From positions 118,157,431 through 118,221,430 of the forward strand of contig OU015491.1 in assembly GCA_907164885.2 (NCBI GenBank): a stretch of DNA of 64,000 nt, given 5' to 3'. The DNA comes from Dolomedes plantarius. Its lineage: Eukaryota; Arthropoda; Arachnida; Araneae; Dolomedidae. Both the position numbers and the translations under genes were made by a program. Shown piece after piece: positions 1-64,000 of the stretch. The first letter of the stretch is position 1, and every line of letters begins with the position of its first letter. The notes below the pieces were generated by a model. It was not told the DNA's origin and searched no databases. It saw nothing but the letters and a program-made list of their open reading frames with translations.

Positions 1-618
1 TTTGATTTCCAAATTTTCAAAATATTTTGATTTTCCAAATTTCAGCGTAATAGTATACAAATAAATCATTAAAAGTGTGTACATGAACGGCAACGTATAA
101 AATGAAAGACAAGGATTTAAAAGTTTTATGTCTTGAAAATTACATCGTAATTTTTATGGTAGCACACTAGTTTAAATATTTTTCCTTTAGAGTTGAAACA
201 GTTTCTGTTAGAAAATTCTGGATGAAATAATGATTTACAAAACGGCTATAATTTCGACATCATGTTTATGAATGTAGAGAAAATATTGTGTAATACTGTA
301 TTCTAATATACGGAATCTTTAGGATATTTTTCTTTCTGGTCCACTATGTTGCACATTCTTTGTTTTGTATTTAAGAAAATAATCTTTAATCTAGATTACT
401 GCTATTAAAAAAACTTTAATAGTTTCATTTGTGGCTCTAAATTCTTTATTTAAGGCTTATTTTTAAGGCGTTTAAAAAAGACTTAATGATGAACGGTTGG
501 TTTAGATTTTTTAAATAATGATATAGATCCGGAACCAAAATTTAAATTTTACTACTAATGTGACAAAATTAATTTCCTATCAAAATGTTAGTGTAAATTT
601 TAGCATGCATAAACATCT
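1..618. other. AT-rich stretch with nothing recognised
   Basis: AT-rich sequence with frequent stops on both strands. I see no coding signature, tRNA-like box or repeat up to the 8-bp target duplication at 619-626. Confidence 0.5.
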
Positions 619-763
619 ATTTAAGGCCGAGGTTTCCAACCTGGGCGGCACGGACTATTGCCAGGGTAGGTGCCAAAACATTTTAATGGAAAATCAATGT
701 TCATATCATAATATCTATAAATAAACGAACAAACCATAATATCTATAAACAGACGAATTTGAG

Positions 764-1068
764 TTGACAATCATCGAAAAAGAAAAATCGATAGAATTGT
801 CATGCGATAGATCACTGAAACAAAAGATTCAAAATGAAATCATAATTCAATTTTGGATGAATCTTAGTGGAGGGTATGAATCTTTGTATTTTCAAAGCAA
901 TGCAAGTGTTTCTACCGTTTGTAACTTGCTAATTATGCGAAACGGGCTTATCGGCACTGGCTTCAACGAAAACCAAATATCGAACCAGGTTAATAGTCGA
1001 AAAAGAGTTACGAGTGGCACTCTCAACATTGCAGCCAAGATTTGATAAACTTCGTGCCAATAAATAAC
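764..1068 (+). pseudogene. hAT transposase C-terminal remnant (hATC dimerisation region)
   Basis: In two frames the plus strand resembles the C-terminus of ZBED5/FAM200-type hAT transposases. The upstream frame reads QFWMNLSGGYESL, matching the start of the hATC region. After a frameshift near 995 a second frame reads VEKELRVALSTLQPRFDKL and ends at a stop near 1068. The N-terminal BED finger, the catalytic RNase H-fold core and the all-helical insertion are missing. The family call rests on the RVALS and P-RFDKL pattern typical of hAT C-termini. It is a non-functional fragment, explained by internal deletion of the host element plus decay. Confidence 0.6.
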
Positions 1069-1119
1069 AACAACTCTCACATTAAATTTTTGGTGCGTTA
1101 GATGTAGTTTAATTAGTAA

Positions 1120-1808
1120 TCTTTTTATATAAAACACTTCCGTAACTGACTGACTGATGCCTGACTGACATACAACGCACAGACCAAACCGCTGGACCTA
1201 AAGAGCTGAAATTTTTCATGGTGATTCTTCTTATAGAGTAGGGGTGCACTAAGAAAGATTTTTGAAAAATTCTTCTTAGATTTTTTAAAATTGAATTTTT
1301 AAGCTGTTTTAGTAACTTTTTTAAAGTTTGCATTTAAAAAATAATATGAGGGTTATAAAATTTATATCACGAGAAAGATCATAAAAATTCCTTTAAAATA
1401 AAATCCTTTTCGAATCTTTACCTCCATTTTTTGATTTTTGGTGAATTTTTAAAGATTAATTTTTAGAATTTAATTTATTAAATGCTGATCACGTGGTTTC
1501 TTTTTCTGGTACTTTAAATAAATTTATCGTCACGTGCATAACGACGAAATTGACAAAAGATTTTTTTTTTCTCTTGCTAATGCGGCAGACGATTGGGCAC
1601 TATCCGAAAAAATATTAAAATACAGTAAAAGATATGTTCCTCAAAATGTACTATATTAACTGTACTATATTCTTTAGTATGTCCTATTAGATTAAATTTG
1701 AATATATTATATATTTATTTATTTAATTATTTTTCGCTTTAATTGTTTACACTGACCGTTGTATTTAATTTGAATGTACTCCGTAGCGAAGTGGGGGTTT
1801 TCAGCTAG
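1120..1808 (+). mobile_element. non-autonomous Helitron (family B, copy 1)
   Basis: The element begins with TC (1120-1121) after a host A and ends with CTAG (1805-1808) before a host T. This is the Helitron signature: TC start, CTRR end, insertion at A^T, no target duplication. Near the 3' end the stretch CCGTAGCGAAGTGGGGG looks like a degenerate version of the GC hairpin expected there. The 5' part holds a run of GACT-like short repeats (1143-1165). No protein is encoded. Most of its length is repeated in opposite orientation at 24953-26215, which supports a mobile family. It is nested in the hAT element at 627-2304. Confidence 0.65.
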
Positions 1809-1923
1809 TTTAGTGTAAAAATAAATATGGATGTTTGTATTGTTTTAACAAAATCTTGTTATTTTTCTGTTAATTGTAGTTTTTCATTTTTGTAATAAAT
1901 TTATTATTATTTAAAGCGTCTAT

Positions 1924-2240
1924 ATTATTATATCGTCACCCAGTGGCTAAGTGGTTAAAGGCATCAGCCTGCCACTCCGGGGGTGCGGGTTCGATTCCCG
2001 CATAAGACTTGGCTGTATTCTGGGGAACCGATCAGTCTTCCCGCCTGCAATTGGAGCCCCGTCTATAAAGGGGAGCTGCAACCCATCGTCCCTCGCCGGT
2101 GTCATCGTTTGTCAATGAAATTCGTCTGTGATTGTGTCATTTGTCTGTTACTATGTCTTGTATTCATATGTACACCGGACTGGGATATAATGTCGTCATC
2201 CCCCAGGGACATTAGCAAAAAAAAAAATTATTATTATATC
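1924..2240 (+). mobile_element. tRNA-derived SINE with 11-bp target duplication
   Basis: The SINE body is 1935-2229, bounded by the direct repeat ATTATTATATC (1924-1934 and 2230-2240). The head is tRNA-like: an A box in TGGCTAAGTGGTTAAAGGC (about 1943-1961) and a B box GGTTCGATTCCCG (about 1987-2000), with a GCCTGCCAC segment that recalls the anticodon arm of tRNA-Gly-GCC. A 210-bp unrelated body follows and ends in an A run (about 2218-2227). Internal Pol III promoter, A tail and target duplication together mark LINE-assisted retroposition. The body motif around AAAGGGGAGCTGC recurs in the SINE near 43540. Confidence 0.85.
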
Positions 2241-2312
2241 TATTAAAAGATAGGGAGGTGCGGAAAGGATTTTTTTAGGGAGGCATAAAGGTTAGAAATC
2301 GCTGATTTAAGG

Positions 2313-3185
2313 TATATTAAATAATTTTTAAAGGTTCTCTAAATCATGAGGTATCTACATTGTGGTAGTAAATAAACGCAAAACAAAGCAATTTTCTTCC
2401 TAACACAATGTTTTCCACGCGTAGAGCCTTTTTCGAGACTTAATAATTTAATCTTTGTTATATTAAACTCTACTGTGATAATAAACCCCACCACAATAGT
2501 AATGAATCTCTATTTTCCACCAAAACACATAAACTTGATATGATAATTTTTTTTGTATAATTTAAAACTTTTTGCTAGTTCCAATTTGGTGAGATTAAAC
2601 ATTTGTTAGCCAGTTAACATCATGAAGTCTGATAAACTCAATTTTCTCTCCTTCATGGAAATACGCTAAACTGATTTCACTAGAACAATATGAGAAAAAA
2701 GTAAAAGAGCATACTTTGAGCAAATTACCTACTGAGCAAATGAAAATCCAGAAATAACAAAGAAATGCGATAATAAATGAATGTCATAAAAACTAAGATG
2801 TTGTTGAATGCGAGGAATACTTGTTTGAACGAGAATTAAAGTAATTTCAATTCTTAAAAATGTTAGCTGTTAAATGAAGTTTTTATTTGCTATCACATTT
2901 AATTTAAAACGGATTTATAAAATTATGTTAACAATCTTAAAATGAGTTGAAGCTGAATTGATAAAAACCGTTGTAATTTAAAAATATACCGCAAATTGAC
3001 AACTTATTATGTTCAACGTGTAATTAAATTAGATAATTAAATGTTGTTGTCTTTTCATGAAAATTAAACAATACGCTCGATTATCATACATAAAAATGTT
3101 CTTTAAATAATAGTTCACTGAATTAGAAAATGTGACAGAGGATAAAACAATCTTTTAGTTTGAGCCCATATCTTAACAACTGACT
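2313..3185. other. AT-rich stretch with nothing recognised
   Basis: No open frame with family resemblance, no repeat pair within the window and no tRNA-like box seen. Confidence 0.45.
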
Positions 3186-3210
3186 ATATATATATATATA
3201 TATATATATA
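3186..3210. repeat. (TA)n microsatellite, left flank of LTR element
   Basis: Pure TA dinucleotides directly abut the TG end of the 5' LTR. Matching TA dinucleotides resume right after the 3' LTR at 8972, so the target duplication cannot be told apart from the microsatellite. Confidence 0.95.
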
Positions 3211-3507
3211 TGTGAGAATGAGTTTGGCAACACAACTGAACTATTACTACAACTTCCACTCCTACTACTTCGGCGCGAAGGACTTGGCGCGCAAACACAG
3301 TGATGGACTAGTGACATTACGAAGCGGATGTGTCGCTCCGCAGGCTTGCCGTTTTGAGTCAAATAGCTGTGTTGATGCTTTGTTTTTTTTAATTTCATAC
3401 TAAGTGTTAGTCCTGTCTTGTAAACATCGTCTAGTTTAATTAAATGTTCAAAATAATTAAGTCTAATGATTCACTTCTAAAGGAAGGAGTACTAACTCCT
3501 TCCTACA
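3211..3507 (+). repeat. 5' LTR
   Basis: Spans TGTGAGAATG to TTCCTACA. Near the 3' end is a perfect 10-bp inverted repeat, AGGAAGGAGT / ACTCCTTCCT with a 4-nt loop (3481-3504), three bases before the CA terminus. It matches the 3' LTR at 296 of 297 positions. Confidence 0.95.
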
Positions 3508-3525
3508 TGGGGGATCGGCCCTCGG
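3508..3525 (+). other. putative primer-binding site
   Basis: Directly after the 5' LTR the sequence starts TGGGGGATCGGCCCTCGG. TGG complements the CCA end of a tRNA, as expected for minus-strand priming. I cannot name the tRNA by eye. Confidence 0.5.
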
Positions 3526-4227
3526 ACTCGAAAAATACCCCTAGCTTGGACTGAAAAACTATTTTCTTTTGATGATTACCGGATTACTGTTCTCTGTGAT
3601 TTCTGTTTTGGATACCGCCAGCGAAAACGAAAGTGATGTGCCACGGACTCTGATAATATTCTGATGGGATGACGAGAACCGAAAACCAGAACTGTGAGTA
3701 TATTCTGATCATATTGTAATTATTTCATGCATACTTTGAAGCTTGTTCAAGAAAATTTTGAAGATTAATGGAATTCTCATCTTATGGATGATAATTATAA
3801 GAAAACTGAAAATATTTCAACGTTCTTTTGATGCAAGAATTTAATTGATGCTAAATTCATTTTTGATGGTCTTTGACGTTGAATTTATCACTTCTGTTTT
3901 CTTGAAGAGAATTCTATTTCGATGAAATTATTTGATGATTTGATGAAAATTTCGACATTTAACTTGAAGAATCTTGTTTCCTTGAACAAACCACAACATA
4001 ACATATATTTTGAATGATTGCAATTTGAATACAGTTTGAAGAATATTATATTATTTCCTTGATGCATATTTTGAGAATCAATATTTTATTATTGAATTGG
4101 TATTTGAGGAAATTTCGATTTGAAATTTTATTTTTGAATTTGAGTACCTACGTATTATAAGTATTGATTTTGGTTTTGAATATTTGTATATTTGTGTACT
4201 ATAATTGTTTGAACCTAGTATATAGTT

Positions 4228-7194
4228 ATGGCTACTCTCAACGATTACCCCAATATTGCAAAATCATTAAAAATTGGTAGTACGAATCAAATAAAGGTTC
4301 TACATCGTTTAATTTTTGGTACAGACGGCGACAGACAAAATCGTACCAGATTACGTAAATTTACAGGTTTTAAACAGCCATTCGTGTTGGAAGCAACGAA
4401 ACAGAAAGTACTTAAAGAGTTTTCACTTAAAGACTTGATTTCTATTTGTAATCTACTTCATTTAGAATTTTCAACTGACCCAGACAAATGTGCCAATACC
4501 ATTCTTATGAGTCTTAGTGATTTATCGTTATTAAAAGCAGAATTTTCTGATCTTTCGGAAAGCGAAGTGAATGATGACTCACTTCCGGGTGCACGTTCAT
4601 CCCAAACTAACAGCGTTATAGAGGAAAATAGATCTCCCTTTTCCCCCACCATTGACGCAAAAGAATCTTCGAATAAGCAAAATACACACATTTCCGTTGG
4701 TGAATCAGATCAAAATTCATTGCCTTCAGTTGAAACTGCGAATCTCTCTTTCCAGTTGTTTAGTCTGAAAGACGTTGTTGATTTAATAAAACCTTTCTCG
4801 TCTCGTGATAATTACAGTGTTGAGAATTTTATATCTGACGTTGAAGAACTTTTTTGTTTATATCAGATAAACAATCCAATTCACCAAATTACTTTTGTTA
4901 GAAAATGTTTAACTGGTCCCGCTCAAACTTTAATTAGGTCTATTCGTGGAATTACAAATTGGGAACAATTGAAGCACCATTTATTAGACGAATTTTCGGA
5001 CAAAATTAACGGTATTCAGTTACATAAATTAATGGAATCTCGACGTATGAAACCGTTTGAAACCCTACAAGAATATTTCTTAGCTATGAGAGATTTGGCA
5101 CACAAAGGTTCTCTCGATGACTCCTCTCTGTTTGAGTATGTCATAAACGGAATTCCTGATTCAACAAACAATAAAGTTATTCTTTATGGTTGTAAATCCG
5201 TCCCTGAATTTAAGGAAAAGTTGAAAATTTATGAACAAATCTTTAACAGATCACAAAATTTCAGACAAAATAATCAGAAAAAAATTGATGCTTCCTACCT
5301 CAATGTGAAAGTCGATAATACACGTAGCCCAAATACACAGCCAGTATGTTTTTCCTGTGGCTTGAGAGGTCACAAAAGCAACCAATGTTTGAATAAGTCA
5401 CATGGTAAACAATGCTACGGATGTAAAAGTTTTGGTCATGTTCATGCTAATTGCCCTAAAAGTTATCGAAATTCTAAACCAAAACCTGATTCTCAAAAAC
5501 CTATTTCTGATAAAACTGTAAATGCACTTTCTCCTGAAACTTCATCGAAAAATCCCATGCATGTTGACATTCAACTTGCAGGAATTCAATTGACAGCACT
5601 CTGTGACACTGGGTCACAGGCAACCCTCATCAATGAGAAAACCTTTCGAAGAATTGGTTCGCCACCATTGCAGCCCACCAACATTCCCTTTTCAGGAATT
5701 GGTAAAAACCAAGTTCACAGCATCGGATTCTTTCAGGATTCCATCGAAATTCAAACCATTACTTTACCTGCTAAAATACATGTTCTAGAGGATGACTTGA
5801 TTACTTTTGATGTGATTATCGGAATCGACTTTTTACAGCAAACCCAATTTACATTTGATAAAGACGGTATTCGTTTATGCAAAACTCCTGAAAATAACAC
5901 CTTCGTTAATATTGCTAATGTTTCTGATGATCAAGCTTTTCCATTTGATCTTTCACACATTTTGAATTCTGAAACTCGTGAGGAAGTTCAAAATATCGTT
6001 ACTTCCTACAAACCACATAAAGTTCAAGACACTGAAATTAAGATGACTATTTTATTACAAGATGAAATCCCTGTAGCTCAACGTTCTCGACGACTCCCTT
6101 TCGCGGAACAGAAAATTGTAGAAAGCCAAATTCAAGATTGGTTAAATGATGGAATTATTAAAGAAAGTTGCTCCGATTATGCCGCACCGATTGTTCTATG
6201 TAAGAAAAAAAGTGGAGATTATAGACTTTGTGTTGATTACCGCAAATTGAATAGAAAAATGATAAAAGATAAATTTCCCTTACCGCTCATCGAAGAAGCT
6301 TTAGACAAACTTGGAAAATCTCGGGTGTTCACTTCACTTGATCTCAAAAATGGTTTCTTTCATGTACCTATGGACCCTAATAGCACTAAATATACTTCTT
6401 TTGTGACTCATGAAGGACAATACGAATTTTTACGTGTCCCATTTGGCTTATGTAACAGTCCCAGTGTTTTCCAACGATATGTTTACACAGTTTTTAGAAA
6501 TCTCATTCGCGACAATGTTCTTGTTGTTTACATGGACGATCTTCTCATACCATCTAATGATGAAGTTGAAGGTCTACAAAAATTACGCCTAGTTCTCCAA
6601 ACAGCTGCAGACTATGGCCTTGAATTGAACTTTAAAAAGTGTCAATTTTTACAGCGAAAGATAGAATTTCTTGGTTACATTATCGAAAATGGAGTAGTTA
6701 AACCCTCACCTACCAAGACACAAGCTGTTCAAAATTTCCCACAACCTCAAACCCCTAAACAAGTTCAAAGTTTTCTTGGATTAACAAGTTATTTCAGAAA
6801 GTTCATTCCAAATTATGCGCTGATTGCTAGACCATTAAGTGACCTCCTTCGGGATAATGTAGAATTTAATTTTGACTCTGAACAAATAGCAGCTTTTCAA
6901 CAACTTAAAAACATTCTTTCACAAAACCCAGTTCTTCATGTTTTTCAACAGGGATACCCATTAGAACTCCACACTGATGCCAGCTCCTTAGGTTTTGGCG
7001 CTGTGCTCTTGCAACAATCCGATGATGGACAGTTTCATCCTATTCATTATTTTAGCCGTAAAACTACAGTTCAACAAGAAAAATATAGTTATGAACTGGA
7101 AGTTCTTGCCGTTATTGAAGCGCTAAAAAAATTTCGAAACTACTTGTTGGGAACAAAATTTAAAATTATCACCGATTGTGATGCTTTCCAATAA
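4228..7194 (+). CDS. Ty3/gypsy Gag-Pol, first part (Gag, protease, RT, RNase H)
   Basis: A 988-residue frame opened by ATG 720 bp after the 5' LTR. Residues 1-370 are Gag-like. Two zinc knuckles of the form CX2CX4HX4C occupy 374-387 and 396-409 (nucleic-acid binding). The aspartic protease has its DTG at 460-462 and a GIDFL strand near 532-536. Reverse transcriptase carries the first catalytic Asp in SLDLKNG (D705) and YMDD at 768-771. RNase H starts around 911 with HTDASSLGFGAVL (D917) and includes the acidic ITDCDAF near the end. Gag and Pol share one frame, with no frameshift site. A TAA at 7192-7194 ends the frame near the RNase H C-terminus; the reading frame continues unchanged behind it, consistent with one substitution. 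Confidence 0.92.
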   Translation: MATLNDYPNIAKSLKIGSTNQIKVLHRLIFGTDGDRQNRTRLRKFTGFKQPFVLEATKQKVLKEFSLKDLISICNLLHLEFSTDPDKCANTILMSLSDLSLLKAEFSDLSESEVNDDSLPGARSSQTNSVIEENRSPFSPTIDAKESSNKQNTHISVGESDQNSLPSVETANLSFQLFSLKDVVDLIKPFSSRDNYSVENFISDVEELFCLYQINNPIHQITFVRKCLTGPAQTLIRSIRGITNWEQLKHHLLDEFSDKINGIQLHKLMESRRMKPFETLQEYFLAMRDLAHKGSLDDSSLFEYVINGIPDSTNNKVILYGCKSVPEFKEKLKIYEQIFNRSQNFRQNNQKKIDASYLNVKVDNTRSPNTQPVCFSCGLRGHKSNQCLNKSHGKQCYGCKSFGHVHANCPKSYRNSKPKPDSQKPISDKTVNALSPETSSKNPMHVDIQLAGIQLTALCDTGSQATLINEKTFRRIGSPPLQPTNIPFSGIGKNQVHSIGFFQDSIEIQTITLPAKIHVLEDDLITFDVIIGIDFLQQTQFTFDKDGIRLCKTPENNTFVNIANVSDDQAFPFDLSHILNSETREEVQNIVTSYKPHKVQDTEIKMTILLQDEIPVAQRSRRLPFAEQKIVESQIQDWLNDGIIKESCSDYAAPIVLCKKKSGDYRLCVDYRKLNRKMIKDKFPLPLIEEALDKLGKSRVFTSLDLKNGFFHVPMDPNSTKYTSFVTHEGQYEFLRVPFGLCNSPSVFQRYVYTVFRNLIRDNVLVVYMDDLLIPSNDEVEGLQKLRLVLQTAADYGLELNFKKCQFLQRKIEFLGYIIENGVVKPSPTKTQAVQNFPQPQTPKQVQSFLGLTSYFRKFIPNYALIARPLSDLLRDNVEFNFDSEQIAAFQQLKNILSQNPVLHVFQQGYPLELHTDASSLGFGAVLLQQSDDGQFHPIHYFSRKTTVQQEKYSYELEVLAVIEALKKFRNYLLGTKFKIITDCDAFQ

Positions 7195-7197
7195 ACG

Positions 7198-8544
7198 ATG
7201 CACAAAAAAGACCTACCAGCTAAAATTGCTCGATGGGCATTGATGTTAGAAGACTTTGATTATGAAGTTTGTCATCGACCCGGTAGACAGATGAAACATG
7301 TTGATGCTTTAAGTCGTAACCCCATTCTTGTAATTACCTCAAATGATATCACTCAAAAGGTGAAAAATGCCCAAGACCAGGATGAATTTATATCTCAAAT
7401 TAAATCTATGCTTGAATCTACACCTTCTGATGAATTTTTTGTTAAAAACGGAATTCTTTATAAACTTCACCAGGATGCCGAACTTTTAGTAGTACCACAA
7501 ATGATGCAGAAAGAAATAGTGCTAAACGCCCATTCACAAGGTCATTTTGCTTCACAAAAAACCGAATTTATTGTTTCTCGTGAATTTTTCATTCCTCAAC
7601 TTAAGAAATTAGTTCAAGAAATTATTTCGAACTGTATTCCTTGCATTTTGTCCTCGCGAAAATCTGGAAAACAAGAAGGATACCTTCACCCCATTCCAAA
7701 AGGTGATGCACCCCTTGAATGTTACCATTGCGACTTTTTAGGACCTTTACCATCGACAAAAAAATGTTATAAGTATCTTTTTACAGTAGTTGATGCCTTT
7801 TCCAAATTTGTATGGATCTATCCCGTGAAGTCCACCTCTACGAAAGATGCCTTAGACAAATTATCCTTGCAACAAACTACATTTGGCAACCCTTCAAAAA
7901 TCATTACTGACAAAGGTAGCGCATTCACATCTTCAGAATTTCTAAGTTACTGTCAGGAACAGTCAATTGAACACATTTCAATAGCAACAGGTGTGCCACG
8001 TGGCAACGGTCAGGTTGAGCGTGTTCATGGCACAATTATTCCCGTTTTAACTAAGTTAGCTCTAGATGAACCTGACAAATGGTTTAAATATGTCCCAAGA
8101 TTGCAACGTATCTTAAATAGTACCACCACACGCAGTACAAAATTCACACCCTTTCAACTTTTAATTGGTGTTAAAATGAAACAACAAGAGGATCTACAGA
8201 TTAAAAATCTTCTTGACGAGGAACACCACCAAAGAATTCTTGATGACAAAGAAGCGTTACGTATCGAAGCTAAACGAAATATCCTCCGTTTACAGGAAGA
8301 AAACATACGACAATATAACAAACGGCGTAAACCGGCTTGTAAATACAAGATCGGTGACAAAGTGGCAATACAACGAACTCAATTTGGAACCGGATTAAAG
8401 CTCCGACCAAAGTTCTTCGGACCATATGAGATCACGAACATCAACCCCAACGATCGTTACGAAGTTCGAAAGTTAGGACATCACGATGGTCCAACCATAA
8501 CATCAACTGCAGCGGACAAAATGAAACAGTGGTGCAGAAACTGA
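7198..8544 (+). CDS. Ty3/gypsy Pol, second part (integrase), cut off by an upstream stop
   Basis: A 448-residue stretch in the same frame as the upstream Gag-Pol, separated from it only by the TAA at 7192-7194. The first 40 residues complete the RNase H/integrase linker (HRPGRQMKHVDALSR is typical of Ty3/gypsy). An H2C2 zinc-binding domain follows, with HSQGH and CIPC. The integrase core carries D179 (CDFLGPL), D238 (ITDKGSAF) and E274 (GQVERVHG); the D238-E274 gap is 35 residues, as expected for DD35E. The C-terminus has the IGDKVAI and LRPKFFGPYEI pattern of a GPY/F-type tail. The first in-frame ATG is shown as start, but independent initiation is unlikely; it would normally be made as part of Gag-Pol. 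Confidence 0.9.
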   Translation: MHKKDLPAKIARWALMLEDFDYEVCHRPGRQMKHVDALSRNPILVITSNDITQKVKNAQDQDEFISQIKSMLESTPSDEFFVKNGILYKLHQDAELLVVPQMMQKEIVLNAHSQGHFASQKTEFIVSREFFIPQLKKLVQEIISNCIPCILSSRKSGKQEGYLHPIPKGDAPLECYHCDFLGPLPSTKKCYKYLFTVVDAFSKFVWIYPVKSTSTKDALDKLSLQQTTFGNPSKIITDKGSAFTSSEFLSYCQEQSIEHISIATGVPRGNGQVERVHGTIIPVLTKLALDEPDKWFKYVPRLQRILNSTTTRSTKFTPFQLLIGVKMKQQEDLQIKNLLDEEHHQRILDDKEALRIEAKRNILRLQEENIRQYNKRRKPACKYKIGDKVAIQRTQFGTGLKLRPKFFGPYEITNINPNDRYEVRKLGHHDGPTITSTAADKMKQWCRN

Positions 8545-8674
8545 ACACCAATACCACTGTGTTGAACACTGCTTGATTTTTTGAAATATTTTTCCTTTTT
8601 CTGCTCTTTTTTTTATCTTTTCAGAATTATTGTTTACAACCCAGCCGCGGACGTCTGGAAAGTCAGAACGGCCG
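8545..8674 (+). other. region between integrase and 3' LTR
   Basis: Contains a pyrimidine-rich stretch (about 8590-8625) rather than the usual purine-rich tract. The 20 bases before the LTR are mixed (GGAAAGTCAGAACGGCCG), so the plus-strand primer site is unclear. Confidence 0.5.
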
Positions 8675-8967
8675 TGTGAGAATGAGTTTGGCAACACAAC
8701 TGAACTATTTCTACAACTTCCACTCCTACTACTTCGGCGCGAAGGACTTGGCGCGCAAACACAGTGATGGACTAGTGACATTACGAAGCGGATGTGTCGC
8801 TCCGCAGGCTTGCCGTTTTGAGTCAAATAGCTGTGTTGATGCTTTGTTTTTTTTAATTTCATACTAAGTGTTAGTCCTGTCTTGTAAACATCGTCTAGTT
8901 TAATTAAATGTTCAAAATAATTAAGTCTAATGATTCACTTCTAAAGGAAGGAGTACTAACTCCTTCC

Positions 8968-8971
<4 letters not shown>
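8675..8971 (+). repeat. 3' LTR
   Basis: 297 bp, TG to CA, one difference from the 5' LTR. The same 10-bp U5 hairpin is at 8945-8968. Confidence 0.95.

Positions 8972-9026
<55 letters not shown>
8972..9026. repeat. (TA)n microsatellite between LTR element and foldback MITE
   Basis: An almost pure TA run with a single AA interruption, lying between the 3' LTR and the MITE's left end. Confidence 0.95.
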
Positions 9027-9028
<2 letters not shown>

Positions 9029-9789
9029 GTATGCCCACTAAAGTCCCTTCCCACCCTCTTAACTTTGGAACGGCTGTTGCTATATTCATAAAAGTGGTGT
9101 CTAGGTATAGTAAAGTAGCCATGCGCTATTGAATAAAACCATCTACCGCGCTACCTGGTGGAAAACAGCGGAGTTAGCATTCCTATCTCGAAAACGGAAT
9201 GAGATAAAGGAAGAAAGTGATTCACAAAGTTGTAGAGCATCATCGATTTAGTAAGAAAAGACACCTTGTGGACATTAATGCAAGGAATAGAATGGTTAAA
9301 AAGCGCGTTTGTTTTTTCGTGATTTCCTACACTGTGACGTCACGAAACTTGAACGGAAGGAGAAATGATTATCTTTCGGGCAAAACACGACACCGCAATG
9401 ACGGTGAGAAGTTTGAACATCTCAAATAAAGGTATATTGTTAAAACTAGTTGTTTTTTCTTTCTCATATCGTTTTGTCACGTCACAATGTAGGAAATCAC
9501 GAAAAAACAAATGCGCGTTTTAACCGTTCTATTTTATGCATTAATGTACCCAAGGTATCTATTTGTACTAAATCGATGATTTTCTACAACTTTGTAAATC
9601 ACTTTTTTCCCCTATCTCGTTCCGTTTTCGAGATAGGATTGCTAGCTCCGCAGTTTTCCACCAGGTGGCGCGGTAGGTGGTTTTACTCAGTAGCGCATGG
9701 CTACTTTACTATACCTAGACACCACTTTTATGAATATAGCAGCAGCCGTTCCGAAGTTAAGAGGGTGGGAAGGGACTTTAGTGGGCATA

Positions 9790-9792
<3 letters not shown>
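9027..9792. mobile_element. foldback MITE with about 320-bp inverted arms
   Basis: The two halves are near-perfect inverted copies: the left arm is about 9027-9348 and the right arm about 9471-9792, with a spacer of about 120 bp. The ends are CAGTATGCCCAC and GTGGGCATACTG, flanked by TA on both sides, which fits a Tc1/mariner-type target. Arms differ by scattered substitutions. There is no coding capacity; open frames across it are accidental. RNA from either strand would fold into a hairpin of about 320 bp. Confidence 0.9.
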
Positions 9793-9826
<34 letters not shown>

Positions 9827-9830
<4 letters not shown>

Positions 9831-10371
9831 AAAACATAACTGAATTGTCAAAATATAGTTGAGAAGTACGGGGAAAGGCGGTTTAAAATAATAAGAATAT
9901 AACAATCCATTTACAAAGCGCGCGTATTTTGCTGTGGGGAAAATCATCTTTTAAAAGCGACTTTGAGCGGAAAGCGAATAATTCTTGGCGAGAGGATTTA
10001 ATTTTAGAAGTGTACAGGGTTTGGGCGCGAAGTTAAAATGCACGATCAGCAATAATGAGGGTCCAGATGTCCAAGGATGAGGTCTACACATGCGCCGTAC
10101 AGCAGGAGCTCGGAGAACATTAAGTTTCGCGGTAGATTGAGTGGGAATCTCATTGAGAGCAGATGCTCGCGGCAGGCGTGCTGATTAAATTAACAAAATG
10201 GCTACGTGAAAAGATTACCATGGAGTGTGGTTATTTCAAGAAATGCAGTAAATAAGGATTAAAGATTATCGACTGTCTCGTGAATGTTTTCCTTGCCACT
10301 CGTCCAAGTATTTAAATAAGATGTGGGCTGCATTATTAATATTTAAACACGGGAGCAAAAGAAGCTCCGTG

Positions 10372-10374
<3 letters not shown>
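9827..10374. mobile_element. probable solo LTR in (TA)n
   Basis: A 548-bp block starts TGTCAAAACA right after a TA run and ends GCTCCGTGTCA right before another TA run, so TG...CA ends sit in the same kind of target as the neighbouring LTR element. It is more GC-rich than its surroundings (for example 10020-10190) and has no coding sequence. It is unrelated to the 297-bp LTR. Alternatively it may be ordinary sequence that happens to lie between two microsatellites. Confidence 0.4.

Positions 10375-10416
<42 letters not shown>
10375..10416. repeat. (TA)n microsatellite
   Basis: Pure TA run between the probable solo LTR and a small MITE. Confidence 0.95.
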
Positions 10417-10419
<3 letters not shown>

Positions 10420-10630
10420 GTGTTAAGTCCAAAATGGGCTAAAATGAGTTTTTAATCCAGGCATGTTTGAAAAATCAGTGGCTACTGTAGAGTACAGAAA
10501 GCTAAGTCCAAATGTCCAATTCCCCTCCTAAATATTTTTATTCATCAGGAAAAATTTGGGATATGTGAAACAAGATACAAACATGTTAGTGTTAAAGGGG
10601 TTATGTCCCTATCAAGAACTTAACACTCTT
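10417..10630. mobile_element. possible small MITE (214 bp)
   Basis: Ends are inverted copies: AGGGTGTTAAGTCC from 10417, and AAGAGTGTTAAGTTC read inward from 10630. TA flanks both sides (10415-10416 and 10631-10632). Non-coding. Confidence 0.45.
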
Positions 10631-10648
10631 TACACTGCAAACTCAGAT

Positions 10649-10650
10649 AT

Positions 10651-10693
<43 letters not shown>
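10649..10693. repeat. compound (AC)n(AT)n microsatellite
   Basis: An AC-dinucleotide run passes directly into an AT-dinucleotide run. Confidence 0.95.
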
Positions 10694-13229
10694 CTTTAAC
10701 ATTATTCACAATGAACTACCTACATTTGCTTTACTTCATGGAAGTCTTCACTATTGCTGAATAGGCAAACTAATATTCTGTAGTTCTGGTTCTCCTCTGT
10801 CCGAGACATAATAATCTTGTCATTATTGAGCTGGTGGGCTATTTGATTACCAAAGAAATCAAAGGCATGCAAAGTGAATGATATAAGAACATCCCTCATA
10901 TCCGCCATAATATTCTTATCCAAATAGAGTCTTGAAATTCAACATCAAGATATTTAGTGTGGCATTGTGTGCTTTTGCTTTATTTTTCATTATACTCGAT
11001 TATTATACTGAATTGATAACTTTAAAATGTTTATCTGCTTTGCGTTATCTGCCTGGGAGGGAGGGGGGAGAGCGGTAGCAATATGACATCTTAGCGGAAC
11101 TCAGTTCTTTCCCAATGTCCTCTGTCAACAGCCCCAAAATTTTCTTCCCTGAAATATCATTTTCAAAAAAGTTTACATGGTTCTGGACAGTACCGATAAA
11201 TGTATACTTATTAAAAGATTCTGCATTATAAATAGTACAGTATTTTGAAAAACCAGTTATCCAAAAACCTGTAGTGTCACATAACATAAAACAAATGTAT
11301 TGAATATATTTCCATCTACGGTTAAAAAAATATGTGAAATTTAATGTGCATTCGGCACAAAAATGACATATACTGGAAAAGAACTGCAGATAAATCTTTA
11401 ACCCTTACACTGTAAGATTGAGTTTCATAAAACATGTGTCTGTAAATTAAGCTGGCTCATAGACACTTGTGTGTATTAAATATTCATTAATTAAACATAA
11501 TATTAAGAGAAATTACTTTTCAAACACATTGCATTGAAAGTATTGGGCATGAAGCAACAGTGAAGTGATTTCAGCGGGAAACAAACGAAAAGAATGAGAT
11601 CAAAGGTATTGAATACGGCCTTTTATTCTGCTGAAGAAAAAACTTTCTTTTCCAAAATATCTCAGAGAAAAGGTGTATAATCTAAAAAGTACGTTTATGA
11701 AACTTTCTAGATCCTGAGACATCGCTCTTTCTTCTGTGTATAAATATCGAAGAAAAATTGAAGGATTGAATAAGTGTAAATGAGAACATTCTAAGTCAAT
11801 ATAGACAATATATATTTCTCGGAAAACTTCGTAAGTATTGGACCCTTTTTTCTTAAAAAAATATTTTATTCTAAAAGAAAGTATACAAATTCTTGGAGAG
11901 AGTTTGAAGAGTAAGAATTCTATTCTATTCTTGAAAAAAAGTGTTCGTAAAAATCTTTTATGTAAAAGTCTTTAGAAATACATGATAAAACGAAATTTGT
12001 TTTAGTTTTGATGTTTTGCGTTATTTTCTCTTAATGGAATTAGCCGATTGAAATAAGATAGTGGCTGATTCGTCAGTGAGCAATTTTTTTAAAAAGTTAT
12101 TTCCTTAGAAGGCTGTTTTATGAAATGTCACAGTTCACTTTGAATTATTGTAAGTACACAATCATTGTGAATATGTATAGCCTAATATAAATATTTTAGG
12201 ATTTCTTCTAATTTTAATTAAATTGAGTTAATTTTGGAGAGCGCTAATTTAAAGTAGGATATAGGAAAAGAGTAATAATTAAGTGTTTCAGCTATATTGT
12301 TTGATTCCGAATTATAAATATATTCGCAACGAGAACTGCATTTTGTGTATTTGAAATAAACATATTTTCTGTCATGATACACTCTCTTTCTTTAAACAAT
12401 CCACTCGAATCGAATCACTTAAAATGCCTCCAGAGGAGGAAATATACAACTAAACATTTTATTAACTAATAAATAGCACGCAGTGCCATTAATTTGATGT
12501 TTGGAATTAAACTTTTTTTAGTTTCATGTTTATTAGTAAGAGACTCTGCACTTGCTAGTCTCAACTGTCATATTTCAAATGTTAATCATGTTTAATTATA
12601 TCTTGCTTTCTATATTGTCCATTATTTGCTAATTAATGAACAGATACGCACAGAAAACGAAAAATAAATTACCACATGTACCATCCCAAAGTCTTCAAAT
12701 CCTTCAAATTAATAATCAGTAGGGATTTGAATAGGACTTATTGGAAATAAGCATTTCTAAGGATTTCAGTTTTCTTTCCTGGAAAGAACGTGTTATGCAT
12801 TTTTTTGTAAACTGCAATGTTGCCTCATTTTTATCCCTTATTTATCTCTAATAGTTTTCATTTCTGACTTACAGGTAATCCGATCACGCATAATTAGAAT
12901 ATTAGAGTATACTTTGACTTCGTTTCTTCCTATATGATTTTTGAAAGTGGTGGAACTGTACTCTCACCGACGTAAATGAAACCTATTTTTGGGAAACTAC
13001 TTTATCCTTAAGAAAGTCTGATGCAGAGAAAGAGAAATAATTGAAACTTTGCGATTTCATATTGCTTGATATGAATGCAGTCCTGTGTTGAAAGGGAATG
13101 TTGAATTTCATATATTAGAAAAAAAAATCATGTAGTCTCTTCTAACGAAACTACTGCGAGTTATTAACATAGGATTACTTATCGTTGCTTACCTCTTTTG
13201 TATGTATATATGTATGTATGTGTTATGTA
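10694..13229. other. long AT-rich stretch, no supported gene
   Basis: Mostly AT-rich unique-looking sequence. The only hints of coding are two minus-strand open stretches. One at 10720-10923 has no family resemblance. One at 11045-11287 includes FFENDISGKKILGLLTEDIGKEL, which resembles the middle of a SAM domain (F-EN-I-G--LL-LTEEDL-EL), with a possible acceptor-like AG upstream. Neither has enough support to be called a gene. Confidence 0.4.
11045..11287 (-). other. open stretch with weak SAM-domain resemblance
   Basis: An 80-codon open stretch on the minus strand. Residues around VNFFENDISGKKILGLLTEDIGKEL fit the core pattern of sterile alpha motif domains, which are protein-interaction modules. 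The remaining helices are not seen in the neighbouring sequence. It could be one exon of a host gene, a relic, or chance; I lean to relic or chance. Confidence 0.15.
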
Positions 13230-13231
13230 TA

Positions 13232-15718
13232 CATACGAGCCCGCTTAATGGAATAGCCAATTTGCCACGAAAAGTTATTCTAATGAGCGGTATATTCCAT
13301 TATCCGGGATCACATTGACACGCCCACAATGTTTAAAGTTACAGTTAAACCTAGAAAGCATTAAAAATTACCTAAACCATAGGCATATTTAAACTATTAT
13401 AATTAATAAACAATTATTAATTAAAAGTAAGAAACGATTTAAACACATTAAAATTTAGAAAATTGATGAAAAATGAGCTAATTGTATTGTAGAATATACA
13501 AATTTCCCTCAATTTTTTGGAAATAATTACAATGTTACTTACTTAATTGTTGCAAAAGAAGTCGGATATTTTAGACTGTTTACTGTTCTGTGAATGCAGC
13601 AAATCTGTTATTTGATTTTCTAGTTTATAAAATAAATGAAAGTCTGCATTTGGCTTCGTTTCCAAGAAACGTCTTATAATATCACAAGCGTTATTAACTT
13701 CAACATGTGACGGAACCTTTTTAATGGTACATTCTTCATCAAATTCATCTGCATCGACTTCGCTTTGATCAAATTGAGGGTCTGAAGTTTCACCACATTC
13801 TACCAAGTCATTGTCGAAGTTTACAAAATTGGAAAAATTTTCTTTTGTCATTCCTTTTGGTAGTAAATCATTTGCGTTTGTAATTGATTCATCATTTAAT
13901 TCATCATTTGTTACGTCTGTTGAAAATTTACATTTTACAAAACAACTTTTTATTGCGTCAGAGGAAATATTATTCCATAATTTGCTCATCATATGAACAT
14001 CTGTAAGAATTGAAATGTTTCTAATAATTTTACTAGTTAAGATATTGATAGAAAATCCACTAGTATCATCTATGCAAGCTATGACCTTTTTAACGATTTC
14101 TTTTCTATAATTCCTCTTAAAAAGTGATATAATTCCCTGGTCCATTAGCTGTAAAATAGCGGTAGTATTCAGAGGCAAAAAATGAAGTGCTACATTTTCT
14201 AGTCTTACGTCGACTTTCTGGGCTTGACAATTATCGTTAAAAAGGATAGCTTTTCTTTTCATCTTATTCACCTCATTGTGAAATGACACTAACCAGTTTT
14301 GAAAGAAATTAGCAGTCATCCAAGCTTTTGAATTCGCTTCGTATTTAACTGGAAGGGATTTTACACCTCTAAAACATCGTGGGCTTTTGGATTTCACGAT
14401 TACAAAAAGAGGCATTTTATGACTGCCGTCAGCATTACTACAGCATAAAACTGTCAGTCTGTCTTTCGGGATTTTTCTTCCAACAACTTTTTCGCCTTTT
14501 AAGCACAAAGTCTCATCAGGCATTGCTCTGTAATAAAGTACTGTTTCGTCACAGTTATAGATACAAGAAGAACTGCAGTCTTGTAATAAAGCAGGTAATA
14601 CTACATTTTTCCAAGAACTGGCAACGGCTTCATCAGCATCACTTGCTTCACCCTGAATTATTTTAAAGAAATTTGGTTTCTTGCTTTCCATCTGCACAAC
14701 CAACCATTAGTAGCTTTAAAATCAGTTATACAGTATTAACTGTTGTGCTAAATCTTCAGCTTTCTGATTCAATAATAATCCACTAATAGGAACATTACAA
14801 ACTCGTTTTTCAGCAAACCACTGAAGAAGAGCATCTACAACTTCAGATTCTTTTCCTGTACGTTTTCGTTTTTGATTAAGATTTTTATTGCATTTCCAGT
14901 CGTTCAAGATTTTTTCTTTATTTTTTAACAATTTCGAAACTTGAACTTGGGATATCTCAAACTTTTTTGAGAGTTCTAATTGCGTACACTTATTTACTTT
15001 TGCAAACTCTATGACTTTTACTTTTTCTTTTAAAGTAAGATCTTTTCGTCTCAAAGACATTGTAAAGCACAAGAAAGATTACTGATTTCACGAAAGCGAA
15101 CTGTCGAACTAATCGCCGTAGAAAATGTACAGTTAAATGTTCAAGGCTAGAGACCCCCAAGTTAAATGTTGCGCTTCTCCGAAGAGATTCGTTACAGTTG
15201 GTAATCCATGTCCCCTTCAAGATAAGGACCTGTTGAAGTTTCACATTTCCTTCACACACACACACTCATTTTCTAGCTCTCATTTGGGGGTGAAGCTTAT
15301 TGTTCATTCTCTGAATAGGGAAACGTAGTCTCAGCGGCCGAGCAATACGGGGAGGGAGGGGGGACTAGCAAAAACAGCAACAAGAATAAATTGCCCTTAA
15401 AATCGAAGAAATCCCCATTTCCTGCGATTGGACACTTTCTGTGAAGTGACAAAATTGCTTTTAAAGACATTCAGATACTGCACATTCATTATTCCACTTT
15501 ACAGAAAAAAATTATGAAAATAAGTGTGCGAAATAGAAAAAGATCGATATCGTCATGGCTAAAAATTATTCCTTTAAGCGGGATAACTCCAAAACAATAT
15601 ATTCCATTAACCGGGAAATTTAACACAGAAACAAATTAACACGGTTTGGTACATTGACAATTTATTACATTAAACGGGATATTCTTTTAACCGATATTCC
15701 ATTAAGCGGGTTTGACTG
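13232..15718 (-). mobile_element. pogo/Tigger-type DNA transposon (2.49 kb)
   Basis: The element is flanked by TA (13230-13231 and 15719-15720). Its ends are inverted: CCCGCTTAATGGAATA lies about 8 bp inside the left end and, on the minus strand, inside the right end (CAGTCAAACCCGCTTAATGG). The first 11 bases of the left end are diverged. The transposase relic lies on the minus strand (13543-15072), leaving about 650 bp of 5' leader and 310 bp of 3' sequence. Internal copies of the TIR motif near 13285 and 15560-15700 give sub-terminal repeats. Confidence 0.85.
13543..15072 (-). pseudogene. Tigger transposase, frameshifted
   Basis: The N-terminus (ATG about 15060, MSLRRKDLTLKEKVKVIEF) is a psq/CENP-B-type helix-turn-helix, followed by a second DNA-binding domain (WFAEKRVCNVPISGLLLNQKAEDLAQQL). 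At about 14722 the frame breaks. In another frame the protein continues with DFKATNGWLCRWKARN (about 14717-14670), then returns to the first frame at IIQGEASDADEAVASSW. So two small compensating indels interrupt it. Counted from the in-frame ATG at 14703, the catalytic acids are D52 (YNCDET), D157 (LFNDNCQA) and D188 (QLMDQG). The last gap is 30 residues, as expected for the Tigger DDD core. All three acids remain, but the frameshifts make the copy non-functional. Confidence 0.85.
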
Positions 15719-16059
15719 TATATGCTGGGTGGTTATTGGCTTAGTTTATTTTTAAAAGATTTTTAAATATTTATGAAAAAAATTACCAGGGTTCATTTTA
15801 CCCAGCGTGTAAACTCTGTAGAAAAAGAGACACAACTAAATGTTTTAAACGATGAGGACTATAATTTCGAATTTAGATGACTTTCTTACAATAAATAAAC
15901 AATTATGTTATAAAGTATTAAAATGATTAATATTCTTTTAATAATATATTAATGGATCCTCATCCTAATCTCCATCATTTGTCTCATCAAACTATTTCCA
16001 GGAGAAGCGACGAACTTGGGAAATATATCGAAGTGATTTAAAATTGAAGCTCCTAGTTT
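15719..16059. other. AT-rich stretch, nothing recognised
   Basis: Between the Tigger right end and the hAT relic; no recognisable feature. Confidence 0.4.
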
Positions 16060-16740
16060 TAAGTTTTATTTTATGTAGATGGATGAAAGAAGTGATGCTA
16101 CTGACACTGCTCAATTTGCCATTTTTATTAGAGATATAAATGACCAGTTTATTGTAACTGAAGAAATGGCTTAGTTAGTGCCGTTAAAAGACAAGACAAC
16201 CTAGAGATATTTATATGAATCAGGGAAGAAGACGTTGACGCGCGCGCGATTCTCATTAACTCTTGCCAACATATCTGGTATAGTAACTGGTGACCCAGGT
16301 ATGATAGGCTAAAAAGAGGGACTGGTAGTATTAACACTAGAACTGAGACACTTTCATAGAAAATAAACAATTCATTTGCATCTTTGCTATCCCATTTACA
16401 GTCGATATAGATATGCTGCCAGAAAATTTTCAAATGGAATGCATAGAGTTGTAATCTGTCACCCAACTTAAAGAGAAATTCAATAAAGTCTCTTTGTTGG
16501 ACTTTTATCATACCTGCCCAGAGATAAATATCCCTCACTGCATAGTCATGCGTTATTCAAGTCATCATTGTTTGGAAGCACGTACACCTGTGAACAACGA
16601 TTTTCAAGAGTGAAGCCCACTACGAGTAAAATTAGAACCAAAAGATCGGATGAAAATCTTGAGAACTCCTGGAGAATTGCAACCATTTTAATTGACCCAT
16701 ATATTGATGCATTTGTTTCCTATATTGATGCATTAGTATG
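16060..16740 (+). pseudogene. GTF2IRD2-like hAT transposase relic
   Basis: Translating the plus strand across stops and shifts gives an ordered match to the hAT transposases related to GTF2I-repeat protein 2. It starts with MDERSDATDTAQFAIFIRDIN and VTEEMA (about 16080-16170), continues with LANISGIVTGDPGMIG (about 16260-16310), and ends with the hATC region SSLFGSTYTCEQRFSRVK and SDENLENSWRIATILIDPYIDAF (about 16565-16735). Most of the middle of the protein is missing. At least five in-frame stops are present. The long open frame on the opposite strand (16149-16538) is only its shadow. A matching hAT end lies downstream at about 16922. Confidence 0.75.
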
Positions 16741-16861
16741 ACTCCTCTCCTATAGTTATCTTTATAATTATAAGTAAAATTTATAATGGAATATGTTAAC
16801 CATATATTATCCTTTTTTTTTACACATTAACTATTTTTAATGTTAGGTATATTTTTGTGTG

Positions 16862-16922
16862 GTCCAAAACAATTCGTCTTCTTTCAATGTGGCCCAAGGA
16901 AGCTAAAAGGTTGGACACCCTT
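16862..16922 (+). repeat. right terminus of the hAT relic
   Basis: Read on the minus strand from about 16922 it gives GGGTGTCCAACCTTTTAGC followed by TTCCTTGGGCCACATTG, the terminal sequence pattern of Charlie-type hAT elements. I do not find the left terminus in the window, so the element is truncated or rearranged. Confidence 0.6.
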
Positions 16923-17044
16923 TCTCCAGACACATACACCCACACTCACTCAGACACACGTTCACGCACCCTCACACACACAATCACATGTTTGTGTGTG
17001 TAATTACTTGTTTATGTTTGTAAAGTGTAGGTAAGTTGTGTAGT

Positions 17045-17242
17045 AAATTAATTGTTTATGTTTCAACGAGACTAGGTTAAATAGAGCTTTAGCTTTTGAG
17101 AAGTAGTTTTCTTCTTCATCCAATAATTTTGTTGACACACACCTGTGTGCGTGCATAAGAAAATTAATTGTTTATATTTAAACGAGATTAGGTTGACTAG
17201 CCCTTTTGCTTTTGAGAGGGAGTTTTTCTTTTCATCCAATAA
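17045..17242. repeat. tandem duplication, period about 116 bp
   Basis: Two diverged copies, 17045-17126 and 17161-17242. Both read AATTAATTGTTTAT, ACGAGA-TAGGTT and CTTTTGAGA, and both end TCATCCAATAA. Confidence 0.85.
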
Positions 17243-17282
17243 ATGGACACCATTTGCATTCAATTTGATATTCTCGGGCTTT

Positions 17283-18121
17283 TATGATTTTTGTACCTTT
17301 TCAGAATGCTGTTTACTATGAGAATGACTCTTATGAATCAACCAAAAGTTTCAAGTTTTAAGGACTATGTTTGCCAACAAAATTGCAAAAGTAATTTCAT
17401 TTTCCCCAAGGGGCAGGGAATTATAAATTTGAAAATTAAATTGGAATTATATAAGATCATACTTCCTTAAACTATTTTACTACTTCTGACAGAAAACGTG
17501 TACTGAAAAAATAAGCATAATATAATTTGCTTTTCACGGGATGTGCTTTTCAAGGATTTCGTTAATTTTTTTAGGAGCTATATATTTCTTAGTAAAACAT
17601 AAGGGTGTATTGATTAGAAGTTGACTGGTTTGAGAGTTTAAATTGAATTACAGATTAATTTTCTAGACTAAATTTTCTCTCTTCACTACATTTTTAATAA
17701 TTGATTTTACAATAATTAAAAAAAATACATTTGATAGCGTAGACATGTTTTGATTAATAACAGAAGAAAAATCAATATATTTATTCCCCAGGCTTTTGAA
17801 GTAATCATTTCGTAAAATTGAAATAGACATCTGTTTTTACATGCAATATTCTCACCTTAATTATTCAGCTGGATGTGACCTTTATTCTCATTTCACTTCT
17901 TGTTTAAATGACGTGCAAGAAAACAGGAATAAGTTTTGAGCATTTTCTTTTGAAATTTACTGATAGATAACGCTGTTACGAATTCCTGTTTAGCGGACTA
18001 AATACTAAATCCATCGTAATGGAAGCTTTAAAAGTTTGCAATTCGGTGTTAATGAAAAATTTATATTCACATCGAGGATGAGATGGATACATTTACCATA
18101 GATTAAACGAATAAATACAAG
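17283..18121. other. AT-rich stretch, nothing recognised
   Basis: No coding or repeat signature seen. Confidence 0.4.
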
Positions 18122-18403
18122 CATGTGGTTGTAGTGGTTGCTGCTAATACCCCCTGGATCAGAAGTTCCAGACCAGGTCCATATCAGCTCTGCTGGCCTT
18201 GTAGTGCGTCTCCGGTTTAAAGAAGAACCATTAGGGTCGGAGTCCGACTAAGCTCGGTGCCACTTCAATTTTGATCGAGCAAATCCAGGGGCGAAATATG
18301 GAGGGATCGTACCCTCTCCCCCTCTCTCTGACCTCACAGAGGATATTTTCATGCTTACGGATTTAACAGCTCAATTTCCAGCTTAGATACAAAACAATGC
18401 AAG

Positions 18404-18406
<3 letters not shown>
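18122..18406 (+). mobile_element. probable tRNA-derived SINE
   Basis: A GC-richer block in AT-rich surroundings. The head holds an A-box-like TGGTTGTAGTGGTTGCTGC (18125-18143) and a B-box-like AGTTCCAGACC (about 18165-18175), about 39 bp apart as in tRNA genes. A unique body of about 230 bp ends at a (TA)n run. I see no target duplication, so the limits are approximate. Confidence 0.4.

Positions 18407-18458
<52 letters not shown>
18407..18458. repeat. (TA)n microsatellite
   Basis: Pure TA run at the 3' end of the probable SINE. Confidence 0.95.
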
Positions 18459-18461
<3 letters not shown>

Positions 18462-20759
18462 GCATTCAACTAGCAAATAAATTTAGTTGCTTTAATTATA
18501 AATTGCCTTTTATAACTGTGATGTTCTTAGAGACTGATTTGTTATTAGTAATTAAAAAGTTGGAGGTTTACAGACGCCATACATTTGATTCGTTGTCTGT
18601 TAAGAATTCGTCTCTTAAAATTTAAAGCGAGGAATTTTTTGAAGTAGCAATAACCAAAATTAGGTTCCTATTGAATATTACCTAGTAGAGAGACAAAAAT
18701 CACGGCAGAGGAAAAATGGGAATAAAAAATATATACCACATTGTAAAACTTTTGAGGAAGATTTCACTAAATTATTATCCTTGGGAACTGTTTAGGGTTC
18801 AACGGTCAAGTAAGGTTTAGTTTCATTCTCTGTTTAGAATTGTCCTGCAAAATTTTAATTCAAGATTGCTTTCAAGCAACGTTTTTAAAATAATTTTTCT
18901 TCCAACTATTACCTCTAGGATAAAATTACGATGGAAAAAATAGCTATTGAAAGTACATACCAAACACAAAAATTTTCTGTATGCTGTAAGAAAATTGTTA
19001 TTCGTAACCTGACTACCTCTGGGAGACATTAGATTGCACTGTGGGAAAGAAATTTGGAAGAGATAAAAGATTTGCATTAAATAAAAAAAAACTATTACTT
19101 AAAATATTTTCAATTTTATTCTTTTACGGAAAAAACTTACGAACTGTAATGGATAATTCCTAAATTTTCCAAAAAGGATTATAAAGCTATATGTTTGTAA
19201 AAATGTCATGTTCTTCAAATTAATAACCATTTACTCCTTTGAAACATATCATTCTCATTTTTCCAATTATAAAATAAGCCTTTAAAAGCATCCTCTTTCG
19301 TAGAATTTAAAATTTTCACCGTAGCTTTTACAAAAGTTTCCCCAAGTGTCGAATCCTGATGCATTCGGTAATTCTGGTGCCATCATTTGATAAATGTCTT
19401 TTTTAAAGCGTAAGAATCATATAATTTTACCTGCGAAAAACACATTGTTTTTCAAAGGTTTCCTTTAACATTTTATGCATTTCATTAAAGGATTTACTTT
19501 TTGGCTTAAGTATAAAATCGTGACTTTATTCGGTGCATACTAAATTTTATCCATACTTTTACAGTAGCTTTTTATAAATGTTAAGTAGTATAAGCATTAT
19601 GAAATGAGAATTTAAATTATTCTATCGCTAAGTAGTCGTATATGTAAAAATTATTTATAAAGACATTTTTATTTCATTCTTTTGTAAATACACCAAAATA
19701 ACAACCGCATCTCGTATATTTCTCCTTTTTTATACACTCCAATATTCTGCTCTTTAAAATGTCCATAAAATTATACAGTATTTCTGTTCTTTGTTACACC
19801 TTGCTTAACAAGCTTTTACACAGAAAAACACATCATTGTGTCTCAGTTTAAAAAAAAAATGTCTTGAGTACTCAAGGGGAAAAAATGTAAAATTAGCAAC
19901 TCCCAACTTTCCTAAAAATAAATTGACTTTTTGCCTGAACATCATACTCTGCTTCCCCCGCCCCCAAAGAATTTAAGTAAAAACTATGTCTCATATGATT
20001 TAGCAAAGTTTTATTTGGCGCTACAGCATTTTTCAAGTTACCTGAATGAAGGTACTTTAGTGTTTAAAAAAAGTGATTTTATCCCCAAATGTTTCAGGTT
20101 CTTAGGTATGTAAGGGTAAGAGAAATCTCTAGATAATTTATACTTTAAAGAAGCTGAAAATTTCTTATGTCATTAACGCTGAGAAAACTTAAATGATATT
20201 TTGAGCTGAAATTTGTGACAACTGTTACCTACATTTTAAAAGTAAGAAGAAAACCACTTGAACTATCCCTGAGGAATAAATCCATAGAAAACGAATGTAA
20301 ATCATCCCAATGGTTATTACGAAATTTTTTTTAACTTTTTCAGTTCTGTATATATATATATATATATATATGCGTTTGGAATAAGAAGAGTGTTTGGAAA
20401 AAAATTAGATCGCTGAAAATTGTAGCTTTTCAGACTATACTTGTTTTCAAATATGAAAAACTTCTGTTTATTTGTTATGCTGTTTAAAAAATTTTTAAAA
20501 ATCACGTAAACGCAAAAATGATTTAGTTTACTCTCAGTATTTTGTATATTTTAGCACAAGTTTTTTCAACATGAGTGTTTTTGATAACTTTATTAGTTAA
20601 ACACCAAATATACAAAAAGAACTTTAAAGGATATGCTTTTAGAAAATTAGAAAATAACTGTCTTTCATGATCGAAAAATTTGAGTGAGGAAATCCTTTAA
20701 TGAAAACATCAAAAGGAAAAGAAAAATACTTGTTTTAACCGAGTATTTCTTGGAAATAT
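18459..20759. other. long AT-rich stretch, no gene
   Basis: Several short open frames occur, but their composition (K, N, F, I, L-rich) is that of AT-rich non-coding DNA. A short TA run lies at 20349-20371. Nothing else is recognised. Confidence 0.45.
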
Positions 20760-20817
20760 TGACGCGTTGATATCGGTAGAATAGATGAGGCACCCAAATA
20801 ACAGAAATGCAGAGTTC

Positions 20818-20823
20818 TTTATT
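20818..20823 (-). terminator. poly(A) signal AATAAA
   Basis: AATAAA on the minus strand, about 60 bp after the TATA box, within the LTR-like segment. Confidence 0.55.
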
Positions 20824-20881
20824 TAGCATTCAACAGTTGGTTGACAAGACGGGAACTGCCCAGCAAACTGAGTTACTCGAT

Positions 20882-20948
20882 CTTTTATACATTAACAGAA
20901 TGTTCTGGAACACCGTTACAGTAAACTAAAGAATATTCTAGAAACTTC
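20882..20948 (-). promoter_or_regulatory. heat-shock-type promoter: HSE tetramer, HSE trimer, TATA box
   Basis: On the minus strand 20948-20931 reads GAAgtTTCtaGAAtaTTC: four perfect alternating GAA/TTC units with 2-bp spacing. 20910-20898 reads TTCcaGAAcaTTC, three more perfect units. Eight bases later comes TATAAAAG (20889-20882). Heat-shock factor binds arrays of nGAAn in alternating orientation, with three units as the minimum strong site. Seven perfect units in 51 bp directly upstream of a canonical TATA box is unlikely by chance. Initiation would be expected near 20855. Confidence 0.75.
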
Positions 20949-21002
20949 AAAGAATTAACAGAACAAAGGAAATTAAATTAAAGCTGAATCTGCCCGCAGC
21001 GC

Positions 21003-21072
21003 TTGTGCGGGAATTTGAACCGGTGACTTCTCGTTCCGCAGTCCGATGCTATAACCACTTAGCCATGGAGTC
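21003..21072 (-). other. tRNA-like segment (degenerate)
   Basis: The minus strand reads CCATGGCTAAGTGGTTATAGC (A box) and CACCGGTTCAAATTCCCGC (B box with one extra base). The anticodon region GGACTGCGGAACG recalls tRNA-Arg, but the anticodon stem and T stem do not pair and no matching acceptor end follows. It is a pseudo-tRNA or SINE head, not a working tRNA. Confidence 0.6.
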
Positions 21073-21135
21073 CTTGATGGGCAAAGCATTATAAGCGGTA
21101 ATATCAATTGCACTAGTTCGCCCAGACTGGACATT

Positions 21136-22079
21136 CTGCAAAAAAAAATTACAGAGCTATAATTTTCCCATTTTAAAGGAAACTGTTTCTTAAATTTTCT
21201 GGCAAACTACCTCAGTAATATTTTTCCGGATTGTTTATCTCTTAATAACGTGACATGATAGTTCCAATGTTCCCAATTTTACAAACAATTTAAAGGCCAT
21301 CTCATTGTCAAAAAGATTTATGTGATCATTTAATAATTCGAATGCACAAGTTAAATTTTGCATCCAGATTTCCACCTAAGATAAAAAATTAGAAAACGTT
21401 TTAGATCATATTTTTTGTAGCAAGCAAACAGGGTAGCTTTTTATCACAAGATAAGAAAGAAGAAAAAAAAAATCAATGTCATTTCGCTCCAGTCGTTTGA
21501 TATAAGTTAGATCTACTTTAATGAGAATTTATAATGAATGTCTTATATGATAAGATTTTGGCCTGGGAACAAAGTTAGAGATGATTTAAACTTTTTGAAC
21601 TGATAAAGACTTTTTGATAAAGATACGAAATCCCCTTCATTACACTCTCTTGATCTAGGTTATACTGTTCTTTTAAGAAGATTCGTTATTTCAATTCCTT
21701 TTCTTTAGCTGAAGACGATCGCAACATAGTTGTAGATTTTTAAAAGATTGGTAATGCTGATAAACAGTTTAATAAGGTATACGTTACTGGAAAATTAATA
21801 AATATACTTTGTTAGATTTTAAATCTGAATGAACGAAATTTGTTTTTAGTTTCATTTTTCCAATAAATTGTTTTGTAATACTTTATTTTAATTAGGAACT
21901 AATGTTTACGACTTGTAATTACTAGTAGATATATTTGCAAATCCATTTGGATTAAATAAATAAGATTTTTGAGCATAAACAATATTGACACTTGTTTACA
22001 AAAATGTAATGTCAAAGTTGATAGTCATTTCATATTTAACGGTAAGCAGAAAATTTAGTCTAAGCAAAACCTTAATTTA
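21136..22079. other. AT-rich stretch, nothing recognised
   Basis: No coding or repeat signature seen. Confidence 0.4.
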
Positions 22080-22351
22080 TACAGTGGCTCCCAAAAGTGT
22101 TCGTACACTTACGAATTTCATTGAAATAGGGTCTATCCATTGATTAAAATGAATATTTCAGAATGGGAATTTAATAATAAGATCTATAATCTATTCTTAA
22201 TAAAACTACATGAAATATTTTGAAAACATAGTAAAACTTTATTTTTAAGAAACCAATAATCCAAAAGTAACAAAAACTTTATCTCACAAAAGTCATCGTA
22301 CACTTGTATAAAATCTCTAAATATTAGTAAATATTCTAATTTTTCGTTAAA

Positions 22352-23370
22352 TTAATATTTAGTATGATATCCTTTAGCATCCACAACAGCTTTTAAACGT
22401 CTGGGAATAGATTACTTTAGTTCTTTTGTAATTTTTGCATCAATGTTCATCCATTATTCTATCATAATTGTTTTTAGTTCGCTTTTCGTGTGAATGTCAT
22501 GTTTTAGCACTCGAACCTCCAGTTCTCTCCAAATATGTTCTATTGGGTTTAAATCTGGCGATTGAGGTGGTGTTTTCAAAACTTGTGGACAATTATAGAG
22601 ACACCAGATGCGAACGTTGAGAGCCGTGTGCTTAGGATCGTTATCTTGATAAAAAACAAAGTTGTTTCTAATACCCAAATTTTGAGCTGATAATTTTAAA
22701 TTGTCTCTTAAAATATTTATAAAAACAGCATGATTCATTATGCCATCGATAAATACCAAATTTCCTAGTCCTGATGCTGACATGCACCCCCACACAAGGA
22801 TACCTCCACCGGCATGCTAAACTGTTCCTACTAAGTTCTTGGGATTAAGTTCCTCATTTTTTTCTTCTCCATACAATTATACGCCCATGAGCACCAAAAA
22901 TGTTCATCAGCAAATAAAACATTATTCCACTAGGTTTGGGGCTTATTTATCATTGATAGTGCGAAGGGAAGCCTAAACTTTCTGTATTTCTCACTCACAA
23001 AAAATTTTCTATGGGCAGAACGCCCATGTAATCCAGCTGTTCTGAGAACTCGTCAAAAAATTTCAGGTGAAACTGAAGTAGAAAATGTTTCATTGAATTC
23101 TGCAGAAACTTTTACAGCACTCAAATGGGAAGTTTTCACAAATTTTCTAATTATAAATCTCTGATCACGTTTTGTTAACTTTGCCGGACGGCCTTTTCTT
23201 ACCTCGTTTTCGATCCAATTTTCTTCTTTAAAGCGTTTTTTCACATACTGCACAGTAGAATGGGATAAATTAAGTAATTTAGCAATATTCCGAACTGATT
23301 TACAACTACTATGATGAAAAATAATCAATTTTCGAATGCTGTTTGTTGTTTCTTTACGACTACGAGCCAT
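22352..23370 (-). pseudogene. Tc1 transposase, frameshifted
   Basis: The relic starts at ATG 23370 (MARSRKETTNSIRKLIIFHH) and ends GYHTKY-stop at 22352, about 340 codons, the normal Tc1 length. The N-terminal paired-type helix-turn-helix ends in a GRPAKLT hinge like the family's GRP motif. Catalytic residues are visible as LFADEHFW (first D), YQDNDPKHT (second D) and SPDLNPIEHIW (E), the DD34E arrangement. Breaks include a stop after SPEIF (about 23053), a stop after NLVGTV (about 22817), a frame change between 23053 and 22795, and a stop after TIMIE (22454). It is non-functional. Confidence 0.88.
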
Positions 23371-24923
23371 TTTTAAATAATAAATTGAATATTACGGAGT
23401 AGGCAAGCTAAAATTAAAGCTAAACGATATTTTAAATGCCACCACAATTCAAAAATAAAAATAAAGCGCTAGACGATAATTTTAATTATGAATTTATCCG
23501 AAAATATTTCAGTGTACGATGACTTTTGTGAGATAATGTTTTTGTTACTTTTTGATTACTGGTTTCTTAAAAATAAAGTTTTACTATATTTTCAAAATAT
23601 TTCATGTAGTTTTGTTAAGAATCTAATATATAAAAATGAAAGTTTGTATCTCTGTAATTGTATAGAAATCCACAGTTTAGGAGCAATGATCGTGAAATTT
23701 TACATACAGGCGTCTTTAAAAACAGCCGAGGGTCTGAAGAACTTCAAAAATCGAAATTAATTACCGTTGATTTTTAATTAATAAAAAACCAACAATTTGT
23801 AAGCTGTTACACTTTGTGGAATCACTCCTCTGAATATGGCGTCCACGTTAGGGTTAGCTGACAAACAGCGAGCGAAATGATAAAAATAAATAAAATCAAA
23901 AAGTTTCAAGTTATATATTAAACCAGAATAATAAATGAAAATAATTATCTTTCAAGTCAGATTTTATACTCTAAAATAAATCGGATCCAACGGCATATTG
24001 ACACTCTCACACGCGATGGAAAATTCGAATCAACCACGCTAAGTGTCACGATCTTTTTTAATCGCTACTGCAATCCCCCTAGCTAATGTCTTTGTGTCTA
24101 TTGAAGAGTTAAAGACTAAGCTTCTATCCTGCTAACTTATTTCTCACTTAAAACTCCTCTTACTCCATAAATGTATGTACATTCACCAACCCATAGCAAC
24201 TTTCCAAAAAACTGATTGCGTATATTTTATACTTTACTCAACAATGTTGTGTATAATCGTGGCGTATTCGTTAAAATGGTTCGTTTGGTACCCCGTAATA
24301 CTCGGGCTCGAGTCGGGATCGCGCAAATTTTGCTAAACCTGTATTTTCAGCTTTTTTATGAAGGCTTTTTTATTTCAGCTTTTATTTTATTATTTTTTTA
24401 ATTATTATCTTTATTTTTTAAATTATTATTATTATTTTATTTTATTATTTTTTAAAATTATTTTTATTTTATTATTTTTTTTCAGCTTTTTTATGATGAA
24501 AGACCGAATATAGCTGAAATCTGAGGAGTTTATTATACATTTATATATTTTTAATTGGTTTTCATATTATTAATGTGTATAACATTTCGTATGCTTTTTT
24601 TTCTATGTTATTTATACTGTGTTTAGTTTTTTAATGGATTTTGGTAGGTTTATTATAAATTTATATATTTTATGTTTTACTTTCCAGAATTTTTTGCTCC
24701 AATGATAAAGGCTAAATCTTTTCTATGTTATTTATACTGTGTTTAGTTTTAAAATTGATTTTGGGTAACAAACATTCATCAATAATTTATTTCTGGGCAT
24801 TGTATTGCTAACAATTAGGATAACCAAGAATTTTTGAAGGATGCGATTCTCGATTCACAAATGAGCAATAGATGGCGCCACTATTTTAAACTTTTAGTAT
24901 TCCATAAACCAACGCCTTCTAAA

Positions 24924-24954
24924 CGTTCGTTTAGGAGGTGTTCCTAAACGAACG
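24924..24954. other. perfect 13-bp hairpin
   Basis: CGTTCGTTTAGGA and TCCTAAACGAACG flank a 5-nt loop (24937-24941). It lies exactly at the left edge of Helitron B copy 2, where that copy's own 3' end is missing. Confidence 0.85.
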
Positions 24955-24996
24955 GTACATTCAAATTAAATACAATGTCAGTGTATGCAATTAATG

Positions 24997-25185
<189 letters not shown>

Positions 25186-25404
25186 AATACGACGATCAAT
25201 GTATACGATTGATGTAAAAAAAACAAAAAATATATTAATAAAAAAAATCGTAAGGGATATTTTTATAGACAAAATAATGTAGAAGAAAATATTCAAATTA
25301 AATCTCATAGGACATACTAAAGAATATAGTGATTTTTTTTAATAATGTCCAATCGTCTGCCGCATTATCAAGAAAAAAGTCTCCGAACTATTATCTTTTA
25401 TTGA

Positions 25405-25722
25405 CAATCCAGAGAAACGCAAAATATTTTTCGATAACTTTTTTTACATCGTACAGTCTGCTGACAGATTTATCTAACAAAGGCTTTAAGGCAATCGGCA
25501 CAGTGCGAGATTCCAGAAGGGGACAATGTTCTCTTAAAACAGCAAAAGAAATATCGAAATTTCAACGTGGAGAGTTTGATTACCGATGCGATGGAGAAGT
25601 TTATATGTGCCATTGGAACGATAGTTTTGTTGTAACTATTACATCAAATTTTATCACTCACGAACCATTAGGAAGAGCAAAAAAATATGTCCGAGCTAAA
25701 ATAAAAGTTGATTTTCCTTAAC
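25405..25722 (+). pseudogene. piggyBac-type transposase fragment
   Basis: About 105 codons open without interruption resemble the central-to-late part of piggyBac-derived (PGBD) transposases: FFTSYSLLTDLSNKGFKAIG, then GTVRDSRRGQCSL, RGEFDYRCDGEV, WNDSFVVTITSNF and EPLGRAKKY. In the family these correspond to the segment carrying the FF-SY-LL, GT-R--R and DYR-D motifs and the W-D-K-V conserved stretch. The N-terminus, the first catalytic region and the Cys-rich C-terminal domain are missing. No TTAA-flanked piggyBac ends are visible around it. It lies antisense inside a Helitron, so it may have been captured by it; decay of an inserted piggyBac element is the alternative. Confidence 0.75.
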
Positions 25723-26210
25723 CTTACATTATAAAATTATATAATAAAGGAATGAGTGGAGTACACCTGTTGGACCGACTTCCTGGAAGTTATCGACCAA
25801 AGTTACGCAGCAAAATATGGTACTTTATTCCTTGATCATAGTGTGACATGTAAAAGGTTAAATTCTAAAAATTAATCTTTAAAAATTCACCAAAAATTAT
25901 AAAATGGAGGTAAAGATTCGAAAAAGATTTCATATTAAAGGAATTTTTATGATCTTTTTCGTGATATAAATTTTATAACCCTCAAATTATTATTATTTTA
26001 AATGCAAACTTTAAAAAAGTTACTAAAACAACTCAAAAATTTAATTTAAAAAAAAAATCTAAGAATTTTTCAAAAATCTTTCTTAGTGTACTCCTACACT
26101 ATAAGAAGAATCGCCATGCAAAATTTCAGCCCTTTTATTTCCCGCGGTTTGGTCTGTACGTTGTATGTCTGTCAGTCAATTAGTCAGTCAGTCAGTTAGT
26201 TACGGAACTG

Positions 26211-26212
<2 letters not shown>

Positions 26213-26250
<38 letters not shown>
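26213..26250. repeat. (TA)n microsatellite
   Basis: Pure TA run at the right edge of Helitron B copy 2. Confidence 0.95.
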
Positions 26251-26254
<4 letters not shown>

Positions 26255-26720
26255 ATTATTACTATCTTTATATCGTAACATTAACTTCATGCGCACGCAT
26301 TATTTTCCTATGCTTTTTTATTATTATCTTTATAATAGCGTAATTTTCATATGATTTTAAAGAACAATAATTTTTAACTGGCATTCAATTCGCTGTTAAA
26401 ACTTTATATTTACACCCTATTTAAAAGAAGTAGGGTGTAAATTTTTCAAAGAGGCTGTTTCAACACCCAACTTCAAATAAGTAGGGTGTAAATTGTAGGG
26501 TAGAAAGTTGGTAAAATCAAAACTTTGCGCAATGTATTTAATTTCTCGATTAAAAGTAGTTTTTTTCTAAAAATTAATTAATTTCGCTTGAAAAGCTAAA
26601 TATTTTATGCACGCGGTTTATATTATTATTACTAGTTTTATATCATAAAGTTAACTTCATACGCGAGCATTATTTTCATATGCTTTTTTTATTATTATCT
26701 TTAATAACAACTATCGTTTT
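26251..26720. repeat. diverged direct repeat, spacing about 370 bp
   Basis: The block TATTATTATTACTA through CATTATTTTC-TATGCTTTTTT at 26251-26320 is repeated at about 26621-26690. Between them lies the hairpin at 26408-26442. Confidence 0.7.
26408..26442. other. 12-bp perfect hairpin with a third half-copy nearby
   Basis: ATTTACACCCTA and TAGGGTGTAAAT enclose an 11-nt spacer. A further TAGGGTGTAAATT occurs at about 26481-26493. It is non-coding, inside Helitron A. Confidence 0.8.
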
Positions 26721-27867
26721 TATTCATATTATGTTGGCTTTTTATTAATTAAAAATTAAGGGTAATTAATTTCGATTCCGGAAGTTCTTATTATCTTTAT
26801 TTTCATATGCTTTTTCATTTACGAATTATTCAAATGTTGGTTAAAAAACTTATGTAATTTATACATTTGAGTGAGTTTAATTATTGTAATTAATAAATTT
26901 ATATTTCTAGAGAGGATGTTTCAGGTTTTAGTGGTACTATCATGAAAGGCTGAATCTACCAAAATTCTGAGGAGTTTATTATGGAGAGAAAAGGAATTTA
27001 ATATGTAGAGGATGTTTATAGGAGTTTAATGTGGAGAGGAGTTGAATGGTTTGCAGCCCTCAATCAAACACTTCATTTTTTAAGAGGCAACGCTAGAGTC
27101 ATATCATGGTTCTATTGGAAATTTCATCTAAACCTGTAATTTCAGCTTCTTTTTTTGCCCAAATGATAGAAGGCTAAATCTAGCTGAATTCTGAGGGGTT
27201 TATTATAATTTTATATATTTTTTTATTGGGTTTTCATTTTATTCATGTGTATAAGATTTCACATGTTTTTTCTATGTTATTTATAACGTGTTTAGTTTTA
27301 AATTAATTTTGGTTAGCAAACATTAGACAATTTGGCATTTTTACTTTTCAGATTTTAGTGCTTCAATGATGAAAGGCTGAAATTCCTGAATTCTGAGATG
27401 TGTATAACATTTCACATATACTCTTTCTATGTTATTTATACTGTGTTGATTTTGGTTAACAAATATTGTTAAAATCCCGGGCAATGCCGGGTACTTCAGC
27501 TAGTAGATTATAGATCTTATTATTTAATACCCATTCTGAAATATTCATTTTAATTAATGGATAGACCCCTATTTTATTGAAATTCGTAAGTGTACGAACA
27601 CTTTTGGGGGCCACTGTATATAATATTTTCCTTTAAATGTATATATTTATTCTGCACCTAACCCTTACGTTAGTTAATTCGTGTTTTTAGCAGTTTCATT
27701 AAAAAACTAGACAAAGAAATTCTTTGTACAACCTCGTCTAAAGAATAATATATATATACGTAAAAAGATACATAATTTCAGGATACTTTATATCACAGGA
27801 TTTGAAATATTTTTTAGTGTGATATGTCAAAAAGCTGCTGAAGAATGTATGAGCAGATTGCAAATAC

Positions 27868-29368
27868 CCTGCTGGCCATTAAAATTGTAACACTATGAAG
27901 GAGGGAGGATACAGAATGAAAGGAAGAAGATGCTGGGATATGCAAATGATTAGCATTTTAGCGCAATCGAACAACATAGGAGGGAGAAATGGCATCTCAA
28001 ACTCTGTATAAAAGGAAAGTTACGCAGCGGGTTTCTCATTCGGAAATCGCATTTGAATGTTGTTTGTTTGTGAAAAGATCGTGTTATGGCTCTATAAGAA
28101 GGAGAAACGGCTACCAGCACGTGTCGGATTTCGATAGCGGCAGAATCGTGGCATATCGAGAGTGCGGTTTATCGTTCCGTGATATTGCTAATCGCATTGG
28201 TCGTAATCCAACGACTGTCATGCGAATATGGAATAGATGGGTTCAGGAGGCATTGAACACCATGCAAGATCTCAACGACTTCCCGCCTGTAACGCCCGAG
28301 CGGACAGACATGTTGTCAGGTCGGCTTTGCTGGATCGTACTGCCACATCACGGACCTTGAGTCAGGAAATGGGTCTGTTTGCAGCACAAGTATCCGCACG
28401 GACAGTGCGACGACGTCTGGAGCAGCACGGACTGTCTGCACGGCGACCATTATTGCGGCTTCCCTGACACTGCAGCATAGAGACGCGCGGCGACAGTAGT
28501 GCACCCAACGGCAAAACTTGAGAGAGGAGTGGCACCACGTTGTCTTTTCAGACGAGTCCCGGTTTTGCTTGCAGCATATCCGTCTGGAGGCACCGAGGAA
28601 AACGCACTGGACCTGCTTGCAATCGATATCATCATACTGCACCTGGTGTGATGGTATGGGCAGCCATTGGGTATACGACACGAAGAACTCTTGGTCGCTT
28701 CGTCGATCATCATGATGACCATGTCCTTGTCTGGAGGCACCGAGGAGAACGCACGTGTACTGCTTGCATTCGATATCATCACACGGCCACTGCACCTGGT
28801 GTGACGGTATGGGCAGCGATTGGGTATGCTGAACACTTCTTCTTCACGTCGTCGATAATCTGAACAGCCGGCGTTACATTTCTCAGGTCTTAAAGCCGGT
28901 GGCTGTGCCCTATCTTCGAGGCCTCGGAGACGTCATATTTCAATAAGATAACGCACGACCGCCTGTTGTCCGTCGTATCCTGACCTACCTCGATACAGAG
29001 GGTGGTCGATTGTTGCCATGGCCAGCACGTTCTCCATATATCTGACCCACTGAAAACATCTGTTCATGGCTTTCTGAGAGACTCTCTCCAGCCACTACGA
29101 TTGATGAAGTGTGGCACAGAATTGAAGCAGCATGGAATGTCTTGCCCGTATCTGTCATCCAAGCTCAGTTCGACTCGATGCCTAACCAGGTTAGAGTCGT
29201 TTAAGCTGCCTGAGGCGGCAGCCGTGTGCACTAATATTGGACTCTGTATACCCTCAGATTGCCTACATCATGTAATTATATTGTAATCATGTTTTCTTCC
29301 TACTATGCTGTATACGTACAATTATTTGCTCTCCTTCCTGGGGGTTACAATTTTAATGGTCATTAGTG
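27868..29368 (+). mobile_element. second Tc1-type transposon (1.5 kb)
   Basis: Flanked by TA (27866-27867 and 29369-29370). The ends are inverted copies sharing CCATTAAAATTGTAAC about 11 bp in from each side. The transposase relic is on the plus strand and is clearly more GC-rich than the surroundings. Confidence 0.85.
28085..29204 (+). pseudogene. Tc1-type transposase with internal duplication and frameshifts
   Basis: The N-terminal helix-turn-helix reads VSDFDSGRIVAYRECGLSFR then DIANRIGRNPTTVMRIWNRW. After a shift near 28310 the frame continues RTATSRTLSQEMGLFAAQVS and RTVRRRLEQHGLSARRPL. EEWHHVVFSDESRF supplies the first catalytic D. About 100 bp of the DDE domain (WRHRGKRT through TPGVMVWAAIGY) is present twice, at about 28579-28676 and 28727-28828. 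Downstream pieces include YLRGLGDVIFQ-stop-DNARP (second D), RLLPWPARSP and IQAQFDSMPNQVRVV-stop at 29204. The catalytic E region (usually SPDL-PIE) is mutated to SPYI-stop. It is dead several times over. Confidence 0.85.
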
Positions 29369-29489
29369 TAAAAAAGAATGCACTGGAGTCTAAATGCATT
29401 AAAACTGCTAATTATAAAATTTTGATTTATTAATTTTTTTAACACACTCTTTATCCACCTTTTAAATTTTTTATTTCTTTACATAGTTA

Positions 29490-31230
29490 AAATTTTTATC
29501 TTTCGTATCAATAGAATCATCACGATACAAACCATTAGAGATTAGAAATTTTGCATTTAATCACGGTATATCAAATTATATATCTTTAATTTAAGACCAT
29601 TTACCATTTATAGGTAAACAATGGATGGCTTGGTCAGAGTTTTCTAATAAGATTTTTAGAATTACGATTATTTCAATGTCAATCTGTAAAGAATAGAAAT
29701 GATTTCTTATTTGAGGGATAGTAAATTAAAAAGAAATTAACTGGATAAAAATTACAGAAATAAATTTTTGACATAATGAATAGTTGTTTAATCTATGCTC
29801 GTATTATGGAAATAACCATTATTTCATCTTTCGTAGTAATAGAATAATCGCAATAAATCCATTGGAAATTAGAAATTTTCCATGGAATCACGATATATAA
29901 AATTAAAGATTTTTTAATTTAAGGCTTTTTATAATTTGTATGTAAATTGTTGTCGGCCAGGTCAGACTTTTCCAATTCGATTTCTATCATTGCAATTATT
30001 TCAATATCCATCTGCAAAAAAATTGACCTGATTTCTTATTTGAGGGATAGTAACATAAAAAAGAAATTAACTGGATAAAAATCACTGAAATAAAATCTTT
30101 ACATAATGAATAATTGTCTAAACTATACTCTTGTTATGAAAAGAACCATTAAATTTATCTTTACTTTCCCTACCTTAAAATACTCTGAACAAAGCCTCGC
30201 AATGCTTTCAGCAGTTTTGTAAGTGTCACGTTTAAAGAGCTGTCATGTTATAACTGCAGTGAAGAAAAAGCTTTAAAAATGTAAATGGCTCGTAAAATAG
30301 CTGTCACCTAATATGACAGTTTTTAGGAAAAGTCTTTTTTTAAGAAATATATAGCTGAGGGAAAAATGCTAACGGGAATCAGACTACATGAGTCTGAATT
30401 TTTTACTATCCGGCTTTTAGTATAATGGAACACATATGAGAAAAGAATGTAGAAGAAATAGCTAGTCAATTTCTTATTTGCTTATGAGCAAGTCAGATTT
30501 CTTATTAAAGGGATAGTAGATTTTAAAAAAATATTAACTGGATAAAATTCACTGAAACAAATTCTTGACATAATGAATAGTTGTTTAATCAATACGAATA
30601 GTTGTTTAATCTTATAGTTGTTTAATATGACATAATGAATAGTTGAAAAAATCCTAACAGAAATCAGATTAAACGAGTCTTTGAATTTTTTTATCCGGTT
30701 TTAGTATAATATAACACATATGAGAAAAGAATGTAGAAGAAAGAGCAAATCAATTTCTTATTTGCTTATGAGCAATTCATATTTCTTATTTGAGGGATTG
30801 TAAATTAAAAAAAGATATTAACTTGATAAAATTTGATAAAATAAATTCTTGACATAATGAATAGTTGTTTAAACGATGCTCTTGTTATGAAAAGAACCAT
30901 TAAATTTACTTACTTTCCCTACCTTAAAAAACGTTGAAAAAGCTCCGCAATGTTTTTAACAGTTCTCTAAGTGTCACGTTTAAGGAGCTGTCATGTTATA
31001 ACTGTAGTGCGAGGAAAAAGCTTTAAAAATGCAAATGGCTCGTAAAACAACTGTCACCTAATATGGCAGTTTTTCGGAAAAGTCTTTTTTTAAGAAATAT
31101 ATAGCTGAGGGAAAATGCTAACAGAAATCAGATCACATGAGTCTTTAATTTTTTTTACTATCCGGCTTTTAGTATAATGTAACATATATGAGAAAAGAAT
31201 GTACACAAAAGAGCAAGTCAATATTTATAA
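29490..31230. repeat. diverged complex tandem duplications
   Basis: 29490-29822 and 29825-30155 are two copies of a unit of about 332 bp (shared landmarks TATTTGAGGGATAGTA, TTAACTGGATAAAA, CATAATGAATA). 30161-30490 is repeated at 30910-31225, spacing about 749 bp (landmarks TACTTTCCCTACCTTAAAA, AAGAAATATATAGCTGAGGG). Further partial copies of the first unit start near 30503 and 30787. No coding sequence. The copies are well diverged, so the duplication is old. Confidence 0.8.
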
Positions 31231-31514
31231 AAATTATTTCTTGGTGTAAAATTTGTGTGGCGTTTTCTGCTTTTAGTATAAACATCACTGAATATTGGGC
31301 ATTATAAAGAATAATTTCGTCAAATGAAAATGGCTGTTAAATCTATATTCAATGCACATTTTTAGAATTATGCCTGTTAATTGTCGATATTAACAAATAA
31401 ATGAATTTATCGAAAAGATACACACTTAAAGTTCCATACAGGCTGATTTCAAGACTGTTTCTATTCTATGAAGTCAAAACTTTCCAAGTTAAGCATAAGG
31501 CTAATCTTGTTTAT

Positions 31515-32620
31515 CTACTAAAAAAACTTTTTAAAAGTAAAAAAAAACGCCAAGCTTCAAAATAAAGTTATGACTAAAAAATGGTGTAATATTAAATATC
31601 CAAGCATATTAAGTTCTGCTACTTAATTTACTAATCACGAATTTTTCACATCTAAGTGAAATGGTTAAGCATGACTTGTTGATAAAACCCCTTCTTCCCT
31701 AGACCAAACTCATCATAACCTGTTTCTGAAAATTTAAGTTTTAAATGTTTATTCATACCAGGCTTGTCGGCCGTCTTTTCGTATTTGGAATAAATAAATT
31801 TTGTCTGTTGAAACGTCGAAAGTATGTTATTTAGTTGTATAAATTATTCATTTTAGTTATTTATGCAAAATATGTGTGTCCTATTATTTGGTTACTTTTA
31901 AAATGAATGTAGCAGCAATTTTAAGATGGTCACGAATTATTCTATAAATTTCAAATTTCTTTTCACGTTACATTTGGGCAACGTAATTCCAAAGCATGGT
32001 ATTCATATTTTTTGCTGTTTAATGCAAATTTTTCCCTTGGGGAATGACAACATTATTTATTATTCTTCTTTCTAGCTAACGGTTTGTTTTGTTTGACATC
32101 ATGCAATAACTTCAAATAGAAGACTGATTAAAATGACTAATATCCCATTAAAAAACTGTTAAGAAATGCAATTGAGTCCCAGTGCTTAATAAAATCGGAT
32201 ATAACACCATTTTTAGTCGTACCTTTTGTTGGAATGATGCTATAAACATACTGTCTAACAGAGCACCGAAGTGCGCAGTTAAAATCTGAAATTGATGTTT
32301 TAAATTCACATTAACTATTTTTTTTCTTTCTGTTCATTTAATGATTTTATTTTTTAAGACGGCCGCCAAACCTGGTATGTATAAATATTTAAAACTTAAA
32401 TTTTCAGAAACAGGTTATGATGAGTTTGGTCTAGGGAAGAAGGGTTTCTATCAACAAGTCATGCTTGATCATTTCACCTAGATGTGAAAAATTCGTGATT
32501 AGGAAATTAAGTACCAGAACTTAATAAGCTTGGATATTTGATATCACACCATTTTTAGTCATAACTTTTATTTTGAAGCTTGGCCTTTTTTTTTACTTTT
32601 AAAAAGTTTTTTTAGTGGAT
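31515..32620. mobile_element. foldback element with about 263-bp inverted arms
   Basis: 31515-31777 and 32356-32620 are inverted copies (CTACTAAAAAAACTTTTTAA at the outer left; matching inverse at the outer right; GGCCGTCTT / AAGACGGCC at the inner ends), with a spacer of about 580 bp. Arms show scattered mismatches. No protein is encoded and I see no clear target duplication, so the superfamily is unknown. Confidence 0.75.
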
Positions 32621-33107
32621 ATCAGTTATTTTTTTGAAATAGGTAAATAACCATTCACATACTGGGCTTTTGTAAGCAAACAATTGTCTGATACCTAGAG
32701 TCTCATCGTCAGTTACAAATGTGTCACTTTTTGAACTTAATTGAAGAAATTTTGTTTTTTCGAATCTCTCTAATAGGACCGGTTGTTTTTTCGTTTTAAT
32801 TGTAATTCGGATGGCATTTTTCTATTCTAGTCAATCTTTATAAACACAATGGGAAATATCGTACTAAACACTATTTATAGATAACTAGCTGTTTGGCCGG
32901 CGTTTCCCGGGTATTTATTTATCTCCTTTTTTTATTGCACAGGAAAAGGAATGGATTCTACATATAGTATAAAATTTAAGTAATTTAATTTACGGGTATT
33001 TAAAAGTAAATACAGTATACAAATGATAAAGTAAAATTACAAATTCACTCAATTATTAATTTAACTCAAAACTTAATAATAAACAGCATTTTTAATTTCC
33101 TTTATTT

Positions 33108-33500
33108 CCCTCAGTGACACCGAAAGTATGGGCTCGACACTACTCTCGGTCATTTTGGACATTTATATTCACCCTTTCTTCCCCCGCCTCTCCCCCAATA
33201 CTGAGGAGAGCTGAACTCTCACTTAAACGGCATTGGGAGTGTTCTTATTCCTCTCAGCGACCCCGAAAACTACGGATTCGACAGTACTCTCGGTCATTTT
33301 GGTCATTTTATATTCACCATTTCTCCCCCTCCGCCTCCCCCACCAATGCTGAGGGGGCTTATCTTTCACTTAAGTGGCGTCGGAAGTATCACTATTAATC
33401 GCCATCGAAAACTATGGATTCGACTCTAATATTAGTCGTTTTCGATTATTTTTATATGTGCCCCCTGCCCTCCCTAGGGGCGCTAGGGGTGTCTTACGTT
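33108..33500. repeat. three imperfect tandem units of about 145 bp
   Basis: Units begin near 33108, 33250 and 33398. Each carries CGAAA-TATGG-TTCGAC, then a TCGTTTTGG-like stretch and a C-rich tract with CCCCC. They lie inside Helitron C and give accidental open frames. Confidence 0.75.
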
Positions 33501-33615
33501 CCCCCCAGTGTTTCCCGCGGGAGTGAGAACAACATCTGTACAAAATTTCATCTCAATCGGAAGGACCGTTCGGGAACGCATAAAGGACACACACACAAAC
33601 ATTCTCTTTTATATA

Positions 33616-33864
33616 TGAGGCGCTGAAAGGCAAAATGGTGTAAGTCACATTTTCAACTTTTTTTATTTGAGGGCAAAAATGTAATCTCCAAGTTCAATTT
33701 ATAGTGGAATTGCAAATTATTATTATTTGCAATATTATAAAAATTATTATGAATTATAATTTCTTCAATTTACAGAGGAATTTTTTGTAGTTTTTGCAGT
33801 AAAATGCTTTGGACTTAAACCACTTGACTTACTGACTTACACCACTTTGCCTTTCACCACTTCA
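33616..33864. mobile_element. MITE (249 bp) inserted in a Helitron 5' end
   Basis: Terminal inverted repeats of about 32 bp share TGAAAGGCAAA and GGTGTAAGTCA. Both sides are flanked by TATATA (33610-33615 and 33865-33870), consistent with a TA-based target duplication. Removing it restores a normal Helitron 5' end. Confidence 0.75.
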
Positions 33865-34111
33865 TATATAGATTAATCATTTGCTATATGTATATTTTGT
33901 ATACGCATATGTATATTTTATTGAGAAATTAATATTTCTCTAATTTGCAAACCAACGTGGTTGTAGCAAAAAGTGAAATATGAATAATAATTAATCCTTA
34001 TTATTTTAATTCAATCCTTAGTATTTTCAATGGGCATATAAAACAAACAAACAAATACGGACACACGTATACAAAATAATTAAAAATTCTCCAAAAGAAA
34101 AAGAAGTCTTT

Positions 34112-34180
34112 TGAGGGAACCGAACTCGCGCCCACGGCGTGGAAGGGTGATGTCTTTACCACTCAGCCACTGGGCGACTA
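34112..34180 (-). other. tRNA-like SINE head
   Basis: The minus strand reads CGCCCAGTGGCTGAGTGGTA (A box) and GCGAGTTCGGTTCCCTC (B box). It resembles the head of the SINE at 1935, but no body of that SINE follows; downstream on that strand is a T-rich stretch. It is not a folding tRNA. Confidence 0.55.
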
Positions 34181-34199
34181 TCGCAATTCTTCTATGATT

Positions 34200-36240
34200 G
34201 AACAGTTGGGAAAATAGCGGTTTTGCTGAGTAATGGTTGCCATTTTAGCGTACTATCGCCCTAAGATGCTAATTTTCCAGTTTTATGCTAATTAAACATA
34301 GAAATATTTATTTTTTTTAACTGAAACATATAAAAGATTTTAAGTTAGCGAAAAACTTATCGAAAAAACCAAGCCTCACTCGAATCTGTTGAATATTAAA
34401 CTCTATAGGTCTTCTTAAAATGTTGACGGAATAATTCTTGGTGCCAACTCGATTCTAGCAAAATCCCTAACTTTACGGAAAATTAAAAATTTCGTATCTC
34501 GGTTAATTTTTTACTTTGAAAGTTTATTTTTATCCCAATTTAAAGTACTCGCTGATAAGATTCTTCTACTTTTTGTTTTAATTTGTACGATGCTTGGTTC
34601 ATTCAGAATTTTATAATTTACGCAAACTGGTTTAACAAGGTGAGGATAGGAGGAAGAGGTGCAGAGTAAATTAAGCAGTACAGCGGTCTGACGAATTTTT
34701 GTACTTGGCGCGTTTATTCATTTGGCGTCTATTTTTTTTTTTTTTAGCTTGGCGTTGCAGGTCGACCGCCCTCCTTGATATTCACAAAATTCACATATCT
34801 TTGACTGTACAGAGTAAGTGCCAACGAGACATCAAGTAGTTAGTTGAATTACATATTTGTACCAAATCTTGATAAAAATATGCTTCTTTGTGAAAGAAAT
34901 ATTTCTTAATTGTAGAGCTTTTATATTTGTCAATCATATATGTAAAAAATTCAGTAGATGTTTTACCAAATATACAATACTGAAAACTATTATTTAAAAT
35001 ATTTTAGAACTAACAAACATAATGCTGGAACGTTTTTATTAAAATGTAACATACTAAGGTACAACATACATTTTTATCGCTTCTCATCAGATCTGTTTGT
35101 TCGAATACCTTCATCAACTGACAGAGATCAAAGTTTAAACTTATGTGTATCAATGCGATTAGCAAATCCATATACCCAAATAAACAAAAGATGCCCTCAT
35201 GTAAACTGACAATAAAAAACCAAGCAACCTAGTATTTCCCTGTCCATGAAGCTTAATGACTCTCTTTAGGAAGTGCTGTTCAAAGGAAATCACCCTTTTT
35301 CTGAGACCAACTGGCACGTTAAGTGCATTTGTCAGTACAGGCATTGCAATAATTAATCACTGCCGTGGCAAGTAAAAGGAAAAGCTCCTTAAAAATACAC
35401 CTTATTGTATTCTGTCGAGAATTCTTATACTGGCTTTTCAAAATTAACTACTACCAAGATTTTATAAAGCGTGACCAATATATTCAAAATCTGCAATAGT
35501 ATACAAAGGGGAAAAACACGCTTAGTAATTTGAAGGATATTCATTATTATTTGTAACGTTAAAATAAGAATTATTGTGATAAAAATGTTAAGCACTTAAC
35601 TATTGTGTAAAATAAACCATTGAAAAAGTAATACCTTTATCTTCCCCCTGAATGTGTGTATTTATAATTTTTTGATTAATTTGTATTGGCCCAGCATTTA
35701 AAACTGTGTTTTAGTTATAACTTTTAGATCCAAAGACCTGTTAATGTCAGACAGATAAAAATCCTCAAATATAATTTAAGTGTAACTCAACTAGACAAAA
35801 TGCGTAAAAAGCAATTTTCTCTTGATTAATAACCATATGATAAACGGATAGAAATTTTTAGCAAATAAAGAATCGAAGCGGGAATTTCACTAGTAAAAAT
35901 TTTAAATATTCAAAAATAAACCCGGCATAGAACAATATTCTAATAAAAAAAATTCTGAAAGTTTTAATAAACTAGGAAGCGATTACAAAGTGTAAGCGAA
36001 TTTAAAGTTAACGGAAAAAGAAACCAAAAAAGATATATTATTTTCACTGCTTATTTATATAAAGTTTTACTCGTTATTGCTATCAGTTTTCTATAAGTGA
36101 TGTTGGAACAAAAAAAAATCTGATTTAGTATTTTTTAATTATCACAATATTGACCCTAACAGATCCTATCCCAGATAAAGATTGTTTCCTTATTGAGGAT
36201 TTCTCCGAATAGTATGATTTACTTTAAAATCTGTAATCGA
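34200..36240. other. AT-rich stretch, nothing recognised
   Basis: Short open frames only, none with family resemblance. A T run lies at about 34732-34745. Confidence 0.4.
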
Positions 36241-36415
36241 TAAACTTGTTATATATTTTTTCTGAAATGTGTCAGGCACTTGTCTCTGACGATAAGTACT
36301 TCTTGACATTGTTCCATGAAGATCCGAGAAAATTTGCTGGCTACTTTATTATGGGAGCACCATATAGGCAAGCTAGCATTGCTCCCTATGAGGGAGATGA
36401 CATGGAAACTACAAA

Positions 36416-36486
36416 GCCTTATTCGGGGTTTGAACTCAAGCCCACTGAGTGCAATCTCAGAACGTTAACCACTATACTATGTAGGC
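36416..36486 (-). other. tRNA-like SINE head (Asp/His-like)
   Basis: The minus strand reads TAGTATAGTGGTTAACGTTCT (A box) and TGAGTTCAAACCCCG (B box). The spacing matches a tRNA, but the anticodon arm is poor. Sequence down to about 36300 may be the SINE body; I see no target duplication. Confidence 0.55.
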
Positions 36487-36654
36487 AGCTTGACCCATAA
36501 GCTAAGTTTTATGAAAATGCAAACATTATCCATGATACTAATTGAAAACGTAATCATAAAACTGTAAAATATTCTGAGACTTTTTTTACTTAAAGGAATT
36601 ATATGGGCATTTTTAAGTCGCTTAATGTTGAACATGAATGGCAATGTAATCCTG

Positions 36655-37297
36655 TATAATTGCGTTCAGTTCAGCCCCTCAGTAAAGAGAAGAGTTAACA
36701 CTGTAGTAGATTTAGTGTTAGCAAGGATGCACTACGATGTGGCCTACCATTTGATCTGATTCCAGATCAGCGCTGGAAGATATTGCCAGCAACAGAACTT
36801 AAGACACAAAACGAATCTATTAATGAAGGCTTCTTCTGGACTCACTTGCCAATTCTTTGTACTACAGTGGGTTTATTCTCTTTGTGATATCGAGGACAAT
36901 GAGATAACAGAATTTTTCGCAAAGAGCACGTCTGTTCGTCAAAAGCCTTTGATGATTTATCATTTGGCCTAATTTTGATACATTTAGAGTTCAATAATCT
37001 GAAGAACTCTGCTATGGTAGAGAAAGCTATGGGAAAGGCATTGCAGTGACTCATCAGTTTAGGATTTTCTATCTAAGGTTCCCTCACAGTACTGCTTGTG
37101 TTGTCTTCTAACTCTATCCAATCGTCTCAATGCTGTTATATTTCTGATTCGACTCAAGAGTTGTGCAGTCTATTTTCTTTGTAACTCTGAACATCCTCTA
37201 AACGATGAACATTTGGACATATGTTCTGCCTTAGATAATTTTAATTTTTCTCTGAAGTATTGGAAAGCAAGACAACTAATGGCTTCGGTGCCATAAG
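36655..37297 (+). pseudogene. non-LTR retrotransposon (LINE) RNase H and C-terminal tail, decayed
   Basis: Across several frames the plus strand gives SSGLTCQFFVLQWVYSLCDI and EDNEITEFFAKSTSVRQKP (about 36835-36945), a degraded form of the LINE RNase H motif WIPSH-GI-GNE-AD-LAK. Further on (37120-37295) it reads FLIRLKSCAVYFLCNSEHP, then NDEHLDICSAL and KYWKARQLMASVP-stop. The C-X-H-X-C spacing matches the short Cys/His tail after RNase H in Jockey/CR1-like elements. Reverse transcriptase and endonuclease are absent. Multiple stops and shifts show it is dead. Confidence 0.55.
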
Positions 37298-38463
37298 CAG
37301 GCATTTATAAATAACAATAATAATAATTACGTTTAATAAATTTATTGATTTAGTATTAAGGTTTGTAAATGAATATATATTGCAAGTTGAGGGATAATCG
37401 TACATATTCATTGTTTACAAGGAAATGAATAATTTTTTTGAATTAGGTATGAAAATTCTTTACTTTATGCCTGTTTATCTCTTTAGGGCTTTTATTTCTT
37501 AGCCAGTATTTTTATGTTTACATCATATGATTCAGTACTCTATGAGCGTTCCGAAATTTGCGTAGTTTTCTGAAAGTTTTCAAAAAATCAATTATAAGTT
37601 CCCTCTAAATGCGTTTATATACCAATGCAATCTATTAAGTTAGGGAAAAAATAAGTGGGAATCCACAAATGCTTTACCTATTTTTTTTCAATTCTATATC
37701 ATTGATTCATTAGTTGTTGCTAACATTTTTCTGTTGTTTAGGGGATTTTAATGATGAGATATCCAATCTCAAAGAGACAGTAGATAAAGAAACATAAAAT
37801 TTGATCATAGGTTTCCATTTTTTACATCCTTCAGGCGATAGATGGCTTTTACTTCCATTGGAAATATTTTATTTAATGTGTTTTAGGAAATATATTAAAA
37901 TGAACTCCCATTTGACTCTCTCCATTTCATATTTTGTTTTCCCTCAAGAAATGTAGATATTTTCGACATTGAATAAGATATTTACCACGTTTTTATTAAC
38001 TCGCTTTCTTGTTTGTCCAGTACAAATCTTGCAATCGGTTTTTAACTAACTTCCCGAATAGCTAGACATTTGAAACATTTAGAATAGCTCAGAACACGAT
38101 GACAATGCATTCGTTTAATACTTTTAGCCATCTCTAAGCAGAAAAATCCGCAAGGTGGCGCTTCGATCGAATTCAATGCTTGCACTTTTGAAATCAGATT
38201 CACATTACATGTGAATTTAGTTTGTTTACAAAAATATTGTTCGAAAAATTTTTAAAAATTATAAAAGTTAGCAGTTTATAAAGTCTGTGGATAGTGGAAA
38301 CGACTAAAAAGTGATTAAATAAAAGAAATTAAATAAAAAGGAAGTGAAAATTAAATAAAAGAAAGTGAAAAAGAATAATTAAGTGAAGGTTTGTGCAATT
38401 TAGAGAGAAAAGGAGAGAAAAATAAAATTAAATACAAATGAAAAATAATTAAATAGGAAAATA
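37298..38463. other. AT-rich stretch, nothing recognised
   Basis: Non-coding. 38305-38460 is A-rich with repeated ATTAAATAAAAG and AAGTGAAAA words. Confidence 0.4.
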
Positions 38464-38655
38464 TTACAATTTTGATTTGGCGAAATAAGAGGTCTTTCCA
38501 GTAAGTTTGGAGCAGTCAAACTCTTCGATGCGCAGTCCTTCGAAGGTTCTAACTCGGCTTAATGCGACGTAAGCCTGTCCCTTGGCGAAGAGTTTTTTTC
38601 CGAGGTACAGAACTGCGTGGTTCACGGTACATCCTTGCATTTTGTGCACAGTGGA
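38464..38655 (-). pseudogene. PIF1-type helicase C-terminal fragment
   Basis: The minus strand reads [20 protein letters not shown], then [20 protein letters not shown] and [13 protein letters not shown], ending with a stop at 38464. TVHKMQG and [10 protein letters not shown] are the end motifs of Pif1-family DNA helicases; the second contains the motif VI arginine. Nothing upstream continues the protein: the Walker motifs are absent. In arthropod repeats such a fragment most often comes from the helicase half of a Helitron RepHel protein; a free-standing PIF1-like gene is the alternative. No Helitron end is recognised nearby. Confidence 0.75.
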
Positions 38656-39480
38656 GGCCGATCATTTTCTTTCAAGTTGATGAGATAGTTCATAAAAAAA
38701 TTTTTAAAAAGTATTTATTAATACATAGAATTGTCAAGTTTATATGATTCAACAGAAAATTTAAAAACGTGGTATATAAAAAGTTCTTTTTATCTTGCAA
38801 TTATTGTATTTTTAATTTTATAAATCAAAAGCATTTTATATACACAGTAGAACATTTTTTCTACAAGCTTACAGTAAAAGACTATGAAGTGTTTATTTAT
38901 TCTGTACAGCATATTTTGAAATTGACACAAAATAATTTTAAATTTTTTCGTTTCTTTCGTAAAATGAATGTTTTGTAAATGTTACAAAAACAAATCACAT
39001 TTCTTGTAAGCAATGATCACATTTCTTGTAATCAATACTTTAGTTTCATTAAAGTTGTAAAAAAAACCTCTTCGTTGCTTATTTAAGCGTTAAAAACTTG
39101 TTTGTATTCGTGCATTTCTCTAATCCCCGCATGCACTAACCTAATAGAATACTATTTATTGTAATGATTTTATAAATACCATAGATAAGAAATTTCATTC
39201 TTAAAACAGTTTAGAGCGGATATAAATAATAAAAGTTTACAAAATCATGCAACATTCTGTCGTTATTATAACGTATGGAATAATATGCAAGAACAGTCTT
39301 CAACAACAGGGTATATCTTTTGCTTAACGGAGTCAGAGACAAAAGTTTTCGTTGGAGTTAAATTTATGATTTATAAAGTATACAGATATTGAATCTTTGA
39401 AGGAAATGTCAAGAATATATGTTGCTAAAACTATTTGGCATACGACACTAAATTATTTCTTATCGAAAAAAAGAAAAATA
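38656..39480. other. AT-rich stretch, nothing recognised
   Basis: No supported feature. Confidence 0.4.
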
Positions 39481-39601
39481 TTTAAATTTTAAAGACATAT
39501 TTCTATATTAGAGATATAAATACGCCTCTACGTTAATATTAAAATATTTCAATTTAAAAGGCATATTTCTATATTAGAGATAAAAATACGCTTCTACGTT
39601 A
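39478..39601. repeat. short tandem duplication, period about 66 bp
   Basis: CATATTTCTATATTAGAGAT followed by A-AAATACGC-TCTACGTTA is present twice, starting near 39496 and 39562. Confidence 0.85.
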
Positions 39602-39818
39602 CGTATATGGAATAATATATTGCTAGTTAACGGTCATATTTTGTGCATTTCCTCTACTGTTTACTTGTTTTGTTAATGGCTTTGATTTCCTAAAATAAGC
39701 ATTAAAAAAAGTAGCTGAATACATTGATAGTGATAATAATTTTTTTGAGAAAATTGATTTAATGTAAAGTATTATATTAAAGGCTGAGATGAATTACCTC
39801 ATATTGGAAAAGCCCATT

Positions 39819-39845
39819 AGCAATATGAGACTTTCTCATATTGCT
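39819..39845. other. 12-bp perfect hairpin before a tRNA-like head
   Basis: AGCAATATGAGA, loop CTT, TCTCATATTGCT. The tRNA-like segment starts immediately after it. Confidence 0.9.
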
Positions 39846-39960
39846 GGGCTGGTTTAGTGGTCAGGACGCTAGCTTCGAAGTCACGCATGTTTAAATCGTA
39901 TAGCATGCAGATAGTCATTACAAAGGCACTAAAAGGAGAAGCAAGGTGGATCGTTACAAA
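39846..39960 (+). mobile_element. tRNA-like SINE head, partial
   Basis: A box in GCTGGTTTAGTGGTCAGGAC (39848-39867). The presumed B box is degraded (TGTTTAAATCGTA, 39888-39900). Its 3' limit is not visible. Confidence 0.4.
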
Positions 39961-42507
39961 GCATAGAACCCATATTAATAATGAAAGCAAAAAAACTAGC
40001 ATCCTAAGGTTTTAAAATATGTATGGAGAAACAAACACTCTGCGTCACATTGGTGTAAAAAGCCAAAGTTTCAAGCACACTTTTAAGCCCATGCCACTTT
40101 GTAGAGTGGGAAAGAACGCGATGAAGCTTTTACACAATATGAGATTTCATCACATCACTGATCCAGTCAAATATCAGGAACGTATCAGGAAGTAGTATTT
40201 CATAGACACGAGGTTCAAATGTCTCCCCTATCTGACGATCATCATTAAGTTTATGAATAAATGCATTATGATTGTAATACAAAAAAAAAGGAAACATATT
40301 ATGTTTTGTTAAAAGAATGAGACAAGTTAAAGGGTGGGAATTAATGTTTCTCAGTCATAAAATTCCTCTCTGTGAGAAGTATAATTTTATGAGTAGTAAC
40401 TATACCCTAACTTGTCAGCGAAGATATATATGGGACATAAAATACAATTTTTATCTACTAATATCTTCAGCGAATTAATTTACAGGTTTAAAATTTTAAA
40501 AAAAGTCTTTACAAAAAGAGCGATTATATTTATTATTTAATAGATTGATGGAACAATGAAAATTACATTTAATACAAAACAATATTTCTTGTCCATGCCC
40601 AAATAATTCACTAGCAGGAGAGATGAAAATACACATCTAATATCTCTCATTTTGAACGAAACTAGTATGAGAAAATCTAAATACTTATTTCAAAAGCTCT
40701 ACTTTATATTATAATAGAATATTATACTACTAGCCCAAGTAAGAGGCCTCTGCCAAAATCTGAGCTCGAAGGCTTTACCCAAAAGATATGCAAAGCTGTA
40801 AGGCTTAACCTCTTTAAATCTCTTTAGACCATCTGAACTCATTCTAAAAATACTCTCAGCGAATTTGACTCCATCATCCAGGAACATGATAGTAGGAGTT
40901 TATGTGAAGAGTAACGTAAAATGTCAAAATTAGAGAAATATCCCATCAGAAGAAAATAAAATTAAATAGTAGCATTCATGACGTGACAAATGTGTTAAAC
41001 ATTTTTATGGTTAAAATGAAGCTACTTTGTAGTTCAATTATTTGAGAGTGCATTTAAGATACAATAAACTGTAAGCGAAATTATTCCTAACTGCCTTCAT
41101 AAAAATGTTAAGGTACTATGCTATGTAAAATTAATGTCGTGCATACGAAAAGCATTTTATGTCTCCAAATGACAATTTTGAGGAGTTCGAGAAGTGGAAA
41201 TAATACACGACTGTTCTAAATGCATGTAATTAATGCTAATTCAGCAGCTGAATTCTTTGAAATGACTAAATATTTCCTTTGAATAAGCAATGCAATCGAT
41301 GCTTTTAAACCTTCATTTAACAATTATGGACTCTTCATCCAGACATTTAATGCGTTCGTGTGAGCATTTAGAACCCCAGTTTTAGTTTATTCTCTGATGA
41401 AATCGTTCTCTCTGATGAGTTTTCGTAGTTTAAGATTCAGGAAATAATTGTGTAACTAAGGCAAAATGAGACAGACAGTCTAGTCTTACACATGTGTATA
41501 CCCTTGTTATACATTCATGAAATTGCACCTAACATTTAAATTTAAAATATACAGTTAAACTGAGCTAAAGAGAAGAAGTATTTAAGAATTTAACATGCAT
41601 ATATTTGTACGACTGAAGTGCTTTTGGCGAAGAATATTTCGTAATTATTTACAAATATTTTATCCATCGTATGTTATCAAACCAGAGATCTTAAAATCAG
41701 AATATTCAGATCAGGTAATGGCAGAATATTAATAATATTTATATGCATAAAAGTAACTTATGAAATTCATAATTCAAATGATGTTTTGAAGAAAGCAAAT
41801 AGTCTAACGCGAACACATATAGAGATATATCTCCAACATCAATCTAAATGTGGGATTTCTATGAAAATGTCAGTCCATGTATAATAAAATGATCCTGAAA
41901 ATTAGAAGATTGATTGTCTGATTCACCAAGCAAACCTGAACGCGAATTATGCATTTTGATTAACCAACTAATGAAACAATGTTACCTATGTAACACATAC
42001 TTCACAATTTATGGGGCAGTAAATGCTAATTAAAATTTTATGCTATTACATAAAACTTTTTTTCACTTTAATGGAAATATAGTTCTGTGGAAAAAAATAA
42101 GATTGTTCCGGAACATTCTGATGCTTTTAAAATTTACAGATGCTCTAGAATAAGTTGTTATAACGGGAATTATATAAAGACAAAGTTTCTGGTTTATAAA
42201 AACAGTTTTAATGTTTTTATTGAAAAGGATGTTATTGCGATAAAATGTGTCTTTTTTATTTCAAGAAAATATTACTGAAGGTTGGAAGCACTCCAAAAAA
42301 TTTGTTTTTCCGCTCTGGGAAACTAAGCTGATTCAGGAATTAAATAGAACTTTCGGGCTTTCCTGAAAAGTGTGAATACCTTTGTGAGAGAAATACCCTG
42401 GTCCGAAAGCATATTTCTGTAGACTGCTTGTTAGGCTATCTTAATGGGAAAGTGATCAGAGTCAGCTTGTGACAAAACTTAGCCGATGGGGATTTCTGAA
42501 TCGGAGG
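39961..42507. other. long AT-rich stretch, nothing recognised
   Basis: No coding signature, repeat pair or tRNA-like box I can support. Confidence 0.4.
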
Positions 42508-42508
42508 T

Positions 42509-42986
42509 AATTTTTCTTTAAATTGACAATTGAGTTCTACGATACAAATTGGACAATCATAACATGGCACAATGGTAAAGTATATCTTTTCTGGTATTGG
42601 GCTTGACCCGAGCCTGAGACTATTGTGCTTGATTGAAAGTTTCAGTGAGGCATAGTTCATTATCACATTCTCTGAAAATCTTCTATAGAGATCAGACGTA
42701 AATGTTTTGAATTATTTATGCCATCTAGGTATTTTTCTTTAAATTGACAATTGAGGTAATTTTTCTTTGAATTGACAATTGAGGTCTACGGTACAAATTG
42801 GACAATCATAATATGGCACAATGGTAAAGTAAATCTTATCTGGTATTGGGCTAGACCCGAGCCTGAGACTATTGTGCTTGATTGAAAGTGTCAGTGAAGT
42901 ATAGTTCATTATCGCATTCTCTGAAAATCTTCTATAGAGATATTAATATCAGACTCAAATGATTTGAATTATTTATGCCATCTTGT
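42509..42986. repeat. tandem duplication, period about 247 bp
   Basis: Copy 1 is 42509-42729 and copy 2 is 42756-42986, about 93% alike by eye (landmarks GGACAATCATAA, GACCCGAGCCTGAGACTATT, TCTTCTATAGAGAT). An extra short piece (AATTGACAATTGAGG) lies at the joint. On the minus strand each copy has a B-box-like GGGTCAAGCCC, so the unit may derive from a SINE. Confidence 0.85.
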
Positions 42987-43409
42987 ACTACCTCCATATC
43001 ATCATTTATTATATAAAATACGTATATATTAAAATTCTAAAAACTATTATAATCCAATTTTTAAATCTTGTATTTTCTATTTAAACAAACAAGTAAACAA
43101 AGAAAAACGCTCTTGAAATGCTGAGTTATAATAATGGGAAAACTAAATTTAATATAATAGTTTTAAACATTAAAAATGTACCTTAAAAATATAATTAAAT
43201 TTTACTTATACTTTACTGTTATATTGTTTAAAAATATTACAGCAAATTTAATCACTGTAAAAGTTTATGATGTTAAATATTATACGAACACTATCCACTT
43301 CTATCTCACATTCGAACGTCTAGAGAACATCAGAACTTCAGGAAATGAGGAAATCAAATAATAACATTTTTATGCACGTAAAATAGGTCGTGGCTAAAAT
43401 GTCCTCCAA

Positions 43410-43665
43410 GTTCTCAAATTTACCTCTGGAGGTACGGAGTCAAGTGCTCCGGTCTCGTCACTTGACTCGGTTCAAAATTACGGGACCGATGTTCTTCGAG
43501 ATTGGGTCAGACTTCAGCAATGGTGGTACCTCATCTTAAAGGGGAAGCTGCTTACTACCCTTCACCAAGGACCTGAGATTTGAAAACCTAGGTCCCTTGG
43601 ACTTGGTGTAGGCTTTCCTATACCAAGGGGATTAGAAACAACAACAACAAACAACACAAGCAACA
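43410..43665 (+). mobile_element. probable SINE with (AAC)n tail
   Basis: A GC-richer block with a B-box-like GGTTCAAAATTACGG near 43469 and a looser A-box region (about 43425-43445). It ends in AACAACAACAACAAACAAC (about 43637-43657). Its middle, TTAAAGGGGAAGCTGC followed by TACTACCCTTCACCAAGG, aligns with the body of the SINE at 1935-2229 (TATAAAGGGGAGCTGC, then CCATCGTCCCTCGCCGG), so the two families share a core. Confidence 0.55.
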
Positions 43666-43786
43666 TCGTTGTTACTTAGACACCAAGTCAGCTAGATAGA
43701 TCTGAAAATAAAATAAACAAAACGAACTGAAATATTATGCGAGAATTTAACATGGTCAAAGCAAAATGTGAAGGTTGTGAAAAAAT

Positions 43787-43801
43787 GGGGGGGGGGGGGG
43801 G
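43787..43801 (+). repeat. G homopolymer (15 bp)
   Basis: A rare G run in AT-rich DNA; its length is prone to sequencing error. Confidence 0.9.
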
Positions 43802-44699
43802 AATAAGGAACTTCAATTTAAGATACCTTATGTTTTACTCAGGAGATTTAGAAAAATGTAGAGAATAAACAAACAGACCAATAAATAATCAGCAATTATT
43901 CATATACATATAAATAATTGCAGAATTGATATTCATTTCTAATATTATATGCATAACAAAGGAACTACATGAAAACCACCGGGGTTATACATGATCAGAA
44001 AGAAAATAAAATCTGTTTCAAAATGTGTGGGATACTTTGCCTTGGAATTAGGTACTTTTTGAATTTTATCCCCAATAAAGACCTAAAAGGAAAACTTTAC
44101 TGATAGATGAGGGAGAATTTTCATTATGTCAGAAAGCACACGATTTATAAGCATAATTAATGAGGATTTTCTTGGAGAATAGCATCGCTACGTTTTAGGA
44201 AGAAATTCCACACACATGATTCGCGTAAGGATAAAACTTCGTTAGAAAGATGCACTACAAACACTTAGGAAACTTGTATGATATTAGCGTGGTATTTTGA
44301 AAATTACCACGAGTGAGTTGTTTTAGTTAATTACAAGATTAATATAAAACACTATGTAGACTTCAAAATACTCTGAACTTAACATTATGCCTCGCATAAG
44401 CAATTTAATATGCCTTGAATTACTATAAGCGATTAATAATTAAAATTTTAGTCGCTTCCAGCTTTTCAGCCATTGCAAAATTTAATCAGGTTTTAAACTA
44501 TTAAATAGATAGTACTTACATTAATAATGTGAATACAAGGAGAAATTCATATACGTTAATCAGCTTTTTACACTATTTCAATTATAATCTTAACTCATTT
44601 GTTAAGGAATAAGATATCATATTTTAAATTTAATCCTGAAGCTATAAGTATTTAAAATTTCTTTACTCAATACATCTCGAGCTATTCCTTTATTACTTA
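43802..44699. other. AT-rich stretch, nothing recognised
   Basis: No supported feature before the Helitron at 44700. Confidence 0.4.
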
Positions 44700-44877
44700 C
44701 TAGCGGCCCGTCCCGACTTTGTCCGGGTTGAACAAAATATTATACCAATAAATTTCCAGTTGATAGCCAATAAATTGTAAATCTTTTTTTACCTTAATAA
44801 TAACCTAAATAATACCTTAAATTAATTTTATGTTAATTAATAATTAAAATAAATTTTTTTAAAGAAAAAGGCGTTCC

Positions 44878-44957
44878 GGAGAACGGCTAGGTTCGAACCG
44901 CTAGCTTCAGAACAGAAGCCCACCGCGATAGCACTACGATAAGGATCGTTGAAGACT
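44878..44957 (-). other. tRNA-like module inside Helitron D
   Basis: The minus strand carries an A-box-like TTATCGTAGTGCTATCGCGG and a perfect B box GCGGTTCGAACCT. In the satellite only the A-box half (GCACCACGCTAAGG on the plus strand) is kept at each monomer start; the B box is gone. Confidence 0.6.
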
Positions 44958-45035
44958 TCGGCACAAAAAGCGGTAGAGGACAATAGCGGTAACAATGGAG
45001 ATTGTTAGGATTAAGCCCCTAACTTTATTTCTACT

Positions 45036-45473
45036 GATTAGATATACATAATTTATAGCCTATGTCCATCTGGAATACTGTACCTTTCAAACAGTGAACG
45101 AATTTTTCAAATAGGTACAGTGGTTCTGAAGATTACCCTCCACGTACAAAATCGCTCTCTCTTTATATATAAGTATATAGATGATCAGATATACATAATA
45201 TATAGCCTATGTCCATCTGGAATAATGTACCTTTCAAACAATGAAAGAATTTTTCAAATAGGTGCAGTGGTTCTGGAGATTACCCTCCATGTACAAAATC
45301 GCTCTCTCTTTATATATAAGTATAGATGATCAGATATACATAATATATAGCCTATGTCCATCTGGAATAATGTACCTTTCAAACAGTGAAAGAATTTTTC
45401 AAATAGGTGCAGTGGTTCCGGAGATTACCCTCCACGTACAAAATCGCTCTCTCTCTTTATATCTAAGTATAGA
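45036..45473 (-). repeat. three 145-147-bp tandem units of the Helitron 5' end
   Basis: Units begin at 45036, 45183 and 45328 (GATTAGATATAC or GATCAGATATAC), each ending in the Helitron TC terminus (plus strand ...AAGTATAGAT). They are more diverged from each other than the long-monomer satellite and lack the first 105 bp of the later monomer. Confidence 0.9.
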
Positions 45474-45628
45474 TTATAGAAGTATAGATACACATTGGTA
45501 TCTCAAAATTGGAGTAAGAGATGAAATAAAAATACAAAAATAAAAAAAGGATTTTAAGTAAAGAATGTTCTTTTAATTATTTTAAGCACCTAAAATAATA
45601 TTCAAATTAATATTACGTTACTTAATAA

Positions 45629-47020
45629 TTGTTTGCACGGCCGCCATCTTGGATTTTTTTGCGCCAACTTGGCGATTTTACCGTGTTTTGAGGAGTGGAA
45701 AATTTCTCGCCAATGTGTTTTAAGCGGTGTTTTCAAAACGCTGGACTTTGAATTTTTTTAGCTTTTTTAATAAAAACCACCTGTTTAAATTATGAAACTT
45801 AGAAAAATTTTTGAAAAATCATTTAAACTTTGGACTTAGATTTATTTTTGGGTTTTTGAGAAAAACCACTTTTTTGAAAAAATCATTCTCAAATATTGGA
45901 AATTTTCGGTTTTTCTTTTAGCTTTTTTAATAAAAACGACCTTTTTAAATTGTGAAACTTAGAAATATTTTTGAAAAATCATTTAATCGTTGGACTGAGA
46001 TTTTTTTGTCATTTTTAATTAAAAACTACTTTTCAAATTATGATCCATATGAAAACTTGTTCAAATGAATTTTACTTACAGATAAAATTTCAATGCCATC
46101 TACTCAGTTTGCCCTAACTCTTTAACTAATAGCAATGAATCACCAAAATATTATGCCAATATATTGTTAATTAGAAAAAAATACAGCATTTTCGTACCAC
46201 CTAAATAACTTGCAATTTAAAAATTATCTAAAATTCAGCTTTGAAAAATGTAAAATAATTATGAACCCATAAATTTATGGTGAGTAACCAGATCCTCTTT
46301 TTTTTTTTTTTTTTTGGGTAGGGCATTGTGGTAATGAAATTTTACTTCAGATTTGACCTTAACCAAATATTTGGTGCATACAATAAAATCGGGACAAGGA
46401 TTATTTGACCATTTATCCTACTGTGTTGGAAATAAGAAAAAAAAAACCTTTTCCTAAACCAATAACTTAACCTTAACTAACTTTTTAACTTAGGTTCCTG
46501 GGGAGAGAGAAGTTGAACTTCACTTATTTAAATTTATTTGTAATCCACTACAACTTGGAATTATAAAATATATTAAAATATATTGTATTTAAAATGTATA
46601 CTGTATTTTACATTTTACGAAAAAAATGATGGTAGATAATTTTTACTTCAAATAAATGAAATGGTGTATCATTATAGTATACTAATTGACAATCGATAAA
46701 CAAAATTAAAAGCAACTTAAATTTAATAAGTTAACGAAAAACTGATAATGGATTCAAAAATTTTCAACAAAAAGACTCTTAGTTTTAAAAATAATTTACT
46801 CTTTTGAGTATAGTCAATTTGACTCAGATTTCCAGGTCAAGGCCAAGATCTGACCTAAAATTATTATACTGTAATTAAAAGATCACATCAGAAATAACTG
46901 TTTGATCTTAAAATTAGAGAATTTGACATTGGGTTATTTTTACCAGAACGCAATAATTATCGCCATGCAAAATGCGCCAAACCCTGGCGAAAAAATCCAA
47001 GATGGCGGCCGTGCACACAA
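45629..47020. mobile_element. 1.39-kb TIR element with a CAAGATGGCGGCC terminus
   Basis: The ends are inverted: GCACGGCCGCCATCTTGGAT from 45635, and the inverse ending at 47014-47016, about 30 bp with few mismatches. The interior is AT-rich and non-coding and contains a 160-bp-spaced direct repeat (AGCTTTTTTAATAAAAAC at 45760 and 45920) and a T run (46298-46315). No target duplication can be fixed. It separates the founder Helitron from the satellite proper. The terminal AAGATGGCGGC matches the known YY1 core binding sequence. Confidence 0.7.
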
Positions 47021-47208
47021 ATTTAGAGTATCCCCCCTAACTTTATTTCTACTGATCAGATATACATAATATATAGCCTATGTCCATCTGGAATAATGTA
47101 CCTTTCAAACAATGAAAGAATTTTTCAAATAGGTGCAGTGGTTCCGGAGATTACCCTCCACGTACAAAATCGCCCTCTCTCTTTATATATAAGTATAGAC
47201 TATAGATA
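47021..47208. repeat. partial, diverged first satellite monomer
   Basis: It starts inside a monomer (CCCCCTAACTTTATTTCTAC) and carries the founder-like variants GATCAG, AACAATGAAAG, GGTGCAG and GGTTCCGGAG that also occur in the short units at 45183-45473, then the 13-bp tail variant ATAGACTATAGATA. Confidence 0.9.
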
Positions 47209-48217
47209 GCACCACGCTAAGGATCGTTGAAGACTTCGCCACAAAAAGCGGTAGAGGACATTAGCGGTAACAATGGAAATTGTTGGGATGAAGCCCCTAA
47301 CTATATTTCTACTGATTACATATACATAATATATAGCCTATGTCCATCTGGAATAATGTACCTTTCAAACAGTGAAAGAATTTTTCAAATAGGTACAGTG
47401 GTTCTGAAGATTACCCTCCACGTACAAAATCCCCTCTCTCTTTATATATTAGTATAGATAGCACCACGCTAAGGATCGTTAAAGATACAAAAAGCGGTAG
47501 AGGACAGTAGCGGTAACAATGGAGATTGTTAGGATTAAGCCCATAACTTTATTTCTACTGATTAGATATACATAATATATAGCCTATGTCCATCTGGAAT
47601 AATGTACCTTTCAAACAGTGAAAGAATTTTTCAAATAGGTACAGTGGTTCTGAAGATTACCCTCCACGTACAAAATCCCCTCTCTCTTTATATATTACTA
47701 TAGATAGCACCACGCTAAGGATCGTTGAAGACTTCGCCACAAAAAGCGGTAGAGGACAGAAGCGGTAACAATGGAAATTGTTGGGATGAAGCCCCTAACT
47801 ATATTTCTACTGATTACATATACATAATATATAGCCTATGTCCATCTGGAATAATGTACCTTTCAAACAGTGAAAGAATTTTTCAAATAGGTACAGTGGT
47901 TCTGAAGATTACCCTCCACGTACAAAATCCCCTCTCTCTTTATATATTAGTATAGATAGCACCACGCTAAGGATCGTTAAAGATACAAAAAGCGGTAGAG
48001 GACAGTAGCGGTAACAATGGAGATTGTTAGGATTAAGCCCATAACTTTATTTCTACTGATTAGATATACATAATATATAGCCTATGTCCATCTGGAATAA
48101 TGTACCTTTCAAACAGTGAAAGAATTTTTCAAATAGGTACAGTGGTTCTGAAGATTACCCTCCACGTACAAAATCCCCTCTCTCTTTATATATTACTATA
48201 GATATAGACTATAGATA

Positions 48218-51200
48218 GCACCACGCTAAGGATCGTTGAAGACTTCGCCACAAAAAGCGGTAGAGGACAGTAGCGGTAACAATGGAAATTGTTGGGATGA
48301 AGCCCCTAACTATATTTCTACTGATTACATATACATAATATATAGCCTATGTCCATCTGGAATAATGTACCTTTCAAACAGTGAAAGAATTTTTCAAATA
48401 GGTACAGTGGTTCTGAAGATTACCCTCCACGTACAAAATCCCCTCTCTCTTTATATATTAGTATAGATAGCACCACGCTAAGGATCGTTAAAGATACAAA
48501 AAGCGGTAGAGGACAGTAGCGGTAACAATGGAGATTGTTAGGATTAAGCCCCTAACTTTATTTCTACTGATTAGATATACATAATATATAGCCTATGTCC
48601 ATCTGGAATAATGTACCTTTCAAACAGTGAAAGAATTTTTCAAATAGGTACAGTGGTTCTGAAGATTACCCTCCACGTACAAAATCCCCTCTCTCTTTAT
48701 ATATTAGTATAGATAGCACCACGCTAAGGATCGTTAAAGATACAAAAAGCGGTAGAGGACAGTAGCGGTAACAATGGAGATTGTTAGGATTAAGCCCCTA
48801 ACTTTATTTCTACTGATTAGATATACATAATATATAGCCTATGTCCATCTGGAATAATGTACCTTTCAAACAGTGAAAGAATTTTTCAAATAGGTACAGT
48901 GGTTCTGAAGATTACCCTCCACGTACAAAATCCCCTCTCTCTTTATATATTAGTATAGATAGCACCACGCTAAGGATCGTTAAAGATACAAAAAGCGGTA
49001 GAGGACAGTAGCGGTAACAATGGAGATTGTTAGGATTAAGCCCCTAACTTTATTTCTACTGATTAGATATACATAATATATAGCCTATGTCCATCTGGAA
49101 TAATGTACCTTTCAAACAGTGAAAGAATTTTTCAAATAGGTACAGTGGTTCTGAAGATTACCCTCCACGTACAAAATCCCCTCTCTCTTTATATATTAGT
49201 ATAGATAGCACCACGCTAAGGATCGTTAAAGATACAAAAAGCGGTAGAGGACAGTAGCGGTAACAATGGAGATTGTTAGGATTAAGCCCCTAACTTTATT
49301 TCTACTGATTAGATATACATAATATATAGCCTATGTCCATCTGGAATAATGTACCTTTCAAACAGTGAAAGAATTTTTCAAATAGGTACAGTGGTTCTGA
49401 AGATTACCCTCCACGTACAAAATCCCCTCTCTCTTTATATATTAGTATAGATAGCACCACGCTAAGGATCGTTGAAGACTTCGCCACAAAAAGCGGTAGA
49501 GGACAGTAGCGGTAACAATGGAAATTGTTAGGATGAAGCCCCTAACTTTATTTCTACTGATTAGATATACATAATATATAGCCTATGTCCATCTGGAATA
49601 ATGTACCTTTCAAACAGTGAAAGAATTTTTCAAATAGGTACAGTGGTTCTGAAGATTACCCTCCACGTAGAAAATCCCCTCTCTCTTTATATATTAGTAT
49701 AGATAGCACCACGCTAAGAATCGTTGAAGACTTCGCCACAAAAAGCGGTAGAGGACAGTAGCGGTAACAATGGAGATTGTTAGGATGAAGCCCCTAACTT
49801 TATTTCTACTGATTAGATATACATAATATATAGCCTATGTCCATCTGGAATAATGTACCTTTCAAACAGTGAAAGAATTTTTCAAATAGGTACAGTGGTT
49901 CTGAAGATTACCCTCCACGTACAAAATCCCCTCTCTCTTTATATATTAGTATAGATAGCACCACGCTAAGAATCGTTGAAGACTTCGCCACAAAAAGCGG
50001 TAGAGGACAGTAGCGGTAACAATGGAGATTGTTAGGATTAAGCCCCTAACTTTATTTCTACTGATTAGATAGATATACATAATATATAGCCTATGTCCAT
50101 CTGGAATAATGTACCTTTCAAGAGTGAAAAAATTCACAGTGAAAGAATTTTTCAAATAGGTACAGTGGTTCTGAAGATTACCCTCCACGTACAAAATCCC
50201 CTCTCTCTTTATATATTAGTATAGATAGCACCACGCTAAGGATCGTTAAAGATACAAAAAGCGGTAGAGGACAGTAGCGGTAACAATGGAGATTGTTAGG
50301 ATTAATCCCCTAACTTTATTTCTACTGATTAGATATACATAATATATAGCCTATGTCTATCTGGAATAATGTACCTTTCAAACAGTGAAAGAATTTTTCA
50401 AATAGGTACAGTGGTTCTGAAGATTACCCTCCACGTACAAAATCCCCTCTCTCTTTATATATTAGTATAGATAGCACCACGCTAAGTATCGTTAAAGATA
50501 CAAAAAGCGGTAGAGGACAGTAGCGGTAACAATGGAGATTGTTAGGATTAAGCCCCTAACTTTATTTCTACTGATTAGATATACATAATATATAGCCTAT
50601 GTCCATCTGGAATAATGTACCTTTCAAACAGTGAAAGAATTTTTCAAATAGGTACAGTGGTTCTGAAGATTACCCTCCACGTACAAAATCCCCTCTCTCT
50701 TTATATATTAGTATAGATAGCACCACGCTAAGGATCGTTAAAGATACAAAAAGCGGTAGAGGACAGTAGCGGTAACAATGGAGATTGTTAGGATGAAGCC
50801 CCTAACTTTATTTCTACTGATTAGATATACATAATATGTAGCCTATGTCCATCTGGAATAATGTACTTTCAAACAGAGACAGAATTTTTCAAATAGGTAC
50901 AGTGGTTCTGAAGATTAACCTCCACGTACAAAATCCCCTCTCTCATTATATATTAGTATAGATAGCACCACGCTAAGGATCGTTGAAGACTTCGCCACAA
51001 AAAGCGGTAGAGGACAGTAGCGGTAACAATGGAAATTGTTAGGATGAAGCCCCTAACTTTATTTCTACTGATTAGATATACATAATATATAGCCTATGTC
51101 CATCTGGAATAATGTACCTTTCAAACAGTGAAAGAATTTTTCAAATAGGTACAGTGGTTCTGAAGATTACCCTCCACGTACAAAATCCCCTCTCTCTTTA

Positions 51201-54200
51201 TATATTAGTATAGATAGCACCACGCTAAGGATCGTTAAAGATACAAAAAGCGGTAGAGGACAGTAGCGGTAACAATGGAGATTGTTAGGATTAAGCCCAT
51301 AACTTTATTTCTACTGATTAGATATACATAATATATAGCCTATGTCCATCTGGAATAATGTACCTTTCAAACAGTGATAGAATTTTTCAAATAGGTACAG
51401 TGGTTCTGAAGATTACCCTCCACGTACAAAATCCCCTCTCTCTTTATATATTACTATAGATATAGACTATAGATAGCACCACGCTAAGGATCGTTGAAGA
51501 CTTCGCCACAAAAAGCGGTAGAGGACAGTAGCGGTAACAATGGAAATTGTTGGGATGAAGCCCCTAACTATATTTCTACTGATTACATATACATAATATA
51601 TAGCCTATGTCCATCTGGAATAATGTACCTTTCAAACAGTGAAAGAATTTTTCAAATAGGTACAGTGGTTCTGAAGATTACCCTCCACGTACAAAATCCC
51701 CTCTCTCTTTATATATTAGTATAGATAGCACCACGCTAAGGATCGTTAAAGATACAAAAAGCGGTAGAGGACAGTAGCGGTAACAATGGAGATTGTTAGG
51801 ATTAAGCCCCTAACTTTATTTCTACTGATTAGATATACATAATATATAGCCTATGTCCATCTGGAATAATGTACCTTTCAAACAGTGAAAGAATTTTTCA
51901 AATAGGTACAGTGGTTCTGAAGATTACCCTCCACGTACAAAATCCCCTCTCTCTTTATATATTAGTATAGATAGCACCACGCTAAGGATCGTTAAAGATA
52001 CAAAAAGCGGTAGAGGACAGTAGCGGTAACAATGGAGATTGTTAGGATTAAGCCCCTAACTTTATTTCTACTGATTAGATATACATAATATATAGCCTAT
52101 GTCCATCTGGAATAATGTACCTTTCAAACAGTGAAAGAATTTTTCAAATAGGTACAGTGGTTCTGAAGATTACCCTCCACGTACAAAATCCCCTCTCTCT
52201 TTATATATTAGTATAGATAGCACCACGCTAAGGATCGTTGAAGACTTCGCCACAAAAAGCGGTAGAGGACAGTAGCGGTAACAATGGAAATTGTTAGGAT
52301 GAAGCCCCTAACTTTATTTCTACTGATTAGATATACATAATATATAGCCTATGTCCATCTGGAATAATGTACCTTTCAAACAGTGAAAGAATTTTTCAAA
52401 TAGGTACAGTGGTTCTGAAGATTACCCTCCACGTAGAAAATCCCCTCTCTCTTTATATATTAGTATAGATAGCACCACGCTAAGGATCGTTGAAGACTTC
52501 GCCACAAAAAGCTGTAGAGGACAGTAGCGGTAACAATGGAAATTGTTAGGATGAAGCCCCTAACTTTATTTCTACTGATTAGATATACATAATATATAGG
52601 CTATGTCCATCTGGAATAATGTACCTTTCAAACAGTGAAAGAATTTTTCAAATAGGTACAGTGGTTCTGAAGATTACCCTCCACGTACAAAATCCCCTCT
52701 CTCTTTATATATTAGTATAGATAGCACCACGCTAAGAATCGTTGAAGACTTCGCCACAAAAAGCGGTAGAGGACAGTAGCGGTAACAATGGAGATTGTTA
52801 GGATTAAGCCCCTAACTTTATTTCTACTGATTAGATAGATATACATAATATATAGCCTATGTCCATCTGGAATAATGTACCTTTCAAACAGTGAAAGAAT
52901 TTTTCAAATAGGTACAGTGGTTCTGAAGATTACCCTCCACGTACAAAATCCCCTCTCTCTTTATATATTAGTATAGATAGCACCACGCTAAGGATCGTTA
53001 AAGATACAAAAAGCGGTAGAGGACAGTAGCGGTAACAATGGAGATTGTTAGGATTAAGCCCCTAACTTTATTTCTACTGATTAGATATACATAATATATA
53101 GCCTATGTCCATCTGGAATAATGTACCTTTCAAACAGTGAAAGAATTTTTCAAATAGGTACAGTGGTTCTGAAGATTACCCTCCACGTAGAAAATCCCCT
53201 CTCTCTTTATATATTAGTATAGATAGCACCACGCTAAGGATCGTTGAAGACTTCGCTACAAAAAGCGGTAGAGGACAGTAGCGGTAACAATGGAGATTGT
53301 TAGGATGAAGCCCCTAACTTTATTTCTACTGATTAGATATACATAATATATAGCCTATGTCCATCTGGAATAATGTACCTTTCAAACAGTGAAAGAATTT
53401 TTCAAATAGGTACAGTGGTTCTGAAGATTACCCTCCACGTAGAAAATCCCCTCTCTCTTTATATATTAGTATAGATAGCACCACGCTAAGGATCGTTGAA
53501 GACTTCGCCACAAAAAGCGGTAGAGGACAGTAGCGGTAACAATGGAAATTGTTAGGATGAAGCCCCTAACTTTATTTCTACTGATTAGATATACATAATA
53601 TATAGCCTATGTCTATCTGGAATAATGTACCTTTCAAACAGTGAAAGAATTTTTCAAATAGGTACAGTGGTTCTGAAGATTACCCTCCACGTACAAAATC
53701 CCCTCTCTCTTTATATATTAGTATAGATAGCACCACGCTAAGTATCGTTAAAGATACAAAAAGCGGTAGAGGACAGTAGCGGTAACAATGGAGATTGTTA
53801 GGATTAAGCCCCTATCTTTATTTCTACTGATTAGATATACATAATATATAGCCTATGTACATCTGGAATAATGTACCTTTCAAACAGTGAAAGAATTTTT
53901 CAAATAGGTACAGTGGTTCTGAAGATTACCCTCCACGTACAAAATCCCCTCTCTCTTTATATATTAGTATAGATAGCACCACGCTAAGGATCGTTAAAGA
54001 TACAAAAAGCGGTAGAGGACAGTAGCGGTAACAATGGAGATTGTTAGGATTAATCCCCTAACTTTATTTCTACTGATTAGATATACATAATATATAGCCT
54101 ATGTCTATCTGGAATAATGTACCTTTCAAACAGTGAAAGAATTTTTCAAATAGGTACAGTGGTTCTGAAGATTACCCTCCACGTACAAAATCCCCTCTCT

Positions 54201-54480
54201 CTTTATATATTAGTATAGATAGCACCACGCTAAGGATCGTTAAAGATACAAAAAGCGGTAGAGGACAGTAGCGGTAACAATGGAGATTGTTAGGATTAAG
54301 CCCATAACTTTATTTCTACTGATTAGATATACATAATATATAGCCTATGTCCATCTGGAATAATGTACCTTTCAAACAGTGAAAGAATTTTTCAAATAGG
54401 TACAGTGGTTCTGAAGATTACCCTCCACGTACAAAATCCCCTGTCTCTTTATATATTACTATAGATATAGACTATAGATA
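48218..54480. repeat. higher-order repeat copy 1 (25 monomers, 6263 bp)
   Basis: Monomer starts: 48218, 48470, 48716, 48962, 49208, 49454, 49706, 49958, 50228, 50474, 50720, 50965, 51217, 51476, 51728, 51974, 52220, 52472, 52724, 52980, 53226, 53478, 53730, 53976, 54222. Marker variants: ACTATATTTC with GATTACAT (monomers 1 and 14), the rearranged AGAGTGAAAAAATTCACAG (monomer 8), GTACTTTCAAACAGAGACAG (monomer 11), 13-bp tails (monomers 13 and 25). Confidence 0.95.
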
Positions 54481-57400
54481 GCACCACGCTAAGGATCGTT
54501 GAAGACTTCGCCACAAAAAGCGGTAGAGGACAGTAGCGGTAACAATGGAAATTGTTGGGATGAAGCCCCTAACTATATTTCTACTGATTACATATACATA
54601 ATATATAGCCTATGTCCATCTGGAATAATGTACCTTTCAAACAGTGAAAGAATTTTTCAAATAGGTACAGTGGTTCTGAAGATTACCCTCCACGTACAAA
54701 ATCCCCTCTCTCTTTATATATTAGTATAGATAGCACCACGCTAAGGATCGTTAAAGATACAAAAAGCGGTAGAGGACAGTAGCGGTAACAATGGAGATTG
54801 TTAGGATTAAGCCCCTAACTTTATTTCTACTGATTAGATATACATAATATATAGCCTATGTCCATCTGGAATAATGTACCTTTCAAACAGTGAAAGAATT
54901 TTTCAAATAGGTACAGTGGTTCTGAAGATTACCCTCCACGTACAAAATCCCCTCTCTCTTTATATATTAGTATAGATAGCACCACGCTAAGGATCGTTAA
55001 AGATACAAAAAGCGGTAGAGGACAGTAGCGGTAACAATGGAGATTGTTAGGATTAAGCCCCTAACTTTATTTCTACTGATTAGATATACATAATATATAG
55101 CCTATGTCCATCTGGAATAATGTACCTTTCAAACAGTGAAAGAATTTTTCAAATAGGTACAGTGGTTCTGAAGATTACCCTCCACGTACAAAATCCCCTC
55201 TCTCTTTATATATTAGTATAGATAGCACCACGCTAAGGATCGTTAAAGATACAAACAGCGGTAGAGGACAGTAGCGGTAACAATGGAGATTGTTAGGATT
55301 AAGCCCCTAACTTTATTTCTACTGATTAGATATACATAATATATAGCCTATGTCCATCTGGAATAATGTACCTTTCAAACAGTGAAAGAAATTTTCAAAT
55401 AGGTACAGTGGTTCTGAAGATTACCCTCCACGTACAAAATCCCCTCTCTCTTTATATATTAGTATAGATAGCACCACGCTAAGGATCGTTAAAGATACAA
55501 AAAGCGGTAGAGGACAGTAGCGGTAACAATGAAGATTGTTAGGATTAAGCCCCTAACTTTATTTCTACTGATTAGATATACATAATATATAGCCTATGTC
55601 CATCTGGAATAATGTACCTTTCAAACAGTGAAAGAATTTTTCAAATAGGTACAGTGGTTCTGAAGATTACCCTCCACGTACAAAATCGCCTCTCTCTTTA
55701 TATATTAGTATAGATAGCACCACGCTAAGGATCGTTGAAGACTTCGCCACAAAAAGCGGTAGAGGACAGTAGCGGTAACAATGGAAATTGTTAGGATGAA
55801 GCCCCTAACTTTATTTCTACTGATTAGATATACATAATATATAGCCTATGTCCATCTGGAATAATGTACCTTTCAAACAGTGAAAGAATTTTTCAAATAG
55901 GTACAGTGGTTCTGAAGATTACCCTCCACGTAGAAAATCCCCTCTCTCTTTATATATTAGTATAGATAGCACCACGCTAAGGATCGTTGAAGACTTCGCC
56001 ACAAAAAGCGGTAGAGGACAGTAGCGGTAACAATGGAAATTGTTAGGATGAAGCCCCTAACTTTATTTCTACTGATTAGATATACATAATATATAGGCTA
56101 TGTCCATCTGGAATAATGTACCTTTCAAACAGTGAAAGAATTTTTCAAATAGGTACAGTGGTTCTGAAGATTACCCTCCACGTACAAAATCCCCTCTCTC
56201 TTTATATATTAGTATAGATAGCACCACGCTAAGAATCGTTGAAGACTTCGCCACAAAAAGCGGTAGAGGACAGTAGCGGTAACAATGGAGATTGTTAGGA
56301 TTAAGCCCCTAACTTTATTTCTACTGATTAGATAGATATACATAATATATAGCCTATGTCCATCTGGAATAATGTACCTTTCAAGAGTGAAAAAATTCAC
56401 AGTGAAAGAATTTTTCAAATAGGTACAGTGGTTCTGAAGATTACCCTCCACGTACAAAATCCCCTCTCTCTTTATATATTAGTATAGATAGCACCACGCT
56501 AAGGATCGTTAAAGATACAAAAAGCGGTAGAGGACAGTAGCGGTAACAATGGAGATTGTTAGGATTAATCCCCTAACTTTATTTCTACTGATTAGATATA
56601 CATAATATATAGCCTATGTCTATCTGGAATAATGTACCTTTCAAACAGTGAAAGAATTTTTCAAATAGGTACAGTGGTTCTGAAGATTACCCTCCACGTA
56701 CAAAATCCCCTCTCTCTTTATATATTAGTATAGATAGCACCACGCTAAGTATCGTTAAAGATACAAAAAGCGGTAGAGGACAGTAGCGGTAACAATGGAG
56801 ATTGTTAGGATTAAGCCCCTAACTTTATTTCTACTGATTAGATATACATAATATATAGCCTATGTCCATCTGGAATAATGTACCTTTCAAACAGTGAAAG
56901 AATTTTTCAAATAGGTACAGTGGTTCTGAAGATTACCCTCCACGTACAAAATCCCCTCTCTCTTTATATATTAGTATAGATAGCACCACGCTAAGGATCG
57001 TTAAAGATACAAAAAGCGGTAGAGGACAGTAGCGGTAACAATGGAGATTGTTAGGATGAAGCCCCTAACTTTATTTCTACTGATTAGATATACATAATAT
57101 GTAGCCTATGTCCATCTGGAATAATGTACTTTCAAACAGAGACAGAATTTTTCAAATAGGTACAGTGGTTCTGAAGATTAACCTCCACGTACAAAATCCC
57201 CTCTCTCATTATATATTAGTATAGATAGCACCACGCTAAGGATCGTTGAAGACTTCGCCACAAAAAGCGGTAGAGGACAGTAGCGGTAACAATGGAAATT
57301 GTTAGGATGAAGCCCCTAACTTTATTTCTACTGATTAGATATACATAATATATAGCCTATGTCCATCTGGAATAATGTACCTTTCAAACAGTGAAAGAAT

Positions 57401-60400
57401 TTTTCAAATAGGTACAGTGGTTCTGAAGATTACCCTCCACGTACAAAATCCCCTCTCTCTTTATATATTAGTATAGATAGCACCACGCTAAGGATCGTTA
57501 AAGATACAAAAAGCGGTAGAGGACAGTAGCGGTAACAATGGAGATTGTTAGGATTAAGCCCATAACTTTATTTCTACTGATTAGATATACATAATATATA
57601 GCCTATGTCCATCTGGAATAATGTACCTTTCAAACAGTGATAGAATTTTTCAAATAGGTACAGTGGTTCTGAAGATTACCCTCCACGTACAAAATCCCCT
57701 CTCTCTTTATATATTACTATAGATATAGACTATAGATAGCACCACGCTAAGGATCGTTGAAGACTTCGCCACAAAAAGCGGTAGAGGACAGTAGCGGTAA
57801 CAATGGAAATTGTTGGGATGAAGCCCCTAACTATATTTCTACTGATTACATATACATAATATATAGCCTATGTCCATCTGGAATAATGTACCTTTCAAAC
57901 AGTGAAAGAATTTTTCAAATAGGTACAGTGGTTCTGAAGATTACCCTCCACGTACAAAATCCCCTCTCTCTTTATATATTAGTATAGATAGCACCACGCT
58001 AAGGATCGTTAAAGATACAAAAAGCGGTAGAGGACAGTAGCGGTAACAATGGAGATTGTTAGGATTAAGCCCCTAACTTTATTTCTACTGATTAGATATA
58101 CATAATATATAGCCTATGTCCATCTGGAATAATGTACCTTTCAAACAGTGAAAGAATTTTTCAAATAGGTACAGTGGTTCTGAAGATTACCCTCCACGTA
58201 CAAAATCCCCTCTCTCTTTATATATTAGTATAGATAGCACCACGCTAAGGATCGTTAAAGATACAAAAAGCGGTAGAGGACAGTAGCGGTAACAATGGAG
58301 ATTGTTAGGATTAAGCCCCTAACTTTATTTCTACTGATTAGATATACATAATATATAGCCTATGTCCATCTGGAATAATGTACCTTTCAAACAGTGAAAG
58401 AATTTTTCAAATAGGTACAGTGGTTCTGAAGATTACCCTCCACGTACAAAATCCCCTCTCTCTTTATATATTAGTATAGATAGCACCACGCTAAGGATCG
58501 TTGAAGACTTCGCCACAAAAAGCGGTAGAGGACAGTAGCGGTAACAATGGAAATTGTTAGGATGAAGCCCCTAACTTTATTTCTACTGATTAGATATACA
58601 TAATATATAGCCTATGTCCATCTGGAATAATGTACCTTTCAAACAGTGAAAGAATTTTTCAAATAGGTACAGTGGTTCTGAAGATTACCCTCCACGTAGA
58701 AAATCCCCTCTCTCTTTATATATTAGTATAGATAGCACCACGCTAAGGATCGTTGAAGACTTCGCCACAAAAAGCTGTAGAGGACAGTAGCGGTAACAAT
58801 GGAAATTGTTAGGATGAAGCCCCTAACTTTATTTCTACTGATTAGATATACATAATATATAGGCTATGTCCATCTGGAATAATGTACCTTTCAAACAGTG
58901 AAAGAATTTTTCAAATAGGTACAGTGGTTCTGAAGATTACCCTCCACGTACAAAATCCCCTCTCTCTTTATATATTAGTATAGATAGCACCACGCTAAGG
59001 ATCGTTGAAGACTTCGCCACAAAAAGCGGTAGAGGACAGTAGCGGTAACAATGGAGATTGTTAGGATTAAGCCCCTAACTTTATTTCTACTGATTAGATA
59101 GATATACATAATATATAGCCTATGTCCATCTGGAATAATGTACCTTTCAAACAGTGAAAGAATTTTTCAAATAGGTACAGTGGTTCTGAAGATTACCCTC
59201 CACGTACAAAATCCCCTCTCTCTTTATATATTAGTATAGATAGCACCACGCTAAGGATCGTTAAAGATACAAAAAGCGGTAGAGGACAGTAGCGGTAACA
59301 ATGGAGATTGTTAGGATGAAGCCCCTAACTTTATTTCTACTGATTAGATATACATAATATATAGCCTATGTCCATCTGGAATAATGTACCTTTCAAACAG
59401 TGAAAGAATTTTTCAAATAGGTACAGTGGTTCTGAAGATTACCCTCCACGTAGAAAATCCCCTCTCTCTTTATATATTAGTATAGATAGCACCACGCTAA
59501 GGATCGTTGAAGACTTCGCTACAAAAAGCGGTAGAGGACAGTAGCGGTAACAATGGAGATTGTTAGGATGAAGCCCCTAACTTTATTTCTACTGATTAGA
59601 TATACATAATATATAGCCTATGTCCATCTGGAATAATGTACCTTTCAAACAGTGAAAGAATTTTTCAAATAGGTACAGTGGTTCTGAAGATTACCCTCCA
59701 CGTAGAAAATCCCCTCTCTCTTTATATATTAGTATAGATAGCACCACGCTAAGGATCGTTGAAGACTTCGCCACAAAAAGCGGTAGAGGACAGTAGCGGT
59801 AACAATGGAAATTGTTAGGATGAAGCCCCTAACTTTATTTCTACTGATTAGATATACATAATATATAGCCTATGTCTATCTGGAATAATGTACCTTTCAA
59901 ACAGTGAAAGAATTTTTCAAATAGGTACAGTGGTTCTGAAGATTACCCTCCACGTACAAAATCCCCTCTCTCTTTATATATTAGTATAGATAGCACCACG
60001 CTAAGTATCGTTAAAGATACAAAAAGCGGTAGAGGACAGTAGCGGTAACAATGGAGATTGTTAGGATTAAGCCCCTATCTTTATTTCTACTGATTAGATA
60101 TACATAATATATAGCCTATGTACATCTGGAATAATGTACCTTTCAAACAGTGAAAGAATTTTTCAAATAGGTACAGTGGTTCTGAAGATTACCCTCCACG
60201 TACAAAATCCCCTCTCTCTTTATATATTAGTATAGATAGCACCACGCTAAGGATCGTTAAAGATACAAAAAGCGGTAGAGGACAGTAGCGGTAACAATGG
60301 AGATTGTTAGGATTAATCCCCTAACTTTATTTCTACTGATTAGATATACATAATATATAGCCTATGTCTATCTGGAATAATGTACCTTTCAAACAGTGAA

Positions 60401-60743
60401 AGAATTTTTCAAATAGGTACAGTGGTTCTGAAGATTACCCTCCACGTACAAAATCCCCTCTCTCTTTATATATTAGTATAGATAGCACCACGCTAAGGAT
60501 CGTTAAAGATACAAAAAGCGGTAGAGGACAGTAGCGGTAACAATGGAGATTGTTAGGATTAAGCCCATAACTTTATTTCTACTGATTAGATATACATAAT
60601 ATATAGCCTATGTCCATCTGGAATAATGTACCTTTCAAACAGTGAAAGAATTTTTCAAATAGGTACAGTGGTTCTGAAGATTACCCTCCACGTACAAAAT
60701 CCCCTCTCTCTTTATATATTACTATAGATATAGACTATAGATA
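54481..60743. repeat. higher-order repeat copy 2 (6263 bp)
   Basis: Every marker of copy 1 recurs exactly 6263 bp further on, including the rearranged monomer 8 (56221) and monomer 11 (56983). Differences are few, for example ACAAACAGCGG at 55252-55262, AATGAAGATTG near 55530, and a replaced monomer 7, which matches monomer 18 type (TATAGGCTATG) instead of copy 1's version. Confidence 0.95.
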
Positions 60744-63700
60744 GCACCACGCTAAGGATCGTTGAAGACTTCGCCACAAAAAGCGGTAGAGGACAGTAGC
60801 GGTAACAATGGAAATTGTTGGGATGAAGCCCCTAACTATATTTCTACTGATTACATATACATAATATATAGCCTATGTCCATCTGGAATAATGTACCTTT
60901 CAAACAGTGAAAGAATTTTTCAAATAGGTACAGTGGTTCTGAAGATTACCCTCCACGTACAAAATCCCCTCTCTCTTTATATATTAGTATAGATAGCACC
61001 ACGCTAAGGATCGTTAAAGATACAAAAAGCGGTAGAGGACAGTAGCGGTAACAATGGAGATTGTTAGGATTAAGCCCCTAACTTTATTTCTACTGATTAG
61101 ATATACATAATATATAGCCTATGTCCATCTGGAATAATGTACCTTTCAAACAGTGAAAGAATTTTTCAAATAGGTACAGTGGTTCTGAAGATTACCCTCC
61201 ACGTACAAAATCCCCTCTGTCTTTATATATTAGTATAGATAGCACCACGCTAAGGATCGTTAAAGATACAAAAAGCGGTAGAGGACAGTAGCGGTAACAA
61301 TGGAGATTGTTAGGATTAAGCCCCTAACTTTATTTCTACTGATTAGATATACATAATATATAGCCTATGTCCATCTGGAATAATGTACCTTTCAAACAGT
61401 GAAAGAATTTTTCAAATAGGTACAGTGGTTCTGAAGATTACCCTCCACGTACAAAATCCCCTCTCTCTTTATATATTAGTATAGATAGCACCACGCTAAG
61501 GATCGTTAAAGATACAAAAAGCGGTAGAGGACAGTAGCGGTAACAATGGAGATTGTTAGGATTAAGCCCCTAACTTTATTTCTACTGATTAGATATACAT
61601 AATATATAGCCTATGTCCATCTGGAATAATGTACCTTTCAAACAGTGAAAGAATTTTTCAAATAGGTACAGTGGTTCTGAAGATTACCCTCCACGTACAA
61701 AATCCCCTCTCTCTTTATATATTAGTATAGATAGCACCACGCTAAGGATCGTTAAAGATACAAAAAGCGGTAGAGGACAGTAGCGGTAACAATGGAGATT
61801 GTTAGGATTAAGCCCCTAACTTTATTTCTACTGATTAGATATACATAATATATAGCCTATGTCCATCTGGAATAATGTACCTTTCAAACAGTGAAAGAAT
61901 TTTTCAAATAGGTACAGTGGTTCTGAAGATTACCCTCCACGTACAAAATCCCCTCTCTCTTTATATATTAGTATAGATAGCACCACGCTAAGGATCGTTA
62001 AAGACTTCGCCACAAAAAGCGGTAGAGGACAGTAGCGGTAACAATGGAAATTGTTAGGATGAAGCCCCTAACTTTATTTCTACTGATTAGATATACATAA
62101 TATATAGCCTATGTCCATCTGGAATAATGTACCTTTCAAACAGTGAAAGAATTTTTCAAATAGGTACAGTGGTTCTGAAGATTACCCTCCACGTAGAAAA
62201 TCCCCTCTCTCTTTATATATTAGTATAGATAGCACCACGCTAAGGATCGTTGAAGACTTCGCCACAAAAAGCGGTAGAGGACAGTAGCGGTAACAATGGA
62301 AATTGTTAGGATGAAGCCCCTAACTTTATTTCTACTGATTAGATATACATAATATATAGGCTATGTCCATCTGGAATAATGTACCTTTCAAACAGTGAAA
62401 GAATTTTTCAAATAGGTACAGTGGTTCTGAAGATTACCCTCCACGTACAAAATCCCCTCTCTCTTTATATATTAGTATAGATAGCACCACGCTAAGAATC
62501 GTTGAAGACTTCGCCACAAAAAGCGGTAGAGGACAGTAGCGGTAACAATGGAGATTGTTAGGATTAAGCCCCTAACTTTATTTCTACTGATTAGATAGAT
62601 ATACATAATATATAGCCTATGTCCATCTGGAATAATGTACCTTTCAAACAGTGAAAGAATTTTTCAAATAGGTACAGTGGTTCTGAAGATTACCCTCCAC
62701 GTACAAAATCCCCTCTCTCTTTATATATTAGTATAGATAGCACCACGCTAAGGATCGTTAAAGATACAAAAAGCGGTAGAGGACAGTAGCGGTAACAATG
62801 GAGATTGTTAGGATGAAGCCCCTAACTTTATTTCTACTGATTAGATATACATAATATATAGCCTATGTCCATCTGGAATAATGTACCTTTCAAACAGTGA
62901 AAGAATTTTTCAAATAGGTACAGTGGTTCTGAAGATTACCCTCCACGTACAAAATCCCCTCTCTCATTATATATTAGTATAGATAGCACCACGCTAAGGA
63001 TCGTTGAAGACTTCGCCACAAAAAGCGGTAGAGGACAGTAGCGGTAACAATGGAAATTGTTAGGATGAAGCCCCTAACTTTATTTCTACTGATTAGATAT
63101 ACATAATATATAGCCTATGTCCATCTGGAATAATGTACCTTTCAAACAGTGAAAGAATTTTTCAAATAGGTACAGTGGTTCTGAAGATTACCCTCCACGT
63201 ACAAAATCCCCTCTCTCTTTATATATTAGTATAGATAGCACCACGCTAAGGATCGTTAAAGATACAAAAAGCGGTAGAGGACAGTAGCGGTAACAATGGA
63301 GATTGTTAGGATGAAGCCCCTAACTTTATTTCTACTGATTAGATATACATAATATATAGCCTATGTCCATCTGGAATAATGTACTTTCAAACAGAGACAG
63401 AATTTTTCAAATAGGTACAGTGGTTCTGAAGATTAACCTCCACGTACAAAATCCCCTCTCTCATTATATATTAGTATAGATAGCACCACGCTAAGGATCG
63501 TTGAAGACTTCGCCACAAAAAGCGGTAGAGGACAGTAGCGGTAACAATGGAAATTGTTAGGATGAAGCCCCTAACTTTATTTCTACTGATTAGATATACA
63601 TAATATATAGCCTATGTCCATCTGGAATAATGTACCTTTCAAACAGTGAAAGAATTTTTCAAATAGGTACAGTGGTTCTGAAGATTACCCTCCACGTACA

Positions 63701-64000
63701 AAATCCCCTCTCTCTTTATATATTAGTATAGATAGCACCACGCTAAGAATCGTTGAAGACTTCGCCACAAAAAGCGGTAGAGGACAGTAGCGGTAACAAT
63801 GGAAATTGTTAGGATGAAGCCCCTAACTTTATTTCTACTGATTAGATATACATAATATATAGCCTATGTCCATCTGGAATAATGTACCTTTCAAACAGTG
63901 AAAGAATTTTTCAAATAGGTACAGTGGTTCTGAAGATTACCCTCCACGTACAAAATCCCCTCTCTCTTTATATATTAGTATAGATAGCACCACGCTAAGG
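60744..64000. repeat. higher-order repeat copy 3, partial and reshuffled
   Basis: It starts like the other copies (ACTATATTTC monomer). Monomer 6 (61980) is an A/B hybrid (GTTAAAGACTTCGCC). Monomer 8 (62484) lacks the rearranged AGAGTGAAAAAATTCACAG. The GTACTTTCAAACAGAGACAG monomer falls at 63238 but is followed by a different monomer order. It stops at the window end. Confidence 0.9.

Follow-up and report, generated by a model that had tools for sequence, protein, structure and literature searches.

A satellite-like array in the genome of the spider Dolomedes plantarius is of a 5′-end type carried by dispersed Helitrons

The window, by which we mean the whole 64 000 nt stretch of DNA that was analysed, comes from the genome of the spider Dolomedes plantarius (2.78 Gb in 390 contigs). 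An LTR retrotransposon at 3211-8972 carries Ty3-like gag-pol frames (4219-8544) interrupted by a stop, and is probably a recent insertion, as its two 298-bp direct repeats are 99.7% identical. A Tigger/pogo-like transposase is encoded in two frames at 13543-15078 (DDE_1 and CENP-B_N); the nearest relatives of the protein, at 84%, are on unnamed contigs, and the best named one, at 38%, is from the spider Uloborus. Fragments of Tc1/mariner-like transposases, with matches to DDE_3 and to helix-turn-helix domains, lie at 22454-23391 and 27980-28360, and a 328-bp unit is repeated in tandem at 29494-30151 (TRF, 2.0 copies, 80% matches). The region of interest here is formed by a Helitron, termed D, and the tandem array that adjoins it (Table 1).

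Table 1. Parts of the Helitron D and of the adjoining array, in positions of the window.
Feature	Position	Strand	Remarks
D element (Helitron)	44700-47199	−	5′ TC end at 47199, 3′ CTAG end at 44700; boundaries common to full copies L082-L088
HEAD	44700-44925	−	3′ part of D with the CTAG end; weak hairpin only
EXT	44926-45034	−	together with U, the 246/252-bp monomer
U × 3, tandem 5′-end units	45035-45473	−	each closes ..GTATAGA, then T; basis TRF
M, filler in D	45474-47033	−	1.56 kb
Inverted repeat within M	45629-45662 / 46987-47020		
Terminal 5′ end of D	47034-47199	−	19 bp of EXT and one U; in six copies unique DNA comes next
Array of (EXT+U) monomers, 246/252 bp	47200-64000	−	no 3′ end of its own; extends 1,982 bp beyond the window

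An earlier reading of this DNA, made from the sequence alone, had placed D at 44700-45473, with a block of three tandem units of about 145 bp as its 5′ end. The CTAG end at 44700, immediately preceded by A, holds, as does the triple block, which consists of three units of approximately 145-147 bp (TRF, 147 bp × 3.0 at 45035-45474). The end at 45473 was dropped, because nearly all D copies seen continue beyond the U block with the same TTATAGAAGTATAGATACACATTGG and all seven fully read copies include the filler M; copies that were read further agree with the window up to 47199. In these seven copies, each read across approximately 5 kb, the parts run in the order HEAD, EXT, three to five U, M, 19 bp of EXT and a last U. 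M and the terminal unit are 98.5-99.9% identical among the seven full copies and the window. Beyond the 5′ end, the right flank of six full copies is unique DNA that begins with T, and the seventh, L088, lies inside an array. We also considered the inverted-repeat piece of M as a separate transposon located between D and the array and rejected this, as it lies inside D in every full copy; it may formerly have been one. At L086 (C2:7367250-7372250), the last 94 bp of M and the terminal unit are repeated on either side of a full M.

The TC at 47199 and the CTAG at 44700, read on the minus strand and common to the copies, are the canonical 5′ TC and 3′ CTRR ends of Helitrons. All 41 distinct 20-bp flanks before CTAG close with A. 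Beyond the 5′ end, 24 of 25 distinct sequences begin with T, four of these 25 being internal joins within the family; the sole exception, L020, reads GTATATAGA and then T, with one extra TA. The region is therefore Helitron sequence, and belongs to a large family that is inserted between A and T, with no duplication of the target. The predicted hairpin in HEAD has a stem of 4 bp at −3.4 kcal/mol and is not better than those of shuffled sequences (z 0.56). Rep-domain loci with long open frames number at least 150 (150 scored of 2,496 candidates), and none of these was linked to the ends of this family as an autonomous partner. On their left flanks, three D copies and one headless array (L005, L015, L034 and L090) lie beside a repeat end of one kind, CAGTTACG.AACTG and then TA-rich sequence, which is possibly another preferred target.

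The earlier estimate of about 67 monomers of 246/252 bp is borne out. TRF reports 246 bp × 67.7 from 47034, and there are 68 regular unit starts in the window, the first at 47207, and 75 overall across 18,783 bp from 47200. The TRF assignment of 47034-47199 to the array was rejected, since this piece groups in the tree with the terminal units of other D copies. The host DNA past the far end of the array begins with T. Each monomer had been described as a Helitron 5′ end extended inward, and it does match positions 44926-45181 of the Helitron at approximately 95% identity. As to the companion claim that every junction falls at the TC terminus, 271 of 320 unit-to-EXT junctions, from partly overlapping loci, read exactly A or T, then AGTATAGA, then TAGCACCACGCTAA, and the remainder are variants.

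Within the array a higher-order repeat of 25 monomers is apparent, with a mean identity of 0.9947 at a lag of 25 units and 0.9898 at a lag of 50, compared with approximately 0.978-0.984 at other lags. This favours unequal exchange or block duplication at least once. That the length of the array or its 25-unit blocks are artefacts of assembly is suggested by the 99.1% identity of the blocks and by another array that runs into N. The blocks differ, however, at about 0.5-1% of sites, and other contigs carry arrays of other lengths, and we regard an artefact as very unlikely. Nor is the window array a copy of another fetched array, the longest exact match being 659 bp, which is less than three monomers.

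Dispersed copies of both kinds were found. With the 774 bp first assigned to D as query, 32 rows span positions 1-774 on 10 contigs at 95-100% identity, among the best 40 of 1,571 candidates. Among 22 distinct copies carrying both HEAD and M (the D tree printed 23 rows, of which L048 and L018 are one locus), five have three units, 14 have four and three have five. The number of units does not track the D tree cleanly, and we rejected it as a marker of clades. At L033 and L023 (C5:165387221-165389742), two tandem Helitron units of 874 bp, equal in length and differing at 37 positions, are followed by a D copy.

One monomer of the window matches at least 14 places on nine contigs, the window included, among the matches listed. 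The 3′ side was seen for 11 of these 14 arrays; one of the remaining three breaks off in N. Eight of the 11 have an intact HEAD after A, with non-family DNA beyond it in seven cases; the eighth HEAD is nested within another copy's 5′ end. At C5:94.89 Mb a HEAD truncated at position 71 lies behind a further 5′ end, the array at C1:231.8 Mb has no HEAD at all, and the window array has D on that side. T follows all eight of the array 5′ ends seen, and most arrays are bounded by Helitron ends. Replacing an overlapping locus at C5:64.2 Mb in the comparison of monomer types across arrays gave the same picture. Many dispersed copies combine a single 3′ end with multiple 5′ ends, in units of 145 bp (the D type) or of 246/252 bp (eight of the 11 arrays), and the window array is of the type of 5′-end array carried by other Helitrons.

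The relationships among units were examined in a tree of 174 units, built on approximately 147 bp, from which three of every four array-internal units and repeated sequences had been left out. One group of 48 (support 0.87) takes in 44 of 46 D-internal units, another of 24 (support 0.93) takes in 22 of 24 D-last units, and a group of nine (support 0.74) holds eight of the 11 array-first units. D-first units are divided by a root split of low support, 23 of 28 lying in the half that holds array and single-unit elements and five in the other. An earlier tree (186/275 units), with its grouping of terminal units, had included 12 units from re-fetched copies of three loci. Units are related mostly by position and not by locus, which fits a composite that was built once and then transposed.

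The monomers themselves point in the same direction. Both length types are present in 12 of 12 arrays, and mean monomer identity is 0.978 within loci and 0.974 between them, an excess above that in all of 1000 permutations, in a sample picked by near-perfect match to one window monomer among the matches listed, which favours similarity between loci. The excess is small though significant, and the strong homogenization within loci that marks a classical satellite is not seen. Together with the short shared order of monomers, these values indicate that monomer diversity is largely older than dispersal; the slightly higher identity within loci indicates some local amplification afterwards.

These observations bear on the proposal of the sequence-only reading that the locus displays a satellite at birth, with D as founder, the triple block as intermediate and the array as mature product, slippage at the 5′ end of D having produced three short units and then the adjacent array. 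D and the array do adjoin, and the first units of D are related in sequence to array units. It is the terminal end at 47199 that adjoins the array, however, and not the triple block; D copies with three to five units are dispersed and positionally orthologous; and arrays on other contigs carry their own HEAD, eight of these HEADs forming a single group in a tree printed without support values. The search for Helitron copies elsewhere, which that reading had itself named as a test, therefore speaks against local birth, and we consider birth in place extremely improbable. Of the proposed slippage followed by unequal exchange, a part for exchange is plausible, and block duplication is seen in the array.

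Genome-wide, the pattern of the 3′ end has 6,689 matches and the monomer junction 4,646, each with one mismatch allowed and with no match to the reversed-pattern control. In the first 49.65 Mb of C1, the exact matches listed form 26 junction clusters, 22 of them with one or two junctions. An exact 3′ end on the same strand lies near 14 of the 26, at 465-475 bp (one unit) in 13 cases and at 724 bp (two units) in one; the 12 misses include any cluster with a mismatched 3′ end, as only exact matches were used. A 3′ end lodged in a second copy, exactly 4 bp in from the 5′ end of the latter (GTA^TAGA), was found 392 times (two mismatches allowed; control 0), equivalent to approximately 6% of the 6,689 3′ ends, although the two patterns are not strictly comparable and some of these cases may descend from a single event. 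In the unique sequence of the window A^T accounts for 0.107 of positions, and 5′ ends are estimated from the 3′-end and junction counts to be of the order of ten thousand, so that random insertion would yield about one nested case or fewer.

Given these data, we think it probable that this stretch was assembled from parts of Helitrons, with a ratchet adding 5′ ends, and is not a satellite at birth. Copies would land within other copies, favouring a hot spot 4 bp in from the 5′ end, and rolling-circle transposition would then start at the outer 5′ end and stop at the first 3′ end it reaches. By this route nesting and read-through would supply further 5′ ends, along with filler such as M, but never 3′ ends. 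Once tandem 5′ units were in place, the array could be lengthened by unequal exchange or by rolling-circle replication. Individual joins fit insertion of this kind: in L088, D is lodged in an array element at GTA^TAGATAGCACC, and the joins in L070 and L050 are consistent with insertion at A^T sites within HEAD.

Several observations count against the ratchet. A nested intermediate at the HEAD/EXT border, which would directly make the 246-bp junction, gave no match, and self-insertion exactly at that border was rejected for this reason. The base before the T of the 145-bp junction in intact copies is C, not A (TAC in 364 of 379), and the join in L086 comes after T. The array without any HEAD at C1:231.8 Mb, the loose relation of unit number to the D tree, the slight excess of identity within loci and the low root support of the unit trees weigh on the same side. 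Both the 246-bp junction that lacks an intermediate and the poor fit of the 145-bp junction to A^T insertion would be accommodated by the mechanism put forward for plant Helitrons, in which a circle without terminator, here without HEAD, is copied into an array of 5′ units and integrated; the headless arrays (the window and C1:231.8 Mb) and the combination of a single 3′ end with many 5′ ends also agree with it. A further step is needed, however, to explain why HEAD is kept in eight of 11 arrays, and the higher-order repeat of 25 units is more in keeping with exchange or block duplication. We consider such circles a tenable but less probable origin, and their amplification can act together with the ratchet.

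Under the ratchet, the arrangement in the window, where D adjoins the 3′ side of an array devoid of a 3′ end, calls for an account of its own. We lean slightly towards the view that D had landed in an array Helitron and that both were then delivered as a unit by transposition that began at the 5′ end of the array and ran to the 3′ end of D. A D copy nested in an array Helitron is present at C3:71.85 Mb, and M and the terminal unit of the window are nearest to those of L088 among the seven full copies (99.88%). The composite is flanked by A on the left and T on the right; a single insertion of D and array fits both flanks, and L088 provides a model precursor. The 5′ end of D adjoins CTATAGATAGCACC of the headless array where TAGA.. 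is expected, so that a loss of 4 bp at the junction must be assumed. No empty site for the composite was found in the genome, where both flanks are single copy. Among four other loci with a D end and array sequence, one has array units upstream and three have neither a D start nor an array in the stretch fetched. Alternatively, a headless array might have been there first, and D might have landed at its edge by chance. A headless array exists at C1:231.8 Mb and there is a hot spot at monomer junctions, but an A^C target would be needed here, and T is the base that almost always follows the 5′ ends. We judge chance insertion to be rather unlikely.

The repeats are thus real and largely explained, and the kind of element is already known from Helitrons with multiple 5′ ends in plants and Fusarium. 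Plant arrays, in the accounts available to us, likewise have many 5′ ends and one 3′ end, with several to several hundred repeats, and are attributed to rolling-circle copying of terminator-less circles (PMC12628747, PMC8268682, citing Xiong, Dooner and Du 2016); as described there they are centromeric, truncated and partly decayed, whereas those reported here are dispersed and near-identical, in an animal genome. Multiple 5′ termini of Helitrons are also mentioned in a passage of PMC6591975. In Fusarium, the FoHeli elements resemble D in having short 5′ segments repeated ahead of a single 3′ end, for which self-insertion has been proposed, with transposition that begins at the outer 5′ end and closes at the first 3′ end; the portion of that account drawn on here gives two or a few repeats of less than 200 bp and, unlike the present case, no arrays of tens of units (PMC5148889). 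The 154-bp repeats of Drosophila virilis Helitron-2 are in tandem in the 5′ region and dispersed with the element, as here, but in the description used they are internal (positions 237-1087, four in the consensus), whereas each unit of the spider element holds the terminal 5′ end (PMC3833285). The oyster Cg_HINE Helentrons likewise carry satellite-like arrays on rolling-circle elements; their repeats, in the part of the report used, are central and mostly number up to five units, the longest having 29.3, and their insertion sites are different (PMC7492417).

A satellite-looking array in an animal genome can therefore belong to a mobile Helitron as its 5′ region, transposed with its monomer diversity already present. 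A ‘founder’ recognized within such a sequence can be misread when the true end of the element sits past a filler segment. As one genome holds single, double, ladder and array forms together with nested pairs in their hundreds, the contributions of self-insertion with read-through, rolling-circle amplification and unequal exchange could be separated by use of long reads and relatives. The self-insertion hot spot is worth following. A bolder proposal, which we hold to be improbable at present, is that the family's own 5′ end is a preferred landing site, the ratchet driving itself and multiplying the replication-start ends of a single element, and the array being a selected trait and not a by-product. 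If this were true, elements with more replication-start ends may spread better.
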